From Streptomyces sp. WMMC500 (GTDB lineage Bacteria > Actinomycetota > Actinomycetes > Streptomycetales > Streptomycetaceae), in the NCBI RefSeq assembly GCF_027497195.1, contig NZ_CP114905.1, positions 2,776,001-2,840,000 of the forward strand: a stretch of 64,000 bases of DNA. Reading direction: 5' to 3'. The translations under genes and the position numbers were made by a program. Below are positions 1 to 64,000 of this stretch, one piece after another. The stretch's first letter is position 1; each line of letters starts with the position of its first letter. The notes beneath the pieces were generated by a model. That model was not told the origin of the DNA and did no database searches. It was given only the letters and a program-made list of their open reading frames with translations.

Positions 1-630
1 GGCGTCGCGCTGGACGCCGCCTGCGGCACGGGGCGGATGGCGGCCCTGCTGGCCGGGCGCGGCCACCGCACCCTCGGCGTCGACAGCTCCCCGGAGATGC
101 TGGCGAGGGCCCGGGAGCGGGTCCCGGGCGGCGACTTCCGCCTCGGCGAGCTGGCCGCGCTGCCCGTGGCCGACGCGGCGGTGGACGTGGTGGTCTGCTC
201 GCTCGCCCTCACACACGTGCCCGATCTGCGCCCGGTGATGGCGGAGTTCGCCCGGGTGCTGCGCCCGGGCGGGCACCTCGTGACGTCGGACCTCCACCCG
301 GAGCGGGTGGCGCTCGGGTCGGTGCCCGCGGTACGCCTGCCGGACGGGAGCCCGGGCCGGGTGGAGACGCACCGGCACGCGGTCGGGGCCTACGTACGCG
401 CCGCGCGCGCGGCCGGGCTGGAGGTGCTCGGCTGCGAGGAGCCGGGCGTGCCGGCCGCCGGGGAAGCGGCGGCGCCGGCGACCGGCCCGGGGCCGTGGGA
501 GGCGTGGCCGTGGTCGCTGCGGGAGCTGGTCCCGGAGGCCACGGCGGCGTCCGACGCGGGCGTCCCTGCGGAGATCGTCTGGCATTTCCGCCGCCCGGCG
601 CCGAGCCGTCACGCGCCCGCGGGATCGTGA
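1..630 (+). CDS. SAM-dependent class I methyltransferase, 5'-truncated by the window edge
   Basis: The reading frame is open from base 1, so the true start lies outside the window. The visible part begins in motif I (DAACGTGR, visible residues 5-12), the glycine-rich SAM-binding loop. An acidic strand-2 end follows (GVDSSPEML), then ALTHVPD and the post-motif strand LRPGGHLVTSDLHP. This order is that of small-molecule methyltransferases of the Methyltransf_11/25 type. The C-terminal 60 residues are Ala/Pro-rich and uninformative. The substrate cannot be deduced. The ATG at 37 lies inside motif I and cannot be the start. The next gene downstream is a second methyltransferase of a different subfamily, about 300 bp away with its own ribosome-binding site. 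Confidence 0.85.
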   Translation, partial: GVALDAACGTGRMAALLAGRGHRTLGVDSSPEMLARARERVPGGDFRLGELAALPVADAAVDVVVCSLALTHVPDLRPVMAEFARVLRPGGHLVTSDLHPERVALGSVPAVRLPDGSPGRVETHRHAVGAYVRAARAAGLEVLGCEEPGVPAAGEAAAPATGPGPWEAWPWSLRELVPEATAASDAGVPAEIVWHFRRPAPSRHAPAGS

Positions 631-933
631 CGCCGCCGGGCAGGTGCGTGACCCGCCTGCCCCGGACGCGCCCGCGCGGAACGCCAGTTCACCCCGGCCG
701 ACCGCCGGGGCGGCGACCCTCCCGCGCGGCCCGTCGCCCCGCCGCTGGGGCCGGACCCGCGCCAAGGCGGGCCGCGGGTCGCGGAGTTGAGGGCCCGGCG
801 TGCCGGAGAACGCGGCCCGGCCCTCCGGGGTGACGTGCACGGCGGACGGCAGGGGGCGGCGGGTGCGGAACCCGGGTGACGTACCTCGCTCGAGAACTGC
901 CGCCCCCGTCGCCGCCCGCATAGGGTGGCGAAC

Positions 934-1683
934 ATGGATCCAGCAGACTTCTACACCGGAATCGTCGCGGAGCTGTACGGACCGCTGAAGTCCGTCACCC
1001 AGGACCCCGAGCCGTACGCCGCCTTCGTCGAGCAGGCGGGCACGCCCGCGCTGGAGCTGGGCTGCGGCGACGGCGAGCCGCTGCTGGAACTGCGGCGCCG
1101 CGGGATGGACGTGGACGGCGTCGACTCCTCCGCGGACATGCTGGACCGGCTGCGCCGCCGCGCCGCGGCGGAGAGCCTGCCCGTCACCCTGTTCCACCAG
1201 CGGATGGAGGCCCTGGACGTACCCCGCAGGTACGCGGCCGTCTACCTCGCCGGGCCGACGTTCAACCTGCTGCCCGACGACGCCACCGCGCTGTCCGCGC
1301 TGCGCGCCATCCGCGCCCACCTCGCCTTCGGCGGCACCGTCCTGATCCCGCTGCACCTGCCCGCCCCCACCGCCGAGAAGGACGTCGGCCGCGCCCGTAC
1401 CGCCACCGCGCCCGACGGTGCGGAACTGCGGGTCAGCGTCGTCGCCGAGGACCGCGACGAGCACACCCGCACGCAGACGACGCTGCTGCGCTACGAGCGC
1501 TACCACCCCTCGGGCAGCAGCGTCACCGAACGCCCGTGGGTGCTGCACTGGTACACGCGCGACGGCTTCCGGACCCTGGCGGCCGTCGCGGGACTCGACA
1601 TCGCCGAGGTCACAGGACCCGACGGCCGGCCCGCGGCGGCGGACGCCGACCACCTCCACGTACGGCTGCGCCCCGCGGACTGA
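934..1683 (+). CDS. SAM-dependent methyltransferase
   Basis: A 249-residue class I methyltransferase. Motif I is ELGCGDGEP (residues 41-49), followed by GVDSSADML, where the acidic residue would bind the SAM ribose. LRAIRAHLAFGGTVLIPLHLP is the usual post-motif III segment. An aromatic segment near the C-terminus (WVLHWYTRDGFRTLAAVAGL) resembles the substrate-side cap of small-molecule methyltransferases. ATG 934 is preferred because GGGTGG lies six to ten bases upstream; an in-frame GTG at 925 would overlap that site. The methyl acceptor is unknown. The next gene is an exported sulfatase with no obvious functional link. Confidence 0.85.
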   Translation: MDPADFYTGIVAELYGPLKSVTQDPEPYAAFVEQAGTPALELGCGDGEPLLELRRRGMDVDGVDSSADMLDRLRRRAAAESLPVTLFHQRMEALDVPRRYAAVYLAGPTFNLLPDDATALSALRAIRAHLAFGGTVLIPLHLPAPTAEKDVGRARTATAPDGAELRVSVVAEDRDEHTRTQTTLLRYERYHPSGSSVTERPWVLHWYTRDGFRTLAAVAGLDIAEVTGPDGRPAAADADHLHVRLRPAD

Positions 1684-1808
1684 CGCGGGCCGCCCCGCGC
1701 GCCGGCCGGCCCGGCGCACCCCGCGTCCGGCCGCGCTCCGCGCGCCCGGCCCGGACTAATTCGCCCGGGTGTTGACGCCTTCTCGCGGACCGCCCGACGC
1801 TGAGCCGT

Positions 1809-3836
1809 ATGCCTCCCACGACGTTCCGCCGCCCCACGCGCCGCAGCGTCCTGCGCGGCGCCTCCGCCGTCGGCCTCACGGCCGTCGCCGCGCCCGCACT
1901 CGCCCGCGGCGCCGCCGCCGGCGGCCCGCCGCCGCCCAACGTCGTCGTCGTGTCGATCGACGACCTCGGCTGGCGCGACTTCGGCGCGTACGGGAACACC
2001 TTCAACGAGACCCCGCACATCGACCGGCTGGCGCGCGAGGGACTCCGCTTCACCCGCGCGTACTCCGCCGCGCCCCTCTGCTCGCCGACCCGCGCCGCGC
2101 TGATGACGGGGCTCTACCCGGCCCGCACCGGCATCACCGACTTCCTCCGCGAGGCGCCCGCGGCGAGCAACAAGTTCCTCTCCCCGGACGTCCCCACCGT
2201 CCCCGACTTCCTCGGCCCGTACGGCTACACCACCGCCCTGATCGGCAAGTGGCACCTCACCGAGACCTACAGCGGCGAGTACACCGAGCGGCCCGGCAAC
2301 CCCTACGCGCACGGGCTGGACGAGGCCATCGCCTCCGAGCGGCTGTACATCGCGGACGGCGACTACTTCCACCCCTACCGCTTCATGCCCGACCTGCCGG
2401 CCCGCCGGCCCGGCGAGTACCTCACCGACCGGCTCGCGGACGAGGCCGTCGACTTCGTCGCCCGCCACCGCGACGAGCCGTTCTTCCTGCACGTCTCCAA
2501 CTACGCCGTGCACACGACCCTGGCCGCGAAGCCCGACCTGCTGGCGAAGTACGAGGCCAAGCCGGGCGCCGGGGAACTGCCGAACCGGCCGGCGCTGGCC
2601 GCGATGCTGGAGAGCATCGACGACCAGGTCGGCCGGATCGTGGCCGCGCTGGCGGAACACGGGCTCGCCGAGCGCACGCTGCTCCTCGTCACGTCCGACA
2701 ACGGCAGCCCGTTCCGGGACGCGACCGCGCCGCTGCGCGGCGGCAAGAGCGAGCTGTACGAGGGCGGCATCCGGGTCCCGCTGATCGCTTACTGGCCGGG
2801 CCGGGTGCCCCCGGGGCGTACGGACGCCACGCCCGTCTCGACGATCGACGTGCTCCCGACGGCACTGGAGCTGGCCGCCGGTGACGGCGCTCCGGCCGCG
2901 CGCTTCGACGGGACGAGCCTCGCCCCGCTGCTCACCGGCCGCGGCCGGCTCCGCCGCGACACCCTCTTCTGGGTCTACCCGCACTTCAACCAGGACCGCC
3001 ACCCCCACGCCGCCGTCCGCCACGGCGACTTCAAGCTGGTACGCCGCCTGCGCGGCGGCGCCGCCGAGCTCTACCACCTCGGCCGCGACCCCGGCGAGAC
3101 CGACGACGTCGCCGGCCGCCACCCCGCGACGCTGCGCCGGCTGACCGCGCTGCTCGACGCCCACCTCGCGGACGTCGCCCTGCTCCCGCCGCCGGACCCC
3201 GGGGCGTACCCGGTCACCGAACTGGACGAGCGGTTCGACACCGACCTCGGGCGCTTCACCGTCCTGCCCGTACCGCCCGGGTCGCACCGGGGCACCGCCA
3301 CCGCGGGCGACGGCAGGCTGACCGTGACCACGCAGGCGCCGACGCACCTGCTCCTCCTCTCCGACACCGCGCCGCGCACGGACGCCTTCGCGCTGGTGCT
3401 GGACACCGGCACGTTCGCGGGGACGGGCGGCCAGGACACCGTCTTCGTCGGCCTCGCCAAGGACGCGGACAACTACCTGCTGTTCCGCCACCACAACGGG
3501 CTGCGCCGGGCCGGCTGGGACCTGCGCATCGACGGGAAGCTGATCACCGTGGGCATGGAGCCGCTCGACAACCTCGACGGCACCGTGGACCTCTCCCGCC
3601 CCGGCTCCCGCTACGCCCTGGTGGCCCGCGGCACGGTGGCCACGGCGTACGTGGACCAGGGTGCCGGGTGGGAGTTCCTGTTCACGGCGGACGCGGGCGG
3701 GGTGCTGGACCTGACGGACCCGGAGGTACGGGCGGCGTACCGCTACACGGCGAGCGTGCGCCTGGACCGGGGCACGATCACGCTGAACGGCCTCCGGGCC
3801 GGCAGCCGCCGCCGGGGCGCAGGACCGGCCTCCTGA
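1809..3836 (+). CDS. Tat-exported arylsulfatase (type I, formylglycine-dependent)
   Basis: A 675-residue secreted sulfatase. The N-terminus has a twin-arginine signal (TRRSVLRGAS, then a hydrophobic stretch ending ALARGAAAG), so the folded enzyme is exported. The sulfatase core starts with the metal-binding SIDDLGW motif. Cys91 in CSPTR (91-95) is the residue that formylglycine-generating enzyme converts in type I sulfatases. GKWHL and TSDNGSP are further active-site motifs. Residues beyond about 465 form an extra C-terminal beta-sandwich-like domain, possibly for carbohydrate binding. The natural substrate, probably a sulfated glycan or ester, cannot be read from sequence. No maturase gene lies nearby, so maturation would depend on an enzyme encoded elsewhere. 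Confidence 0.92.
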   Translation: MPPTTFRRPTRRSVLRGASAVGLTAVAAPALARGAAAGGPPPPNVVVVSIDDLGWRDFGAYGNTFNETPHIDRLAREGLRFTRAYSAAPLCSPTRAALMTGLYPARTGITDFLREAPAASNKFLSPDVPTVPDFLGPYGYTTALIGKWHLTETYSGEYTERPGNPYAHGLDEAIASERLYIADGDYFHPYRFMPDLPARRPGEYLTDRLADEAVDFVARHRDEPFFLHVSNYAVHTTLAAKPDLLAKYEAKPGAGELPNRPALAAMLESIDDQVGRIVAALAEHGLAERTLLLVTSDNGSPFRDATAPLRGGKSELYEGGIRVPLIAYWPGRVPPGRTDATPVSTIDVLPTALELAAGDGAPAARFDGTSLAPLLTGRGRLRRDTLFWVYPHFNQDRHPHAAVRHGDFKLVRRLRGGAAELYHLGRDPGETDDVAGRHPATLRRLTALLDAHLADVALLPPPDPGAYPVTELDERFDTDLGRFTVLPVPPGSHRGTATAGDGRLTVTTQAPTHLLLLSDTAPRTDAFALVLDTGTFAGTGGQDTVFVGLAKDADNYLLFRHHNGLRRAGWDLRIDGKLITVGMEPLDNLDGTVDLSRPGSRYALVARGTVATAYVDQGAGWEFLFTADAGGVLDLTDPEVRAAYRYTASVRLDRGTITLNGLRAGSRRRGAGPAS

Positions 3837-3932
3837 CCAGGCAGGAAGCGCCACGACGCACAGTCACCCAAACGGGCGTATCGTGTCATAAGGGGATGCA
3901 TCCGACTCTTCCTTGGAGAGGAGGCAGCAACC

Positions 3933-4379
3933 ATGTCGTATCAGCAACGCACCACCGACATGACCTCGCACCCCGACGTGGGCGAGATGCGCGAGCGATT
4001 CGATCGCACGGCGGCCGGAAGTGGTGTGGTTGCCCTCGAAGGACTGATCCTGCTCGCCGGCTTGTTTGCCGCGATTTCGCCCTGGGTCGTGCACTTCACG
4101 GGGAACACCAACCTGGCAATCAACAACCTCATCGTCGGCATCACCATCGGCCTCATCGGCCTCGCGCTGGCGCTCGCCCCGGAGCGGACCGGCGGCCTGG
4201 CGTGGCTGGCCGTGCCCCTCGGCGTCTGGCTTGTGATCTCCCCCTGGGTGGTCACCACCGCGAACACCGCATCCAACGGCGCCATCTGGAGCAACTGCTT
4301 TGTCGGTGGTGCCACGGCCTTGCTGGGTCTGATGGCCGCGGGCATGACCGTGGCCTTCCGCCAGAAGGCACGAAAGTAA
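3933..4379 (+). CDS. SPW-repeat integral membrane protein
   Basis: A 148-residue membrane protein with two copies of the SPW signature: ISPWVV at about residues 48-53 and again at about 102-107. Each copy sits in a pair of hydrophobic helices. The N-terminal 30 residues are hydrophilic (ERFDRTAAGSG) and probably cytoplasmic. This is the SPW-repeat family (PF03779), common in actinomycetes and of unknown function. A strong ribosome-binding site (GGAGAGGAGG) lies 8 bp before the ATG. The gene stands alone and is followed directly by a hairpin terminator. Confidence 0.88.
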   Translation: MSYQQRTTDMTSHPDVGEMRERFDRTAAGSGVVALEGLILLAGLFAAISPWVVHFTGNTNLAINNLIVGITIGLIGLALALAPERTGGLAWLAVPLGVWLVISPWVVTTANTASNGAIWSNCFVGGATALLGLMAAGMTVAFRQKARK

Positions 4380-4399
4380 GGCCGGACCGGATCCGGCCT
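4379..4399 (+). terminator. Hairpin after the SPW gene
   Basis: AGGCCGGA (4379-4386) pairs with TCCGGCCT (4392-4399) around a 5-base loop, directly overlapping the stop codon of the SPW gene. Actinomycete terminators often lack a U-tract, so this is a plausible terminator. Confidence 0.6.
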
Positions 4400-4585
4400 G
4401 CCTGCACGGCCTGAGGCCGGGCGGCCCCGGGGCGACCCGGGTGCGGCCCGGCCCTCGGGCCGTCCGCGTGCGGCCGGCAGGGGTGGGGACAGCCCCCGGT
4501 CCGAGACGCCGACCAGCCCCATCGCCGCGCGCCCCCGGCTGCCGCAGGCTCGTCGCGTACGGGAACGGGCGAGACGAGAGCGCGG

Positions 4586-5728
4586 GTGGGCCGGGTGCAG
4601 CGCGTACGGCGGGTGCTGGTGGCGGCGAGCACAGTGGTGGCAGTGGTGGCGGTGGTGGCCGGTTCGGCCGCCGCCGTACCGGGCCGGGGCGGCGGGGCCC
4701 CCGGGCCCGCCGGGCTGCAGGAAAAACTGGACGGGCTGGTGGCCGAGGGCGCGGTGGGCGCGCTCGTGGAGGTGCGCGACGGGCGGCAGGTGTGGCGGGG
4801 CACCAGCGGCGTCGCCGAGCGGGACACGGCCCGGGCGGTCCCGGCGCGCGGGCGCTTCCGGATCGGCAGCATCACGAAGACGTTCGTCGCCACGGTCGTC
4901 CTGCAACTCGTGGGTGAGGGCCGGCTGCGGCTGGACGACCCCGTCGAGGCGTGGCTGCCGCGCGCGGTCCCGGACGGCCGGCGCATCACCGTACGGCACC
5001 TGCTGGGCCACACCAGCGGGCTCTACGACTACAAGCGCACCCTGACCGTGCCGCCGGACCCGGCGTTCCTGGACTACCGCCACCGGACGTGGACCCCGGA
5101 GGAGCAGATCGCGCGCGCCGCCGCCCACCCGCCCACCTCGACGCGGCCGGGCACCGTCTACGCGTACTCCAACACCGGTTACCTCCTGCTCGGCCGGATC
5201 ATCGAGCAGGCCACCGGCCGCCCGTACGCGCAGGAGATCGGGCGCCGGATCCTCCGGCCGCTGCGCCTGCACGCCACCTCGCTGCCCGGCACGTACCCCC
5301 GCATCCACGGGGCGCATCCGCGCGGCTACGTCCCGATCGAGCAGGAGGGCGGCGGCACGCGGCTCGTGGACTTCACGGAGATGAACCCGTCGCTGTTCGG
5401 CGCGAGCGGCGAGATGATCTCCACGGCGCGCGACCTCGACCGGTTCCTCGCCGCGCTGCTCGGCGGGCGGCTGCTGCCGGACCGGCTGCTGGCCGAGATG
5501 CGCGCGCCGGCGGTCCCGGAGCGGGCGTACGGACTGGGGCTGGCCTGGAAGGAGACCGCCTGCGGGAGCACGGTGTACGGCAACGACGGCGACGCGATGA
5601 CGTACCAGAGCTGGTCGTTCACCACCCCCGACCTGCGCCGTCACGTCACCGTCGCGCTCACGCCCGACCACCGCGCCGACCTCGACGACTCCGTGGACGC
5701 CCTCCTGGACGCGGCCTTCTGCGGCTGA
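4586..5728 (+). CDS. Secreted serine hydrolase of the beta-lactamase / D-alanyl-D-alanine carboxypeptidase (class C) family
   Basis: A 380-residue protein with a Sec signal: arginines, then a run of Val/Ala, with likely cleavage after SAAA at about residue 30. The catalytic SxxK motif is SITK, Ser95/Lys98. The second motif is YSN, Tyr194/Asn196. RHLLGHTSGLYDYK is the typical LLxHTSG block of class C penicillin-binding proteins and esterases. Such enzymes cleave D-Ala-D-Ala peptides, D-amino-acid amides or esters outside the cell; which one applies here is not visible. The GTG at 4586 has only a weak GAGAG upstream, and another GTG follows at 4595. The gene faces the TetR gene convergently. 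Confidence 0.9.
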   Translation: MGRVQRVRRVLVAASTVVAVVAVVAGSAAAVPGRGGGAPGPAGLQEKLDGLVAEGAVGALVEVRDGRQVWRGTSGVAERDTARAVPARGRFRIGSITKTFVATVVLQLVGEGRLRLDDPVEAWLPRAVPDGRRITVRHLLGHTSGLYDYKRTLTVPPDPAFLDYRHRTWTPEEQIARAAAHPPTSTRPGTVYAYSNTGYLLLGRIIEQATGRPYAQEIGRRILRPLRLHATSLPGTYPRIHGAHPRGYVPIEQEGGGTRLVDFTEMNPSLFGASGEMISTARDLDRFLAALLGGRLLPDRLLAEMRAPAVPERAYGLGLAWKETACGSTVYGNDGDAMTYQSWSFTTPDLRRHVTVALTPDHRADLDDSVDALLDAAFCG

Positions 5729-5765
5729 CCCACGGCGTGGCCGGCCGGCGGGGGCCGCCCCGCGC

Positions 5766-6380
5766 TCAGGCGTGCGGCGCCAGGAGTGCGCGCAGGCCGC
5801 TGCGCAGTTCGGTCTCGACGTCCTTGAACACCGCCCGCTGCACGATGAACCCCTGGACGAGGGCCATCAGGGCGCGCACCACGTGGCCGGTCGGGACGTC
5901 CGCGCGCAGGTGGCCCGCGTCCTGGTACCTGCGGACGACGTCCCCCCACATGACACGCATCCGGTCGTAGCCGGCGTTCAGCGTCGCGGCGAGGGACTCG
6001 TCGCGCAGGGTCTCGGCCCACACCTGGAGGATCAGCCCGGCGAACACGCTCGGCCGGTCGGTCCCCGCGCGGCGCGCCTGCTCTTCGAGCGCGTTGGTCA
6101 GCACCCCGTCGATCAGCTCGTCGAGCGGGCGCAGCGGGGTCTCCCTGCTGGCCGACTCGAAGGCGTGCCGCATCCTGTCGAACGCCTCCTCCGCCACGGC
6201 CGTGATCAGCTCGTTCTTGCTGCGGAAATAGCGGTAGACGGCGCCGGAGGACAGCCCGGTCTCCTTGAAGACGTCCTGCATCGACGTGGCGTGGAACCCG
6301 TTGCGCGTGAAGCAGCGCCGCGCGCCGTCGAGGATCTGCCGGCGCCGGGCGTCCAGATGGGCCTGGGATACGCGAGCCAT
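5766..6380 (-). CDS. TetR-family transcriptional repressor
   Basis: A 204-residue regulator. The helix-turn-helix occupies about residues 15-60 (RRCFTRNGFHATSMQDVF, then SSGAVYRYFRSKNELI), the canonical TetR_N pattern. The all-helical C-terminal domain would bind an unknown ligand. It diverges from the membrane-protein gene at 6480. The 99-bp gap holds two near-identical operator copies overlapping a promoter, so the simplest model is repression of both itself and the membrane protein. In this arrangement the ligand is usually a substrate or inducer of the neighbouring transporter. Confidence 0.92.
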   Translation of the reverse strand: MARVSQAHLDARRRQILDGARRCFTRNGFHATSMQDVFKETGLSSGAVYRYFRSKNELITAVAEEAFDRMRHAFESASRETPLRPLDELIDGVLTNALEEQARRAGTDRPSVFAGLILQVWAETLRDESLAATLNAGYDRMRVMWGDVVRRYQDAGHLRADVPTGHVVRALMALVQGFIVQRAVFKDVETELRSGLRALLAPHA

Positions 6381-6390
6381 GCACCCACGT

Positions 6391-6409
6391 TAAAACGAAC
6401 GTTCCTTCT
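6391..6409. promoter_or_regulatory. TetR operator copy 1 (overlaps the -35 of the 6480 gene)
   Basis: TAAAACGAACGTTCCTTCT, containing the perfect palindrome GAACGTTC. It is repeated with one mismatch at 6447-6465. It abuts the TetR start codon region and covers the first base of the TTGACA at 6409-6414, so a bound repressor would block both divergent genes. Confidence 0.75.
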
Positions 6410-6438
6410 TGACAAGCGGAGCCGACCGGGCGCAGAGT
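6409..6438 (+). promoter_or_regulatory. Promoter of the 6480 membrane-protein gene
   Basis: -35 TTGACA (6409-6414), 18-bp spacer, -10 CAGAGT (6433-6438). This matches the streptomycete housekeeping pattern (TTGACN, 16-18 bp, TAGRRT). It lies between the two operator copies. Confidence 0.65.
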
Positions 6439-6446
6439 GAGAATCG

Positions 6447-6465
6447 TAAAACGAACGATCCTTCT
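6447..6465. promoter_or_regulatory. TetR operator copy 2
   Basis: TAAAACGAACGATCCTTCT, identical to the copy at 6391 except for one base. It starts 9 bp after the -10 and so covers the likely transcription start of the downstream gene. Confidence 0.75.
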
Positions 6466-6479
6466 CTTAGGAGGCTCCG

Positions 6480-7481
6480 ATGTCCTCCAGCCGCAAGGTG
6501 CTCACGGTCGTCGTCCTGGTCCCGGCCCTGATCGCCCTCGCCCTCTGCGCCTTCATCTGGCCGAGCGCCCGGCTCGAACCGCGCGACCTGCCGCTCGGCG
6601 TCGCCGGCCCCCCGCAGGCCACGGCGCCGGTCGAGGCGCGACTGGCCGAGCGCGGGGACGCCTTCGACGTGCACACCTATCCCGACGTGGGCGCCGCCCG
6701 CACCGCCGTCGAGGAGCGGGAGGTCTACGGCGCCGTCGTGGCCACCCCCGGCGGTCCTGAGCTGCTGGTGGCCTCCGCCGCCGGGCCCGCCGTGGCGCAG
6801 TTGCTCACCGAGGCCGCCGGGGAGCAGGCGGCGGGGCGGCCCGTGCCCACCGAGGACGTGGTGCCGCTGCCGTCGGCGGATCCGCGCGGCTCCGTCCTCA
6901 ACTCCAGCGTCCTGCCGCTGGCGCTGGCCGGCATCGTGGTCGGCGGGGCGGTGACCCTGCTGGGCCTGCGGGGCGGTCGCGCGGTGTGCGCCGTCGTCGG
7001 CGCGTCGGCGGCCGTCGGCCTCGTCGGCGCCACGGTCGCGGACACCTGGCTCGGCGCCCTGACCGGCGGCTGGTGGGTGCAGGCCGGCGCGCTCGGCCTG
7101 ACGGCCCTCGCGGGCGCCGCGGCGGTCGCGGGCCTCGCCGCGGTGCTCGGCCGCGCCGGGATGGGGCTGGGCAGCCTGCTGGTGATGCTCCTCGGCAACC
7201 CGTTCTCCGGTGTCTCCTCGGCCCCCGAGATGCTGCCGGAGCCGGCGGGGGTGCTCGGCCAGTGGCTGCCGCCGGGCGCGGGCGGCTCCCTGATCCGCTC
7301 GGTCGCCTACTTCGACGGCAACGGCGGCGGGGAGCCGCTCGCTGTCCTCGCCGGCTGGACGCTCGCCGGCCTGGCGCTGCTGCTGCTCGGCCCGCTGCTC
7401 GGCCGCCGCCACCGCCGGGACCACCCGGACAGCCTGGAGCCGGCGGCCGGGCGGCGGATCGGCGAGCGCGCCTCGGCCTAG
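6480..7481 (+). CDS. ABC-2 / YhgE-Pip-like membrane transport protein
   Basis: A 333-residue membrane protein. There is one N-terminal membrane helix (about 9-29), then an extracytoplasmic domain of about 110 residues (LPLGVAGPPQATAPVEARL), then five or so hydrophobic helices from about residue 140. This topology is that of ABC-2 permease-like or YhgE/Pip-like exporters. No ATPase gene is next to it, so it may act without one or borrow one. The ribosome-binding site AGGAGG ends six bases before the ATG. It is controlled by the divergent TetR through twin operators and followed by a strong hairpin. Transport or protection against a toxic small molecule is an inference. Confidence 0.75.
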   Translation: MSSSRKVLTVVVLVPALIALALCAFIWPSARLEPRDLPLGVAGPPQATAPVEARLAERGDAFDVHTYPDVGAARTAVEEREVYGAVVATPGGPELLVASAAGPAVAQLLTEAAGEQAAGRPVPTEDVVPLPSADPRGSVLNSSVLPLALAGIVVGGAVTLLGLRGGRAVCAVVGASAAVGLVGATVADTWLGALTGGWWVQAGALGLTALAGAAAVAGLAAVLGRAGMGLGSLLVMLLGNPFSGVSSAPEMLPEPAGVLGQWLPPGAGGSLIRSVAYFDGNGGGEPLAVLAGWTLAGLALLLLGPLLGRRHRRDHPDSLEPAAGRRIGERASA

Positions 7482-7493
7482 CCCCGCCTTCCG

Positions 7494-7534
7494 GAGCCCG
7501 TGCGACCCGTCCAACAGGCGGGTCGTACGGGCTC
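7494..7534 (+). terminator. Strong hairpin terminator
   Basis: A 16-bp stem (7494-7509 with 7519-7534, one mismatched pair) around a 9-base loop, just after the membrane-protein stop codon. It separates that gene from the promoter at 7536. Confidence 0.8.
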
Positions 7535-7535
7535 G

Positions 7536-7564
7536 TTGACGTGTACGCGATGTGATCATACGCT
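7536..7564 (+). promoter_or_regulatory. Promoter of the CocE/S15 hydrolase gene
   Basis: -35 TTGACG (7536-7541), 17-bp spacer, -10 TACGCT (7559-7564), a close match to the streptomycete consensus. It lies right after the terminator and about 100 bp before the GTG at 7663. Confidence 0.65.
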
Positions 7565-7662
7565 CCACGCGTCGGTCCCGGTCGCGCCCGCGACGTGTGT
7601 CCATCCCGGGTGCGTCCCGCCGCCGTCCCCCACAACTCCGTACCGTCACTCCGGAGGAGCCT

Positions 7663-9552
7663 GTGAAGAGACGCCCCGCGGCCGGCTGGGCCGCCGCCGC
7701 ACTCGCCACCACCCTCGCGGCCACCGGCGCGCTCGCCGGACCCGCCACCGCGGCGGCCGAGTCCACCGCGACCGCCCCCCGGGCCCGTATCGCCACCGCC
7801 ACGGAACCCGTCACGCACGAGCAGAACGACCGCGTCCCCGAGGGCGCGGAGTGGACGCAGCACTACTTCCCCTCCGCCGACGACTCGGGTACCGAACTGC
7901 ACGCCGACGTGCTGCTGCCCGAAGGTCTGGAGAAGGGCGAGGAGGTGCCCGTCATCCTGTCCGTCGGGCCGTACTTCGCCCACGCCGGCGCGACCGGCGA
8001 CGAGGGCTGGTCGCACACCGGGCCCTCCACCCGCTTCCAGGACTTCGTCGAGGGCGCCGACCTCTTCGCCAACGGCTACGCCTTCGTCATGGTCGACCTG
8101 CGCGGCTTCGGCGGCTCGACGGGCTGTCTGGACTGGGCGGGCCCCGGCGAACAGGCCGACGTCGAGGCGGCGATCGACTGGGCCGCGAGCCGGCCGTGGT
8201 CGACGGGCGCGGTCGGCATGTACGGCAAGTCGTACGACGGCGTGACCGGTCTTATCGGCAACAACCTGGACCAGCGGGCCCTCAAGGCCGTCGTGTCGCA
8301 GGAGCCGGTCTGGGACATGTACCAGTACATCTACTCCAACGGCGTGCCCCGCCCCAACGTGACCGGCACCGCGAACGCGTACAACTCCATCGCCACCATC
8401 CCCCCGATGGCCGACGACGACCCCCGCTACCGGGCCAACGCCCGCTGGGAGGAGAGCCATCCGGAGTGCCTGACGGAGAACTCCGCCGGCTACCGGATCT
8501 CCGACCAGCGCAGCGAGCACTGGAAGGCCCGCGACCTGGCGCGGCAGGCCAGGGGCAGCGACACCCCCCTCTTCGTCACGCAGGGCTTCATCGAGCCCAA
8601 CACGAAGCCCGAGGAGATGGAGGAGTACCTGCGCAACCACCGCGGCCCCGAGCGCGGTTGGCTGGGTCAGTGGGACCACGTCCGCGGCGGCGACCGCGTG
8701 CCCGACGGCCGGCTGGCCATGGGGCGCGAGGGCTGGGACGACGAGACCCTCGCGTTCTTCGACCGCTATCTGAAGGGCGAGCGGCCGGGCGTCCGTTACC
8801 CGGAGTACGCCATGGAGGACAACAGCGGCGACTGGCGCGCCCAGCGCACCTGGCCGGTCGTCGAGCGGCGCGCGGCCATCCCGCTGGGCGGCGGCTCGTA
8901 CGTGGACGACGGCGGCGCCTCCGCCCTGGCCGACCTCACCGCCTCCGGCCGCGCGGCGCCCCACCGGCCCGCGCAGCCGTCGGGCGAGTGGGACATGGAG
9001 AACGCGCCGGCGGTGGAACCCGCCGCCCCGGACGGGCTGGCCGCGGAGGCCGCGAAGCGGCAGCGGGCGGGCGAGGTCACGTCGAGCTTCTTCGCGTGGT
9101 CGAAGCCGCTGAAGCGGGACGTGCGCGTCACCGGCACCCCGCAGGTCTCGCTGTCCGCGAAGGGCGCGGGCGACGGCGCCGGGAACGTGATGCTCAAGCT
9201 GTACGACGTCGCCCCCGACGGCACCGCCGTGATGTTCGACGAGCAGGTCTCGCTGCTGGAGCGCGGCCGGTTCACCGTCGACCTGAAGGCGACCGACTGG
9301 CGGCTGGCGGCCGGGCACGTGCTGGCCGTGGAGATCGGCACCATCCAGACCGGCTCGTGGCTGGACACCCCGTCCGGCGAGACGATCGAGGTGAGGCACG
9401 CCACCTTGCACCTGGCCCTGGACGGCCCCGCCGACGACGTGCCGACGGGCGGCGAGCGCTCGCCGTACCTGGACACGTACCTGAGCCGGAACACGGTGGA
9501 CCTCCCCGCGGGCCCGCCGACCTTCACCGTCCCCGACGTCAACCGCCGCTGA
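7663..9552 (+). CDS. Secreted CocE/NonD-family hydrolase (S15 X-Pro dipeptidyl-peptidase-like)
   Basis: A 629-residue exported serine hydrolase. GTG 7663 follows GGAGGAG (7653-7659) and opens a Sec signal (KRRPAAGWAAAALATTLAAT, cleavage near residue 33). An upstream in-frame extension lacks these signals. The nucleophile elbow is YGKSYDG with Ser190, matching the GxSYxG motif of the S15/CocE family. The GFIEPNTKPEEMEEYL and GQWDHV segments fall where the family has its Asp/His region. The C-terminal third is the jelly-roll domain typical of PepX_C. Family members cleave Xaa-Pro dipeptides or acyl esters. Secretion favours peptide scavenging, but the substrate is unproven. Confidence 0.9.
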   Translation: MKRRPAAGWAAAALATTLAATGALAGPATAAAESTATAPRARIATATEPVTHEQNDRVPEGAEWTQHYFPSADDSGTELHADVLLPEGLEKGEEVPVILSVGPYFAHAGATGDEGWSHTGPSTRFQDFVEGADLFANGYAFVMVDLRGFGGSTGCLDWAGPGEQADVEAAIDWAASRPWSTGAVGMYGKSYDGVTGLIGNNLDQRALKAVVSQEPVWDMYQYIYSNGVPRPNVTGTANAYNSIATIPPMADDDPRYRANARWEESHPECLTENSAGYRISDQRSEHWKARDLARQARGSDTPLFVTQGFIEPNTKPEEMEEYLRNHRGPERGWLGQWDHVRGGDRVPDGRLAMGREGWDDETLAFFDRYLKGERPGVRYPEYAMEDNSGDWRAQRTWPVVERRAAIPLGGGSYVDDGGASALADLTASGRAAPHRPAQPSGEWDMENAPAVEPAAPDGLAAEAAKRQRAGEVTSSFFAWSKPLKRDVRVTGTPQVSLSAKGAGDGAGNVMLKLYDVAPDGTAVMFDEQVSLLERGRFTVDLKATDWRLAAGHVLAVEIGTIQTGSWLDTPSGETIEVRHATLHLALDGPADDVPTGGERSPYLDTYLSRNTVDLPAGPPTFTVPDVNRR

Positions 9553-9553
9553 C

Positions 9554-9625
9554 GGGAGGGCCGGTCGGCCCTCCCCCACGGCACGTCCGCCGCCCGGCAG
9601 CCCCCGAGGGCTCCGGGCGGCGGAC
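9554..9625 (+). terminator. Two tandem hairpins after the CocE/S15 gene
   Basis: First hairpin: 9554-9562 with 9567-9575, a perfect 9-bp stem and 4-base loop. Second hairpin: 9585-9597 with 9613-9625, a perfect 13-bp stem. Both immediately follow the stop codon. Confidence 0.75.
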
Positions 9626-9733
9626 GCGTCCGTGCACGTACGAGCCTGTGCGACGAGCACCGGCAACAGGGCCGCGACCGCCGGGCCGGGGGCGGGGCGG
9701 GAGGGCGGTTTCTGACGGTCTATCGTGTACGCC

Positions 9734-10666
9734 ATGTCCGTGCCCGAGCTGATCCGCATCGTCTCGCGTGACTCGCCCATGGCCCTCGCCCAGGTCGAGC
9801 GCGTCCGCGCCGAACTGGCCGCGCGGCACCCCGGCATCCGCACCGCGGTCGTGCCGGTGAAGACCACCGGCGACAGGTGGCTGGGCAACCTGTCCGAGGT
9901 CGACGGCAAGGGCGCGTTCACCAAGGAGGTCGACGCGGCGCTGGTCGCCGGGGCGGCGGACCTCGCGGTGCACTGCGTCAAGGACGTGCCCGCGGACCGG
10001 CCGCTGCCGGCCGGGACGACGTTCGCCGCGTTCCTGCGCCGCGACGACATCCGCGACGCGCTGGTCCACCCCGGCGGGCTCGGGCTCGACGACCTGCCCG
10101 CGGGCACCCGGATCGGCACGTCCTCCGTACGCCGCGTCGCGCAGCTCTCGGCCGCGTACCCGCACCTGGAGTGCGTGCCGTTCCGCGGCAACGCCAACCG
10201 CCGGCTCGCGAAGCTCTACGCCGGGGAGGTCGACGCGCTGCTGCTGGCCGTGGCCGGACTCGAGCGCATCGACCGCGCCGACGTCATCACCGAGGTGCTC
10301 CCGGTCGAGACCATGTGCCCGCCGCTGGGCGCCGGGATCCTGGCGCTGCAGTGCCGCGAGGACGACACGGCGACCATCGACGTCGTCAGCGACCTGAACC
10401 ACCCGGAGACGTACCGCGAGGCCATGGCCGAGCGGATGTTCCTGCACGTGCTGCAGGGCCACTGCAACAGCCCCATCGCCGGCTTCGCCACCGCCGGACC
10501 GGACGACCTGTGGCTGAGCGGCCGGGTGTTCAGCCCGGACGGCAAGACCGTGCTCGACGCCCGCGAGCCCGCGGGCCGGCTCACCCCGCCGGACCTGGGC
10601 ACGTCGGTCGCGCTGGCGCTGCTGCGGCAGGGCGCGCGGGAGCTGATCGACGGCATCCCGCACTGA
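9734..10666 (+). CDS. hemC: Hydroxymethylbilane synthase (porphobilinogen deaminase) paralogue
   Basis: A 310-residue HemC-family protein. Known members polymerise four porphobilinogens into hydroxymethylbilane in heme and corrinoid synthesis. Visible signatures are the N-terminal [41 protein letters not shown], and [12 protein letters not shown] with Cys244, at the position of the dipyrromethane-cofactor cysteine (Cys242 in E. coli). The first two domains are well conserved; the C-terminal domain is shorter and more divergent. No other hem gene is nearby, so this may be a second copy outside the main heme operon. ATG 9734 fits the family start; a GTG at 9725 is possible. No strong ribosome-binding site is seen. 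Confidence 0.85.
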
Positions 10667-11055
10667 CGGCGGCGACGGGCGCGGGCCTGCCGGGCGGGTG
10701 GCGGGACGCCGGGGTCTACACGGCGGCCGGGGCACTCCGCATCGTCACGGCCGCGGCGCGGGCCGATCTGCGGGAGTGACCCGGCAACGTGGCCTCCGGC
10801 GCGTGCCGGGAGGCGCGCGTGGGGCGGAAGTCGGCCACGATACAGGGCTGTTTTCGCCACAAGCGGGCCCCGCGGGCCGGGCGGGCGGCGCCGTCGCGCC
10901 CGTTCAGGGCCGGGTCGGTCGCCGTGGAAACGGGCCGAACCGGGCACGATCCGCCGCGTCCCACGCGCGTGCCCCGGCCGTGGACGGAGGTAGCTTGCGC
11001 ATGACCAGTCGGGTTTGACTGCGCGACCGTTTCCGTATCAGTGAGGTGAGTTCGC
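10667..11055. other. Intergenic region between hemC and the LuxR-type gene
   Basis: No convincing gene. A possible promoter for the downstream regulator is TTGACT (11015-11020) with TATCAG (11036-11041), but the 15-bp spacer is short. GAGGTGAG at 11043-11050 is the ribosome-binding site for the GTG at 11056. Confidence 0.5.
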
Positions 11056-11787
11056 GTGCTTACCGTGGGGATCGTGACGCCTGACCGCCGGCACCTGTCG
11101 CACGTGCTCGGTCTCGCACTCGACAAGTTCCACATCGACATCGTGCTCAGCGGCGCCGCCGTGGCGGACGCCGTCTCGCGCCCGGAGGCCGGGCGGGTGG
11201 ACGTCTGGCTGGCGCGGCCGGCGGCGGCCACCGCGGAGTCGGTACGGGAGTTCCGGCGGCTGGTGCCGCCGCGGGGGGCCGCCGAGTACGGGGCCGGAGA
11301 CGGCGGCGCCGGTGGGGCCGCCGGTGGGGCCGGGGCCGGCGGCGTGGGCCGGCCGCGGCCGCTGGCCGTCGTCTGCGGGGGCGAGGAGAGCCAGGTGTCC
11401 CAGGCGCTGGCGTTAGGCGCGTCGGCGGTGATGCTGCCGGACGACTCGGTGTTCGACACGGCGGCCGGCCTGTACGCGGCGGCCTCCCGGGACCTGTTCG
11501 TCTCACCGCGGCTGCTGCGCCGGGTGTCGCGGCGGCTGAGCGACGTGCTCAGCGGGCCGCTGACGGCCGGCGCGGCCGTGCTGACCGAGCGGGAGGAGCG
11601 GGTGCTGAGCCTGATGTCGGCGGGCATGTCCAACGGGGCCATCGCCCGTTCCCTGTGCATCAGTCCGGCGACGGTGTCCACGCACGTGGGGCACATCCTG
11701 CGCAAGCTGGGTGCCGGGAACCGGACGCAGGCGGTGATCGCCGCCCTGCAGCAGTCGCTGATCGCCCACCCGGCGCACCGCGCCTGA
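11056..11787 (+). CDS. LuxR-family regulator with an atypical receiver-like N-terminus
   Basis: A 243-residue regulator. The C-terminal LuxR/GerE helix-turn-helix is clear (LTEREERVLSLMSAGMSN, SPATVSTHVGHILRKLG, about residues 178-240). The N-terminal part has the beta/alpha rhythm of a receiver domain (VGIVTPDRRHLSHVLGLAL). It lacks the acidic pair and an obvious phospho-acceptor Asp, and a glycine/alanine-rich linker of about 20 residues interrupts it near residue 85. It is therefore probably an orphan regulator that does not depend on phosphorylation. It is read toward, and ends 60 bp from, the HTTM-hydrolase operon. It could control that operon, but nothing in the sequence proves it. Confidence 0.85.
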   Translation: MLTVGIVTPDRRHLSHVLGLALDKFHIDIVLSGAAVADAVSRPEAGRVDVWLARPAAATAESVREFRRLVPPRGAAEYGAGDGGAGGAAGGAGAGGVGRPRPLAVVCGGEESQVSQALALGASAVMLPDDSVFDTAAGLYAAASRDLFVSPRLLRRVSRRLSDVLSGPLTAGAAVLTEREERVLSLMSAGMSNGAIARSLCISPATVSTHVGHILRKLGAGNRTQAVIAALQQSLIAHPAHRA

Positions 11788-11847
11788 GGGTTGCGGCGCG
11801 GTACGCCGGGTGCGGATGCGGTCGCCCGCGGCGGTCGCGTACGGCCG

Positions 11848-12408
11848 TCAGGTGCGGCGGCTCGGCGGCAGGTCGTGGAAGTCGGACGCGAAGAGCGTGC
11901 GCGGCTCCTCCTCCTCGTCGAAGCCGCCGGAGGACACCACGAGGAACTGCACCTGCCGGGAGCCCGGCGGATGCGGGCAGTGGTGCGTGACGAAGGTGAG
12001 CAGCGCCAGGTAGGGGATGGTCAACTGCAGCACCTCGATGCGCTTCTCGTCCAGCGCGAGCTGGGTCAGCTCCGAGACGGTGTCGGGGAGCAGCTTCTCC
12101 ACCCGCCGGCCGGGGTGCCAGAGCATGTGCCGGATCGTGCGCCGCTCCAGCATCGGGTACTCGCACCACTGCGTGGTGCTTCCGTCCGCCAGCCGCTCGC
12201 GCCCCAGGACGTGGATGTCGGAGCGGCCGGGGTTGGGGGCGAAGAACGTGGTGACGGGGATCGCCGTGTTGATCGGGTCGATGCGGGTGAGGAACCTCGG
12301 GGTCTTGCGGAACTGCTTGGCCGCGGTGAGCCCCAGCCAGGAGGCGAGAACCCCGTAGAGCCCGTAGCGGGCGGCGGTCTGCGGGAGTGCGGTCGCGGTG
12401 GTGGTCAT
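11848..12408 (-). CDS. SdpA/DUF5819-like partner of an HTTM protein
   Basis: A 186-residue protein. It has a hydrophobic N-terminal segment (YGLYGVLASWLGLTAA) and the signature FFAPNPGRSDIHVLGRE, followed by DGSTTQWCEYP. A WxxFxxNP-type motif followed by a tryptophan-containing strand recalls SdpA and DUF5819 proteins, which are encoded next to HTTM membrane proteins. A second hydrophobic patch (LTIPYLALLTFVTHHC) follows, and the C-terminus is acidic (FDEEEEP). The start codon overlaps the stop of the upstream fusion gene in an ATGA, indicating translational coupling. In Bacillus, SdpA and SdpB together process the SdpC toxin. A comparable maturation role here is inference; the family assignment is from motif memory. 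Confidence 0.6.
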   Translation of the reverse strand: MTTTATALPQTAARYGLYGVLASWLGLTAAKQFRKTPRFLTRIDPINTAIPVTTFFAPNPGRSDIHVLGRERLADGSTTQWCEYPMLERRTIRHMLWHPGRRVEKLLPDTVSELTQLALDEKRIEVLQLTIPYLALLTFVTHHCPHPPGSRQVQFLVVSSGGFDEEEEPRTLFASDFHDLPPSRRT

Positions 12409-14483
12409 GTGCGGTCTCCTCGGGCGCCGTCGGGCGCCGGCTCGGTCTGCTCGGTCTGCTCGGTCGCAGCCCGCGGCGGTACGGCACGGTCGGCGGGCGC
12501 CCCGGCGCGCTTCGCCGCGCGCGTACGCACCCACTGGACGGCCCGTACGACGTGCGCCGCGTGCGCCTCGTCCAGCACCAGCGACTCGTGCCCGGCCGCC
12601 TCGACGACGTCGTGCCGCGACACCGTCGACAGCAGCGCCAGCTCGCGCTGGAACTCGGCGTGCAGCGGGTCGCTGCGCACCGTCTCGCCGGCGGTGACCA
12701 CCGCGACCGGCGTGTCGGTCGCGGGCAGCGGCAGCCGCGCGTCGGGGCACCAGGTCCGCTGCGACTCGGCCAGCTCCTCGCGGGCCGTGCGCCACAGCCG
12801 CGGCCGGAGCACGATGCGGGCCGTGGCCTCGCCCAGCGGCGCCGGCAGCCCGCTCATCTGCCGCGGGCGGCCGGTGTGGCGCAGCAGCCCGAACGTCGCC
12901 TGCAGCCCGGTCGTCGTCATGCGCTGCCGGATCCATGGCAGCGCCTCGCGCTGCCGCGGGGAGCGGACGAACTGCTCCGGGTGCGTGGCGTCGACGAACA
13001 CCAGGCCGCCGGTGAGTTCGGGGTGGCGGCGGGCGAAGGTGCGGATCAGCAGGCCGCCGATCGAGTGGCCGACGAGGACGTACGGGGGCGTCAGCCCGAG
13101 GGCGCGGAGCGTCCCGGCGAGGACGTCGGCGGCCTCGTCCGGGCCCTGCGGGCGGTCGGCGGCGTCGCTCCAGCCGATGCCGGGCCGGTCGTACGCGGCG
13201 CTGGGCGTCCGCGCACCCAGGCCGCGCTGCACCCAGCCCCACTGGGTGGCGGGGGCGGCGAGGCCGTTCTCGAAGACGACGGAGGGGCCGGCGGCCGAGG
13301 AGGGGCCGGCGGCGGAGTTGCGGGGCAGGACGTGGACGGTCCGGCCGGCGACGGTGAGGAGTTCGCCGGGCGGGTCGCGGCGCAGCCGGGCGTCGCGTAC
13401 CCGGTCGGCCCGCCGTACGGCGGCGCCGGCCAGCAGCGCGAGTCCGGCGCCGGCGGTGACGGCGGCGGCGCCGCGGGGGGTGGCGGCGGCGCGGAGCAGC
13501 CGGCCGGCGGTGGCGGCGGACGGCATCCGCAAGGCGGCCCGGGAGGCTGTCGTGGAGGCAGCCGGAGAGCCGGCCGGGGTGGCGGCGCGGGCGCGCGGGC
13601 CGAGGGAGCGGGAGACGTGCGCGAGCGCCGGATAGGTGGAGCAGTAGGACCACACGAAGCGGTTGAGCCCCATGAAGCGCGCGTTGCCGAGGTGGAACGC
13701 TGTGCCCGCGGCCAGGATCCCGCGCGCCACCGGCCGCGGCGCGACCAGCACCAGCGGGAACGCCATCTCGCCGAGGATCGTCGCCCACGCCACCGACTTC
13801 GCCAGCCACGGCCGGTCGCGTACGGCCCGGTAGAAGAGCGGGTCGCCGAAGGTGCTCGTGCGGAAGATCTCCGGGATCGCCGTGCCGTCGCGCCAGACCG
13901 GGGAGATCAGCTTGGCCGCGCCCGAGGTGAAGTAGGCCATGCAGACCTGCGCGGCGAGGAAGCGCACCAGCATCTCGCGAGCCCGCGGGTCGTGCCCGAA
14001 CGCCTTCTCGGCGGCGGACACCGCGTAGTTGACGAACGTCAGGTGGTCGGAGCCGTCGAGGCCGAAGCCGCCCATGCGGGTGTGCAGGCCGTGCGCGGTG
14101 CCGCACATGGTCGCGGCGAGCACGCCGCGCTGCGCCCGGGTGGCGCCGGGCAGCAGCAGGCCGAGGCCGGTCAGGGCGCGGGTCTGCACCAGGCCGACGA
14201 CGCCGGGGTAGCCGAAGACCTTCTCCAGCCGCTCCTCGCCGGCGCGGCGCCACCACATCGGGGCGCGCAGCCGCATGACGGGCCAGGCGAACAGGCCGTC
14301 GTCGGCGAGGGTGTCGGCGGTGGCGAGCTGCTCGACGGCGCCGACCGTGGCGCCGACCGAGGTCATCAGCTCCAGCTTGCGGAACACGGTGTCGAGGGCG
14401 TCCTGGCCGCCCCACAGCCGGTCGGCGAGCGGCCGGAGCGCGGCGGCGGGCGGAGCGGGGGGCGGAGCGCTGGGGGATGTCAC
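12405..14483 (-). CDS. HTTM (SdpB-like) membrane domain fused to an alpha/beta hydrolase
   Basis: A 692-residue two-part protein. Residues about 30-300 are an HTTM-type multi-helix membrane domain (RALTGLGLLLPGATRAQRG, FLAAQVCMAYFTSGAAKL, FHLGNARFMGLNRFVW). This family includes vitamin-K carboxylase relatives and SdpB. A linker with one more hydrophobic stretch (AAVTAGAGLALLAGAAV) leads to an alpha/beta hydrolase, about 365-665. Its nucleophile is Ser474 in GHSIGG, and GHESL near the C-terminus is likely the catalytic His. GTG start with GGGAGA upstream. It is preceded by a small hydrophobic-peptide gene and a hairpin, and coupled to the SdpA-like gene. A hydrolase joined to an HTTM domain is, to my knowledge, unusual. 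The chemistry is unknown. Confidence 0.75.
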   Translation of the reverse strand: MTSPSAPPPAPPAAALRPLADRLWGGQDALDTVFRKLELMTSVGATVGAVEQLATADTLADDGLFAWPVMRLRAPMWWRRAGEERLEKVFGYPGVVGLVQTRALTGLGLLLPGATRAQRGVLAATMCGTAHGLHTRMGGFGLDGSDHLTFVNYAVSAAEKAFGHDPRAREMLVRFLAAQVCMAYFTSGAAKLISPVWRDGTAIPEIFRTSTFGDPLFYRAVRDRPWLAKSVAWATILGEMAFPLVLVAPRPVARGILAAGTAFHLGNARFMGLNRFVWSYCSTYPALAHVSRSLGPRARAATPAGSPAASTTASRAALRMPSAATAGRLLRAAATPRGAAAVTAGAGLALLAGAAVRRADRVRDARLRRDPPGELLTVAGRTVHVLPRNSAAGPSSAAGPSVVFENGLAAPATQWGWVQRGLGARTPSAAYDRPGIGWSDAADRPQGPDEAADVLAGTLRALGLTPPYVLVGHSIGGLLIRTFARRHPELTGGLVFVDATHPEQFVRSPRQREALPWIRQRMTTTGLQATFGLLRHTGRPRQMSGLPAPLGEATARIVLRPRLWRTAREELAESQRTWCPDARLPLPATDTPVAVVTAGETVRSDPLHAEFQRELALLSTVSRHDVVEAAGHESLVLDEAHAAHVVRAVQWVRTRAAKRAGAPADRAVPPRAATEQTEQTEPAPDGARGDRT

Positions 14484-14515
14484 GGGCGGGGTCTCCCTTC
14501 GGGCGGTACGGCAGT

Positions 14516-14557
14516 GCGCTCCCGGGCGGCGGCGGAGTGCCGTCCGCCCGGGAGCGC
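14516..14557 (-). terminator. Intra-operon hairpin between the peptide gene and the HTTM-hydrolase gene
   Basis: A perfect 14-bp stem: GCGCTCCCGGGCGG (14516-14529) pairs with 14544-14557 around a 14-base loop. It sits between a small precursor-like gene and its presumed processing genes. This is the usual place for a partial terminator that lets the peptide be made in excess. Confidence 0.6.
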
Positions 14558-14642
14558 CGTGGCCGGCCGGACGCCGGTGGTACCGAGGTGCGGGCGGTGC
14601 CGGGACGTCAGGCCGTGCGGCGGCGGAGGTGCGGGCCGGCCG

Positions 14643-14945
14643 TCAGACCATGCCCGGGTGGCCGCCGGTCAACTGGTCGACCGAACGTCCCCGGAGCGCG
14701 GCGCCGTCGGGGGCGTCGGGCGAGGTGCCGTCGTGGTAGCCGAAGGCGGTGACGAAGCTCGTCACCGGGCCGAGCGCGCACCCGACCGCGCCGGCGACCG
14801 TCAGCGCGATCAGCGGGGTGAAGAGCACCGGGACGACGCGGTCGGTCGGGGCGACGAAGTGCTCGTCGTGCTCCGCCGCGTTCTTCTGCGCCCAGACGGC
14901 GATGCGCGAGTCCGCGGCCGTGGGGGGCTGAAGGGTCATGGTCAT
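14643..14945 (-). CDS. Small hydrophobic protein, possible peptide precursor
   Basis: A 100-residue protein I do not recognise. It has a hydrophilic N-terminus of about 35 residues (AQKNAAEHDEHFVAPTDR) and one long hydrophobic stretch, about 37-69 (VVPVLFTPLIALTVAGAVG and onward), with a single Cys56. The polar, Asp/Gly-rich tail is about 30 residues. A very good ribosome-binding site (AAAGGAGAGG) lies 5 bp before the ATG. Its place at the head of an operon with HTTM and SdpA-like genes parallels SdpC, the toxin precursor. It has only one cysteine and no visible similarity to SdpC. Alternatives are a small membrane anchor or an immunity protein. Confidence 0.65.
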   Translation of the reverse strand: MTMTLQPPTAADSRIAVWAQKNAAEHDEHFVAPTDRVVPVLFTPLIALTVAGAVGCALGPVTSFVTAFGYHDGTSPDAPDGAALRGRSVDQLTGGHPGMV

Positions 14946-15118
14946 GACCTCTCCTTTCGTCGGGAGACTCCGAAGCTAGGTCCGCCGGCGGGGCGCGGCA
15001 TCCGGCCGATGCACCGTCTTGGCGGCCGGTACGGAGGAGTTCTGAGGATTGACGCGGCGCGCGGGTTCGGTTACGGGCGGGGGCGTCGCGCTCCGGTCCG
15101 GGTTTGTCAATCCCCCGT

Positions 15119-15141
15119 GGCCCGCCCGTGCGCGGCGGGCC
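15119..15141. repeat. Hairpin in the divergent region before the O-methyltransferase gene
   Basis: GGCCCGCC (15119-15126) and its perfect complement GGCGGGCC (15134-15141) with a 7-base loop, about 80 bp upstream of the ATG at 15224. It could be an attenuator or only local GC symmetry. Confidence 0.35.
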
Positions 15142-15223
15142 CTCCGGCGAACTGCGGATGTGCGGGCCCGGGCGGCGGTCCTACGTTGCGGGGCACCAGG
15201 ACGCCGAGCGGAAGGGGCGGGGC

Positions 15224-16405
15224 ATGAGCGAGCCGACGCACGACGGGAGCACTGGCGAGGCCGGGAACAGCGGCAGAGCCGGGAGCGGCGGCGGGAAGGC
15301 AGCCGGGGAGGACGCGGCCGTACGGGCCGCGACCGGCACCCTGCTCTACGGCTTCGCGCTCTCCCGGATCACCGCCGCCTTCGTCCGCCTCGGCATCCCC
15401 GACGCGCTCGCCGGCGGCCCGCTGCCCGCCGACCGCCTCGCGCACGCCACCGGCACCCACGAGCCGTCCCTGCGCCGCCTGCTGCGCGCCGCGACCGCGC
15501 TGGGCCTGCTGACCGTACGGCCCGGCGGGTACTGCGAACTGACGCTGCTCGGCGAGCTGTTCCGCGACGACCCGCGGCTGCGCCGGCTCGCCGAGCTGTA
15601 CGGCGACCCGGCGGTGTGGGAGGCGTACGGCGCGCTGGAGGACGCCGTACGCGACGGCGGCTCCGCCTTCGCGCACGCCCACGGCGCCGGTCTCTTCGCG
15701 GCCCTGGAGACGGACGGGCCGCTGGCAGCGCGGTTCACCGAGGCGATGGGCACGGTGACCGCCGCGCAGACCGCACCGGTGGTGTCGGGCTTCGACTTCG
15801 GCGGCGTCGGGCACCTCGTGGACGTCGGCGGCGGCGACGGCACGCTGCTCGCCGCGCTGCTGCGCGCGTACCCGCACCTGCGCGCCACCCTGCTGGAGCG
15901 GCCGGCCGCCCTCGCCGCCGCGCCGCGGGTGCTGCGGGCGGCGGGGGTGGCGGACCGGTGCACGCTGGTGGAGGGCGACTTCTTCGCCGCGGTCCCGGTG
16001 GGCGGGGGCGGCCCGGCCGACGCCTGTCTGCTGAAGAACGTCCTCCACAACTTCGGCGACGACGACTGCGTGCGCGTGCTGCGCGCCTGCCGGGCGGCGC
16101 TGCGGCCGGGCGGGCGGGTGCTCGTGCCCGCGCTGGTCCTGCCGGAGGCGGCGGACGCGGCCCGTACGCGGGCGGACGCGGAGGTGGCGATGGCGCTGAG
16201 CGACGTGGAGATGATGGTGCTGACGGCCGGCAGGGAGCGCACCCTCGCCGAGTACCGCGCGCTGTTCGCCCGCGCGGGTCTCGTGCTGCCGCCGCAGCCG
16301 CCCCCGGTTTTGCCCGGGCTGCCGCACCACCACATGCTGGAGGGGACGCGCGGGACGGACGACGAGACACAGGAGGCGCGCGATGCTGCTGCTGTACGAC
16401 GGTGA
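15224..16405 (+). CDS. COMT-type O-methyltransferase (acetylserotonin O-methyltransferase family)
   Basis: A 393-residue methyltransferase. The N-terminal winged-helix dimerisation domain begins near residue 35 (LYGFALSRITAAFVRLGIP). The SAM motif is VDVGGGDGTLLAALL, and LLKNVLHNFGDDDCVRVLR is the classic motif of this family just before the catalytic-His region. C-terminal LPHHHML is also typical. Enzymes of this fold methylate hydroxyls of polyketides, flavonoid-like aromatics or macrolides. ATG 15224 has GGAAGGGGCGGGG upstream; a longer in-frame extension from 15104 lacks family similarity. Its 3' end overlaps the DCC gene by 23 bp, so the two are translated together. It is divergent from the HTTM/SdpA-like operon. 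Confidence 0.88.
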   Translation: MSEPTHDGSTGEAGNSGRAGSGGGKAAGEDAAVRAATGTLLYGFALSRITAAFVRLGIPDALAGGPLPADRLAHATGTHEPSLRRLLRAATALGLLTVRPGGYCELTLLGELFRDDPRLRRLAELYGDPAVWEAYGALEDAVRDGGSAFAHAHGAGLFAALETDGPLAARFTEAMGTVTAAQTAPVVSGFDFGGVGHLVDVGGGDGTLLAALLRAYPHLRATLLERPAALAAAPRVLRAAGVADRCTLVEGDFFAAVPVGGGGPADACLLKNVLHNFGDDDCVRVLRACRAALRPGGRVLVPALVLPEAADAARTRADAEVAMALSDVEMMVLTAGRERTLAEYRALFARAGLVLPPQPPPVLPGLPHHHMLEGTRGTDDETQEARDAAAVRR

Positions 16406-16790
16406 CTGCGGCTTCTGCACCGGGTGGGCCGACTTCGGGCGCCGGCGGTTCGCGCCCGAGGTGCGGATCGTGCCGTGGCAGTCGGTGGACCCGGCGGCGT
16501 ACGGGGTGCCGGAGGAGCGGCTGCTGCGCGAGGTGGTGCTGGTCGAGGAGGCGGAGCAGGCGTCCGAAGGCCCCGGCGCGGGCTCCCGGCCGGGCGGCGC
16601 GATGGCCATCGCCGGCACCCTGCGCAGCGGCAACCGCGCCGGGCGGCTCCTGGGCCGCGCCCTCGCCGCGCGGCCCGTTCGCCGCCCCGCCGCCGCCTGC
16701 TACCGCCTGGTCTCCCGCAACCGCTACCGCCTGCGCTTCCCCTTCCTCCCCGCCCGCTCGGGCGCGAGCTGCGGCGTCGACCGCCCCTAG
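16383..16790 (+). CDS. DCC-family thiol-disulfide-like protein (DUF393)
   Basis: A 135-residue DUF393 protein. The family-naming motif is at the very N-terminus: YDGDCGFC with Cys9 and Cys12, a thioredoxin-like CxxC. PWQSVDP follows at the expected spacing, and the C-terminal SRNRYRLRF block is also typical. AGGAGG lies 8 bp before the ATG, inside the end of the O-methyltransferase gene. DCC proteins recurrently occur next to HTTM-domain proteins (known association). That makes the HTTM fusion 2 kb away a likely functional neighbour. The redox or isomerase role has not been established for the family. Confidence 0.85.
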   Translation: MLLLYDGDCGFCTGWADFGRRRFAPEVRIVPWQSVDPAAYGVPEERLLREVVLVEEAEQASEGPGAGSRPGGAMAIAGTLRSGNRAGRLLGRALAARPVRRPAAACYRLVSRNRYRLRFPFLPARSGASCGVDRP

Positions 16791-16817
16791 GGCACAGATC
16801 GCAGCCGACCAGGTTAT

Positions 16818-16833
16818 TCAACCGAACGGTTGA
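16818..16833. promoter_or_regulatory. Operator copy 1 of the ArsR-type regulator
   Basis: TCAACCGAACGGTTGA, a perfect 16-bp palindrome that overlaps the -35 of the promoter at 16830. A second, slightly imperfect copy lies 45 bp downstream. Both are preceded by TTAT. Confidence 0.75.
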
Positions 16834-16858
16834 CCATATGCGACGACCGGGCTAGCGT
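16830..16858 (+). promoter_or_regulatory. Promoter of the ArsR/AHSA1-DinB operon
   Basis: -35 TTGACC (16830-16835), 17-bp spacer, -10 TAGCGT (16853-16858), a near-ideal streptomycete housekeeping promoter framed by two operator copies. Confidence 0.75.
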
Positions 16859-16862
16859 TTAT

Positions 16863-16878
16863 TCAACCGATCAGTTGA
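16863..16878. promoter_or_regulatory. Operator copy 2 of the ArsR-type regulator
   Basis: TCAACCGATCAGTTGA, differing from the perfect palindrome at 16818 at two or three positions. It covers the expected transcription start and ends 10 bp before the regulator's ATG. Confidence 0.7.
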
Positions 16879-16888
16879 GGACGTGGAG

Positions 16889-17278
16889 ATGACCTCGGTC
16901 CCCGAGCCCGAGCCCGACGAGCGGCTGTCCCTGGTGTTCTCCGCGCTGGCGGACCCGACCCGGCGCGACATCGTGGCCCGCCTCACCGCGGGCGACGCCA
17001 CCGTGGGCGAGCTGGCCGAGCCGTACGACGTCAGCGTGCAGGCCGTCTCCAAGCACATCCGCGTGCTGGAGGACGCCGGCCTGGTCAGCCGCAGCCGGGA
17101 CGCCCAGCGGCGGCCCTGCCACCTGGAGGCGGAGGTCTTCGACCTCATGACGAAGTGGATAGAGCGCTACCGGCGCGCGGCGGAGGACCGTTACCGCCGC
17201 CTGGACGCCGTCCTGGAGCGGATGGACGCCCGGGACGGGCCGCCGGTGACGAACCCCCGGAAAGAAGAGGCATCATGA
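16889..17278 (+). CDS. ArsR-family repressor
   Basis: A 129-residue winged-helix regulator. FSALADPTRRDIVARL is the standard ArsR helix-1/2 signature, and YDVSVQAVSKHIRVLEDAGL is the recognition-helix region. No metal-binding cysteine box (ELCVCDL) is present, so it belongs to the metal-independent branch that is typically paired with AHSA1 proteins. ATG 16889 (GAGG 9 bp upstream) is preferred over GTG 16883. Its stop overlaps the ATG of the downstream AHSA1-DinB gene (ATGA). Two palindromic operators embrace the promoter, indicating tight autorepression. Confidence 0.9.
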   Translation: MTSVPEPEPDERLSLVFSALADPTRRDIVARLTAGDATVGELAEPYDVSVQAVSKHIRVLEDAGLVSRSRDAQRRPCHLEAEVFDLMTKWIERYRRAAEDRYRRLDAVLERMDARDGPPVTNPRKEEAS

Positions 17279-18315
17279 GCACGACGCACACCCGCCACCG
17301 CAACGAGACCGGGATCACCGTCGACCCGGTCCTCCCCACCATCGTGGTCACCCGGGAGTTCGAGGCCCCGCCGGAGCGCGTGTTCCGCGCGCACACCGAC
17401 CCCGACCTCGTCGCCCAGTGGCTCGGCCCGCGCGGGCTGACGATGACCATCGACCGGTACGACGCCCGCACCGCCGGCTCGTACCGCTACGTCCACGCCG
17501 ACGAGGAGGGCAACGAGTACGCCTTCCACGGCGTGTTCCACGAGGTGCGCCCCGCCGAGCGCATCGTCCAGACCTTCACCTACGAGGGCATGCCCGACAG
17601 CGTCAGCCTGGAGACCGCCGTCTTCGAGGACCTCGGCGGGCGCACCCGGCTGACCGCCACCTCGCTGCTCGACTCCCTCGAGTCCCGCGACGGCATGATC
17701 TCCAGCGGCGCCGAGATCGGCATCCGCGAGGGGTACGAGCAGTTGGACGACCTGCTCGACGGCACCCGCGCGGCGGCCGAACACCGCCGGATCGCCGACG
17801 GGTTCACCGCGCGCGTCCGCGGCGTCCCCGCGGACGCGTGGGACAACCCGGCGCCGTGCGAGGGCTGGGTCGCCCGCGACGTCGTACGGCACCTCGTCGA
17901 GTGGGTCCCCGGCTTCCTGAAGGCGGGCGCCGGCATCGAACTGCCGAAGGGGCCCGCGGTGGACGACGACCCGGTGGCGGCCTGGCAGGTCCACAGCGAC
18001 GCCGTGCAGGCCGTCCTGGACGACCCGGCCACGGCGGGCAGGACGCTGTCGCACCCGGAGACCGGCGACCTCCCGCTGGCCCAGGCGATCGACCGCTTCT
18101 ACACCGCCGACGTCTTCATGCACACCTGGGATCTGGCCCGGGCCACCGGCCAGGACGAGCGGCTGGATCCGGCCAAGTGCGCCGCGCTGCTGGCGGGGAT
18201 GCTGCCGATGGACGAGGTCCTGCGGGCCAGCGGCCACTACGGACCGCGCGTCGAGGTCCCGGAGAGCGCCGACGTGCAGACCCGCCTGCTGGCCTTCATC
18301 GGCCGCACGCCCTGA
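17275..18315 (+). CDS. AHSA1/SRPBCC domain fused to a DinB/TIGR03086-like domain
   Basis: A 346-residue fusion. Residues about 20-160 are an AHSA1 (Aha1-C-like SRPBCC) fold: VVTREFEAPPERVFRAHTDP, AQWLGPRGLTM, FHEVRPAERIVQTF, GYEQLDDLL. Residues about 165-346 are a DinB/maleylpyruvate-isomerase-like domain: FTARVRGVPADAWDNPAPCE, DVVRHLVEW, and FMHTWDLARATGQ, whose HTWDLA motif is typical of TIGR03086 proteins. ArsR-AHSA1 gene pairs are common in actinobacteria. Here the partner has acquired a second enzyme-like domain. Translation is coupled to the repressor. Substrates are unknown; metal-dependent thiol transfer is a family-level possibility for the second half. Confidence 0.85.
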   Translation: MSTTHTRHRNETGITVDPVLPTIVVTREFEAPPERVFRAHTDPDLVAQWLGPRGLTMTIDRYDARTAGSYRYVHADEEGNEYAFHGVFHEVRPAERIVQTFTYEGMPDSVSLETAVFEDLGGRTRLTATSLLDSLESRDGMISSGAEIGIREGYEQLDDLLDGTRAAAEHRRIADGFTARVRGVPADAWDNPAPCEGWVARDVVRHLVEWVPGFLKAGAGIELPKGPAVDDDPVAAWQVHSDAVQAVLDDPATAGRTLSHPETGDLPLAQAIDRFYTADVFMHTWDLARATGQDERLDPAKCAALLAGMLPMDEVLRASGHYGPRVEVPESADVQTRLLAFIGRTP

Positions 18316-18342
18316 ACCCGGCGGGCCCCGGCCGGCCCCGTT

Positions 18343-18377
18343 CCTGTCCCTGCCGCGCCGCCCGCGGCAGGGACAGG
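18343..18377 (+). terminator. Strong hairpin terminator after the AHSA1-DinB gene
   Basis: A perfect 15-bp stem (18343-18357 with 18363-18377) and a 5-base loop, 28 bp after the stop codon. Confidence 0.8.
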
Positions 18378-18527
18378 TCCGTGCAGTGCAGCGTATGCGC
18401 TGGTGAGCCGCGCGTCCGGGTCATGCCGCGGATTTGGCCGACACTTGACGGTCGCTTAACCCGCCGCCGCTAGGGGAAGTCAGGGGTCCCGGTCCGGAAC
18501 CCGGGGCCGCCGTGATCGGATGGCGGC

Positions 18528-19040
18528 ATGTCCCCCGAACCCCGTGCGCGGCTCGTCGCCTTCGGCGACGAGCTCGTCGCCATCCACCGCCGGCTCCGCG
18601 CCGAGCTGGCCCGGCTCCGTAGGGAAACCGACGACTACCTGGCCGGCGGCCCCCGGCCGCGCGACCTCAAGACCCACTGCCTGGCCTTCTGCGTCGCCCT
18701 GACCTCGCACCACACCGGCGAGGACCGCGGCGCGTTCCCCGCCCTCGCCGCGCGCCACCCCGGCCTGCGGCCGCTGATCGAGAAGATGGAGGAGGACCAC
18801 GCCATGGTCAGCGGCCTGCTGCAGAGCCTGGAGCGGGTCCTCGACGAGGTGCCCGACGACCCGCACGAGCGGGACGCGGCGCGCGTGCGCGGCGAGTTGG
18901 AGGGGCTCGGCGCGATCGTGGAGTCGCACTTCCGCTTCGAGGAGCGGACGATCGTCGAGGCCCTGGACGCGCTGCCGGCCGAGGCGGGCAGCACCGAAGA
19001 CCTGCTGGGGCTGCCGGGCACGGCGCGGGGCGGCGGGTAA
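18528..19040 (+). CDS. Hemerythrin HHE-domain protein
   Basis: A 170-residue four-helix-bundle protein. Candidate di-iron ligands are in the expected order: His20, His61/His62 with Glu65 (HHTGED), His91 (EEDHAMV), and His134 with Glu138 (HFRFEE). This matches cytoplasmic HHE proteins of actinomycetes, which bind oxygen or NO or handle iron. GGATGG sits 4 bp before the ATG. It is a single gene with a terminator upstream. Confidence 0.9.
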   Translation: MSPEPRARLVAFGDELVAIHRRLRAELARLRRETDDYLAGGPRPRDLKTHCLAFCVALTSHHTGEDRGAFPALAARHPGLRPLIEKMEEDHAMVSGLLQSLERVLDEVPDDPHERDAARVRGELEGLGAIVESHFRFEERTIVEALDALPAEAGSTEDLLGLPGTARGGG

Positions 19041-19070
19041 CGGGCGGGCGCCGGGCCGGAATCCGGTGGG

Positions 19071-19667
19071 TCAGGCGGCGCGGAAGGCGGCGGCGGCGTC
19101 CATCGACTCGATGCCGTAGGTGACGGAGCCGACCGGAGTGCCGCCCGCGACGTCGTGGATACGGGCCGCGGCGTCGGCGCCGAAGCCGCCGAAGACCTCG
19201 ATCAGACCCACGTCCGCCTCCCGCGCCACCCGCTCCGCCGCCGCGAGGTCCGGCACCGCCACCGCGCGGAAGCCGAAGCCGCCCTCGCGCTCGACGACCA
19301 GCCGGTCCCGGCGCGGGTCCGCGCCCGGCAGCAGGATCAGGAACAGCTCCGACTGGTCCTGCCCCGCCAGGAACGTCAGATGGAACCGGGAGATCGCCGC
19401 CAGCGACTCGCTGCCGTAGCCGATCGCCCCGACCGGCACCCGGTCCCCGACCTCGGCGATCACCTTCGCCGCCCCCACGGGACCGAACCCGCCGCAGAGC
19501 TCGACCAGCCCGGCGCCCTCCGTCACCAGAGCGGCGATCGCGGGAGCCGCCTCCGCCTCGTCCGGCACGGCGAGCAGCGTCACGCGCCGCCCGCCGGCCT
19601 CGAAGACGGTCCTGGTCCCCTCGGGGGCGGCGTCGGGCTGCGGGAAGACCACGATCGACTCGGGCAT
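19071..19667 (-). CDS. DUF6506-type protein with an internal duplication
   Basis: A 198-residue protein of unknown function made of two similar halves. GLVELCGGFGPVGAAKVI with PVGAIGYGSES (about 50-90) is mirrored by GLIEVFGGFGADAAARIH with PVGSVTYGIES (about 150-190). Each half resembles the DUF6506 family, normally a single domain of about 100 residues. No signal peptide or membrane segment is seen. The glycine-rich GGFG loops suggest a nucleotide- or small-ligand-binding alpha/beta fold, which is inference. It diverges from the large BTAD regulator with a 107-bp gap, so it may be a target of that regulator. Confidence 0.75.
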   Translation of the reverse strand: MPESIVVFPQPDAAPEGTRTVFEAGGRRVTLLAVPDEAEAAPAIAALVTEGAGLVELCGGFGPVGAAKVIAEVGDRVPVGAIGYGSESLAAISRFHLTFLAGQDQSELFLILLPGADPRRDRLVVEREGGFGFRAVAVPDLAAAERVAREADVGLIEVFGGFGADAAARIHDVAGGTPVGSVTYGIESMDAAAAFRAA

Positions 19668-19737
19668 GGTGTCGCTCCTCGGTGTCTGGGGGCGCGGGGT
19701 GCGCTCCGCGGGTACGGCAACGACGCTACGGAGCCGC

Positions 19738-19771
19738 GCTGACGGTCCGCTGACCGTCCGCTTACGATCGC
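19738..19771 (+). promoter_or_regulatory. Triple 11-bp direct repeat and -10 at the BTAD-regulator promoter
   Basis: CTGACGGTCCG (19739-19749), CTGACCGTCCG (19750-19760) and the degenerate CTTACGATCGC (19761-19771). The third copy contains the -10-like TACGAT (19763-19768), so the transcript would start near the ATG at 19775 and be leaderless. Heptads in 11-bp steps placed 7-8 bp before a -10 is the arrangement known for SARP/AfsR binding sites, suggesting autoregulation. Confidence 0.6.
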
Positions 19772-19774
19772 CGG

Positions 19775-22700
19775 ATGCGCTTCGGTGTGCTCGGGCCGCT
19801 CGCCGTCTGGACCGACACGGGGCAGGACGTCGCCGTGCCGGGCGCCAAGGTGCGCGCGCTGCTGGCGGACCTGCTGGTGCACCACGGACGGGCGGTGTCC
19901 GCGCAGACGCTGATCGAGGACCTGTGGGAGGGCACGCCGCCCGCGGGGGCCACGGGGGCGCTGCAGTCGAAGGTCGCCCAGTTGCGCCGCGCGCTGGAGC
20001 GGGCCGAGCCGGGCGGCCGGGCCCTGGTGGAGCGGGCCCCGCACGGCTACCGGCTGCGGGCGGAGCCGGACCGCGTGGACGCGGCCCGGTTCGCGGAGCT
20101 GGCGGCGGCGGGGCGGCACGGGGAGGCGCTGGCGCTGTGGCGGGGGCCGGCGTACGCGGGCTTCGCGGAGGCGCCGTTCGCGCGGGCGGCGGCGGAGCGG
20201 CTGGAGGAGCGGCGGGTCACGGCGTTCGAGGGGCTGGCGGAGGAGGCCGTGGCACGCGGCGCACACGGCGCGCTGGCCGACGAGCTGGCGGCGATGCTGG
20301 CGGCGCATCCGCTGCGCGAACGGCTGCACGCGGTACGGATCCGCGGGCTGTACCTCGACGGCCGGCAGGCGGAGGCGCTGGCCGCGTACCGGGAGATCAG
20401 GGACCGGCTGGCCCGGGAGCTGGGGGTGGACCCGGGTCCTGAGCTGACGGCGGTGCACGCGGCGGTGCTGCGGCAGGACCCGGCGCTGGCAGAGGGCGGG
20501 TCCCCGGGACCGGCGGAGCCCGCCGGACTCGCGCCGTCCGGCGGGCCCGTGCCGTACGCCGGGCTCGCCGCCCTCGTCGGCCGGGACGAGGCCGTCGCCG
20601 AGGTCCGGGCGCTGCTCCGGGCGCACCGGCTCGTCACGCTCACCGGCCCCGCCGGGGTCGGCAAGACGCGGCTGGCGCTGGAGGTGGCGGCGGCGGAGGG
20701 CGGCGCGCGGGTGGTGGAGTTGGCGGGTGTCGACGCCGCCGGGGCCCGGCGGGACCCGGCCGTCCTGGCCGAGCGGATCGCCGGGGCGCTCGGCGTACGC
20801 GGCGACCTGGGCCGCGCGCTCGGCACCCGTCGCCTGCTGCTCGTCCTCGACACCGTCGAGCACCTGGCCGTGCCGGCGGCCCGGCTGGTCGTGGCGCTGC
20901 TGGGCGCGGCCCCCGGGCTGCGGGTCCTGGCCACCGGGCGCGAGCCGCTGGCCGTGCCCGGCGAACGGCAGTGGCCCGTCGCGCCGCTGGCGGCGCGGGC
21001 GGCGGTGCGGCTCTTCCGCGAGCGGGTCGCCGACGCCGTGCCCGGCTTCACCGGGGACGACGCCGAGATCGCGGCCGTCTGCCGGCGCCTGGACGGCCTG
21101 CCGCTGGCGATCGAGCTGGCGGCGGCGCGGGTGCGCACGCTCGGCCTGCGCGAGGTCGCGGCCCGGCTCGACGACCGCTTCCGGCTGCTCGGCGCGGGCG
21201 CGCGCACGCTGCGCGCGGCGTTCGACTGGAGCTGGGAGCTGCTGGACGACGGCGAACGGGCGGTGCTGCGGCGGCTGTCGGTGTGCGCGGGCGGGTTCGA
21301 CCTGGCGACGGCCGAGGCGGTCGCCGCGGGTCCGGGGGTCGCGCGCGGGGACGTGGCGGGGACGGTGGCGGCGCTGGCGGACCGCTCGCTGATCACCGTG
21401 GACGGGCCGGCGGCGGGCCGGTTCGGGCTGCTGGAGAGCGTGGCGGCGTACGCCCGGGAGCGGCTGGCGGACGCGGAGGAGGCGACGGCGTACGCGGCCC
21501 GCCACGCCCGGTACTTCACGCGCCTGGCGGAGCAGGCGGACGGCCGGCTCCGCGGTCCGGAGCAACGGGAGTGGCTGCGCCGCCTGGACGCGGAGACGCC
21601 GAACCTGCGGGCGGCGCTGGCGGGCTGCCTGGCACGGCACGAGGGCGGGGCGGCGCTGCGGCTGTGCGGGGCACTGGGCTGGTACTGGTTCCTCCGGGGC
21701 CGGTACCGGGAGGCCCACCGCGCCTTCGGCGCCGCGCTGGCGGCGACGGACCCGCCGGACGCGCCGGCCGGCGGGACCGGGGCGGGCGGTGCGACCCGTC
21801 CCGGGGCTCCGGACCTCCGGGACCGTCCGGCAGGCCCGGGCCGGGACGGCGCCGGCCCCGGCGCCCCCGCGGGCCCGGACGCGTCGCACGGCGGGGGGCA
21901 CGAGCCCGGCCGGGACCGGCCGGAGGCAGACGGTCCCGCGTCCGCGGTCGCCGACGGTGGCTCCGGCCGTACCGGGGCGCTCGTGTGGCGGGCCGCGCTG
22001 GAGGCGTGGGAGCGCATGCCCGGGGGCGAGCCGCTCGGCGCCGCGCCGCCGTCGAGCACCTCCCGGCAGCGCTGGCTGCTCGGCTTCGCGCGCGCCGACG
22101 GCGGGGATCTGCCCGCCGCGGTGCGGGAAGTCGACCGCGCCCTCGCCGACTTCCGGCGGGCCGGCGACCGGTGGGGCGTCGCCGCGGCGCTCGGGGTGCT
22201 CGGCTGGGAGTCGTTGCGGCTGGGCGACACCGGTGCCGCCCGGCGCGAGGGCGAGGAGGCACGGGAGCTGTTCCGGGAGGCCGGGGACCTGTGGGGGCAG
22301 GCGCACGCGCTGCGGTTGCTCGGCGTGCTCGCCGAGGTCGGCGGCGACTACGAGCGCGCCGGCCGCCTGCACCGGGAGGGCCTTGCCGCCGCCGAGGAAC
22401 TTCAGTTGTGGCCCGTCGTGGTGGAGGAGTTCTCCCAGCTCGGCCGGCTCGCCGCGCTCGCCGGGGCGTACGCCCGCGCCGACGCCCACTACGGCCGTGC
22501 CCTGCACGTCGCCCGCGAGCGGGGCTTCCACCACGGCGTCGTCCACGCCCGCGTCGGCCTCGGGACCTCCGCCCGCAGACAGGGCCGGCTCGACGCCGCC
22601 GAGGAACACCTGCACGCCGCCGAGCAGGCCCACCGCGCCGACGGATACCGCTCCGGACTCGCCTACGTCCTCGCCGAACTCGGCTTCGTCGCCGAGCAGC

Positions 22701-22945
22701 GCGGTGACGCCGACAAGGCCCGGGCCCACCACACGGAGAGCCTGGCGCTGGCCCGCGCCGCGTCCGACCCGCGGGCCGTGGCGCTGGCGACCGAAGGGCT
22801 GGCCGGGGCCGCGTCGCTGGCGGGCGACGGGGCCGGCGCCGCCCGCCTCCTCGCCGAGGCCGCCCGGATCCGCCCCCTGCCGCCGGCGGAACGCACCGAC
22901 GTCGACCGCATCGCGGCCCGTATCGCGGAGGCCCCCGGCCCGTAG
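19775..22945 (+). CDS. AfsR-like regulator: OmpR/BTAD DNA-binding, NB-ARC ATPase, TPR-type C-terminus
   Basis: A 1056-residue regulator. Residues 1-90 form an OmpR-type winged helix (FGVLGPLAVW, LLVHHGRAVSAQTLIEDLW). About 95-245 is the bacterial activation domain (LREVLHAVRIRG-like helices ending RLARELGVDPGPEL). About 265-560 is an AAA/NB-ARC ATPase with Walker A GPAGVGKT (291-298) and Walker B LLLVLDTVEHL. From about 590 there are helical TPR-like repeats, interrupted by a Gly/Pro-rich insertion near 665-735. Such SARP-ATPase proteins are ATP-gated activators of secondary metabolism or stress genes. The 11-bp direct repeats at its own promoter suggest autocontrol. It is divergent from the DUF6506 gene. 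Confidence 0.9.
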   Translation: MRFGVLGPLAVWTDTGQDVAVPGAKVRALLADLLVHHGRAVSAQTLIEDLWEGTPPAGATGALQSKVAQLRRALERAEPGGRALVERAPHGYRLRAEPDRVDAARFAELAAAGRHGEALALWRGPAYAGFAEAPFARAAAERLEERRVTAFEGLAEEAVARGAHGALADELAAMLAAHPLRERLHAVRIRGLYLDGRQAEALAAYREIRDRLARELGVDPGPELTAVHAAVLRQDPALAEGGSPGPAEPAGLAPSGGPVPYAGLAALVGRDEAVAEVRALLRAHRLVTLTGPAGVGKTRLALEVAAAEGGARVVELAGVDAAGARRDPAVLAERIAGALGVRGDLGRALGTRRLLLVLDTVEHLAVPAARLVVALLGAAPGLRVLATGREPLAVPGERQWPVAPLAARAAVRLFRERVADAVPGFTGDDAEIAAVCRRLDGLPLAIELAAARVRTLGLREVAARLDDRFRLLGAGARTLRAAFDWSWELLDDGERAVLRRLSVCAGGFDLATAEAVAAGPGVARGDVAGTVAALADRSLITVDGPAAGRFGLLESVAAYARERLADAEEATAYAARHARYFTRLAEQADGRLRGPEQREWLRRLDAETPNLRAALAGCLARHEGGAALRLCGALGWYWFLRGRYREAHRAFGAALAATDPPDAPAGGTGAGGATRPGAPDLRDRPAGPGRDGAGPGAPAGPDASHGGGHEPGRDRPEADGPASAVADGGSGRTGALVWRAALEAWERMPGGEPLGAAPPSSTSRQRWLLGFARADGGDLPAAVREVDRALADFRRAGDRWGVAAALGVLGWESLRLGDTGAARREGEEARELFREAGDLWGQAHALRLLGVLAEVGGDYERAGRLHREGLAAAEELQLWPVVVEEFSQLGRLAALAGAYARADAHYGRALHVARERGFHHGVVHARVGLGTSARRQGRLDAAEEHLHAAEQAHRADGYRSGLAYVLAELGFVAEQRGDADKARAHHTESLALARAASDPRAVALATEGLAGAASLAGDGAGAARLLAEAARIRPLPPAERTDVDRIAARIAEAPGP

Positions 22946-23017
22946 GACGCCCGCGTCCCCGGGACATGGCGGCGACCGCCGGGACGCCCGCGTGCTACGT
23001 CAGCCGCACCGTGCTCC

Positions 23018-23464
23018 TCACACCGGCCCCGGCGCCCGGAGCGTCGCCCACACCAGGTACCCCGCCCCCGAAGGCTCCGTCCCCCACGCCTCGCTCAGGG
23101 CCGCCACCAGACCCAGCCCCCGCCCGCACTCGTCCTCCGGCCCGGCGAACGTCCGGATCGGGACGGCGAACGAGCCGCCCTGGTCCCGCACCTCCACCCG
23201 CACCCCCGGCGCCCGCAGCGCCAGCCGGCAGACGATCCTGCCGCCGTCGGCGTACAGCACGGCGTTGGTCACCAGCTCGGAGACCACCACCTGCGCGGCG
23301 CCGCACACGTCGTCGCATAACCGCCAGCGGCCGAGCACCCGCCTGGCGTGCGCGCGCGCCTCGGCCGCCGCCTCGGCCCGCGCCACCAGCTCGAAGCTCT
23401 CGCCGTGCGCCGCGTGGTCGAAGTCCGCCGTGGCGCCGAGCGCGCGGTGGGATGAGGAGGCCAT
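23018..23464 (-). CDS. RsbW-like ATP-binding regulatory protein (HATPase_c)
   Basis: A 148-residue GHKL-fold protein. VVVSELVTNAVLYA is the N-box and VRDQGG the G1 box. GRGLGLVAALSEAWG is the G2 region. Short stand-alone ATPases of this type act as anti-sigma-like kinases or ATP-dependent partners of XRE/DUF397 pairs. The ATG at 23464 opens MASSSHRAL; a longer in-frame extension upstream is not conserved in character. It diverges from the XRE regulator, and together with the DUF397 gene it forms the streptomycete triad known from whiJ/abaA-like loci. Confidence 0.88.
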   Translation of the reverse strand: MASSSHRALGATADFDHAAHGESFELVARAEAAAEARAHARRVLGRWRLCDDVCGAAQVVVSELVTNAVLYADGGRIVCRLALRAPGVRVEVRDQGGSFAVPIRTFAGPEDECGRGLGLVAALSEAWGTEPSGAGYLVWATLRAPGPV

Positions 23465-23719
23465 GGCCGGGTGCCTTCCGTACGTCCGTCGAGGGGGCCA
23501 CGGCCTCCGACCGCCCGGAGCTTCGTGCGCGGCGGGCGTCGGCCGTGTGAACGGCGTCACACGGCAACTATGCGTGGGCGCGGCACAGATCGCAAGCGCC
23601 GTTTTGCAGACTGCACGCGCGGGAATGCATAACGCTGCGAGCGATCCCACCGGCGTGACAGACTGCGCAGCGGCAAATCCGGCGAGAACGCCCCGAGTTG
23701 GCCGGGGAGGTGCGGTCCC

Positions 23720-24613
23720 ATGGCGCGAGCGGGCTCCGAGGCGGGCACGGCGGGCGCATCCGGCCAGTCGGCCCCCACGGCCGGCCAGCTCGTGCTGGGC
23801 CGCCGCCTGCAGCACCTGCGCGAGACCGCCGGGTTCACCCCCGAGCAGGCCGCCAGGGCGCTACGCGTCAACGCGACCAGTGTCCGGCGCATGGAGAAGG
23901 CCGAAGTCGGCCTGAAGTACGCGTCCGTGGAGAAGCTGCTGCGCACCTACGGGCTGCCGCAGGAGGACATCGAGTCCTTCCTCGACCTCGTCGAGGAGGC
24001 CAACAAGCCCGGCTGGTGGCACCGGTTCCGCGACGTCCTGCCGGAGAACTTCGGCCTGTACGTGAGCCTGGAGTCGGCGGCCACCCTCATCCGCGCGTAC
24101 GAGCCGCACTGCGTGCCCGGCCTGCTCCAGACCGAGGACTACGCCCGCGCCCTGCTGTCCGCGGGACACCTTCCGCTGGCCGCCGGGGAGCGCGAACGCC
24201 GTGTCGCCCTGCGCATGCGGCGCCAGGGGCTGCTCATACGCGAGCCGAAGCCGCTGCGGCTGTGGGCCATCGTCGACGAGGCGGCCCTGCGCCGCACCGT
24301 GGGCGGGCCGCAGACGATGCGCGCGCAGCTCGACCGGCTGGTGGAGACCGCCCGGATGCCGAACGTCACCCTCCAGGTGCTCCCGTTCGACACCGGCCCG
24401 CACCCGGCCATGTACGGCCCGCTGCACCTGCTGCGCTTCCCCGCCCCGGAGCTGGGCGACTTCGGCTACAGCGAGAGCCTGACAGGACCCGCCTACGTGG
24501 AGGACACCGCGCTGGTCTCCCAGTGCCTGGAAGCCCTCAACCGGATATCCACGCAGGCACCGCCGGCACATCAGACCGAGAACATCATCGCCAACATCCG
24601 GAAGGAAGTATGA
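23720..24613 (+). CDS. XRE-family regulator with DUF5753 (WhiJ-like)
   Basis: A 297-residue protein. The N-terminal XRE helix-turn-helix runs from about 25 to 80 (LGRRLQHLRETAGFTPEQAA, TSVRRMEKAEVG). The DUF5753 domain follows (about 95-280), with its hallmark YEPHCVPGLLQTEDYARALL and TLQVLPFDTGPHPAMYGPLH. GGGGAGGTG lies 8 bp before the ATG. The stop overlaps the start of the DUF397 gene. Streptomycetes carry dozens of such pairs; characterised ones (WhiJ-type) repress differentiation or antibiotic genes until relieved by the DUF397 partner. Confidence 0.92.
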   Translation: MARAGSEAGTAGASGQSAPTAGQLVLGRRLQHLRETAGFTPEQAARALRVNATSVRRMEKAEVGLKYASVEKLLRTYGLPQEDIESFLDLVEEANKPGWWHRFRDVLPENFGLYVSLESAATLIRAYEPHCVPGLLQTEDYARALLSAGHLPLAAGERERRVALRMRRQGLLIREPKPLRLWAIVDEAALRRTVGGPQTMRAQLDRLVETARMPNVTLQVLPFDTGPHPAMYGPLHLLRFPAPELGDFGYSESLTGPAYVEDTALVSQCLEALNRISTQAPPAHQTENIIANIRKEV

Positions 24614-24903
24614 GGATGACGCACACGCCCGGCACCGACGACGCCGACCGCACCGGCACACCGGCGGGAGGGCAGGTGTACAACGGCATGCCCGCGCGCG
24701 ACCTCGGCACCGACGGCTGGGACAAGCCGTGGAGCGGCCCCAACGGCGACGCATGCGTCGAGGCGAAGCGGCTCGCGGACGGCCGCGTGGCGCTGCGCCA
24801 GAGCACCGCGGCCGGCGGCCCCGCGCTGATCTACACCGCCGCGGAGATGCGCGCGTTCATCGAGGGGATCAAGAACGGGGACGCGGACTTCCTGCTCTCC
24901 TGA
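24610..24903 (+). CDS. DUF397 protein, small partner of the XRE regulator
   Basis: A 97-residue protein with the DUF397 signature: GWDKPWSGPNGDACVEAKRL, then a variant of the usual RDSK segment (LADGRVALRQST), then LIYTAAEMRAFIEGIKNGDADFLL. ATG 24610 overlaps the XRE stop (ATGA) with GGAAGGA upstream; ATG 24616 is an alternative start. In characterised loci the small acidic DUF397 protein binds the XRE partner and modulates it. Confidence 0.9.
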   Translation: MRMTHTPGTDDADRTGTPAGGQVYNGMPARDLGTDGWDKPWSGPNGDACVEAKRLADGRVALRQSTAAGGPALIYTAAEMRAFIEGIKNGDADFLLS

Positions 24904-24987
24904 GCGGGCCCCGGCCGCCGACCCACGCGCGTCCCGTACGCCGCCCCCCACCGCCGAGCGCCGGCGCGACCGAAACGGACCGACCAC

Positions 24988-25815
24988 GTGACCGACGAGA
25001 CCGCACACCCCGCCCACGTCGACCAGACCCGGGCGCACCCCGCCCGCATCTACGACTACATCCTGGGCGGGCACGACAACTACGAGGTGGACCACAACGC
25101 GGCGCGGCAAGTGCTCTCCGTCTGGCCCCAGGCCCGTACCGCCGCCCGCGTCAACCGCGCGTTCATGCGCCGCGCGACGCACTGGCTGGCCGCCGAGGCC
25201 GGCATCGACCAGTTCCTCGACATCGGCACCGGCATACCCACGGAACCGAACCTCCACCAGGTCGCCCAGGACGTGAACCCGGCCGCGCGGGTCGTCTACA
25301 CCGACAACGACCCGCTGGTGCTGCGGTACGCCGAGGCGCTGATGACCAGCACCCCGCAGGGCCGCACCGCCTATCTGCACGCGGACGTCACCGCGCCGCA
25401 CACGATCCTGGAAGCCGCCGAGTTACGGAGCACGCTGGATCTCGACCGGCCGGTCGCGCTCTCCTGCAACGCGCTGTTCCACTTCATCCCGGACCGCGAC
25501 GCGCCCCACGACATCATGGAGACGCTGCTCAAGCCGCTGGCACCGGGCAGTTTCCTGGCGCTGTCGCACGGCACGACCGACTTCGACCCGGAACAGATCG
25601 GCCACGTCCAGGACATCTACCACCGGCAGGGCATCCCGCTGACCGCGCGCCCGAAGGGCTCGATAGAGCCGTTCTTCGCGGGTCTCGATCTGGTCGCCCC
25701 CGGGCTGGTCGCGCCGCACCGCTGGAAGCCGGACGGGGATCCGCCGGCCGACGCCGAGGCGGCGGCGCTGGACGCGGAGGTGTCCCAGTACGCGGCGGTG
25801 GCGCGGAAGGTGTAG
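24988..25815 (+). CDS. SAM-dependent methyltransferase, DUF574 family (PF04672)
   Basis: A 275-residue protein. TRAHPARIYDYILGGHDNYE is the unmistakable N-terminal signature of the actinomycete DUF574 methyltransferases. FLDIGTGIPTEPNLHQVAQ is the SAM-binding loop and YTDNDPLVLRYAEALM the acidic strand 2. The GTG start fits the family alignment. The family is very numerous in Streptomyces, often close to XRE/DUF397 genes as here, and has no firmly established substrate. Confidence 0.92.
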   Translation: MTDETAHPAHVDQTRAHPARIYDYILGGHDNYEVDHNAARQVLSVWPQARTAARVNRAFMRRATHWLAAEAGIDQFLDIGTGIPTEPNLHQVAQDVNPAARVVYTDNDPLVLRYAEALMTSTPQGRTAYLHADVTAPHTILEAAELRSTLDLDRPVALSCNALFHFIPDRDAPHDIMETLLKPLAPGSFLALSHGTTDFDPEQIGHVQDIYHRQGIPLTARPKGSIEPFFAGLDLVAPGLVAPHRWKPDGDPPADAEAAALDAEVSQYAAVARKV

Positions 25816-25819
25816 GGGG

Positions 25820-25848
25820 GTGCGGCGGGCTCAGCCTGCCTGCCGCAC
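25820..25848. terminator. Bidirectional hairpin between convergent genes
   Basis: GTGCGGC (25820-25826) pairs with GCCGCAC (25842-25848). The stem encloses the stop codon of the kinase gene on the minus strand and lies 4 bp after the DUF574 stop. Confidence 0.5.
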
Positions 25849-28059
25849 CTCGTCGTACGGGCCGAGGAAGGCGAACGCGCCGTCGCGCACCTCATAGAGG
25901 AAGAGGGATCCCGACAGCTCCGGTTGGTGTGTCCGGTCCTGCGCGAAACGCAGGTCCTTGACCACGCCGCGGTACGCGTCGCGGAACAGCTCCTGCGCGA
26001 GGGCCCCGCGCTCGACGGTGTCGTCCACCGCGGTCCGCTTGAGCCGGGCGACCGCCGCCGCGACCAGGCCCACCGCGTCGTACGCCTCGGGCGCCCAGCG
26101 CGACGGCGCGGTGCCGTACGCGTCCCGGTAGGCGGCGGCGAAGTCCCCCGCCGCGGCGGGGTCGGTGAACGGGGTGGCGCACAGCCAGCCTTCGGCCGCG
26201 GCGGCACCGGCCGCCGACAGGAACGCGGGCCCCAGCGTCTGCCACGTGCCGCCCCGCGGGCCGGTGAAGTCCGCGGCTTTCAGGGCGCGGGCGCACCGGG
26301 CGGCGTTCGCCGGGGACCCGCCGGCGTAGAGGACCGCCTGGGGGTCCTGGGAGAGCGCGGAGCCGACGGCGGCGGCGATGCCGTCCTCGGTGCCGTGGAC
26401 GGTGACGCTGCCGCCGCCCGGCGGGTTGTCGTTCACGGCCTGGGCGAACTCCCAGGCCGCGTCGCTCTCGTCGCGGACGACGGCGGTCCGGGTGACGGAG
26501 CCGACGTTGCTCAGGTAGACGAGGAAGGCCGCGGGCAGCAGTTCCTCGGCCGCCCGGGTGACGGCGAGCGTCTCCGCGTCGGCCTCCGGGACACCGGTGC
26601 CGTCGAGGTTGACGAGCACGGCGCCGAGCCGGGCGGCGCGGTACACGCCCGCGGCTGCCCGGGCGGCGGCGTCGGTGGTCGGGCCGATGACGGCCCGTAC
26701 GGCGGCGTCGTCCGCGAACCGCCGGGCGACGCGGGCGGCGCCCTCCCGGTCGCCGCCGTCGTCGGCGACCTCCAGCGCGAGGCGGAAGCCGGCGTCGTCG
26801 CGGGCGTTGTGCCGGTCGACGGCCAGCCGTGCGGCGCGCTCGTGGGCCCGGCCGGTGTCCTTCCCGGGGCCGCTGAGGTCGGCGTGCAGCCCGAGGGTGT
26901 GCACGGGAGGGGTGCCCGCGCCCGACGTGCCGCCGCGGCTGAGCCCGTACGCGAGCAGCCCGGCCCCCGCGATCCCCGCGGCCGCGGTCCCGGCGGCGAG
27001 GAACCGCCGCCGGGTGGGGCGGGCCGGAGGCCGGCCGGCCGGACCGGGCGCCGGCTCCTCGGAGGAGGTGGCGGGGGCGTCCCCGATGGGGGCGGGGATG
27101 TCGAGCGCCCGGGCGGAGCGCTCCGCGACGATCCGCACCACCGCGGGCGGCAGCCAGCTCGCGGCATCCACCACGGTGGCGTCCGGCGGGGTGTCCGCCC
27201 TCGCCGCCTCCGGCCCCGGCTCCGGCTCATCCACCGGCCGCGCGGCCGACAGCACCGCCGACAGACCCGCCGCCAACTCCGCCGCCGCCGGCCGCTCCTC
27301 CGGCGTCTTCCGCAGGCACCGCTCCACCCACCCCCGCAGCGCGCCCTCCGGCACCCCGGACAGGTCCGGGGGCTCGTGGACCGTGCGGAAGAGCACCGCC
27401 GCCGGGTTGCCCGTGCCGAAGGGACGGCGGGCCGACGCCGCGTACGCCAGCACGCAGCCGAGCGCGAACACGTCCGCGGGCGGGCCCACGTCGCCCGTGC
27501 CCGTGCGGGCCTGCTCCGGGGCGAGGTAGCCCGGGGAGCCGATCACCACGTCGCTCTCGGTCAGCGCCGTGGCTCCCGCCACCCGGGCGATGCCGAAGTC
27601 GATGAGCCGGGGGCCGTCGAGGGTGAGCAGGACGTTGCCGGGCTTGACGTCCCGGTGGACGAGCCCCGCGCGATGGACGTCGGCGAGCGTCCCGGCCAGG
27701 TACGCGCCGAGCCGCAGGACCGCACGCTCCGGCCACGGCCCGTACCCGTCCACCGTCTCCGTCAGCGTGGGACCCGGCACGAACTCCGTGGCCAGCCAGG
27801 GCTCCCGGGCCTCCGCGTCGGCGGCGACGACCGGCACCAGCCAGCGCCCCCGCAGCCGGCCCGCCGCCGTCACCTCGCGCCGGAAGCGGGCGCGGAAGCC
27901 CGGGTCGGCGGCGTGCTCGGCGCGGATCACCTTCAGGGCGACCAGCGCACCGCCGGGCGTCCTGGCGAGGTAGACCACGCCCATGCCGCCGGCGCCGAGC
28001 CGCGCCAGCAGCCGGTGGCCGCCGAGGGTCCCGGGGTCGTCGGGGGTCAGCGCGCGCAC
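25831..28059 (-). CDS. Membrane Ser/Thr kinase fused to an ABC-type solute-binding sensor domain (kinase 1)
   Basis: A 742-residue receptor-like kinase. The cytoplasmic kinase domain is residues 12-275: glycine loop LGAGGMGVVY, Lys43 in ALKVIR, catalytic Asp138 in HRDVKPGN, DFG Asp155. A linker and one membrane helix (RRRFLAAGTAAAGIAGAGLL, near 350) follow. Residues about 385-735 are a LivJ-type periplasmic-binding fold (GLHADLSGPGKDTGRAHERA, VRAVIGPTTDAAARAA, WAPEAYDAVGLVAAAVARL), which would face outward. Binding of an external solute could thus control phosphorylation. GTG start, 12 bp after the stop of kinase 2: the two are tandem paralogues in one operon with a lipoprotein gene. Confidence 0.93.
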   Translation of the reverse strand: MRALTPDDPGTLGGHRLLARLGAGGMGVVYLARTPGGALVALKVIRAEHAADPGFRARFRREVTAAGRLRGRWLVPVVAADAEAREPWLATEFVPGPTLTETVDGYGPWPERAVLRLGAYLAGTLADVHRAGLVHRDVKPGNVLLTLDGPRLIDFGIARVAGATALTESDVVIGSPGYLAPEQARTGTGDVGPPADVFALGCVLAYAASARRPFGTGNPAAVLFRTVHEPPDLSGVPEGALRGWVERCLRKTPEERPAAAELAAGLSAVLSAARPVDEPEPGPEAARADTPPDATVVDAASWLPPAVVRIVAERSARALDIPAPIGDAPATSSEEPAPGPAGRPPARPTRRRFLAAGTAAAGIAGAGLLAYGLSRGGTSGAGTPPVHTLGLHADLSGPGKDTGRAHERAARLAVDRHNARDDAGFRLALEVADDGGDREGAARVARRFADDAAVRAVIGPTTDAAARAAAGVYRAARLGAVLVNLDGTGVPEADAETLAVTRAAEELLPAAFLVYLSNVGSVTRTAVVRDESDAAWEFAQAVNDNPPGGGSVTVHGTEDGIAAAVGSALSQDPQAVLYAGGSPANAARCARALKAADFTGPRGGTWQTLGPAFLSAAGAAAAEGWLCATPFTDPAAAGDFAAAYRDAYGTAPSRWAPEAYDAVGLVAAAVARLKRTAVDDTVERGALAQELFRDAYRGVVKDLRFAQDRTHQPELSGSLFLYEVRDGAFAFLGPYDEVRQAG

Positions 28060-28071
28060 GGCACGGGCCCC

Positions 28072-30236
<2,165 letters not shown>

Positions 30237-30240
<4 letters not shown>

Positions 30241-31097
30241 CGGCCGTTCCCCTCCGCGCCGCCGTCCTGCCCGCCGTCCGCGCCCATGCCCTCCGTGTCC
30301 TCTCCCCCGGCCCCGTCGCGTCCGAGCGCCGTCTCCACCCGCTGGAGCATCCGGATCCCCGCCTCCCGCCCGATGTCCTGGGCCTCCGCCATGTCGTACC
30401 CCCGCCCCGCCCGGACCGAGACCGAGACGGTGACCTGGCCGAGCCGCATCTGCATCCAGGCGTACGGGGTCGCCGCCGCGCCCGCGCCGCGGTAGTCGCC
30501 GCTCTCCCGCAGCACGTCGTCGGCGTAGAGGTTCGCGGAGTCGCCGTAGTAGGAGGCGGAGGAGATCAGGTCCTTGAGCCGTTCACCGGCGCCGAGTTGC
30601 TGCTCGGGGCAGCGGAGCATCTCCTCCAGCATCCCGGCGTTCTCCCAGTCGGCCTCTTCCGCGGTGCGGTGCACGGTGACCACGGCCAGCAGCCGGGCGG
30701 TGTCCTTCCCGGCCGCGGGCGGGACCTCGAAGTGCCGGGAGAGCGTGGCGAGTACGCCGTCGGGCAGCGGCTCCTGCCGCCAGACGCAGTCGTCGCCGAG
30801 GACCGGCCGCCGGCCGGGGTCGCTCTCGTACGGCGTGGCCCGGACCGCCTCGGGGCCGAACTGCGCGGGGTCGGCGATGACCTCGCCGGCCAGCGCCCGC
30901 GCGGCGGCGCGGTCCCGCGGCGCCTTCGCCGGGTCGGCGTCGAGCGCGGAGGTCGGCGCCGGGCTCGCACCGCCCTTCGTACCGGAGGACTGCGAGGGAC
31001 CGCCGGAGGGCTCCCCGTCGCCGCCCGTGCAGCTCGCGAGGGCCAACACGGCTGCGAGCAGCACGGATCCGGCGTGCCCAGCGGGCCGTCGTCGCAC
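30237..31097 (-). CDS. Lipoprotein, partner of the receptor kinases
   Basis: A 286-residue exported lipoprotein. GTG 31097 follows GGGGGAGA and opens a signal with Arg-rich N-terminus (RRRPAGHAGS), hydrophobic core (VLLAAVLALA) and lipobox LASC, so it is membrane-anchored outside the cell. A Gly/Ser/Pro linker follows. The mature domain is a mixed alpha/beta region ending in MQMRLGQVTVSVSVRAGRGYD. It resembles the DUF3558-type lipoproteins of actinomycetes in layout; I do not assign a family firmly. First gene of a three-gene operon with two kinase/sensor fusions, to which it is translationally coupled. Confidence 0.8.
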
Positions 31098-31148
31098 GAG
31101 TCTCCCCCACCCCTGATCTGACGCAGCTCTCCCGTCCCCCGGTAGCGG

Positions 31149-31178
31149 ATCGTACGGCGCCGGTCCACACGGTGTCAG
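31149..31178 (-). promoter_or_regulatory. Promoter of the lipoprotein-kinase operon
   Basis: On the minus strand, -35 CTGACA (31178-31173), 18-bp spacer, -10 TACGAT (31154-31149), about 50 bp ahead of the GTG at 31097. Confidence 0.6.
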
Positions 31179-31248
31179 CACGGGACTGTACGGATCACGT
31201 AACACCGCGTGCACGGGCCGGGGTCGGGCCGGGTAGGGACAGGGGGAC

Positions 31249-31285
31249 GGGCGGAAGGCGGGGTGCGGGCCCGCCTTCCGCCCGC
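31249..31285 (-). terminator. Hairpin terminator after the LuxR ATPase-regulator gene
   Basis: A perfect 15-bp stem (31249-31263 with 31271-31285) around a 7-base loop, just past the stop codon of the gene at 31291-33693 on the minus strand. Confidence 0.75.
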
Positions 31286-31290
31286 CGGCT

Positions 31291-33693
31291 TCAGCCGGTG
31301 GCGAGCCGGCGGGTCACCTGGACGCGGGACTGGCAGCCGAGTTTGCGCATCACCTTGCGCAGATGGTTCACGACCGTCCACTCGGCGATGCCGAGCCGGC
31401 GGGCGATGACGCGGTTCGTCAGCCCCTCGGACACCAGGAGCGCGACCTCCAGCTCCCGCTTGGTGAGGATGTCGGCCACGTCGGCGGGCACGTCCGTCCC
31501 GGCCGCGGGACCCGCGTCCTCAGAGGGCATCAGTCGCATCGCCGCCTCCCAGGTCAGTTCGGCGCCGGAGCGCCACGCCCACATGTAGTCGTCGGCGCTC
31601 AGCTCCTGGCTGGCGGTGGCGAGGATGGCCGTGGTCAGCTCGGCCAGCGGCCGGGGGCGGGCGAGGCCCTGGCGCCGGCGCAGCCGGTTGGCCAGGCCCA
31701 GCGTCGCGGTGAGCAGCCGCCAGTCGGTGATCCGGCGCCACTTGTAGAGCGCGATCGCCAGCATCTCCAGGCACTCGGGCCGCTCCGGCGCGTCCGCCAG
31801 CCCGCCGAGCTGCTCGGCGGCGTCCGCGAACAGGGTGCGCGTCTCGGCCGAATCCTGCTCCAGCAGCCGGACGGAGGCGAGGACGTAGCGGGCGGTCACC
31901 GTGCCGCCGAGGTCCTCGTGGCCCAGCTCCGCCGCCAGGGCGGTACGCGCCAGCTCGTCGGCGCGGGCGAGGTTGCCCGCCTCGCGCAGCACGGCGGCGA
32001 GCCGCCGGGTGAGGTGCCGGCCGGCGCTCGCCGCGGCGTCGCCGTTGGTCCCGGCGCGGGTGGGCGTGGTGATGACGGCGAGCCCTTCCTCGAACCGGCG
32101 GCGGGCGCCGTCCAGGTCGCCGCCGGCGTACGCCTCGTCGCCGAGCAGCCCGAGGCAGCGCACCACGCCGGCGTCGTCGTGCACGGCGCGGTAGGCGTCG
32201 CGGGCCTGGGCGAGGTAACCGCGGGCCGCGCCGGAGCCGAGCCGCATCGCCAGCCCGCCGGCGGCCTCCAGCGTGCGGGCGTGCAGCCGCGCGTCCTCGA
32301 CGCCGGCCCGCAGCGCTTCCTGGGTCAGCCGCAGGCACTGGCGGGTCTGGCCCGTACCGGTGGACTGCTCGCGCAGCGCGCCGGCGAGCACCGCCATGGA
32401 CCGGCCGTCGCCCGCCTCCCGCCAGTAGCCGAACGCCGCGAGCAGGTCGGCCCGGCACTCCGGGCCGGCCCCGGGGCGCGGTCCCGCGACCGCCGTGCCG
32501 GCCTCGGCCGGGGGTGCGGGGCGGGGCATGGCGAGCGCGCGGAAGTACTCGCCGTGGGCCTTGCGCAGCGTCGCGTGGCAGGGCAGCAGGGCGAGCGAGC
32601 GGGCCGCGGCGTGCCGTACGGGGGCGGGGATGCTCAGGCTCAGCTCGCCGTCGGGCCGCTCGTCGGGGATGACGACGCTCGCGTCGATGAGCCGCTCCAT
32701 GGTCCGGTACCCGGCGGCGTCGAAGCCGGTGAGCACGCCGGCCGCGGCGCGGGTGGTGAACGGGCCCTCGAAGACGGCGAGTTGGTTCAGCAGCAGCCGT
32801 TCCTCCGCGGGCAGCCGGGCGAAGACCCAGGCGACCATGTCGGAGATGCCGGCGTGCCGCGAGTACGGGTGCCGGCCGGCGCGGCGCAGGTCGTCGGTGC
32901 CGCGCTCGAAGCGCTCCAGGATGAGGTCGGGTTCGGCCAGCCTGACCTGCTCGGCGGCCAGCTCGACGGCGAACGGCAGCCCGCCGACGAGCCGGCAGAG
33001 GGCCAGCACGTAGCGGAGGTTCTCCGCCGTCAGCTTGAACTCGGGCCGTACCGCCCGCGCGCACTGTACGAACAGCTCCACGGCCGGAATCCGTGAGACC
33101 GCCGGGAGGTCGGCCTCGACGCCGTGCCCGGTCGGGAGCGGCCGGAGCCGTACGACCCGTTCGCCGTACAGCCCGAGGCGGGCGGTGCCGACCGCGACGA
33201 TCCGCACCTCCGGGAAGCTCCGCCGGAACTCGGCGAGCAGTGGCGCCAGTTCATCGGCGACGTCCTCGTAGTGGTCGAACAGTACGGTGACCGGCCCCGG
33301 GCCGAGCCGCTCCAGGGACGCGCGGACCGAACCGGGGTCCTCCTGGAACTGCTCCGTGAGCCGGCGCAGCATCAGCGCGCCCATGGCGGGATCCGGGATC
33401 CGGGCGAAGTCGAACACCTCGACGGTGCCGCCCGGGCCCGACCCGAAGCGGCGGAAGTACTCCATGACGAGCCGGCTCTTGCCCACCCCGGCCGGCCCCG
33501 TGACGGTCACCAGACCGGCGTCGGGCGCGGACAGCACGGTGGCCAGCCGATCGAGGTCGCGGGTGCGACCGATCAGCGACGTGGGCGTGGCACCGATGTA
33601 TCCCGCGGGACTGGTCGTCCCGCCTGCTAACAGGTCCTCCGGACCCCACAGGTTCTCGCGCTCCGCGGCGGCGACTACGGCGTCGGCGTTCAT
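31291..33693 (-). CDS. Large LuxR-family regulator with N-terminal AAA/NB-ARC ATPase
   Basis: An 800-residue LAL-type regulator. IGRTRDLDRL and Walker A GPAGVGKS (66-73) open an ATPase domain, and VTVLFDHYEDVADEL is the Walker-B region. The middle (about 400-720) is helical and Ala/Leu-rich, TPR-like. The C-terminal GerE helix-turn-helix is LTKRELEVALLVSEGLTN and WTVVNHLRKVMRKLG (about 735-795). Such regulators often act as cluster-situated activators. It lies downstream of, and in the same direction as, rppA, 230 bp away, and ends in its own terminator. No clear ribosome-binding site precedes the ATG, so the exact start is uncertain. Confidence 0.88.
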   Translation of the reverse strand: MNADAVVAAAERENLWGPEDLLAGGTTSPAGYIGATPTSLIGRTRDLDRLATVLSAPDAGLVTVTGPAGVGKSRLVMEYFRRFGSGPGGTVEVFDFARIPDPAMGALMLRRLTEQFQEDPGSVRASLERLGPGPVTVLFDHYEDVADELAPLLAEFRRSFPEVRIVAVGTARLGLYGERVVRLRPLPTGHGVEADLPAVSRIPAVELFVQCARAVRPEFKLTAENLRYVLALCRLVGGLPFAVELAAEQVRLAEPDLILERFERGTDDLRRAGRHPYSRHAGISDMVAWVFARLPAEERLLLNQLAVFEGPFTTRAAAGVLTGFDAAGYRTMERLIDASVVIPDERPDGELSLSIPAPVRHAAARSLALLPCHATLRKAHGEYFRALAMPRPAPPAEAGTAVAGPRPGAGPECRADLLAAFGYWREAGDGRSMAVLAGALREQSTGTGQTRQCLRLTQEALRAGVEDARLHARTLEAAGGLAMRLGSGAARGYLAQARDAYRAVHDDAGVVRCLGLLGDEAYAGGDLDGARRRFEEGLAVITTPTRAGTNGDAAASAGRHLTRRLAAVLREAGNLARADELARTALAAELGHEDLGGTVTARYVLASVRLLEQDSAETRTLFADAAEQLGGLADAPERPECLEMLAIALYKWRRITDWRLLTATLGLANRLRRRQGLARPRPLAELTTAILATASQELSADDYMWAWRSGAELTWEAAMRLMPSEDAGPAAGTDVPADVADILTKRELEVALLVSEGLTNRVIARRLGIAEWTVVNHLRKVMRKLGCQSRVQVTRRLATG

Positions 33694-33923
33694 GGCGTCG
33701 CTTCGCGGGAGGTGCCGGTGGCGGCGCCCGACGGCGTACCCGTCGAGACGACCGCCCGCTTGCCGTCAGGGCTCACTGCATTCCCTCCGCCGAAACCTGT
33801 ACCGCTCCCCCGTGTCACGGTCGGCTCGCCCCCTACCCGGTGACGTGCGACGTGGCGGGTAGGGGCGTGGGCCGGAACGCACTCATGCGAACTTCCCTTC
33901 GTCGTCTACGGGTCGGTGGGAGC

Positions 33924-35021
33924 TCAGCCGACGGCGGCGGCAAGCGGGGTGCCCGCCGCCTTCGCCCGGGGGGTCTCGCCGACCCAACTGCCCACGGACA
34001 TCTCGGCGGTGATGCCGGGGCCGAAGCCGGCGATCATGCCGCTGGCGCCGGGCAGGACGGAGCCCTCCTCGAAGAGGCGGCGCAGCGCCTCCAGCACGAC
34101 GGCGCTGGCGATGTTCCCGTAGTCGGTCAGGGTCGACCAACTGTGCCGGAACATGTGGCGGTCGGTGTTGAGGTACTTGCTCAGGTCGTCCAGGATCCGC
34201 GGCCCGCCGGCGTGGATGATGTAGAAGTCCAGGTTCTCGACGTCCCAGCCGTGCCTCGTGGCCAGTTGGCGCAGCACCGGCGCGAGCGGCTCCATGGTGC
34301 CGGGGACCCGGCGGTCGAGCTGGAAGTGGAAGCCGGTGGAGCGGACGGCGTAGGAGATCCACTCCTCGGTGTCCGGGATGAGGTACGAGGCGTTGCGCTC
34401 CAGCGTCACGCCGGTGCCCCCGCGGCCGCGGACGACGGCGGCGGCGACGGCGTCGCCGAAAAGGCCGTCGGAGAGGAGCGAGCCGATGCCGTCGTCCTCC
34501 GGCTGGTAGCACAGGGAGCACAGCTCACAGGAGACGATGAGGACGTTGCTGTCCGGGTACGCGCGGCAGAAGTCGTGGGCGCGGTTGATGGCGGCGCCGC
34601 CCGCGGCGCAGCCGAGCTGCGCGATGGGGATCTGCCGGGTGTCGGAGCGGAACCCCATCTTGTTGATCAGCCACGCGGTCAGCGAGGGCATGAGGAACCC
34701 GGTGCAGGACACGTAGATGATCACGTCGATGTCCCGGGCGGTCACGTCCGCGTTCGCGAGTGCCTCCTCGATGACCGGCGGGGTCATGTTCTTCGACTCG
34801 ACCTCGTATATCCGGTTGCGCTCCCGGAGACCGGGGTGGTCGAGCGTCTTCTCGATGGGCTGGACGATGTGCCTTTTCCGTACTCCGGTCTTCTGGATGA
34901 GCCGGAGCGCGAGCGGAAGCTGTGGCTTTCCCGCGTGCACCTTCTTGGCGAATTCCAGGGTCTCTTCCATGGTGATGACGTATTCCGGTACGCTCACCGC
35001 TGGCTTGCAGAGAGTCGACAT
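33924..35021 (-). CDS. rppA: Type III polyketide synthase, 1,3,6,8-tetrahydroxynaphthalene synthase
   Basis: A 365-residue chalcone-synthase-fold enzyme. RppA condenses five malonyl-CoA into 1,3,6,8-tetrahydroxynaphthalene, the precursor of flaviolin, melanin-type pigments and naphthoquinone meroterpenoids. The catalytic triad is Cys138 (AQLGCAAGG), His270 (FYIIHAGG) and Asn303 (YGNIAS), the same numbering I recall for S. griseus RppA. Tyr224 (WISYAVR) also matches a residue important for its pentaketide cyclisation. ATG 35021 aligns with the family start (MSTLCKPA); an ATG three codons upstream is possible. The promoter carries three SARP-type heptads. Confidence 0.95.
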   Translation of the reverse strand: MSTLCKPAVSVPEYVITMEETLEFAKKVHAGKPQLPLALRLIQKTGVRKRHIVQPIEKTLDHPGLRERNRIYEVESKNMTPPVIEEALANADVTARDIDVIIYVSCTGFLMPSLTAWLINKMGFRSDTRQIPIAQLGCAAGGAAINRAHDFCRAYPDSNVLIVSCELCSLCYQPEDDGIGSLLSDGLFGDAVAAAVVRGRGGTGVTLERNASYLIPDTEEWISYAVRSTGFHFQLDRRVPGTMEPLAPVLRQLATRHGWDVENLDFYIIHAGGPRILDDLSKYLNTDRHMFRHSWSTLTDYGNIASAVVLEALRRLFEEGSVLPGASGMIAGFGPGITAEMSVGSWVGETPRAKAAGTPLAAAVG

Positions 35022-35437
35022 GCCTGGCATCCACCTTCTGTAGGTAGAGATTTCCCCGGAGTTTCCCGTCGCGCCCACTCGGGGTTGCAGCGAATTCGAC
35101 CGCGCAACCGCCCCGGTCGGCACGGTGCGCAAGCGGTATCTTTGCCGGGTTCGCTTGGGTTCGGCTTGGTGTCGACTTGGCAACCTGTGAGCAAAGTCCT
35201 TCGATCATGCGGAGGCGCAGGTCACCTCCGTAAAGACGCCCCGTCGCGCGCTGCCGGAAGGCCGTGGCACGGCCCGGGCCCGCGGGGCGGCACGCCGGCC
35301 CGGTGCCGCACCTCACATTCCGGCGGGATGTCTTGTCGTACAGGTGGGGACGGCGCACGCGTCCCCCGGCGAGCGGGCGTCCGGGAACCACGGCCCGCTC
35401 TCCGGCGATGATCCCACCCGACCGGTCTGGAGAAGGC
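35022..35437. other. Divergent control region rppA / LUD gene
   Basis: 416 bp. The rppA-proximal part holds the SARP-type promoter and a leader of about 110 nt. The remainder (35190-35437) is GC-rich with no convincing gene or second promoter. GGAGAAGG at 35429-35436 is the ribosome-binding site for the LUD gene. Confidence 0.6.
35138..35181 (-). promoter_or_regulatory. SARP-type promoter of rppA
   Basis: On the minus strand: GCCAAGT (35181-35175), ACCAAGC (35170-35164), CCCAAGC (35159-35153), each 11 bp apart. Nine bases then separate them from a -10-like AAAGAT (35143-35138). No -35 hexamer is needed in SARP-dependent promoters because the heptads replace it. The same CCAAGT core and 9-bp distance recur at 37997 and 46093. 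Confidence 0.75.
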
Positions 35438-35896
35438 ATGACGACCTCGGCACCCTCGTTCAGCGAGCCCGCGTCCGCGGAGCGCCTGGAGATCACGGCC
35501 GCCGCGCTGACGGGCAACGGCTTCGAGGCCGAGATCCTCGACGGCGCCCCGGCCGCGCGCTCCCGCGTCCGGGAACTGATCCCCGGGGGCGCGACGGTGT
35601 TCACCGGGACCAGCGAGACGCTGCGCCTGTCCGGCATCGGCGAGGACGTCGACGAGAGCGGGCGGTACGACTCGGTCAGGAAACGCAGCCTGACCATGGA
35701 CCGCGCCGCGCAGCGCGACGAGATCCGGCGGCTCCTCGCCGGCCCCGACGTCATCGTCGGCAGCGTCCACGCGGTGACCGAAACCGGCTCCCTCGTGATC
35801 GCCTCGGCCAGTGGCAGCCAGCTCACCGGCTACGCCGGCGGCGCCTTCCCCGGGCGGGGCACCGTCCTGCGGCTCCGTGAAGCCATCGGGTTCTGA
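35438..35896 (+). pseudogene. LUD-domain (LutC/YkgG-type) protein with an apparent internal in-frame deletion
   Basis: 152 residues. The N-terminal 130 residues follow the LUD family closely (SAERLEITAAALTGNGF, GATVFTGTSETLRLSGI, GSVHAVTETGSLVIASASG). At about residue 135 the chain jumps from GSQLTGYAGGA to the normal C-terminal ending FPGRGTVLRLREAIGF. From memory of full-length actinomycete homologues (about 200-210 residues), roughly 55 residues carrying the conserved VVGAQKIVPDL-type segment are missing. The frame is intact and the GGAGAAGG ribosome-binding site is good, so it may be made, but the fold would be broken. LUD proteins act in lactate or redox metabolism. Confidence 0.6.
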
Positions 35897-35900
35897 GACC

Positions 35901-36563
35901 GTGAGGACCGGGGACGGCGGCGCGACGACCACCGGGGCGGGACCGGGCTGCGGAGGGCCGCCGGCCGGCCCGGACGTGCTCCTGGACGAGCGGCGCCAGG
36001 TGATCAGTCTGGCCTACCGGCTGCTGGGTTCGCTGTCCGACGCCGAGACGCCGGCCGAGCGGGTGGCCTTCGTGCTGCACGACGTGTTCCGCTACTCCTT
36101 CGCCGAGGTGGCCGAGGTCGTCGGCCGGTCCCCTGCGGCCTGCCGGCAGTTGGCGTCCTCCGCCCGCCGCCGGGTCCCTCAGTCCGGGGACACCGCGACC
36201 CCGCAGGCCCGGAGGGCCGGCATCGTCCGGGAGTTCAAACGGGTGTGGGAGGCCGGGGACATCGACGCCCTGATCGGGCTGCTGGATCCGCACGCCACCG
36301 TGACCGCCGACGGCGGCGGGCTGGCCGCCGCCGCGGCCCACCCCGTCACCGGCGGCGGCCGGATCGCCAGGGCCTGCGCCGACCTGGCCGCGCGTGCCCC
36401 GCTGCACCTCCTGGAACGTACGGTCAACGGCCGGCCCGGCCTGGTCAGCCGGCGGAACGGCGCCACCGTCGCGGTCCTGGCCCTCGCCGTCGAAGGCGAC
36501 CGGATCACCCGCATCTGGGCCGTGCTGAATCCGGAGAAGCTCCGCCGGTGGACCACCCGCTGA
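35901..36563 (+). pseudogene. ECF sigma factor (SigJ/ECF41-like) lacking most of region 2
   Basis: 220 residues. It starts like an ECF41-type sigma factor (ERRQVISLAYRLLGSLSDAE, 30-49), then jumps directly to region 4 (TPAERVAFVLHDVFRYSFAE, 50-69; SPAACRQLASSARRR, 77-91). The SnoaL-like C-terminal domain follows (about 105-220), complete to its usual end (WAVLNPEKLRRW). About 80-100 residues, covering the rest of region 2 and the linker, are absent compared with the intact relative at 36885. Core-polymerase and -10 recognition should be lost. The join lies near base 36047 and is flanked by ACGCC repeats, consistent with slip deletion. GTG start, 4 bp after the truncated LUD gene. Confidence 0.65.
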
Positions 36564-36884
36564 CCCGGCGGCGGCGTGCCCCGCACCCCGGCGTGGCGGG
36601 GGCGCCCGTGGCACGTCCGCGAAGTCCCGCGATCCCGTGCACCGTCCGTTGCCCGCCGTGCGGACTCATGCCGGATATCCGGCCACCTGCTCGGGGCACG
36701 GGGCGCAACCGTCGCCCTACGGAGTAGGCTCGTTGCCGGCTGTTGTCACTGTCAGCCGCGACGAGCAGAGGTGGGGAGGCGGCGACGCGGAACGGCACCG
36801 GGCCGGTGGCGGTTCCCGGCTCGCCGTACCGGTGGGATCCGCCGGTCACCCACATGGCAGGCCCTGGGGAGAGGACTTGACCAG
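36564..36884. other. Intergenic region upstream of the intact ECF sigma gene
   Basis: 321 bp with no convincing gene. A TGTCACT at 36744-36750 resembles the -35 of ECF41 autoregulated promoters, but no CGTC -10 is found at the right distance. GGGGAGAGGA (36867-36876) is the ribosome-binding site of the sigma gene. Confidence 0.4.
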
Positions 36885-37784
36885 ATGAGCGATCACGACT
36901 TGCTGGCCGAACGGTTCGAGAAGGATCGCCCCCGTCTGCGCGCGCTCGCGTACCGGATGCTCGGCTCCGGCGCCGAGGCCGAGGACGCCGTCCAGGAGGC
37001 GTGGATCCGGCTGAGCCGCTCGCGCACCGACGAGGTGGAGAACCTCAGCGGCTGGCTGACGACGATCGTCGCCCGGGTGTCGCTGAACATGCTGCAGTCC
37101 CGCAAGTCGCGCCCCGAAGACCTGGTGGACACGACCGAGACCGCGGAGCCGCACGGCGAGGGCGCGCCGGCGGACCCGGAGGAGGAGGCGGTCCTCGCCG
37201 ACTCCGTCGGCGTCGCGCTGCTGGTGGTCCTCGACACCCTCACGCCGGCCGAGAGGCTGGCGTTCGTGCTGCACGACATGTTCGCCGTGCCCTTCGACCA
37301 GATCGCGACCATCGTCGACCGCTCCCCCGCCGCGGCCCGCCAGTTGGCCAGCCGCGCCCGCCGCCGCGTGCAGCAGCGCGCACCGCTCGCCAGAAGCAGG
37401 GCCATCGGCGTCTACAGCGAGAACGGGCTCGTCCTCAAGAAGGGCAGGTCCGACCTGGCCAACGCGTTCCTCGCCGCGTCCCGCCAGGGCAACTTCGAGG
37501 CGCTGCTGGCGATGCTCGACCCGGACATCGTGCTGCGCTCCGACGCGACCGCCGCGCACCTGGGCATGGACGCGGAACTGCGCGGCGCCGACGCCGTCAC
37601 CCGCCTCTTCGCCGGCCACGCCTGGGCGCCGCTGCCCGCGGTCGTGGACGGGGCGGCGGGGCTGGTGTGGGTGAAGGACGAGGTGCCCTTCCTCTCGTTC
37701 CGCTTCACCGTCGGCGACGGCCTTATCACCGAGATCGCGGTCCAGGCGGAGTTGTCGGACGTCGACATCGTGCTCGCCCTCTAG
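36885..37784 (+). CDS. ECF41-type RNA polymerase sigma factor with SnoaL-like C-terminal domain
   Basis: A 299-residue ECF sigma factor. Region 2 is about 14-80 (LAYRMLGSGAEAEDAVQEAW, LSGWLTTIVARVSLNML). Region 4 is about 125-175 (LTPAERLAFVLHDMFAVPFD, SPAAARQLASRARRRV). The C-terminal SnoaL/NTF2-like extension is about 185-299 (NAFLAASRQGNFEALLAMLD, ending EIAVQAELSDVDIVLAL). In ECF41 proteins this extension replaces a separate anti-sigma factor. It is intact, in contrast to its relative 300 bp upstream. Position between rppA and the carboxylase gene suggests a cluster-linked regulator. A 36-bp perfect palindrome terminates it. Confidence 0.9.
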   Translation: MSDHDLLAERFEKDRPRLRALAYRMLGSGAEAEDAVQEAWIRLSRSRTDEVENLSGWLTTIVARVSLNMLQSRKSRPEDLVDTTETAEPHGEGAPADPEEEAVLADSVGVALLVVLDTLTPAERLAFVLHDMFAVPFDQIATIVDRSPAAARQLASRARRRVQQRAPLARSRAIGVYSENGLVLKKGRSDLANAFLAASRQGNFEALLAMLDPDIVLRSDATAAHLGMDAELRGADAVTRLFAGHAWAPLPAVVDGAAGLVWVKDEVPFLSFRFTVGDGLITEIAVQAELSDVDIVLAL

Positions 37785-37794
37785 CAGAGCGGTA

Positions 37795-37830
37795 CCGTCC
37801 GTACGGGCCGGGCCCGGCCCGTACGGACGG
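37795..37830. terminator. 36-bp perfect palindrome terminator
   Basis: Bases 37795-37812 are exactly complementary to 37813-37830, giving an 18-bp arm with no designed loop. It begins 11 bp after the sigma-factor stop codon and separates it from the SARP-controlled carboxylase promoter. Confidence 0.8.
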
Positions 37831-37974
37831 CGAAAGACAACCGGCCGGGCTTCTCCCGCGCGACGGCGATATCGAGCCGCGATTCCGGTTCTCACCCACC
37901 GCCGAATACGGCGGCTTTCCCGCGCTTCGGCCCGTTACCCCTATCGGCGCCGCCGGTTCGCCGAGCGCCCTCTG

Positions 37975-37986
37975 GTGAAATTTCAC
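37975..37986. promoter_or_regulatory. AT-rich palindrome GTGAAATTTCAC upstream of the carboxylase SARP box
   Basis: A perfect 12-bp palindrome ending 10 bp before the first heptad. Its TGAAATTTCA core occurs again at 46834-46843, also in the cluster. A possible binding site for a second regulator. Confidence 0.4.
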
Positions 37987-37996
37987 GCGCCGAACC

Positions 37997-38051
37997 GCCA
38001 AGTGGGCGCCAAGTCGTTGGTGTGTGGTGGCCAAGTGGCGTGCCTGATGCT
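37997..38051 (+). promoter_or_regulatory. SARP-type promoter of the carboxylase operon
   Basis: GCCAAGT heptads at 37997-38003, 38008-38014 (11 bp later) and 38030-38036 (22 bp later). Nine bases then precede the -10-like GATGCT (38046-38051). The block 37998-38058 is 54/61 identical to the block upstream of the ABM gene on the other strand (46092-46032). Confidence 0.8.
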
Positions 38052-38348
38052 GGGCGGGCATGGACTCGGGTGGCACGTCGTGCGCATCTGACGGGAGTGA
38101 CGACGCTGGTTGGGGTGGTGATCCGTGAGCCGGAATCCGACGCGCACACCGGGTCTCCCCCGCACCGCCACCCTCAAGACCCGCCGCGTGGAACCCACCC
38201 CCATCCTCCGCGACCAGCTCCAAGAACAGTCCTGATCCCGTGGCCCGGTGCCGGATCCGGCACCGGCCAGACACCCGGCGGCACGCCGCGCGGAACAGCC
38301 GCCGGCAGCCCCCGCCGACCGCCATGTGAAATCTGGGAGGTCTGACCG
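38052..38348 (+). other. Long 5' leader of the carboxylase mRNA
   Basis: About 290 nt between the predicted start of transcription (near 38058) and the carboxylase GTG. It holds a possible 36-codon reading frame (38125-38235), given separately. GGGAGG (38336-38341) is the carboxylase ribosome-binding site. Confidence 0.5.
38125..38235 (+). CDS. Possible 36-residue leader peptide
   Basis: A GTG-started frame (MSRNPTRTPGLPRTATLKTR, ending ILRDQLQEQS) with GGTGGTGA 4 bp upstream. It would be the first frame on the SARP-driven carboxylase transcript. Third codon positions are about 83% G/C, compatible with coding but not decisive. No known family. It may be a leader peptide, a small product, or chance. 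Confidence 0.25.
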   Translation: MSRNPTRTPGLPRTATLKTRRVEPTPILRDQLQEQS

Positions 38349-41300
38349 GTGTTCAGCCGTGTTGCGATCATCAACCGTGGAGAGGCCGCCATGCGGCTCG
38401 TCCGGGCCGTCGGCGAACTCAACGAGACCGGCGCACCCCGGATCGAGACCGTGGCCTTCTACACCGACGCCGACGCCACGGCGACGTTCGTACGCGCGGC
38501 AGACATCGCCTACGACCTGGGCCGGGCCGCGGACCGCCCCTACCTGGACCTCGCCGTGCTGGAGCGCGCCCTCGTCGAGACCGGCGCGGACGCCGCCTGG
38601 GTGGGCTGGGGCTTCGTCGCCGAGGATCCGGCCTTCGCCGAGTTGTGCGGGAAGCTCGGCGTGACGTTCATCGGCCCCGACCCGGAGGCGATGCACAAGC
38701 TGGGCGACAAGATCAGCGCCAAGCTCCTCGCCGAGGAGGTCGGCGTCCCCGTCGCGCCGTGGAGCCGCGGGCCGGTCGCGGACCTGGACACGGCGCTGCG
38801 CGAGGCCGAGCGGATCGGCTACCCCCTGATGCTCAAGGCGACCGCGGGCGGCGGCGGCCGGGGCGTACGGGCCGTGCACCGGCCCGAGGAGCTGTCCGAG
38901 GCGTTCCAGCGCACCAGCCAGGAGGCCGAACGTGCCTTCGGCAACGGCGCGTTGTTCCTGGAGCGGCTGCTCGTCCACGCCCGGCACGTCGAGGTGCAGG
39001 TGATCGCCGACGGCCAGGGCGGCGTGTGGGCGCTGGGCGTGCGGGACTGCTCCGTCCAGCGCCGGAACCAGAAGATCGTCGAGGAGTCCTCCTCGCCGGT
39101 GCTGGCGGCCGAACAGGTGGAGCGGCTGAAGGAGTCCGCGGAGCGGCTCGCGCTCGCGGTGGGCTACCGTGGCGCGGCCACCGTGGAGTTCCTCTACCAG
39201 CCGAAGGACGGGCTGTTCGCCTTCCTGGAGGTCAACACCCGGCTGCAGGTGGAGCATCCGGTCACCGAGGCCACCACCGGCATGGACCTCGTCAAGGCGC
39301 AGCTCCACGTGGCCGCGGGCGGCCGGCTGACCGGCACCCGGCCGGACGAGCTGGGGCACGCCGTCGAGGCCCGGCTCAACGCCGAGGACCCCGACCGCGA
39401 CTTCGCGCCCGCCCCGGGCCGTATCGCCCTGCTCGACCTGCCCGCGGGACCCGGGATCCGGGTCGACACCGGCGTCAGCCAGGGCGACTCCATCCCCGCA
39501 GACTTCGACTCGATGATCGCCAAGGTCATCGCGTACGGGCGCGACCGCGCGGAGGCGCTGTCCCGGCTGCGGCACGCGATGCGCCGGACCACGGTGCTGA
39601 TCGAGGGCGGCACCACCAACAAGAGCTTCATCCTCGACCTCCTCGACGAGCCCGAGGTGATCGACGCGCGCGCCGACACCGGCTGGATCGACCGGGTGCG
39701 CGCCGCGGGCGGGCTGGCGTCGCCGCGGCACGCGGGCGTCGCGCTGGCCGCCGCGGCGATCGAGGCGTACGAGGACGGGAAGCGGGCAGAGTTGCAGCGG
39801 CTGCTGGGCACCGCGCGCGGCGGTCGCCCGCAGGTGCACCACGAGGGCAGCCGCCCGGTCGACCTCACCCTGCGCGGTGCCGGCTACCGGCTCACCGTCG
39901 CCGAGACCGGCCCCGGCCGCTACCGGGTGGGCTTCCGCTCCGGCACCGACGACGGCACTGTGCGGGCCGTCGACGCCGTGCTGGAGCGGTTGAACGAACA
40001 CACCGGGCAGATCCGGCTCGACGGCCACCGCTTCCGGCTGGTCATCGGCGCGCACGGCCCGGTCCACCTGGTCGAGGTCGACGGGGTGACGCACCGGATC
40101 AGCCGCGACGAGGGCGGCGTGGTCCGCTCGCCCGCCCCCGCGCTGGTGGTCGCGACGCCGCTCGGCGCCGGCGACGAGGTCGAGGAAGGCGCCCCGGTCC
40201 TGGTCCTGGAGAGCATGAAGATGGAGACGGTGCTGCGTGCGCCGTTCCGTGCGGTGCTCAAGGAGTCGCTCGTCTCGGTCGGCAGCCAGGTCGAGACCGG
40301 CGCGCCGCTGCTGCGCCTGGAGCCGCTGGACGACGCCGACGCCACGCCCGTCGCCGCCGGCGCCGATCTGGACCTGCCCGCCCCGCCGGCCGAGCCGACC
40401 GCGGCGCAGCGCGCCGAGCGGGGCCTTGCGGACCTGCGCGGCAGGCTCCTCGGCTTCGACGCCGACCCCGGCGGCGCCGACGACGCCCTCACCGGCTACC
40501 TCGCCCTGCGCGCCGGGCTGCCGGAGCGTCCGCTGACGGCGGAGGCCGGGCTGCTGGAGGTCTTCGCCGACCTCTCCGAGCTGAGCCGCAACAAGCCGGA
40601 GCACGAGGAGACCGCGGCCGAGACCTGGGTGCGCAGCCCGCGCGAGTTCTTCCACACCTACCTGCAGAGCCTCGACGCCGAGCGCGCCGGGCTCTCGGAG
40701 AGGTTCCAGGGCCGGCTGACCCGGGTGCTGGGCCACTACGGCGTCGACGGTCTGGACCGTACGCCCGCGCTGGAGGAGGCGGTCTTCCGGATCTTCCTGG
40801 CCCGGCAGGCCGCCACCGCCGACGTCTCCGTGATCACCGCGCTGCTGCAGCAGTGGCTCAACGAGACGCCGCCGCCCGAGGAGCAGCGCCAGGCCGTGAG
40901 CCAGGCCCTCGAACACCTCATCCGGGCCACCCAGTTGCGCTTCCCGCTGATCGGCGGCCTCGCGCGGAGCCTGATGTTCCGTTGGTACGCGCAGCCGACG
41001 CTGCGCCGTTCCCGGGCCCGGGTCTACGAGCAGGTACGCCACCACCTGCGCTACCTCGACGCGCACCCGGACGCGGCCGACCGCGACGAGCGGATCGCCG
41101 ACATGGTCGCCAGCCCCGAGTCGCTCATCCAACTGCTGAGCGAGCGCGTCGACCGCCCGGGCGCCGAGCCGGACCCCCTGCTGGAGGTCCTCATCCGCCG
41201 CGCCTACCGCGACCACCGGCTGACCGGCGTGCACTGCGAGACCGTCGCGGGACGGCCGTTCGTCTCCGGCCGCTACGAACTCGACGGCGCCTCCCACCGG

Positions 41301-43841
41301 CTGCTGGTGACCGTCGCCGACGTCGACGACCTGTCCGGGGCGGCGAAGGCGCTGGCCGAGGTGGCCGCCGCGGAGCCGGACACGACCGCCGTCGTCGCCG
41401 AGTTCTACCTCACCTGGACCGGCCTGCCGCCGGAGACCGACGAGATGGCGGCGGGGCTGCGCGCGACGCTGGCCGCCTCCCTCCCCGCCGGCCTGCACCG
41501 GATCACCACGACGGTTGCCGGGCGCGACGGCGCGGAGCCGCAGCACTTCACGTTCCTGCCCTCCCCGGACGGCCCGGCCGAGGACATGCTGATGCGCGGC
41601 ATGCACCCGCTCATCGGCCAGCGCCTGCTGCTGCGGCGGCTGCGGAACTTCGACCTCACCCGGCTGCCGTCCGTGAACGACGACGTCTACCTGCTGCGGT
41701 GCGTCGCGCCGAGCAACCCGGCGGACGAGCGGCTGGTCGCGATGGCACAGGTCCGTGACCTGACGCCGCTGCGGGACGACGAGGGCCGCATCCTCGCGCT
41801 GCCCGAGGTCGAGGCGGCGCTCGGCGCCTGCCTGGACGCGATCCGCAAGGAGCAGATCTGGCGGCCGGCGACCAGGGGCCAGGACACCAACCGCATCTTC
41901 ATCAACGTCCGCCCGCCCAGCGACCTCACGCTGGAGGAGCTGCACGTGGTCGCCCGGCGCCTGCTGCCGACCACCCGGGGCCTGGGCGTGGAGGAGGTGC
42001 TGTTCCTCGGCTGCCGGCGCGGCCGGCGCGGCGGGCTGGTCCCGACGGCGGTGCACGTGACGTACGACGTGGCCGCGGGCGTCCGCCTCAGCGTCACCGA
42101 CCCGCCCACCGACCTGATCCAGCCGCTCGACGACTACCGCCAGAAGGTGCTGCGGGTGCGGCGCCGCGGCACGGTCTACCCGTACGAGCTGTTCGACATG
42201 ATCGCCGGCGCCGGCGGCACCTTCACCGAGCACGACCTCGACGAAGCCGGCGCACTGGTCCCCGTCGAGCGGCCGAAGGGCCGGAACAAGGCCGGCATCG
42301 TGGCCGGCGTGGCCACCACGCCGACCGAGCGGTACCCGGAGGGCGTCACCCGCGTCGTGCTCCTCGGCGACCCGGTGAAGGCGCTGGGCGCGCTCTCCGA
42401 GGCGGAGTGCGCGCGGGTCGTCGCGGCGCTGGACCTGGCGGAGCGGCTGCGGCTGCCCGTCGAGTGGTACGCGCTGTCCGCGGGCGCCCGGATCGCGATG
42501 GACTCGGGCACCGAGAACATGGACTGGATCGCCCGGGCGCTGCGCCGCATCGTGCACTTCACCCAGGACGGCGGCGAGATCAACGTCGTCGTCGCCGGCG
42601 TCAACGTCGGCGCGCAGCCGTACTGGAACGCCGAGGCCACCATGCTGATGCACACCCGGGGCGTGCTCGTGATGACCCCGGACTCGGCGATGGTGCTGAC
42701 CGGCAAGCGGTCGCTGGACTTCTCCGGCGGCGTCTCCGCCGAGGACAACTTCGGCATCGGCGGCTACGACCGGGTGATGGGCCCGAACGGGCAGGCGCAG
42801 TACTGGGCGCCGGACCTGCAGGCCGCGCGGGACGTGCTGCTGTCGTACTACGACCACAGCTACGTGCTGCCCGGCGAGACGGGCCCCCGCAGGGCGGCGA
42901 CCACCGACCCGGTCGACCGGGACGTCAGCGACTTCCCGCACGTCGCCGAGGGCAGCGACTTCACCACGGTCGGGGAGATCTTCTCCGCCGCCACCAACCC
43001 GGACCGCAAGAAGCCGTTCGACATCCGCACGGTGATGCGCGCGCTCGCCGACCAGGACCACGCGGTGCTGGAGCGCTGGGCCGACATGGCCGAGGCCGAG
43101 ACCGCGGTGGTGCAGGACGTGCACCTGGGCGGGCGGCCGGTGTGCCTGGTGGGCATCGAGTCGCGGTCGGTGCAGCGGCGCGGCTTCCCGCCCACCGACG
43201 GCCCGGACGCGTACACGGCGGGCACGCTCTTCCCGCGTTCGTCGAAGAAGGTCGCGCGGGCGGTGAACGCGGCGAGCGGGAACCGGCCCCTGGTGGTGCT
43301 GGCGAACCTCTCCGGGTTCGACGGCTCGCCGGAGTCGATGCGTGAGCTGCAACTGGAGTACGGGGCGGAGATCGGCCGGGCGATCGTCAACTTCCGCGGA
43401 CCGATCGTGTTCTGCGTGATCTCCCGCTACCACGGCGGCGCGTTCGTGGTGTTCTCCAAGGCGCTGAACCCGGGCATGACGGTGCTGGCGGTGGACGGTT
43501 CGTACGCCTCGGTCCTCGGCGGTGCGCCGGCCGCCGCGGTCGTCTTCGCCGCCGACGTCGACTCCAGGACGGCCGCCGACGCGCGGGTGGCGGACCTGGA
43601 GGCGCGCATCTCCGCGGCCTCCGGCCGGGAGCGGGCGCAGCTCGCCGACCAACTGGAGAGCGTGTGGGCGGCGGTGCGCGCGGAGAAGCTGGGCGAGGTC
43701 GCCGCGGAGTTCGACGGCGTGCACTCGATCCAGCGGGCGCAGCGGGTGGGTTCCGTGGACGCGATCATCCGGCCGGAGGAGCTGCGGCCGCAGATCATCG
43801 CGGCCGTGGAGCGCGGGCTCGACGGAACACGTACCGCATGA
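38349..43841 (+). CDS. Single-chain multidomain acyl-CoA (acetyl-CoA) carboxylase
   Basis: An 1830-residue enzyme with all carboxylase functions in one chain. Residues 1-450 are biotin carboxylase (VAIINRGEAAMRLVRAV, ATP-grasp KATAGGGGRGVRAVH, EVNTRLQVEHPVTE). About 580-650 is the biotin carrier, with biotinyl-Lys624 in ESMKMET. About 660-1130 is a helical central region (FFHTYLQSLD, LRRLRNFDLTRLPS) resembling the ACC central domain of eukaryotic ACC. About 1150-1830 is carboxyltransferase (DMIAGAGG, GPNGQAQYWAPDL, FCVISRYHGGAFVVFSKALN). Most bacteria use separate subunits. It should make malonyl-CoA, five of which RppA uses. GTG start after GGGAGG; a SARP-type promoter lies 300 bp upstream. 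idi and a prenyl-diphosphate synthase gene follow. Confidence 0.92.
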   Translation: MFSRVAIINRGEAAMRLVRAVGELNETGAPRIETVAFYTDADATATFVRAADIAYDLGRAADRPYLDLAVLERALVETGADAAWVGWGFVAEDPAFAELCGKLGVTFIGPDPEAMHKLGDKISAKLLAEEVGVPVAPWSRGPVADLDTALREAERIGYPLMLKATAGGGGRGVRAVHRPEELSEAFQRTSQEAERAFGNGALFLERLLVHARHVEVQVIADGQGGVWALGVRDCSVQRRNQKIVEESSSPVLAAEQVERLKESAERLALAVGYRGAATVEFLYQPKDGLFAFLEVNTRLQVEHPVTEATTGMDLVKAQLHVAAGGRLTGTRPDELGHAVEARLNAEDPDRDFAPAPGRIALLDLPAGPGIRVDTGVSQGDSIPADFDSMIAKVIAYGRDRAEALSRLRHAMRRTTVLIEGGTTNKSFILDLLDEPEVIDARADTGWIDRVRAAGGLASPRHAGVALAAAAIEAYEDGKRAELQRLLGTARGGRPQVHHEGSRPVDLTLRGAGYRLTVAETGPGRYRVGFRSGTDDGTVRAVDAVLERLNEHTGQIRLDGHRFRLVIGAHGPVHLVEVDGVTHRISRDEGGVVRSPAPALVVATPLGAGDEVEEGAPVLVLESMKMETVLRAPFRAVLKESLVSVGSQVETGAPLLRLEPLDDADATPVAAGADLDLPAPPAEPTAAQRAERGLADLRGRLLGFDADPGGADDALTGYLALRAGLPERPLTAEAGLLEVFADLSELSRNKPEHEETAAETWVRSPREFFHTYLQSLDAERAGLSERFQGRLTRVLGHYGVDGLDRTPALEEAVFRIFLARQAATADVSVITALLQQWLNETPPPEEQRQAVSQALEHLIRATQLRFPLIGGLARSLMFRWYAQPTLRRSRARVYEQVRHHLRYLDAHPDAADRDERIADMVASPESLIQLLSERVDRPGAEPDPLLEVLIRRAYRDHRLTGVHCETVAGRPFVSGRYELDGASHRLLVTVADVDDLSGAAKALAEVAAAEPDTTAVVAEFYLTWTGLPPETDEMAAGLRATLAASLPAGLHRITTTVAGRDGAEPQHFTFLPSPDGPAEDMLMRGMHPLIGQRLLLRRLRNFDLTRLPSVNDDVYLLRCVAPSNPADERLVAMAQVRDLTPLRDDEGRILALPEVEAALGACLDAIRKEQIWRPATRGQDTNRIFINVRPPSDLTLEELHVVARRLLPTTRGLGVEEVLFLGCRRGRRGGLVPTAVHVTYDVAAGVRLSVTDPPTDLIQPLDDYRQKVLRVRRRGTVYPYELFDMIAGAGGTFTEHDLDEAGALVPVERPKGRNKAGIVAGVATTPTERYPEGVTRVVLLGDPVKALGALSEAECARVVAALDLAERLRLPVEWYALSAGARIAMDSGTENMDWIARALRRIVHFTQDGGEINVVVAGVNVGAQPYWNAEATMLMHTRGVLVMTPDSAMVLTGKRSLDFSGGVSAEDNFGIGGYDRVMGPNGQAQYWAPDLQAARDVLLSYYDHSYVLPGETGPRRAATTDPVDRDVSDFPHVAEGSDFTTVGEIFSAATNPDRKKPFDIRTVMRALADQDHAVLERWADMAEAETAVVQDVHLGGRPVCLVGIESRSVQRRGFPPTDGPDAYTAGTLFPRSSKKVARAVNAASGNRPLVVLANLSGFDGSPESMRELQLEYGAEIGRAIVNFRGPIVFCVISRYHGGAFVVFSKALNPGMTVLAVDGSYASVLGGAPAAAVVFAADVDSRTAADARVADLEARISAASGRERAQLADQLESVWAAVRAEKLGEVAAEFDGVHSIQRAQRVGSVDAIIRPEELRPQIIAAVERGLDGTRTA

Positions 43842-44046
43842 CGGGCGCCGGAGAGCCCTTGTGCCCGCGGTGCCGGGGCCGGCCGGCAGCCGGCCCGCGC
43901 ACCTCATCGATGAAGACGTCCCGCGAGCGCACGTCGCCTGTCCGCGTACGCGGTCAGGAGCCGGGCGCCGGCAGCGGGTTCGCACGCATCGGGTACGCCG
44001 TCAGCCGGCGTGTCCGGGTTGTTCACCACACTAGGTAGGAGACGTC

Positions 44047-44619
44047 ATGGTTACTCGGGAATCGCACTTGGTTGAGCTCGTCGACGCGGGCGGCACCGCC
44101 CTCGGCTCCCTCAGGGTCGCCGAGGCGCACACGGCGCCCGGCCGGCTGCACCGGGCGTACTCGGTGATGCTGCTGGACGAGCAGGGCCGCGTGCTGGTGC
44201 AGCAGCGGGCGAAGGTGAAGACCCGCTTCGCGCTGCGCTGGGCCAACGCCTGCTGCGGCCACCCGGCGCCGGGGCAGCCGCTGCTGGAAGCCGCTGCCGA
44301 GCGGCTGGTCGAGGAGATCGGGCTGCGCGGGGTGCCGCTGGAGGAGGCCGGCGTGTATCTCTACCGGGCCGAGGACCCGGAGACCGGCCGGATCGAGCAC
44401 GAGTACGACCACGTCGTGGTCGGCCGGGTACCGGTGGACGTGCCGCTGGACCCGGACCCGGCCGAGGTGGCCGACGTGCGCTGGGTGGCGCCGCAGGAGC
44501 TGCGTGCGGACCTGGCCGCCCGCCCGGACGACTACGCGCCGTGGCTGGCAGGCGTGCTCGTGGTGGCGAGCAACGCCGCCGCCCACGTGCCGGCGGCCGC
44601 CGGCCTCGCCACCCGGTAG
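44047..44619 (+). CDS. idi: Isopentenyl-diphosphate delta-isomerase, type I
   Basis: A 190-residue Nudix-fold isomerase interconverting IPP and DMAPP. The catalytic Cys70 is in ACCGHP (Cys67 of E. coli Idi). The metal and acid residues Glu117 and Glu119 are in RIEHEYDH, and the Nudix-like helix is ERLVEEIGLRG. AGGTAGGAG precedes the ATG. It lies 205 bp after the carboxylase gene with no visible promoter between, and 94 bp before the cis-prenyltransferase gene, so the three are probably one transcript. No mevalonate-pathway genes are present. The isomerase would raise DMAPP, which lavandulyl-type synthases use twice per product. Confidence 0.95.
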   Translation: MVTRESHLVELVDAGGTALGSLRVAEAHTAPGRLHRAYSVMLLDEQGRVLVQQRAKVKTRFALRWANACCGHPAPGQPLLEAAAERLVEEIGLRGVPLEEAGVYLYRAEDPETGRIEHEYDHVVVGRVPVDVPLDPDPAEVADVRWVAPQELRADLAARPDDYAPWLAGVLVVASNAAAHVPAAAGLATR

Positions 44620-44713
44620 GGCTCCGGGAGCCCGGACGATCACCGACCGTGTTGCGATCAAGAACGTGTGAGGACCGAGGACAAGCCGGATCACGCAAGG
44701 AGAGGAGAAGACC

Positions 44714-45367
44714 GTGACCAACCTGATGTTACTTCCCGACGGAATGCGCCGCTGGTCCAAGGCGAACGGCGTCTCTCTCGGCGACGGTTACCGGGCGATG
44801 GCGGACAAGCTCGTCGAGTTCACGGAGTGGACGAGGGAAGACGGCATCACGAACCTGTACGTCACGACCTCCTCGGCCGCTGACTTCAGCCGCCCCGAGC
44901 CGGCGGTGACGACGTTCCTGGTCGCCTTCAACGACGTGGCGCAGCGCACCCACGACACCTGCAACTTCGACTTCTCCGGGTCGCTCGACCTGGTGCCCCA
45001 GAAGTACCTCACCGAGCTGGAGGAGCTGCGGGACAAGTCGGACAAGGAGTCGGGCTTCACCCTGCACTACATCATCGGCATGTCCCTCTCCGCCGAGGTG
45101 ATACGGCTCTTCAACGAGCTCAACGGCAAGATCCCGGAGCTGACGGAGAAGATTCTGGCCGGGCACACGTACGTCCCGCAGCAGGTCGACTACCTCATCC
45201 GCACGGGCGGTTCGATCCGTATGTCGTCCTTCTTCCCGATGCTGTCCCCGTACGCCGAACTGCACTTCTCCCCCGTGCTGTTCCCCGACATGAGGCGAGC
45301 CGACTACGACGCCGCGCTCAAGGACCTGCGGCATCGGGAACGCCGCTACGGGAACTACCCGGCGTGA
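44714..45367 (+). CDS. Cis-prenyltransferase-fold enzyme resembling lavandulyl / cyclolavandulyl diphosphate synthase
   Basis: A 217-residue member of the undecaprenyl-diphosphate-synthase fold. The N-terminal diphosphate loop is LLPDGMRRW (Asp9), in place of the usual [25 protein letters not shown] (158-174, Arg163, Arg169) and [12 protein letters not shown] (181-192) match the C-terminal signatures. It is shorter than chain-elongating family members (about 250 residues). The [18 protein letters not shown] start matches my memory of Streptomyces lavandulyl and cyclolavandulyl diphosphate synthases, which join two DMAPP head-to-middle. The exact product (lavandulyl, cyclised, or longer) is not determined. 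It follows idi and is likely SARP-controlled from the carboxylase promoter. Confidence 0.85.
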
Positions 45368-45390
45368 GCTCCGGCGAACGACTCGGGCGT

Positions 45391-45465
45391 GGTCCGGCTC
45401 CGGACCCCGCCTGAGACGTGCGCCGACCATGGCCCGGCCGCCCCCGCCGGGCCCGCCCGGCGGGG
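45391..45465. terminator. Two hairpins in the convergent region after the cis-prenyltransferase gene
   Basis: A short one, GGTCCGG (45391-45397) with CCGGACC (45400-45406), and a stronger 11-bp one, 45442-45452 with 45455-45465. They lie between the convergent prenyltransferase and ABM genes and can serve both directions. Confidence 0.6.
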
Positions 45466-45607
45466 CCGCGACCGGACGGCCCGAGCCCGGCGGCCGGTTC
45501 CGCAGGGGCGAGGCAAATCCGCGAACGTGTGCGCCCGCACACCGCCTTGCCGGCGCACGCGGCATACCCGTGCGCGCCGGCGCCGCGGGACGGCCGTCCC
45601 GGCCGGA

Positions 45608-45913
45608 TCAGTGGAAGAGGCGGTACGAACCAAGGGCCGTCAGCGGTTCGAGCGACAGCGGCTCCGTGAGCCACTCGCCCTTCAGGCCCTTCATCGTCTC
45701 CTGGAACGTGGGCAGGGTCTGGAGCGGGTTGTTCTCGTCGTCCTCCAGGTCCACCACGATGATCAGGGTCCGCCGGTCGGGGAGCATGCACCAGGCGTAG
45801 CGCAAGCCCTCGAGGCCGGCTTCCTCGACCGCCGCGAACAACTCCTTCGCGGCCTTCTCCGCTGTCTCGACCTTGTCTTCCTTGAGCGTGGAACGGAACA
45901 TGCGGATGCTCAT
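45608..45913 (-). CDS. Small ABM-type (dimeric ferredoxin-fold) protein, possible monooxygenase
   Basis: A 101-residue protein with the beta-alpha-beta-beta-alpha-beta rhythm of antibiotic-biosynthesis-monooxygenase and related stress-response folds: SIRMFRSTLKEDKVETAEKA, YAWCMLPDRRTLIIVVDLED, TFQETMKGLKGEWL, LTALGSYRLF. GAGGAGACTCCC precedes the ATG. A SARP-type promoter almost identical to that of the carboxylase operon drives it, placing it firmly in the cluster. Cofactor-free enzymes of this fold, such as ActVA-Orf6, oxidise phenols to quinones. Oxidation of tetrahydroxynaphthalene or a prenylated form is therefore a reasonable guess. A non-catalytic role is possible. Confidence 0.7.
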   Translation of the reverse strand: MSIRMFRSTLKEDKVETAEKAAKELFAAVEEAGLEGLRYAWCMLPDRRTLIIVVDLEDDENNPLQTLPTFQETMKGLKGEWLTEPLSLEPLTALGSYRLFH

Positions 45914-46038
45914 GGGAGTCTCCTCGGCAAGCGCGCACGCCGCCGGAGGTTCGGCGGCGTGGTCCAGGGTCGTTCTCGGGATCGGTCGTGGCGGACGCGG
46001 GACGAGTCGTACGCGGCGGGCAGGCCCGCGCCCCTCCC

Positions 46039-46093
46039 AGCATCCGGCACCCCACTTGGCCACCGCACACCGATGACTTGGCGGCCACTTGGT
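46039..46093 (-). promoter_or_regulatory. SARP-type promoter of the ABM gene
   Basis: On the minus strand: ACCAAGT (46093-46087), GCCAAGT (46082-46076, 11 bp on), GCCAAGT (46060-46054, 22 bp on). Nine bases precede GATGCT (46044-46039) as -10. Same spacing scheme and 54/61 identity with the carboxylase promoter block. Leader of about 120 nt to the ATG. Confidence 0.8.
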
Positions 46094-46831
46094 GACGGCG
46101 CCCGGGGGCGCACTCCGCCGGGCGCCTCGCCGGGCGGCGGCAGCGGGGCACGCCCGCGCCTGCCGGCCCGCGGCAGCGCGCAGCGGCCCGCTGGGGCCAC
46201 GAGGGGGGCCCGGGTCCCGGGCGTGCTCCCGTCCTCGTACGCGGCGCTGGAGAAGCCCTGGACGCCGCGGCACGCCGCGGTATGCCGCGCCCTGCACCAG
46301 AAGCGCCGGGTCGCCGCAGGGCGCGCTCAGCGGCGTCAGGGCGCCGGCGCCGGCGGCGCGCGCGGACGCCGGGGCGGCGTGCGACGCGGACGAGCCTCCG
46401 CCGGCTCCGCCGCTGCCGCCCCCCGGGCCGGGCCCGGCGGCATCCCCTCGCTCCGGCCGCGATCTTCTAACGCCGCGGGCGGCGGTCGCGCCTCCGCAAC
46501 GCCCACGAGGGGATCTGCCAGGGGTGATGACCCGGCGACCGGAACGACCCTTCCGATTCCGCTTTCGCTCTCATTGCAAAGGCGCAACCCGCCTCCGGAC
46601 CGGTGAGGGAAGATCTAATTCAACACCCAAGGAATTTGTAATACAGTAGGAGAACTCTTGGTGACACGGACATGTCGGCATGGCCCGACGGCTTCGGGTG
46701 ACGTTTCGGCGAACTGCGGATTATTTCGTCGGGATAACCGCCTGAACCAGGTTTCGAGAATGCGGGGTTCCGCATCAGGGCAGGGCCGTGACCAGCCTCG
46801 GAGCGATATCTGATCGTTCGCACCGCGCCAG

Positions 46832-46845
46832 AATGAAATTTCATT
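46832..46845. promoter_or_regulatory. AT-rich palindrome AATGAAATTTCATT
   Basis: A perfect 14-bp palindrome, conspicuous in this GC-rich genome. It shares the TGAAATTTCA core with the palindrome at 37975-37986 next to the carboxylase SARP box. Confidence 0.4.
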
Positions 46846-47419
46846 AGCCGACTTTGCCGGACTTGCCGCCCGCCGGCACCCCTCCGGCCGTTCTCGCGCG
46901 GCCCGCGCCCGGCGGCCACCGTCACGCTCCGCTACGGGGCCGCTCCACGCCGGCGATGCTGACACGAGGTCTACGACAGCGGGCCCGGCCGACCGGAAAC
47001 GGAACCGGAAGCTCCACACCCTTTCACTCTCCGCAACCCTGCCCACCTGGGCATCCATCGTCACCACGACCGCCTGGTACCCCGTTTGTCGATCTTGCAA
47101 AAACGTCCCGGCGACACTCCTCCTAGCAACTTCCTGCCATGCCCCGGAGGACGGCGCGGATGGCAGGACCTTGCCCCTCCCTCGGGGATGAGGTAATCGA
47201 TCACTCCTTCGACGTGCGGGAACAGGGGGATACGGGATCAAGAGGGCATCACCGCAGCCAGAACGGTGTTGACATCCCCTCTTAGCGATGTTGAGATCGA
47301 ATAGCCGGGGAGAAATGCGTCGAAGCCCCCACATCGATCGTCGCTCTCGGTGTCCGGCAGCCGGAGATCCATTGCGTTGTGTATCGGCCGCTTAAAGCCG
47401 AGGTCGACATAGCCGGGCC

Positions 47420-47448
47420 TTGACTGGATTAGCGTTCACGGCTAGTCT
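47420..47448 (+). promoter_or_regulatory. Housekeeping-type promoter upstream of the SARP gene
   Basis: -35 TTGACT (47420-47425), 17-bp spacer, -10 TAGTCT (47443-47448). Transcription would start near 47455, about 45 bp before the small frame at 47500 and 460 bp before the SARP start. Confidence 0.7.
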
Positions 47449-47499
47449 GACCCCCGGCCAGTCTCGGGGGACTGGACAACAAACACGGGGGCAGCAGAA

Positions 47500-47916
47500 A
47501 TGCTAATGATCGACGCAGGTCCGGATCCCGGCCACTGGCCACGCGGCCAGATCGAGGAACCCTGGCCGCAGAATCCGGCAAACGTCGAATATCAGGTAAC
47601 TTTAGTCGAGATTGCTGCTTTTCGGCAGCAAATCCTTGCGGCGCCTACGCTCTCCGACACGGCGCATGTCGTCTCCACGGCCCGTCTCGTGATCAAGCAG
47701 CCCACACCCAAGGCGCTGTCCCACGGGCGGGTCGCCGTCATGCCGCGGCGCGGGAGCTCTCTCGCAGGCGCCACGCAGCACCACTCGCGTACACCGCACG
47801 GAACGTGCGGTGTACGGATCCTGCTTGGCTGTACGGCCGGCAGCCGGCCAGGCCGACACCCGGTCCTGGCCAGGCGCCCCGGAAAAGGCGGTGAGATGTT
47901 GGGAGTTCAGAGATGA
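47500..47916 (+). CDS. Possible 138-residue protein of unknown function upstream of the SARP gene
   Basis: An ATG-started frame under the promoter at 47420. Its stop overlaps the SARP start codon as ATGA, which suggests coupling. The first 75 residues (MLMIDAGPDPGHWPRGQIEE, then VEYQVTLVEIAAFRQQIL) look protein-like. From about 78 on the sequence turns Arg/Gly/His-rich and contains a DNA hairpin, as noncoding DNA would. Third-position GC is about 65%, well below the neighbours. I recognise no family. It may be a real acquired gene, a decayed gene read past a frameshift, or a leader. Confidence 0.35.
   Translation: MLMIDAGPDPGHWPRGQIEEPWPQNPANVEYQVTLVEIAAFRQQILAAPTLSDTAHVVSTARLVIKQPTPKALSHGRVAVMPRRGSSLAGATQHHSRTPHGTCGVRILLGCTAGSRPGRHPVLARRPGKGGEMLGVQR
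47789..47815 (+). repeat. 11-bp hairpin upstream of the SARP gene
   Basis: GTACACCGCAC (47789-47799) is perfectly complementary to GTGCGGTGTAC (47805-47815) around a GGAAC loop. It sits between the promoter and the SARP gene, so it could attenuate SARP transcription or be a regulator site. Confidence 0.55.
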
Positions 47917-49061
47917 CGAACGACAGAACCAACGTCGACACGATGGTTATCGGCGCTGGATCGGGTGGAAGCTGCCAGCCCCACACCGAGGGCGGGCAGC
48001 GCATGGGAACCGGCACCGGAGATGCGCGGCGCATCGCGGAGCTGGAGCGCGAGGTTCAGGAACTACGCCGCGCCAACGAGATATTGAAGGTGTATTTCGC
48101 CAAAGAACTCGATCTCGAACTTGAATCCACTTCGTCCCCCCTCGTCGTCGGAACGCCCAGCGGGCCGGCTCGGCCGGAGGCGCCGCCGACCGCGCCCCCG
48201 GCGCCGTCGCGCCCGATCCGCTGGAGCGCCCCGCAGTCGTCCATGACCCCCGCCCCGCCCCGGCCCATGGCGGAGTTCCGGGCCCTCGGTCCGATCGAGG
48301 CCGTCGTCGACGGCCGACTGCTGGACCTGGGTGCCCCCAAGCAGCGCGCCCTGCTCGCCCTGCTGGTCAGCAAGGTAGGCCAGCCGGTGGCGGTCGACGT
48401 CATCGTCGAGGAGCTGTGGGCCGGCAATCCGCCCCCCTCGGCGATCACGTCCCTGCAGGCATACGTGGCCAACCTGCGCCGCGTGCTCGAACCGAACCGT
48501 GCCCCGCGTACCTCCGCGACCGTGCTCCGCACCTACGGTCGCGGCTACCTGCTGGACAACCAGGTGGTCGAGGTCGACGTGCACCGGTTCAGCGAGCGCG
48601 CCGGTGCCGGTTGGGAGGCCCTCGACCGCGGCAAGCCGCAGGAGGCACTGCGTGAATTAGAAGCCGGTCTCATGCTGTGGCGGGGTCAGGCGTACGCGGA
48701 GGTGGCCGACACCACCTACGTGCGGCCCGAGGTCGCCCGGCTGGAGGAGCTGCGGCTCTCGGTCATCGAGGGGCGCTGCGCCGCGCTGCTGGCGGTGGGC
48801 GCCCACGAGATGGCGGTGGCCGAGCTGGAGGCGTTCACGCAGGCGCACCCGCTGCGTGAGTACGGCTGCGAGTTGCTGAGCCTGGCGCTGTACCGGGCCG
48901 GCCGGCAGGCCGACGCCCTCGCGGTGCTGCGCACCAACCAGCGCAGGCTGGCGGAGGAGCTGGGGATCGACCCCCGGCCCGCGCTGCAGCACCTGGAGAA
49001 CGAGATCCTCAACCATGCGCCCGCGCTCGACTGGCGGCCGCGCACGGGCGGTGGTGCGTGA
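47913..49061 (+). CDS. SARP-family activator with an IS3-OrfA-like N-terminal leucine zipper
   Basis: A 382-residue regulator. Residues 38-67 (ARRIAELEREVQELRRANEI and LKVYFAKELD) match the leucine-zipper end of IS3-family OrfA transposase proteins (ELRRANEILK..FFA.ELD). A Pro/Ser-rich linker (75-118) leads to an OmpR-type winged helix (122-215: FRALGPIEAVVDGRLLDLGA, VIVEELWAGN, YGRGYLLD). The bacterial activation domain runs to about 370 (EALRELEAGLMLWRGQAYAE, LAEELGIDPRPALQ). Typical small SARPs (about 270 residues) lack the zipper. SARPs activate antibiotic clusters by binding heptads in 11-bp register. Three such promoters lie in the adjacent cluster. ATG 47913 has GGGAG upstream; ATG 48003 would still keep the zipper. 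Confidence 0.85.
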   Translation: MTNDRTNVDTMVIGAGSGGSCQPHTEGGQRMGTGTGDARRIAELEREVQELRRANEILKVYFAKELDLELESTSSPLVVGTPSGPARPEAPPTAPPAPSRPIRWSAPQSSMTPAPPRPMAEFRALGPIEAVVDGRLLDLGAPKQRALLALLVSKVGQPVAVDVIVEELWAGNPPPSAITSLQAYVANLRRVLEPNRAPRTSATVLRTYGRGYLLDNQVVEVDVHRFSERAGAGWEALDRGKPQEALRELEAGLMLWRGQAYAEVADTTYVRPEVARLEELRLSVIEGRCAALLAVGAHEMAVAELEAFTQAHPLREYGCELLSLALYRAGRQADALAVLRTNQRRLAEELGIDPRPALQHLENEILNHAPALDWRPRTGGGA

Positions 49062-49150
49062 GATCGCCGTATCGCGATCTCTTACTGCTCGGACATTCGC
49101 ACAGTGTCCGAGATGCCGTCGCGGCCCGGGGAGACCATCCCCCGGGCCGC
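49060..49150. terminator. Three successive hairpins between convergent SARP and response-regulator genes
   Basis: Stems: 49060-49067 with 49074-49081 (8 bp); 49089-49095 with 49105-49111 (7 bp); 49121-49131 with 49140-49150 (11 bp, loop about 8). Together they give a bidirectional terminator. Confidence 0.75.
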
Positions 49151-49184
49151 GTCCGGTTTCCGTGACCGTCTCGGGCACCGCCGC

Positions 49185-49847
49185 TCACTCGCGGGCCCGC
49201 ACCAGGCCCGACTGGTAGGCGAGGACGACGAGTTGGGCGCGGTCCCGCGCGCCCAGCTTGGTCTTCGCGCGCTGCACGTGGGTGCGTACGGTCAGCGGGC
49301 TGACGACCAGCTCCGCGGCGATCTCGGCGTTCGACCTCCCCTGCGCGACCAGCGCCGTCACCTCGCGTTCCCGGGCGGTGAGCACCGCCAGGTCCCCGGG
49401 CGCGGCGCCGGGCTCGGGGGTGGCGAGGAACCGTGCGATGAGCGCGCGGGTGGCGGCCGGCGACAGCAGCGCGTCGCCCGCCGCGACGGTGCGGATGCCG
49501 TCGACGAGTGCGTCGGCGGAGGCGTCCTTGCCGAGGAACCCGCCCGCGCCGGCGCGCAGCGCGCGGGCCACGTGCTCGTCGGTCTGGAACGTGGTGAGGA
49601 CGAGCACGCGCACGTCGGCCAGGTCCGGGTCGGCGCAGATCGCCTCGGTCGCGGCGAGCCCGTCGGTGCCGGGCATGCGGATGTCCATGACGACGACGTC
49701 GGGGCGGTGCGCGCGGGTGAGTGCGACGGCCTCGGTGCCCTCGGCCGCCTCGGCGACGACCTCCAGGTCGGGGTACGAGTCGATGAGCATCCGGAACGTC
49801 GCCCGCAGCAGGGCCTGGTCGTCGGCGAGCAGCACGCGGACGGTCAT
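49185..49847 (-). CDS. NarL/LuxR-type response regulator
   Basis: A 220-residue two-component response regulator. The receiver domain has the acidic pair Asp9/Asp10 (LLADDQALLR), phospho-acceptor Asp55 (VVVMDIRMPG), TTFQT and GKDAS (Lys). The GerE helix-turn-helix is LTAREREVTALVAQGRSNAE and SPLTVRTHVQRAKTKLG. The start overlaps the stop of the histidine kinase gene (ATGA), so the pair is translated together. Likely targets are the upstream MMPL transporter or cell-envelope genes, by analogy with similar pairs. Confidence 0.95.
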   Translation of the reverse strand: MTVRVLLADDQALLRATFRMLIDSYPDLEVVAEAAEGTEAVALTRAHRPDVVVMDIRMPGTDGLAATEAICADPDLADVRVLVLTTFQTDEHVARALRAGAGGFLGKDASADALVDGIRTVAAGDALLSPAATRALIARFLATPEPGAAPGDLAVLTAREREVTALVAQGRSNAEIAAELVVSPLTVRTHVQRAKTKLGARDRAQLVVLAYQSGLVRARE

Positions 49848-51112
49848 CGGGGCTCCCCGGCGGGCTCGGCGGCCGGTCCGGGCGGCTGCCCGGGCGTCGG
49901 CGCGGCCGGGGGCTCCGGCCGTACGGGCAGGGGGAGTTCGGCGGTCACGGCGAAGCCGCCGCCCGGCCGCGGGCCGGCGCGCAGGCCGCCGCCCGCGGCG
50001 CGGGCACGCTCGCGCATGCCGAGGAGCCCGAAGCCGCCGCCGGGCGGCGGTGGCGGCCGGCCGGCGCCGCCCTCGTCGGTGACGGTGACGGTCAGCCTGT
50101 CGTGCCCGTACGCGAGCCGCACCCGCGCCGCGTCCGCGCCGGCGTGCTTCGCGACGTTGGTCAGCGCCTCCTGCACGATCCGGTACGCGGTGAGGTCGAG
50201 CCCCGGCGGCAGCTCCCGCTCCGCGCCCTCGGCCGCGACGGTGACGGCCAGCCCCGCGGAGGCGAACGCGGCGACCAGTTCCGGCAGCCGGCCCAGGCCC
50301 GGCGCCGGCTCCAGGGGCTCGCCCGAACCGGCGGGTCCGGTGGTGTTCTCCGGGCCGCCCGGGTCGCCGGGCTCGCGCAGCAGGCCGACGGTGGCCTGGA
50401 GTTCGCGCAGCGCCGCCGCCGTCGTGCCGGTCAGCCCGCCGAGGATCTCCTCGGCCTGCGCCGGCCGGGTGCGCGCCAGCCGCGCGGCGGTGCCGGCCTG
50501 GGCGTGCGCGAGCGCCATGTGGTGGGCGACGACGTCGTGCAGCTCGCGGGCGATGCGTACGCGCTCCTCGGCGACCCGGCGGCGGGCCTCCTCTTCGCGG
50601 GTGCGCTCGGCGTGCTCGGCGCGCAACCGCACCGAGTCGAGGTACGCGCGCCGGTTCCGCACGGCGGTGCCGGCGAACACCGGCAGCAGGAGCCAGAAGA
50701 CGGGCGCGACCACGTCGTCGCGCCAGGTCTGGCCCTCGACGTCGGCGAGGAGCGCGGCGGAGACCAGCAGCGCGAGGACGAGCGCGTAGTGGGCGTAGAC
50801 GGTCCGCTGCGGCGCGCGTGCGGCCAGTTCGTAGAGCGCGACGAGCGCCGGCAGCGCCAGGGCCGGCGTGAGCGCGTAGCCCAGGCCCGCGGACCCGGCA
50901 GCGCACACCGCGGCGGCCACGAGCACGGGCACGGGGTGGCTGCGGCGCCACAGCAGGGGCACCCAGGCCGCGGCCACGAAGGGCTGCCCGGCGGCCCAGC
51001 CGTGGCCGGTCCCGGCGTACTGCCGGCTGGTGATCGCGAGGACCAGCAGCAGCAGGGCCGCCTCGACGAGGCGGGGGTGGCGGTCGGTGAACCGCGACCA
51101 GCTTGGCAGCAC
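49844..51112 (-). CDS. NarL-type sensor histidine kinase
   Basis: A 422-residue membrane kinase. Four or five N-terminal membrane helices (about 14-150: VEAALLLLVLAIT, WVPLLW, VLVAAAVCAAGSAGLGY, ALVLALLVSAALL, PVFWLLLPVFAG) are followed by a HisKA_3 dimerisation helix with His192 (ARELHDVVAHHMA). The HATPase domain includes IVQEALTNVAKHAG, VTDEGGAG and GFGLLGMRERA. The C-terminus is Pro-rich. GTG 51112 follows GGAGAA. The absence of a large external domain suggests it senses membrane or lipid stress, or a partner protein. Upstream on the same strand is an MMPL exporter gene, separated by a terminator-like palindrome. Confidence 0.93.
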   Translation of the reverse strand: MLPSWSRFTDRHPRLVEAALLLLVLAITSRQYAGTGHGWAAGQPFVAAAWVPLLWRRSHPVPVLVAAAVCAAGSAGLGYALTPALALPALVALYELAARAPQRTVYAHYALVLALLVSAALLADVEGQTWRDDVVAPVFWLLLPVFAGTAVRNRRAYLDSVRLRAEHAERTREEEARRRVAEERVRIARELHDVVAHHMALAHAQAGTAARLARTRPAQAEEILGGLTGTTAAALRELQATVGLLREPGDPGGPENTTGPAGSGEPLEPAPGLGRLPELVAAFASAGLAVTVAAEGAERELPPGLDLTAYRIVQEALTNVAKHAGADAARVRLAYGHDRLTVTVTDEGGAGRPPPPPGGGFGLLGMRERARAAGGGLRAGPRPGGGFAVTAELPLPVRPEPPAAPTPGQPPGPAAEPAGEPR

Positions 51113-51199
51113 GGTGTTCTCCGCTCGGGTGGTCTGGCCCCGTGGTCCGTTCCATGGTCGGACACGCGGCGGGGTGCGGGCGAGCGCAGCCGTGGGGTG

Positions 51200-51221
51200 G
51201 GCCGCCCGCCGGCGGGCGGCC
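51200..51221 (-). terminator. 22-bp perfect palindrome after the MMPL gene
   Basis: GGCCGCCCGCC (51200-51210) followed directly by its complement (51211-51221), 20 bp past the MMPL stop codon on the minus strand. Confidence 0.65.
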
Positions 51222-51240
51222 GACCCTACGATGCGGCGCG

Positions 51241-53607
51241 TCAGACGCGCGTCAGGTCCTGGTCGGGCTCGTCGTCCGGCACCTTCCGCAGGTCCGGAGC
51301 GCCGCGGCCCAGCGCCTCGCCCTCCACGTCCACGCGCGGCAGCAGCCGGTCCAGCGGGCGCGGCAGCCACCAGGCGCGCTTGCCGAGCAGGGCGAGCACG
51401 GCGGGGACGAAGGCCATGCGGACGACGACGGCGTCGAAGAACACCGCAACGGCCAGGCCGAAGCCGATCATCTTGATGACCTGCTCGCCGCCGGTCATGA
51501 ACCCGGCGAACACCGCCATCATGATCACCGCGGCGACCGCCACCACCCGCGCGCTGTGCCGGAAGCCCGAGACCACGGCCTCGCGCGCGTCCTCCCCGTG
51601 CACGTACGCCTCCCGCATCCGGGAGACCAGGAAGACCTGGTAGTCCATGGCCAGGCCGAAGACGATGCCCACGAGGAAGATCGGCATCATGCTCATCACC
51701 GGCCCGGTCTGCTCCACGCCGAACAGCCCCGCCAGGTGCCCCTGCTGGAAGACGGTGACGACGGCCCCGAGGGCGGCGAGCACCGACAGCAAGAACCCGA
51801 GGGCCGCCTTCAGCGGCACGAGCACGGAGCGGAAGACCAGCACGAGCAGCAGGAAGGCCAGGCCGATGATGGTCGCCAAATACGGGATCAGAGCGTCCTG
51901 GAGCTTCTGCCCGACGTCGATGTTGAGCGCCGTGGTGCCGGTGACCTCGTACGTCGCGCCGGTGGCGGCCTCGGTCGCCGGGCGTTGGCCGCGGATGTCG
52001 TGGACGAGGTCCTTGGTGCGTTCGCTGGTGGGCGCGGTGGCGGGGGTGGCGGAGAGCACGGCGGTCTCGCCGGGCTCGTCGAAGCGCGGCGGGGAGACGG
52101 AGACGACGCCGTCGGTGCCGCCGATCGTCTCGGCGACGCCCGCCACGGCGGCTTCGGGGTCGTCGGCGCCGCGGGCGTCGACGACGACGGTCAGCGGGCC
52201 GTTGAAGCCGGGACCGAAGCCCTCGGCGAGGGCGTCGTAGGCGCGGCGCTCGGTGGTGGAGGTGGGCTTGGCCTCGTCGCCCGGCATGCCCAGGCGCAGG
52301 TCGGTGGCGGGTACGGCGAGGATGCCGAGCCCGGCGACGGTGGCGAGGAGGACGGGCACGGGGCGGCTCAGGACGAAGCGGGCCCAGCGGACGCCGAGGG
52401 TGGCGGGGGCCGGCGGGCTCGTGCCGTCGGGGGAGCCGGTGACGTCCGCGGCGCTCCCACGCGCCGGGAGAGGCGTACGGCTCCCGGGGCTCGTACGCCC
52501 CGCGCGCCACCGCCGCCCGACGCGCCACCCCGCGCCGGACCCGCCGCCGTCCGCGCCGTCCCTGCTGAGACGTCGGGCGCCGCGCGCACCCCGGGCGCCG
52601 CGGGACAGCACCGCGTCCGGCCACCACCCCAGCAGCGCCGGCACCAGCGTCAGCGCGACCAGCACCCCCACCAGCACGGCCCCCGCCGCGCCCAGCCCCA
52701 TCTTGGTCAGCATCGGCACCCCGATCACCGCCAGGCCGGCCAGCGCGATGACCACCGTCAGCCCCGCGAAGACGACCGCGGACCCCGCCGTGCCCGCCGC
52801 CCGCCCCGCCGCCTCGCGCGGCTCGTGTCCCGCGGCCCGCTCCTCGCGGTAGCGGGAGACGACGAAGAGCGAGTAGTCGATGCCGACCGCGATCCCGAGC
52901 ATCATCGCCAGCTCGCCGACCGTCGAGGACAGCCCCAGCGCACTGCCCAGGGCGAGGATCGCGAACATGCTCACGCCGATCCCGACGAGCGCGGTGATCA
53001 GCGGCAGCCCGGCGGCGGCCAGCGAGCCGAAGGTGATCAGCAGCACCACCGCGGCCACGGCGATGCCGATGACCTCGCCGATGCCCGCGGAGACCGACGA
53101 CTCCAGCGCGCTGCCGCCGGCCTCGACGGTCAGGCCCGCGTCCCGCGCCTCGTCGATGGCGTCGTCGAGCGCCGTTCTGGCCGCCCCGCTGACCTCGTCC
53201 TCCGTGACCTCGTAGGTGACGGTGGCGTACGCGGTCGTCCCGTTGTCGCTCACGCCCGGCCCGTCGAACGGGTCCACCGCCCCGGCGACCTGCGGCGCCT
53301 CGGCGATGTCCGCGACGAAGGCGTCGACGGCCGCGCGGTTCTGCGCCCCGGTGATCTTCTCGCCTGCGGGGGCGACGAAGACGACGCGGGCGTCCGCGCC
53401 GTCGGCGGCGGCGCCCGGGAAGCGCTCGTCGATGAGGTCGAACGCGTGCTGGGCCTCGATCCCGGGCATCGAGGTGGAGTCTTCGGGCGGGTCGCTAGCG
53501 CTCAACCCGCCCATGCCGACGACGGCGAGGACCGCCGCCCACAGCAGCACGACGGGCAGCCGCCGGCGGAAAGCGAGCCGGCCTAGCCGGTACAGGAAGG
53601 TCGCCAT
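51241..53607 (-). CDS. MMPL-family (RND-type) membrane transporter
   Basis: A 788-residue exporter with the two-fold repeat of MMPL proteins. Each half has one helix, a large extracytoplasmic domain and five helices. Signatures are GIAVGIDYSLFVVSRYREER in the first half and GLAMDYQVFLVSRMREAYVH in the second, plus the second-half GKRAWWLPRPLDRLLPRVD near the C-terminus. The loop between the halves is Ser/Arg-rich (about 365-430). MMPL proteins export lipids, siderophores or drugs using the proton gradient. ATG 53607 has GAGGAG 12-17 bp upstream. The two-component genes downstream are likely functionally linked. Confidence 0.93.
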   Translation of the reverse strand: MATFLYRLGRLAFRRRLPVVLLWAAVLAVVGMGGLSASDPPEDSTSMPGIEAQHAFDLIDERFPGAAADGADARVVFVAPAGEKITGAQNRAAVDAFVADIAEAPQVAGAVDPFDGPGVSDNGTTAYATVTYEVTEDEVSGAARTALDDAIDEARDAGLTVEAGGSALESSVSAGIGEVIGIAVAAVVLLITFGSLAAAGLPLITALVGIGVSMFAILALGSALGLSSTVGELAMMLGIAVGIDYSLFVVSRYREERAAGHEPREAAGRAAGTAGSAVVFAGLTVVIALAGLAVIGVPMLTKMGLGAAGAVLVGVLVALTLVPALLGWWPDAVLSRGARGARGARRLSRDGADGGGSGAGWRVGRRWRAGRTSPGSRTPLPARGSAADVTGSPDGTSPPAPATLGVRWARFVLSRPVPVLLATVAGLGILAVPATDLRLGMPGDEAKPTSTTERRAYDALAEGFGPGFNGPLTVVVDARGADDPEAAVAGVAETIGGTDGVVSVSPPRFDEPGETAVLSATPATAPTSERTKDLVHDIRGQRPATEAATGATYEVTGTTALNIDVGQKLQDALIPYLATIIGLAFLLLVLVFRSVLVPLKAALGFLLSVLAALGAVVTVFQQGHLAGLFGVEQTGPVMSMMPIFLVGIVFGLAMDYQVFLVSRMREAYVHGEDAREAVVSGFRHSARVVAVAAVIMMAVFAGFMTGGEQVIKMIGFGLAVAVFFDAVVVRMAFVPAVLALLGKRAWWLPRPLDRLLPRVDVEGEALGRGAPDLRKVPDDEPDQDLTRV

Positions 53608-53763
53608 GCGAAGGGGTCTCCTCTGGATCTCGAAGTACCCCTCCAGCGTTTCCGCCGGGACCCCGCGCCGTCGTCGTCGCCCGTACGGCACTTCCGTGTA
53701 CTGAAAAACAAGTAGTGCCGCCGCTCCCCGTCCACCGCCGGGATGACCCCGGCGGACGCGGGC

Positions 53764-53791
53764 GGGGTGACGGGCCGCGGCCCGTCACCCC
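53764..53791 (-). terminator. 28-bp perfect palindrome after the PPOX/F420 gene
   Basis: GGGGTGACGGGCCG (53764-53777) followed directly by its exact complement (53778-53791), 17 bp past the stop codon of the minus-strand gene at 53808. Confidence 0.75.
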
Positions 53792-53807
53792 GGGGTACGG
53801 ACGGGCG

Positions 53808-54239
53808 TCAGCCCATCCGTTCGCCGTAGACGTGTTCCACGGCCATGGTCATCAGCACCCGCCGGTCCGCGACCATCACCGCGCGGTACTCGTCCCAGTC
53901 GGGGTGCTCCCCCGCCGCGGCCCGGTAGTAGTCCACCAGCGCCTCGACCTCCCGGCCGTGCGGGTCGGTGCCCGGGCCGATGAGGGTCGCGGTGCCCTCC
54001 GCGGTGGCCCAGGAGCGGCCGTCGCGGGCGGTGACCTCCAGTGCGGCGCGGGCGTCGCGGCGCAGGTTCGCGGTCTTCGCCCGGCCTTCGGTCATCGACA
54101 CGTGCAGGACGCCGGAGTCCGGGTCGTAGAAGGGCATGACGGGCGAGAGCTGCGGACGCCCGTCCTTCTTGATCGTGGCCAGCACGCCGAGCCGGCTCTC
54201 CGCCAGCAGCGCGCGGGGGTCGTACGGGGTCGTGGTCAT
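53808..54239 (-). CDS. PPOX-class F420/flavin-dependent oxidoreductase
   Basis: A 143-residue split-barrel protein. The start (YDPRALLAESRLGVLATIKK) and GRPQLSPVMPFYD are typical of the pyridoxamine-phosphate-oxidase-like F420 enzymes of actinomycetes (TIGR03618 type). VSMTEGRAKTANLRRDARAA and AVMVADRRVLMTMAVEHVYG complete the pattern. ATG 54239 fits the family; a TTG at 54251 is a possible earlier start. It is read in the same direction as the imine-reductase-like gene 47 bp upstream, so the two may form an operon. The substrate is unknown. Confidence 0.85.
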   Translation of the reverse strand: MTTTPYDPRALLAESRLGVLATIKKDGRPQLSPVMPFYDPDSGVLHVSMTEGRAKTANLRRDARAALEVTARDGRSWATAEGTATLIGPGTDPHGREVEALVDYYRAAAGEHPDWDEYRAVMVADRRVLMTMAVEHVYGERMG

Positions 54240-54285
54240 GTCCTTTGCCAAGTCCTGGTCTCTCGGTGGTATTCCGGCGGCGGTG

Positions 54286-55197
54286 TCACTCCGGCTTCGC
54301 CGCCGGGCGGCGGAACTCCTCGATCATCACCGCGTATCCCTCCCCGCCGTGCCCGGCCGCCGCCGCCCGGTCGGCGAGGGCCTTGACGAGGGCCGGGAAC
54401 TCCGCGTTCACGCCGAGGGATTCGCTCTCCTGAACGAGGTGTGCCATCGCTGCCCGGTGGACGTCCAGGGTGGCGTCGTCCGCCGGGAAGGTGCCGGTGT
54501 CGACCTGCTTCGCGTATCCGGGGAGCCAGTCGACGACCGTCGGGATGCCCTTCGCCGCGACGGCGGTGTACTCCGCCGCGGACACGCCCGCCGTGCCGAG
54601 CAGCGCGGCGCCCTGCAGCCAGCCGTTGAGGATGCTCCACATCAGGCCCACCACCGCCATCTCGTACAGCGCCGTCAGCCCCGGGTCCGCGCCGAGGTAC
54701 GGGGTGTCGCCGGCCAGGGCGCGCAGCGCGGGCGCGTGGCGGTCGAACTCCGCGCGGGGACCGCTGAGGACGATGGTCGCCTCCGCGGTGCCGATGCCGG
54801 GCGGGGTGGCCATGATGGCCCCGTCGAGGTAGGTCAGGCCGCGCTCGGCGGCCCACGCGGCGGTGTCGCCGGCCTGCGCGGAGGTGCCGGTGGTGAGGTT
54901 GACCAGGGTCCGGCCGCGGAGGTCGGCGGCCTCGACCGGGTCGAGGAGGGTGCGCAGCGCGTCGTAGTCGGTGACGCAGGCGACCACCAGCGGGGCGGCG
55001 GCGAGGGCCTCGGCGGGGGTGGCGGCGCGCGCGGCGCCCTCGGCGACGAGGTCGTCGGCCTTGGCGGCCGTGCGGTTCCAGACGGTGGTCGGGTGGCCGG
55101 CGCGCAGCAGGGCGGCGGCCAGCGCGTGGCCCATCAGGCCGAGGCCGAGTACGGCGACGGGGGCGGGGGCGTTTTCGGGGTGCTTGTCGGTCGTCAT
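54286..55197 (-). CDS. Imine-reductase-like NAD(P)-dependent dehydrogenase (beta-hydroxyacid dehydrogenase superfamily)
   Basis: A 303-residue enzyme. The Rossmann motif VAVLGLGLMGHALAAALLRA is followed by an Arg-containing NADP-type loop (TVWNRTAAKADDLVA). The C-terminal all-helical dimerisation domain (LTALYEMAVVGLMWSILNGW, GVSAAEYTAVA) is characteristic of imine reductases rather than 3-hydroxyisobutyrate dehydrogenases, which would show a Lys in GxxGxGxxxKxxxN. ATG 55197 is chosen. It diverges from a MerR regulator across a 50-bp gap containing a palindrome, so it is probably the regulator's target. Confidence 0.85.
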   Translation of the reverse strand: MTTDKHPENAPAPVAVLGLGLMGHALAAALLRAGHPTTVWNRTAAKADDLVAEGAARAATPAEALAAAPLVVACVTDYDALRTLLDPVEAADLRGRTLVNLTTGTSAQAGDTAAWAAERGLTYLDGAIMATPPGIGTAEATIVLSGPRAEFDRHAPALRALAGDTPYLGADPGLTALYEMAVVGLMWSILNGWLQGAALLGTAGVSAAEYTAVAAKGIPTVVDWLPGYAKQVDTGTFPADDATLDVHRAAMAHLVQESESLGVNAEFPALVKALADRAAAAGHGGEGYAVMIEEFRRPAAKPE

Positions 55198-55210
55198 GGC
55201 AGAATGGTCA

Positions 55211-55232
55211 ACCTTCACACCGGTCTGAAGGT
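55211..55232. promoter_or_regulatory. MerR-type operator between divergent genes
   Basis: ACCTTCA (55211-55217) and TGAAGGT (55226-55232), a perfect 7-bp inverted repeat around 8 bases. On the minus strand TTGACC (55235-55230) lies 19-20 bp from a poor -10. The long spacer is typical of MerR-activated promoters. Confidence 0.6.
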
Positions 55233-55247
55233 CAAGGAGAAGCGCGC

Positions 55248-55616
55248 ATGCGGATCGGGGAGCTGAGCCGGCGTACCGGCGTCAACGCACATCAGTTGCG
55301 CTACTACGAGGCCCAGGGCCTGCTGAAGCCCGAGCGCTCCGCCAACGGCTACCGGGAGTACGCGGACGAGGACGTGCTCACCGTCACGCAGATCAGGCGC
55401 CTGCTCGACGCCGGCCTGTCGACCCCGGACATCGCCTGGCTCCTGCCCTGCGCCACCGGCACGGGACCCGACTTCTACCCCTGCCCCGAGCTGCTGGACA
55501 AGTTCCGCGACCGGCTGGACGGGCTCGACGCGCACATCACCACGCTCACCCGCTCCCGCCAGGCGCTGACCGAGTACCTGGACGCCGCGGAGCGGCGGGT
55601 CGCACAGTACGTCTGA
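55248..55616 (+). CDS. MerR-family regulator
   Basis: A 122-residue regulator. The winged helix is RIGELSRRTGVNAHQLRYYE and GLLKPERSANGYREYADED (residues 2-40). A coiled-coil dimerisation helix (LDKFRDRLDGLDAHITTLTR) and the C-terminal helix follow. Two cysteines (LLPCATGTG, YPCPELL) are present, but not in a classic metal- or cluster-binding spacing. AAGGAG lies 9 bp before the ATG. It probably regulates the divergent imine-reductase-like gene through the inverted repeat at 55211. Confidence 0.92.
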   Translation: MRIGELSRRTGVNAHQLRYYEAQGLLKPERSANGYREYADEDVLTVTQIRRLLDAGLSTPDIAWLLPCATGTGPDFYPCPELLDKFRDRLDGLDAHITTLTRSRQALTEYLDAAERRVAQYV

Positions 55617-55777
55617 CGCCGCGTCCGCGGCGCACGCCGCATACGCCCACGGGCGGGTGAGTTCCGCCCCGTTGATCGTCTCTCTGCCGTCCCGCGCTCC
55701 TTCACCTGCACGTCGTACCCCGGCCACCGCGCCCGGCGAACATCCTTCCGGATCTGCACAATGCCCGGGAGGCTCAG

Positions 55778-57337
55778 GTGACTTCACCACCACATTCCCC
55801 GCGCCGGCGCTCGTTCCTGCAGGCCGCGGGCGTCGGAGTCGGCGCGCTGCTGGCCGGGGCCGGGCTCGCCGGGCGGGCCGAGGCCGCGGGCGGCGCGCCC
55901 CGGCTGCGCGAGGACCCGTACCGCCTGGGCGTCGCCAGCGGCGATCCGGCCGCGGACGGCGCCGTGCTGTGGACCCGGCTGGCGCCGGACCCGCTCGCCG
56001 CCGACGGCCACGGCGGCATGCCGCGCGCCGGCTACGACGTCGGCTGGCAGGTCGCCGAGGACGAGCGCTTCCGCCGCGTCGTACGCTCCGGCTCCGCGGT
56101 CGCGCTGCCGGAGCTGGGGCACTCCGTGCACCCGCAGGTCCGCGGGCTGCGCCCGGGCCGGCAGTACTTCTACCGGTTCCGCACGCGGGGCCACACCAGC
56201 CCCGTGGGCCGTTTCCGCACCGCGGCCGACGCCCGCTCCGCACGCGGCTCCTTCACCTTCGCCACCGCCTCCTGCCAGGCGTGGTACCACGGTTACTTCT
56301 CGGCGTACCGGGACATGCTCGCCCAGGACCCCGACGTGGTGTTCTTCCTCGGCGACTACATCTACGAGTACGGCATCACCCGGGCCAACATGTGGCGCAA
56401 CGCCCCGCCGCCCGGCGCGCGCCACGAGATCGAGACCAACACGCTCGCCGACTACCGGCTGCGCTACGCGCTGTTCAAGTCGGACCCCGACCTCCAGGCC
56501 GTGCACGCGGCGGCGCCGTGGATCCTCACCCCGGACGACCACGAGGTGCAGAACGACTACGCGGACGAGGCGTCGTACTACGGGCTGAGCGAGGAGGACT
56601 TCCTGCTCCGCCGGGCGGTGGCCTACCGCGCGTACTACGAGAACTGCCCGCTGCCCGCGCTCGCCCTCGCGCACGGCCCCGACGCCCGGCTGTACCGCCG
56701 GCTGCGCTACGGCGGCCTGGCGACCCTGCACGTCCTCGACGCCCGCCAGTACCGCGACCCCAAGCCGGCCGACGCCGCCGAGCAGCACGCGCCCGGGCGC
56801 ACCATGCTCGGCCGGGAGCAGGAGCGCTGGCTGTACCACGGGCTGCGCACCTCCGACGCCCGCTGGAACCTGCTGCTCCAGCAGGTCGGCCTGGTCCGGG
56901 TGACGGAGAACCGCACGGACCAGTGGGACGGCTACCCGGCGGCGCGGCAGCGGCTGCTCGACGTCCTCGGCGAGCCCGGCGTGCCGCCGTCCGTCGTCTT
57001 CACCGGCGACTGCCACCGCTCCATCGCCGGCGACCTCCTCGCGGACTTCGCCGATTCGGGATCGCGCGTCGTGGGCAGCGAGTTCCTCGGCACGTCCATC
57101 GCCTCCGACGGCGACGGCGCCCCGACGGACAACTACACGAAGGACTGGATGCAGCACCCCTGGATGCGGTTCTACGACGGCCGCCGCGGCTACGTCCTCG
57201 GGCACGCGGACGCGGACGCGGTCACCGCCGAGTACCGGGCGGTGCCTTACGTACGGGCCGACAACCGGGCTGCCGGGTTCGCGCTCGACCGCTTCCGCGT
57301 CGAGCACGGCCGCCCCGGCATGCAGAAGGTGAGCTGA
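55778..57337 (+). CDS. phoD: Secreted alkaline phosphatase / phosphodiesterase of the PhoD family
   Basis: A 519-residue Tat-exported enzyme. The signal is RRRSFLQAAGVGVGALL with an Ala-rich cleavage region near 38. The N-terminal beta-sandwich (PhoD_N: YRLGVASGDPAADGAVLWTR) precedes the metallophosphatase core with FLGDYIYEYG, TPDDHEVQNDY and FTGDCHRS, where the Fe/Ca ligands lie. It releases phosphate from mono- and diesters outside the cell. GTG 55778 follows GGGAGG. No convincing PHO box is seen upstream. The next gene starts 2 bp after the stop, so the two are co-transcribed. Confidence 0.93.
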   Translation: MTSPPHSPRRRSFLQAAGVGVGALLAGAGLAGRAEAAGGAPRLREDPYRLGVASGDPAADGAVLWTRLAPDPLAADGHGGMPRAGYDVGWQVAEDERFRRVVRSGSAVALPELGHSVHPQVRGLRPGRQYFYRFRTRGHTSPVGRFRTAADARSARGSFTFATASCQAWYHGYFSAYRDMLAQDPDVVFFLGDYIYEYGITRANMWRNAPPPGARHEIETNTLADYRLRYALFKSDPDLQAVHAAAPWILTPDDHEVQNDYADEASYYGLSEEDFLLRRAVAYRAYYENCPLPALALAHGPDARLYRRLRYGGLATLHVLDARQYRDPKPADAAEQHAPGRTMLGREQERWLYHGLRTSDARWNLLLQQVGLVRVTENRTDQWDGYPAARQRLLDVLGEPGVPPSVVFTGDCHRSIAGDLLADFADSGSRVVGSEFLGTSIASDGDGAPTDNYTKDWMQHPWMRFYDGRRGYVLGHADADAVTAEYRAVPYVRADNRAAGFALDRFRVEHGRPGMQKVS

Positions 57338-57339
57338 CG

Positions 57340-58227
57340 ATGACCACACCCGAGACACCCACCGCGGACACCTCGGACACCGCGGATGCCGCCGGGCACC
57401 CCGGCTCCGCGCCCGGCTCCGTCTCCGGGCTCGCCGCCGCCGGCGGGCTCGGCGCGGTCGAGCTGACGTGGCGGCCGTACCGGACGCACGGCACCCGGCT
57501 CGTCGACCACTACGAGGTGTACGAACTCTCCGCCGCCGGCGACACCCTCCTGGCCCGTACCCTCTTCCCGCACCACACCCACCGCGTCGGCCCCGAGCCG
57601 GTGACCCGCCGCTACACGGTCGTCGCCGTCCTCGACTCCGGGGCCGGGACCCGGCCCGCGCGCGCCGTCGCGGCGACGAACGAGCGGTCGCTCGCCGCCG
57701 GCCGCCCGGTGGCCCAGGTCGGCGACTTCGACCACCGGGGGCTGGAGTTCGCGCTGTCGCCGAACCTCAGCGCGCAGTACCCGACGGCGTTCCCTCAGGA
57801 CGTCGACTTCCGCCTCGGCGCCTCCGACCCGGCCCGCGACTGGTGCTACCTGCACCCGGGCCCCGCCGACTCGTGGGCGGGCCGCAGGGAGCACACCTTC
57901 ACGCTCCGCTTCGACCTGGCCGCGGCCCCCGAGGGCGACCTCGGCTTCGCGCTGTGGCTGATCGACTCGCACGCCACCGCCGCCGGCACCGCGGAACTGG
58001 CCCTCAACGGCCGCGCGGTCACCACACTGCAGTTCCGCGGCGGCGCCACCCGCGGCTCGCTGGAGGGCGACGCGGCCCGCCCGGGCAGCGCGCTGAAGCC
58101 GTCGTCCTACGAACTCCCGCTGGCGGCAGACCTCTTCACGGCCGGCGAGAACGTCCTGACACTGCGCAAGACGAGCGGTTCGTGGATCGCGTACGACGCG
58201 CTGGGGGTGTTCGCCGCCGACGGGTAG
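57340..58227 (+). CDS. Fn3-like plus rhamnogalacturonan-lyase-type carbohydrate-binding protein
   Basis: A 295-residue protein. After a Thr/Asp-rich N-terminus, residues about 30-105 resemble a fibronectin-III-like sandwich (GAVELTWRPYRTHGTRLVDH, RRYTVVAVLDSGAG). Residues about 120-295 resemble the C-terminal jelly-roll of rhamnogalacturonan lyases (VDFRLGASDPARDWCYLHPG, FTLRFDLAAAPEGDLGFALW, AELALNGRAVTTLQF, NVLTLRKTSGSWIAYDALGV). No catalytic lyase domain is present, and no classical signal peptide is seen, which is odd for such domains. It is coupled to phoD (2-bp gap) and followed by sugar-acid catabolic genes. Confidence 0.7.
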   Translation: MTTPETPTADTSDTADAAGHPGSAPGSVSGLAAAGGLGAVELTWRPYRTHGTRLVDHYEVYELSAAGDTLLARTLFPHHTHRVGPEPVTRRYTVVAVLDSGAGTRPARAVAATNERSLAAGRPVAQVGDFDHRGLEFALSPNLSAQYPTAFPQDVDFRLGASDPARDWCYLHPGPADSWAGRREHTFTLRFDLAAAPEGDLGFALWLIDSHATAAGTAELALNGRAVTTLQFRGGATRGSLEGDAARPGSALKPSSYELPLAADLFTAGENVLTLRKTSGSWIAYDALGVFAADG

Positions 58228-58291
58228 GCAGGGGGCGTAGCAACCGTTTACGGTGCGGAGGTTCGCCCCTGCCAGCGACGAAGGACGGTGT

Positions 58292-60007
58292 ATGGCTGCC
58301 GAGCTGCGAAGCGCCCAGTGGTACGGGGGTACGGACCGGAACGCGTACATACACCGCGCATGGATGCGCCGCGGCCTGCCGCACGACGCGTTCTCCGGCC
58401 GCCCCCACATCGCCATCGCCAACACCGCCTCCGACCTGACGCCCTGCAACTCCCACCTCGGCGAGGTCGCCCGCTCCGTGCGCGACGGCGTGCACGAGGC
58501 CGGCGGCATCCCGCTGGAGCTGCCGGTGGTCTCGCTCGGGGAGACCCTGGTGCGGCCGACGGCGATGCTGTGGCGCAACATGGCGGCGATGGCGGCGGAG
58601 GAGATGTTCCGCGCCAACCCGGTCGACGGGCTGGTGCTCCTCGGCGGGTGCGACAAGACGATCCCCGCGCTGCTCATGGCCGCCGCGTCGGTGGACCTGC
58701 CCGCGCTCGTCGTTCCCGGCGGGCCGATGCTGACCGGCACGTTCCGCGGCCGGCCGCTGGGCTGCGGCACGGACGTGTGGCGGCTGAGCGAGGAGGTGCG
58801 CGCGGGCGAGATGTCCGAGCGGGAGTTCACCCGCTCCGAGTCGTCGATGATCCGCAGCCGCGGCCACTGCAACACCATGGGCACGGCCTCCACGATGGCC
58901 GTCCTGGCCGAGGCGCTGGGCATGGTCCTGCCGGGCCTGGCCGGCACGCCGGCGCCGGACAGCCGACTGCTGGAGGCGGCGCACGAGTCGGGGCGGCTCT
59001 CGGTCGAGCTGGTACGGGAGGGACGTACCCCGTCGCGGATCGTCACCGAAGCGTCGTTCCGCAACGCGATCGTCGCACTCGCCGCCACCGGCGGCTCCAC
59101 CAACGCCGTCGTGCACCTCCTCGCCATCGCCGGGCGCCTCGGCGCGAAGCTGACCCTCGACGACTTCGACCGCGTCGGCGCCGACGTGCCGCTACTGGTC
59201 GACCTGCTGCCGGCCGGGCGGTTCCTGATGGACGACCTGTACCGCGCGGGCGGGCTCGCGGCCGTGCTGCACGAGGTACGCGACCTCCTCGACCCCGCGG
59301 CGCTCACCGTCACCGGCCGCCCGCTGGTGGACCACCTCGACGGCGCGCGCATCTGGGACCCCGAGGTCATCCGCACCCGCGACGCGCCGCTGCGGCCCGC
59401 CGCGGGCATCGCCGTGCTCCGCGGCAACCTCGCCCCCGACGGCGCCGTGGTCAAACCCGCCGCCGCCTCGCCGGAGCTGCTGCGGCACCGCGGGCGGGCC
59501 GTCGTCTTCGACAGCATCGAGGACTTCCACGCCCGCATCGACGCCCCGGACCTCGACGTCGACGCCGACTCGGTGCTCGTCCTGCGCGGCTGCGGCCCGC
59601 GCGGCTACCCCGGCATGCCGGAGGTCTCGAACATGCCGCTGCCGCGCAAGCTGCTGGAGCGGGGCGTACGCGACATGGTGCGGGTCTGCGACGGGCGGAT
59701 GAGCGGCACGGCGTACGGGACGGTGGTGCTGCACGTCGCGCCGGAGGCGGCGGCGGGCGGGCCGCTGGCGCTGGTGCGCGACGGGGACTGGATCAGCCTC
59801 GACGTGCCGGGGCGCAGCCTCACGCTGGACGTGCCGGACGCGGAGCTGGCGGCCCGTACGCCGGGCGAGGCGACGGTGGCGGGCTACGCGGCGCCGCGGC
59901 GGGGGTGGGAGCGGCTGTACGTGGACCACGTGCTGGGCGCGGACACCGGGGCGGACCTGGACTTCCTGGTGGGCGCGTCGGGCGCGGAGGTCAGCCGTGA
60001 GTCGCAC
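58292..60007 (+). CDS. IlvD/Edd-family sugar-acid dehydratase ([2Fe-2S])
   Basis: A roughly 570-residue dehydratase, stop at about 60008-60010. Cluster ligands are Cys52 (TPCNSHLGE), Cys120 (LLGGCDKT) and Cys193 (SRGHCNTMGT), the pattern of L-arabonate, D-xylonate and related sugar-acid dehydratases, and TGGSTNAVVHLLAIAGR is a further family motif. It would convert an aldonate to a 2-keto-3-deoxy acid. Substrate assignment (arabonate, xylonate, galactonate and so on) is not possible by eye. ATG 58292 follows AAGGACGG. The zinc dehydrogenase gene starts within 10-15 bp of its stop, and a uronate-catabolic set lies further on. Confidence 0.88.
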
Positions 60008-60019
60008 TGAGGGCCGCTC

Positions 60020-61045
60020 TTGAGGGCGTTCGTGCTGCACGGCCCCGGCCGCGCGGCGGTCGTGGACGTCGAGCCGCCGGAGGCGGGGCCGGGCGAGGCG
60101 GTGGTGGACGTCGCGCGCGTGGGCGTCTGCGGCACGGATGTGGAGCTGTTCTCGGGCGAGTTGCAGTACCTGCGGGACGGCCGCTCGCGGTTTCCGGTCC
60201 GTCCCGGCCACGAGTGGTCGGGCCGGGTCGCGGCGGTCGGCGCGGGCGTGGACCCGGGCTGGGTGGGGCGCCGGGTGACGGGCGACACGATGCTGGGCTG
60301 CCGCGCCTGCCGCCGCTGCCGCGGCGGGCGGCAGCACCTGTGCGAGGACCGCCAGGAGGTGGGCATCCTGGGCCGCGCGGGCGCGCTGGCGGCCCGGCTG
60401 GCGGTCCCGGCGTGGTCGTTGCACGCCCTGCCCGACGCGGTCGACGACGCCCTGGGCGCCCTGGTCGAACCGGGTGGCAACGCGCTGCGCGCGGCGCGCG
60501 CGGCGGGGATCGGGCCGGGTGACCGGGTGCTCGTCGCGGGCCCGGGCACGATCGGCCTGCTGGTCGCGATGTTCGCCCGCCGGGCGGGCGCGGAGGTCCA
60601 CGTCCTGGGCCGCGACCCGGCGACGCTGGAGTTCGCGGCGTCCCTGGGCTTCGACCGCTGCTGGACGGCGGAGTCGCTGCCGCCGCTGCCGTACGACGCG
60701 GTGGTCGACGCCTCCAACGCGCGGTCGCTCCCGGCGCGGGCGGTGGAGTGGGTGGAGCCGGGCGGCCGGGTGGTCTTCATCGGCCTCGCGGGCACCCCGA
60801 GCCTGCTGGACACCCGCACCCTGGCACTGAAGGACGCCACGGCCGTGGGCATCCTGAGCGCGTCCCCGGGGCTGTCGGCGACGATCGGCGCGTACGCGGA
60901 GGGGGAGGTGGACCCGCGCCCGCTGATCGCGGCGACGGTCGGCCTGGACGGGGTGGCGGCGGCCCTGTCGGGCGGGCGCCCCGCGGGCGCGGGCGCGGGC
61001 CCGAAGGTGCACGTGGCCCCCGGAGCGGCGACGGAGACGGACTGA
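60020..61045 (+). CDS. Zinc-dependent medium-chain alcohol/sugar dehydrogenase
   Basis: A 341-residue MDR-superfamily enzyme. Catalytic-zinc residues are Cys37 (GVCGTDVEL) and His64/Glu65 (PGHEWSG). The structural-zinc cysteines are 94, 97, 100 and 108 (GCRACRRCRGGRQHLC). The nucleotide motif is VLVAGPGTIGLLVAMFA. It most resembles threonine/sorbitol/galactitol-phosphate dehydrogenases. TTG 60020 is the apparent start, with GAGGG just upstream and only 9 bp from the dehydratase stop, so the two are co-translated. It would oxidise a sugar or sugar acid feeding the dehydratase. Confidence 0.88.
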   Translation: MRAFVLHGPGRAAVVDVEPPEAGPGEAVVDVARVGVCGTDVELFSGELQYLRDGRSRFPVRPGHEWSGRVAAVGAGVDPGWVGRRVTGDTMLGCRACRRCRGGRQHLCEDRQEVGILGRAGALAARLAVPAWSLHALPDAVDDALGALVEPGGNALRAARAAGIGPGDRVLVAGPGTIGLLVAMFARRAGAEVHVLGRDPATLEFAASLGFDRCWTAESLPPLPYDAVVDASNARSLPARAVEWVEPGGRVVFIGLAGTPSLLDTRTLALKDATAVGILSASPGLSATIGAYAEGEVDPRPLIAATVGLDGVAAALSGGRPAGAGAGPKVHVAPGAATETD

Positions 61046-61298
61046 ACGGCCGGCGCGATCACGCCGGCGGCGAGGCCGGGGCGAGGCGCGGGAGCGCAGG
61101 CGCCGGGTTGGCGCGGGCTGACGCGCACCAGGTCGCGGCAGGCGAGGGCCGGTCGCTCGCCGGGCCGGCGCAGGCGAATGCCGCCGCACGCGACGGCCGG
61201 CCGCGCGCCGAAGCCGCCGCGGGACGAACGCGCCGCGGGACGAGGACCGAAGGACCGTCGCCCCGCCCCGGGCGCTCCCCAAACCCCCTGACCGGCCG
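61046..61298. other. Convergent intergenic region
   Basis: 253 bp, almost pure G/C with short GCG-rich repeats and no convincing gene. A small stem, CCTGAC (61287-61292) with GTCAGG (61298-61303), spans the stop codon of the minus-strand gene and may terminate transcription. Confidence 0.4.
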
Positions 61299-62519
61299 TC
61301 AGGCCCCCAGCACCTCCGCCACCTTCGCCAGGTCCTCCCCCGACGCCAGCCCCCCGTGGTACAGCCGCAGTTCGTCCGCACCCAGCGTCGCCGCGTGGGC
61401 CGCGTCCTCCGCCAGCGTCGCCGGGCTGCCGCCCAGGCCCGAGACCACCGTGAGGTTCGCCGCCAGGGTCGTGTGCGGGCGGCGGTGCGGGGTGCACGGC
61501 TCCAGGGCCGCGGTGCGGGCCGCGGGGCCGCCGGTGCAGGGCAGTACCAGGCCGTCCGCGAACGTCAGGACCTCCGCGGGGTCCACGCCCGCGTTCGCGC
61601 CGCAGGCGTACGGCTCTGGGGTGGCGTGCAGCAGGACGCGGAAGGCGGAGTCCGGGGCCTCGGCCCGTACCGCCGCGACCGCCTCGCGCTGCAGCCGGGT
61701 GGCCGCCGCGCGCCGCCAGCCCAGCACCGCCGCCGCCCGCTCCGCCCCGAGCAGCCCCGTGATCCGGGCCCAGGTCCCCGCCGCCTCCACGGGCTCCGCC
61801 GCGGCCGGCGGCGCGGCGGCGGTCCCGTCCCAGTACGGCCGCAGCGCCGCGACGACCGCCGAGCGCAGGTCGTCCGGCTCCGCGCCGTAGGCCGCGTAGC
61901 CGTCGCGGCAGCGGTCGCAGAAGCACAGCGACATCAGCAACTGCCCCGCGGCGTCCAGCGCCACCCCGGCGGTCTTGTCGTGCGCGTGCAGGTGCGCCAG
62001 CCCGTACCACCCGCACGACTCCAGCTCGCACCCGCGCGTCCCCGGCCGGGTCGCGGCCTCCGCGGCGAGCCGGACGAGGTAGTCGCGCACCTCCGGCCGC
62101 CCGATGCAGGGCGCCCACGGGTAGCGGTCACCGTGCGCGTTGACCACCGACGTCTGCGGATGCTCGGCGCCCAGGCGGGAGTTGTGCGCGAGGACCACCC
62201 AACTGTGCACCTCGAGACCCGCCCCGGCCAGCGCCTGCGCCGCCGTCTCGAACGGGTCGGCGGTGGCAACCCAGTCCTGGGCGTACGGGCGCAGCTCCCG
62301 GCCGGCCCACCGGCGCGCGTCCGGCGGGTAGAGCACGGCGGAGTGGCGGGCGGTGACGATGCGGTGGCGCGGGTGGCGGGGGGTCACGGCGCGGGTGGAG
62401 TGGTACGCGGCGGCGAGCGTCACCTGGCGTACGCCCAACTCCGCGACCCGGCGCGCCGCGGCGGGATCGCCGACGACGTCCCACGGATACAGAAAGACCG
62501 AAGCACGAGGTGTCATCAT
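61299..62519 (-). CDS. Unknown TIM-barrel-like protein of the sugar-acid catabolic region
   Basis: A 406-residue protein without a signal peptide. I do not recognise the family. The pattern of strands and helices (ASVFLYPWDVVGD, VTLAAAYHSTRAVTPRHPRH, GLEVHSWVVLAHNSRLG, ELESCGWYGLAHLHAHDK, ADGLVLPCTGG, LAANLTVVSGLGG, ADELRLYHGGL) suggests a (beta/alpha)8 barrel of glycoside-hydrolase type. CFCDRCRDGY carries three cysteines that could bind a metal. Acidic and His residues at strand ends (ESCGW, HLHAHD) are candidate active-site residues. It diverges from udh, so an uronate- or oligouronide-related role is likely but unproven. The start is ATG 62519 or 62516; no clear ribosome-binding site. Confidence 0.7.
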   Translation of the reverse strand: MMTPRASVFLYPWDVVGDPAAARRVAELGVRQVTLAAAYHSTRAVTPRHPRHRIVTARHSAVLYPPDARRWAGRELRPYAQDWVATADPFETAAQALAGAGLEVHSWVVLAHNSRLGAEHPQTSVVNAHGDRYPWAPCIGRPEVRDYLVRLAAEAATRPGTRGCELESCGWYGLAHLHAHDKTAGVALDAAGQLLMSLCFCDRCRDGYAAYGAEPDDLRSAVVAALRPYWDGTAAAPPAAAEPVEAAGTWARITGLLGAERAAAVLGWRRAAATRLQREAVAAVRAEAPDSAFRVLLHATPEPYACGANAGVDPAEVLTFADGLVLPCTGGPAARTAALEPCTPHRRPHTTLAANLTVVSGLGGSPATLAEDAAHAATLGADELRLYHGGLASGEDLAKVAEVLGA

Positions 62520-62523
62520 CAGG

Positions 62524-62531
62524 GTGTACAC
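62524..62531. promoter_or_regulatory. GTGTACAC palindrome in the udh divergent region
   Basis: A perfect 8-bp palindrome 5 bp upstream of the minus-strand start codon. The 62532-62675 gap otherwise shows no clear -35/-10 pair. Confidence 0.25.
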
Positions 62532-62675
62532 ATTTCTGCCCGGCGTCCATATTGGTGAACTGGCACGCTATGGCCGCCCCGACACACCGTCAAGACCGCC
62601 CCCTACCGCCGAAGCCGGCGCCGGTCCCCGGCGCCCCGCCACGGCCCGAACGCCCCGACCCACCGAGGAGCCACG

Positions 62676-63512
62676 ATGTCAGCCCCCCGCCACTCGCGCA
62701 CCGTCCTGCTCACCGGCGCCGCCGGCGGCATCGGCACCCTGATGCGCGACCTGCTCCCCGCCCACGGCCACGAGCTACGCCTGCTCGACCGCGTCGCCCT
62801 CCCCCCGGGACCCGAGCGCGCCGTCACCGCCGACCTCGCCGACCGCGCGGCCCTGCGCGAGGCGGTCCGCGGCACCGACGCCGTGCTGCACCTCGCCGGG
62901 ATCTCGCTGGAGTCGACGTTCGAGAAGGTGCTGCGGGCCAACATCGAGGGCACCTACCACCTCTACGAGGCCGTACGCGAGGAGGGCGTCCGCCGCGTCG
63001 TCTTCGCCTCCAGCAACCACGCCGTCGGCTTCCACCCCCGCCCCCGCCACCCCCGCCGCGTCCCCGCCGCCGAGCTGGTCGGCACCGACGCCGCGCACCG
63101 CCCGGACACCTTCTACGGCCTGTCCAAGTGCTTCGGCGAGGACCTGGCGCAGTTCTACTGGGACAAGCACGGCATCGAGACCGTCTCCGTCCGCATCGGC
63201 TCCTGCTTCCCCGAGCCGACCAGCGTGCGCATGCTCTCCCTCTGGCTCAGCCCCGCCGACGGCGCCCGCCTCTTCCACGCCGCGCTGACCGCCCCGGACG
63301 TCGGCCACACCGTCGTCTACGGCAGCTCGGCCAACACCCGCTCGTGGTGGGACCTCGGCTCGGCCCGCGCGCTGGGCTACGCCCCGCAGGACGACTCCGA
63401 GGCGTACGCGGACAAGCTCCTCGCCGAGCTGGGCCCCGACGACCCGGACGCGCCGGACCAGGCGAACCTGGGCGGCCCGTTCTGCACCGACCCGCCCATC
63501 TGGCCCCACTGA
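62676..63512 (+). CDS. udh: Uronate dehydrogenase (SDR family)
   Basis: A 278-residue short-chain dehydrogenase that oxidises D-galacturonate or D-glucuronate to the aldaro-lactone with NAD. The nucleotide motif is TGAAGGIG (13-20). SSNHAVGFH (112-120) and Tyr147/Lys151 in YGLSKCFGEDL form the catalytic site. RIGSCFPEPTSVRMLSLWLS is a signature shared with Agrobacterium and Pseudomonas Udh and separates it from other NAD-epimerases. GGAG lies 8-11 bp before the ATG. The kdgD gene follows on the same strand with its own promoter; together they are the first and last steps of the oxidative uronate pathway. Confidence 0.92.
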   Translation: MSAPRHSRTVLLTGAAGGIGTLMRDLLPAHGHELRLLDRVALPPGPERAVTADLADRAALREAVRGTDAVLHLAGISLESTFEKVLRANIEGTYHLYEAVREEGVRRVVFASSNHAVGFHPRPRHPRRVPAAELVGTDAAHRPDTFYGLSKCFGEDLAQFYWDKHGIETVSVRIGSCFPEPTSVRMLSLWLSPADGARLFHAALTAPDVGHTVVYGSSANTRSWWDLGSARALGYAPQDDSEAYADKLLAELGPDDPDAPDQANLGGPFCTDPPIWPH

Positions 63513-63572
63513 GGCCGCCGTTCGCGCGCCGGGGCGCCCCCCGCACCGCGGTCCGAAACGGCGCGCACCCCC

Positions 63573-63601
63573 TTGACGGCCGTCGCACCCCCCTCTACGT
63601 T
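63573..63601 (+). promoter_or_regulatory. Promoter of kdgD
   Basis: -35 TTGACG (63573-63578), 17-bp spacer, -10 TACGTT (63596-63601), followed within 12 bp by an AT-rich operator-like block. Confidence 0.7.
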
Positions 63602-63612
63602 TCCGGCACCAA

Positions 63613-63647
63613 TTCAGATTCATATCTTTCGTTCAGATAGATGAATC
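63613..63647. promoter_or_regulatory. Operator-like repeats before kdgD
   Basis: TTCAGAT occurs at 63613-63619 and 63632-63638 (19-bp step). GATTCAT (63617-63623) and ATGAATC (63641-63647) form an inverted repeat. The AT-rich block sits on the predicted transcription start and is likely a repressor site of an IclR/GntR/LacI-type sugar regulator not present in the window. Confidence 0.5.
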
Positions 63648-63656
63648 GAGGTTCCG

Positions 63657-64000
63657 GTGCGGCTCGACGGCCTCCTGTTCTTCCCCCTCACCCCCTTCGA
63701 CGCCGCCGGCGCGGTGCACGAGGACGCGCTCGCCCGCCACGTCGCCGACGGTGTCGCGCGGGGCGCGGGCGCGGTGTTCGCCGCCTGCGGCACCGGCGAG
63801 TTCCACGCGCTCGACGGCGCCGAGCACCGGCGCGTGGTCCGTACCGCCGTGGCGGCCGCGGCCGGCCGGGTGCCGGTCTTCGCCGGCGCCGGCGGACCGC
63901 TGCCGCACGCCGTCGCGTGCGCCCGCGCCGCCGCCGAGGCCGGCGCCGACGCGGTGCTGCTCATGCCGCCGTACCTGGTGGCCGCGCCGGAGGCCGGGCT
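63657..64000 (+). CDS. kdgD: 5-dehydro-4-deoxyglucarate dehydratase (KdgD), 3'-truncated by the window
   Basis: The first 114 residues of a DapA/NAL-superfamily TIM barrel. LLFFPLTPFD, VFAACGTGEFHAL (the GTGEF loop that binds the substrate carboxylate) and ADAVLLMPPYLV are KdgD-like. The Schiff-base lysine lies beyond the window. KdgD converts 5-keto-4-deoxyglucarate to alpha-ketoglutarate semialdehyde with loss of CO2 and water, the late step after uronate dehydrogenase. GTG 63657 follows GAGG at 63648-63651. Another DHDPS-family lyase is possible, but the udh neighbour favours KdgD. Confidence 0.8.
   Translation, partial: MRLDGLLFFPLTPFDAAGAVHEDALARHVADGVARGAGAVFAACGTGEFHALDGAEHRRVVRTAVAAAAGRVPVFAGAGGPLPHAVACARAAAEAGADAVLLMPPYLVAAPEAG

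Follow-up and report, generated by a model that had tools for sequence, protein, structure and literature searches.

Gene content of the locus

The window, i.e., the whole 64,000-nucleotide stretch of the Streptomyces sp. WMMC500 chromosome that was analyzed, contains a compact locus that groups a 1,3,6,8-tetrahydroxynaphthalene (THN) synthase with an isopentenyl-diphosphate isomerase and a cis-prenyltransferase of the irregular (head-to-middle) type, as the original prediction had stated. The features are as follows.

31291..33693, minus strand: LuxR/AAA (LAL) regulator (Pfam GerE, AAA_16); left flank common to relatives, with orthologues in S. aculeolatus, CNH099, and G051
33924..35021, minus strand: RppA-type THN synthase (THNS; type III PKS), 365 aa, Cys138/His270/Asn303; identity of 91% to CNH099 and 96% to the LAL-adjacent copy of G051
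35165..35180, minus strand: SARP-type heptad repeat upstream of rppA (pattern search), also in G051, CNH099, and S. aculeolatus
35438..35896, plus strand: LUD-domain protein, 152 aa (PF02589)
35901..36563, plus strand: sigma-70 region 4 protein (family scan; SnoaL match weak), N terminus probably shortened, longer relative in S. aculeolatus
36885..37784, plus strand: ECF sigma factor with a weak SnoaL-like tail below the Pfam cut-off (family scan, comparison with relatives)
37998..38013, plus strand: SARP-type heptad repeat upstream of the carboxylase-Idi-CLDS genes (pattern search), conserved in relatives
38349..43841, plus strand: single-chain biotin-dependent acyl-CoA (probably acetyl-CoA) carboxylase (ACC), 1830 aa; biotin carboxylase, biotinyl, ACC_central, and carboxyltransferase domains
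43838..43881, plus strand: remnant of the gene found after the carboxylase in CNH099 and G051; 44 bp, 79.5% to CNH099 C48:6216-6259, E=8e-6
44047..44619, plus strand: isopentenyl-diphosphate isomerase (Idi), type I (family scans)
44714..45367, plus strand: cis-prenyltransferase of the cyclolavandulyl diphosphate synthase (CLDS) type, 217 aa (structure relatives, tree, diagnostic positions)
45611..45913, minus strand: 101-aa orphan protein, no Pfam or NCBIfam match
46077..46092, minus strand: SARP-type heptad repeat upstream of the orphan gene (pattern search); S. aculeolatus copy not exact
46133..46543, minus strand: degraded MFS transporter gene remnant; 150 bp at 77% to a gene intact in S. 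aculeolatus and G051, E=1e-23, with further weaker pieces
47913..49061, plus strand: SARP regulator (Trans_reg_C and BTAD), 97% in S. aculeolatus, dN/dS 0.10
51241..53691, minus strand: MMPL transporter; right flank common to S. aculeolatus and G051

The rppA gene starts with the ATG at 35021, and its product, whose best solved relative is 1u0m (593 bits), carries the Cys-His-Asn triad at exactly the positions predicted earlier, which places this type III PKS among the THN synthases. The carboxylase is the sole full-length copy found in the genome. The type I assignment of Idi also stood: the protein has a NUDIX domain (Pfam) and scores above the NCBIfam cut-off for PRK03759 (179.6 versus 127) and just below that for TIGR02150 (102.4 versus 105.8). 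A second copy, 86% identical, lies near the chromosome end. All five MAR4-type genomes have the orphan gene, which also occurs near the chromosome end and was not seen in the stretches of six other cis-prenyltransferase carriers; its protein has relatives in six protein clusters at E≤1e-5. As noted before, no aromatic prenyltransferase, halogenase, or P450 family was matched (Pfam, E≤0.001) among the 55 translated ORFs of the window, which comprised all 43 of the frame-composition list plus 12 more that included alternative frames.

SARP motifs take the form of heptad direct repeats with 11-bp spacing. Such repeats lie upstream of three genes here, and the SARP gene adjoins the locus with these three promoters, which may be under its control. 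The repeat CCAAGTNGNCRCCAAG occurs 3 times versus 0 in 100 shuffles, the pattern having been written after the sites were seen; a looser form with one mismatch allowed gives 4 matches (expectation, 1.66), a number also reached by 7 of 100 shuffles. The match count alone is weak, and the case for a SARP-type repeat rests on its place upstream of three genes and its conservation in relatives.

Type of the cis-prenyltransferase

The cis-prenyltransferase (PF01255) starts with GTG. Its best solved relatives are the CLDS of Streptomyces sp. CL190 (5ygj, 346.5 bits) and 5xk3 (311.5 bits), which we take to be the isosesquilavandulyl diphosphate synthase Mcl22; the next score is at most 71.2 bits. It shares 70.5% and 76.5% identity with the CL190 enzyme and with that of S. 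viridochromogenes (P0012, named CLDS in nr), respectively, and groups with both against Mcl22 (support 95/95), to which it is 63% identical. The CLDS state is found at 29 of 32 diagnostic positions and the Mcl22 state at 2 of 32. The enzyme is thus closer to CLDSs than to Mcl22 or undecaprenyl synthases, and the earlier "lavandulyl-type" call narrows to CLDS type, with cyclolavandulyl diphosphate (cyclolavandulyl-PP) as the predicted product. An Mcl22-like identity was rejected on the tree and diagnostic positions. The final tree includes the G025 enzyme (as P0096) and has identical rows for G091 and P0100; the G072 enzyme was left out, and the undecaprenyl outgroups of an earlier tree were too distant for use. 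That the enzyme instead makes a linear polyprenyl or isosesquilavandulyl diphosphate is very improbable: many relatives are publicly named undecaprenyl diphosphate synthase or isoprenyl transferase, but the tree places it with the two named CLDSs, and three other PF01255 genes of the genome (237 to 267 bits) are available for the linear polyprenyl role. The remaining two of the five genomic PF01255 genes are CLDS type, and neither is near phenazine genes.

Unlike the CL190 and S. viridochromogenes CLDSs, the window enzyme sits in a THN-type locus. The merochlorin cluster resembles the locus in combining a THNS with an irregular cis-prenyltransferase, and its aromatic (ABBA) prenyltransferase and vanadium haloperoxidases (VHPOs) have counterparts in complete relatives of the locus but not in the window. 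The merochlorin gene content used here follows in part section 13 of PMC4684245.

Probable reduction from a larger cluster

Between the same flanking genes, G051 has a cluster of about 49 kb, compared with about 14 kb in the window, containing two ABBA prenyltransferases, three VHPOs, and two THNSs. Its order is LAL-aminotransferase-cupin-RppA-DXS-LUD-ECF-ABBA-polyprenyl synthase-IspG-AMP ligase-ACC-(w1176)-RppA2-Idi, followed by OMT-ABBA-VHPO1-MFS-VHPO2-CLDS-VHPO3-two proteins with signal-like starts-orphan-AMP ligase-MFS-SARP-MMPL. Families were assigned by scans of these proteins or close homologues, and the scans also bear out the names VHPO, DXS, IspG, and transposase. G187 matches this order over the stretch compared, from the ECF gene to the SARP start. 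The window retains remnants of deleted genes, namely, a piece of w1176 and the MFS pieces. The original prediction of a self-contained cluster therefore did not hold, given these remnants and the full version at the same place in G051.

The G051 cluster matches the content of MAR4 HIBGC9, listed with HIBGC8 as the predicted marinone cluster (PMC4650096, section 9 and Table 1), and this content suggests that the G051/G187 cluster is HIBGC9. The window shares its chromosomal place, RppA, ACC, Idi, cis-prenyltransferase, and SARP but lacks both ABBA prenyltransferases, the three haloperoxidases, and the second type III PKS. Because the ABBA and haloperoxidase genes are absent, the window locus is a reduced relative rather than a full HIBGC9-type member. 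Gene content, ABBA count, and low dS suggest that the window genome belongs to MAR4 and that the five MAR4-type genomes are apparently one clade.

S. aculeolatus has a similarly reduced layout and nearly the same retained set with different scars, its RppA being present only as a C-terminal scrap; an older deletion common to the two is possible. Genes may be missing from the assemblies that are drafts, among them CNH099, S. aculeolatus, MZ04, and Actinomadura. Between the window and S. aculeolatus, dN/dS is 0.30 for ACC, 0.31 for Idi, 0.31 for CLDS, 0.10 for SARP, and 0.55 for the orphan gene; RppA gives 0.30 against CNH099, and eight flanking genes give 0.19 to 0.43, all by a simple Nei-Gojobori method without GC-rich codon correction and meaningful only as gene-to-gene comparisons. 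By these ratios, the retained genes are under purifying selection.

Candidate users of the cyclolavandulyl group

The joining step, earlier considered unexplained and possibly the work of an unusual enzyme, has ordinary candidates: the genome has five ABBA prenyltransferase matches (PF11468), all outside the window, and the full G051 version has ABBA and haloperoxidase genes. Their phylogeny was based on 37 of 47 PF11468 matches (all 5 of this genome and 32 of 42 from ten others). The 10 omitted were from G051 (3), G187 (2), CNH099 (3), MZ04 (1), and G072 (1), and long branches (CNH_C5, G025_a) meet away from the clades used here.

One ABBA gene lies in a phenazine cluster at C1:0.875-0.888 Mb, which encodes PhzF, a chorismate-binding/GATase protein, two PhzA/B proteins, and a FAD-binding enzyme. 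In each of the five genomes carrying the locus, PF03284 matches two phenazine genes, and about 1.8 kb separates one of these from an ABBA gene; the phenazine-linked ABBA clade includes all five genomes. Of six other cis-prenyltransferase carriers, only one matches PF03284, on a different contig from its ABBA matches, and the remaining five lack such a match. The genome thus combines prenyltransferase-linked phenazine genes with two CLDS-type genes, as a lavanducyanin pathway would. The cluster resembles HIBGC11, the phenazine cluster of CnqP1 (predicted lavanducyanin), but has no cis-prenyltransferase of its own, all five PF01255 genes lying elsewhere. CnqP1, the ABBA enzyme of the CNQ-509 phenazine cluster, showed no activity with any of the seven phenazines offered (PMC4684245, sections 13 and 16); in the sections concerned, the screen generally used dimethylallyl diphosphate (DMAPP) and GPP, the donors listed being DMAPP, GPP, and FPP but not cyclolavandulyl-PP, and the acceptors did not include 1-hydroxyphenazine. 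Judging from its cluster, CnqP1 would belong to the phenazine-linked clade.

The explanation we favor, and consider probable, is a reduced but working MAR4-type THN-meroterpenoid cluster whose cyclolavandulyl-PP is used in trans, most likely by the phenazine-linked ABBA enzyme. Deletions would have removed the aromatic prenyltransferases, haloperoxidases, methyltransferase, aminotransferase/cupin pair, and MEP-pathway genes, leaving precursor supply under a SARP regulator. The carboxylase would provide malonyl-CoA, RppA THN, and Idi DMAPP, and the cis-prenyltransferase would join and cyclize two DMAPP into cyclolavandulyl-PP. Aromatic attachment would be performed by an ABBA prenyltransferase encoded elsewhere, most likely the one at C1:0.88 Mb, to give a lavanducyanin-type N-cyclolavandulyl phenazine, and THN may enter a second product. 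The phenazine-linked enzyme is favored because the S. aculeolatus draft retains its only CLDS-like gene without a dedicated ABBA enzyme (its five ABBA genes all lie outside the THN/VHPO-cluster clade).

The specific proposal that the locus CLDS supplies this enzyme about 1.9 Mb away is plausible but tentative. Common descent may account for the pairing of CLDS with phenazine genes, since the five genomes apparently form a single clade; a search for the SARP repeat in four phenazine stretches (window genome G000, G051, S. aculeolatus, and CNH099) gave no match; the THNS retained in the window has no part in a phenazine product; and the dN/dS of the phenazine-linked ABBA gene is raised in the window genome (0.32 to 0.49 versus the other four, among which it is 0.14 to 0.27).

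A dedicated partner may also exist. The ABBA gene at C1:17078-17995 (PF11468), near the chromosome end, falls in the THN/VHPO-cluster clade, is 78 to 80% identical to the G051, G187, and CNH099 copies, and adjoins the second CLDS and second Idi; since it adjoins a CLDS, this pair may do the joining in the window genome. Under the main rival explanation, the product would be arromycin-like, a THN or flaviolin to which this enzyme attaches the cyclolavandulyl group, which is possible but rather doubtful. The THNS and CLDS of the window are both intact, and the MZ04 cluster, apparently from outside the clade, pairs a CLDS-type enzyme with a THNS, two ABBA, and two VHPO-like genes. Arromycin, with cyclolavandulyl on C-2 of THN and, according to section 10 of PMC10897937, no assigned cluster, is a known MAR4 compound, and to that extent the original product idea stands, apart from its self-contained cluster. 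However, the chromosome-end segment is decayed, with VHPO2, VHPO3, and OMT only as scraps; its ABBA gene has a dN/dS of 0.36 to 0.49, compared with 0.12 to 0.22 among the three intact-cluster copies, a rise also seen in the phenazine-linked gene; and S. aculeolatus retains CLDS without this ABBA gene or a working locus RppA, although its second THN cluster has another THNS.

A decaying relic, with genes left by chance and no product of consequence, is unlikely. Many genes are lost with remnants present, the orphan gene has a dN/dS of 0.55, and one candidate partner stands among broken genes, but the reading frames and RppA triad are intact, ACC, Idi, CLDS, and SARP evolve within or under the range of intact neighbors, and S. 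aculeolatus retained nearly the same set. A complete locus whose own unrecognized enzyme (e.g., the orphan protein, shared by the five MAR4-type genomes and of no known family) joins naphthol and prenyl group is very unlikely and was rejected, as the clusters of relatives that contain this orphan gene also encode ordinary ABBA prenyltransferases.

A 2024 lavanducyanin haloperoxidase study may already name a lavanducyanin cluster, and no priority is claimed. In the MAR4 review, lavanducyanin and the marinocyanins had no linked gene cluster (PMC10897937, section 11), and arromycin is called an anomaly, like most of its group without an assigned cluster (section 10). The locus offers a candidate source of cyclolavandulyl-PP and points to specific ABBA enzymes. 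A split pathway, if true, would provide the CLDS for lavanducyanin and the marinocyanins, explain the retention of CLDS in S. aculeolatus after loss of the naphthol partner genes at the locus, and explain the inactivity of CnqP1 with the donors listed, which could equally stem from the acceptors. In both the window genome and S. aculeolatus, whose scars differ, a meroterpenoid cluster appears to have been trimmed to much the same precursor module, and searches for compact clusters could misread such a module as complete or as broken.

Gene content of the locus and its cis-prenyltransferase

The genome (G000) is a single, Streptomyces-like contig (C1) of 8.61 Mb, in which the window occupies C1:2776001-2840000. 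All of the genes named in the original prediction, encoding RppA (tetrahydroxynaphthalene synthase, THNS) with its triad, the carboxylase, Idi, and the 217-residue cis-prenyltransferase, were found intact, together with an orphan gene and a SARP regulator gene.

33924-35021, minus strand: RppA, intact; triad Cys138/His270/Asn303
38349-43841: single-chain carboxylase, 1830 aa, intact
44047-44619: type I Idi, intact
44714-45367: cis-prenyltransferase, 217 aa, intact
45611-45913, minus strand: orphan protein, 101 aa, intact
47913-49061: SARP gene, after the orphan gene

As also predicted, the window yielded no aromatic prenyltransferase, halogenase, or P450, with zero matches to these families among 55 translated ORFs. 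The carboxylase, the sole full-length copy found in G000, carries an ACC_central domain in a single chain, an arrangement typical of eukaryotes. It is retained in four MAR4-type relatives (87 to 91%), and the Actinomadura 7K507 copy (70% to the window copy) has one in-frame stop in the assembly. The orphan protein has no Pfam or NCBIfam match, and its relatives form just 6 protein clusters at an E value of ≤1e-5, the window protein included; each of the five MAR4-type genomes keeps its gene, which also occurs toward the chromosome end of G000.

The cis-prenyltransferase (PRENYLTRANSFERASE) shares 70.5% identity with the cyclolavandulyl diphosphate synthase (CLDS) of CL190, 76.5% with P0012, an S. 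viridochromogenes protein named CLDS, and 63.0% with 5xk3, which we take to be Mcl22 of the merochlorin cluster. Of the 32 diagnostic positions at which both CLDSs share a residue that Mcl22 lacks, it is CLDS-like at 29 and Mcl22-like at 2, and it groups with the CLDSs in the tree (support, 95/95). The CLDS state also came out ahead (35 versus 19 of 70 positions) when the CL190 enzyme was the lone CLDS reference. These states and the tree placement uphold the lavandulyl- or cyclolavandulyl-like enzyme originally proposed and narrow it to a predicted cyclolavandulyl type. Among the 392 genomes sampled from the genus, 7, counting G000, encode a close relative (E value of ≤1e-40), and 119 of 424 candidate protein clusters in a large protein database pass an E value of ≤1e-30. 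For a metagenome protein (P0118, 276 aa), precomputed annotation lists PF01255 as well as PF11468, the family of ABBA aromatic prenyltransferases, possibly through a junction of the two enzymes, a frameshift, or an assembly error.

Comparison with the loci of MAR4-type relatives

The interval from the LAL regulator gene to the SARP gene is ~49 kb in the relative G051 versus ~14 kb in the window. The stand-alone cluster of the original prediction was not borne out, as the corresponding place in G051 holds, judged by sequence, a complete version with ABBA and vanadium haloperoxidase (VHPO) genes. The extra families there, from family scans of G051 proteins or close homologues, comprise an aminotransferase, a cupin, DXS, two ABBA prenyltransferases, a polyprenyl synthase, IspG, AMP ligases, a second THNS, an O-methyltransferase (OMT), three VHPOs, transporters, and two proteins with signal-like starts. 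Gene order in G187 is the same over the stretch read, which begins at the ECF gene and ends at the SARP start, with the left flank outside it. In CNH099, one contig carries LAL-aminotransferase-cupin-RppA-ECF-DXS and another carries ACC-OMT-ABBA-VHPO-MFS-VHPO-CLDS-VHPO, with no Idi or second THNS on the latter; the two probably join into one cluster. In these three relatives, the CLDS-type gene lies between haloperoxidase genes of the cluster matched to the predicted marinone cluster; marinone is not known to contain a cyclolavandulyl group. The gene content of HIBGC9 in the MAR4 survey fits the complete G051-type cluster, having two type III PKSs, two prenyltransferases, and a part that is identical to HIBGC8 and includes three haloperoxidases (PMC4650096).

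Of the gene that follows the carboxylase, 44 bp survive in the window, as do several fragments of the MFS gene, and these remnants point to loss rather than gain as the origin of its gene set, making the window locus a probable reduced allele. The S. aculeolatus locus retains the carboxylase, Idi, CLDS, orphan, MFS, and SARP genes, with RppA reduced to a scrap and no match to ABBA or haloperoxidase. Its deletion scars differ from those of the window; an older deletion common to both, followed by different trimming, could still underlie them.

Between the window and S. aculeolatus, dN/dS is 0.30 for the carboxylase, 0.31 for Idi, 0.31 for CLDS, 0.55 for the orphan, and 0.10 for the SARP (dS, 0.17 to 0.31), and for RppA against CNH099 it is 0.30; eight flanking genes gave 0.19 to 0.43 (dS, 0.18 to 0.24). 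The retained genes are, by these ratios, still under selection. The locus is real and functional-looking and is not a stand-alone cluster.

Promoter repeat and SARP regulator

The repeat CCAAGTNGNCRCCAAG occurs at three window sites only, each upstream of a gene or gene group: rppA, the carboxylase-Idi-CLDS set, or the orphan gene. The pattern, composed after the sites had been seen, was found in 0 of 100 shuffled windows; a looser pattern gave 4 matches against 1.66 expected, a number also reached in 7 of 100 shuffles. In S. aculeolatus, exact copies precede the carboxylase gene and the rppA position; in CNH099 and G051 they precede rppA (in G051, the LAL-linked gene), and two more sites were found in each of G051 and G187. 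In G000, two sites lie near the chromosome end. The phenazine regions examined and the stretches from six other cis-prenyltransferase carriers lack exact copies. The SARP, 97% identical between the window and S. aculeolatus, may control the repeat-bearing promoters. A SARP relative (40%) at C1:91.1-92.0 kb has a repeat of the window carboxylase promoter type directly upstream.

Candidate users of cyclolavandulyl diphosphate

G000 encodes five PF11468 ABBA prenyltransferases, three of them near the chromosome end.

C1:17078-17995: chromosome-end ABBA gene, beside a second CLDS (77%) and a second Idi (86%)
C1, ~37-74 kb: two ABBA genes in a second THN cluster with three VHPOs and a THNS
C1:886998: phenazine-linked ABBA gene, by two PhzA/B genes
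C1:1901131: ABBA gene of the 1901131 clade in the ABBA tree

Around the first gene, VHPO2, VHPO3, and OMT are left only as scraps. This region (C1:9-21 kb) is a decayed second copy of the cluster's right half, in which CLDS, ABBA, Idi, and orphan genes keep open frames amid the VHPO and OMT scraps. It adjoins an IS4/5-type transposase gene, an identical repeat of which lies near 88-89 kb, and its CLDS groups in the tree with that of strain WAC 06738. Near C1:886998 are genes for PhzF, a chorismate-binding/GATase protein, and an FAD-binding enzyme, with no CLDS in this phenazine region.

One PhzA/B gene (PF03284) lies ~1.8 kb from an ABBA gene in all five genomes with the locus (G000, CNH099, S. 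aculeolatus, G051, and G187). PF03284 had no match in five of six other cis-prenyltransferase carriers; in the sixth, an Actinomadura, its match and the ABBA matches are on different contigs. In a tree of 37 of the 47 ABBA matches, the phenazine-linked clade contains all five genomes. Members of the dedicated clade of the THN/VHPO cluster come from G000, CNH099, G051, and G187; all five S. aculeolatus enzymes fall outside it. S. aculeolatus retains one CLDS, which, by elimination, should therefore serve another enzyme, and the phenazine-linked ABBA enzyme is the best candidate. Enzymes of the 1901131 clade (G000, S. aculeolatus, G051, and CNH099, with two G187 enzymes absent from the tree) and of the second THN cluster are weaker candidates. 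Against the phenazine-linked reading, however, dN/dS of the phenazine-linked ABBA gene is raised in G000 (0.32 to 0.49 against the other four versus 0.14 to 0.27 among themselves), and that of the chromosome-end ABBA gene is likewise raised (0.36 to 0.49 versus 0.12 to 0.22).

A rival acceptor is THN itself: arromycin carries a cyclolavandulyl group at C-2 of THN. The MAR4 review terms it an anomaly, describes the group as formed prior to attachment, and lists lavanducyanin and the marinocyanins without an assigned cluster (PMC10897937). For a phenazine-linked enzyme, the CNQ-509 study places CnqP1 in a phenazine cluster and reports no activity on any of seven phenazine acceptors, a set without 1-hydroxyphenazine, with donors that were generally DMAPP and GPP (PMC4684245). 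Among the literature matches listed, no listing itself linked a CLDS with either a THN locus or the phenazine-linked ABBA enzyme. The main use of the finding is to mark cyclolavandulyl diphosphate as a candidate donor for the phenazine-linked and chromosome-end ABBA enzymes.
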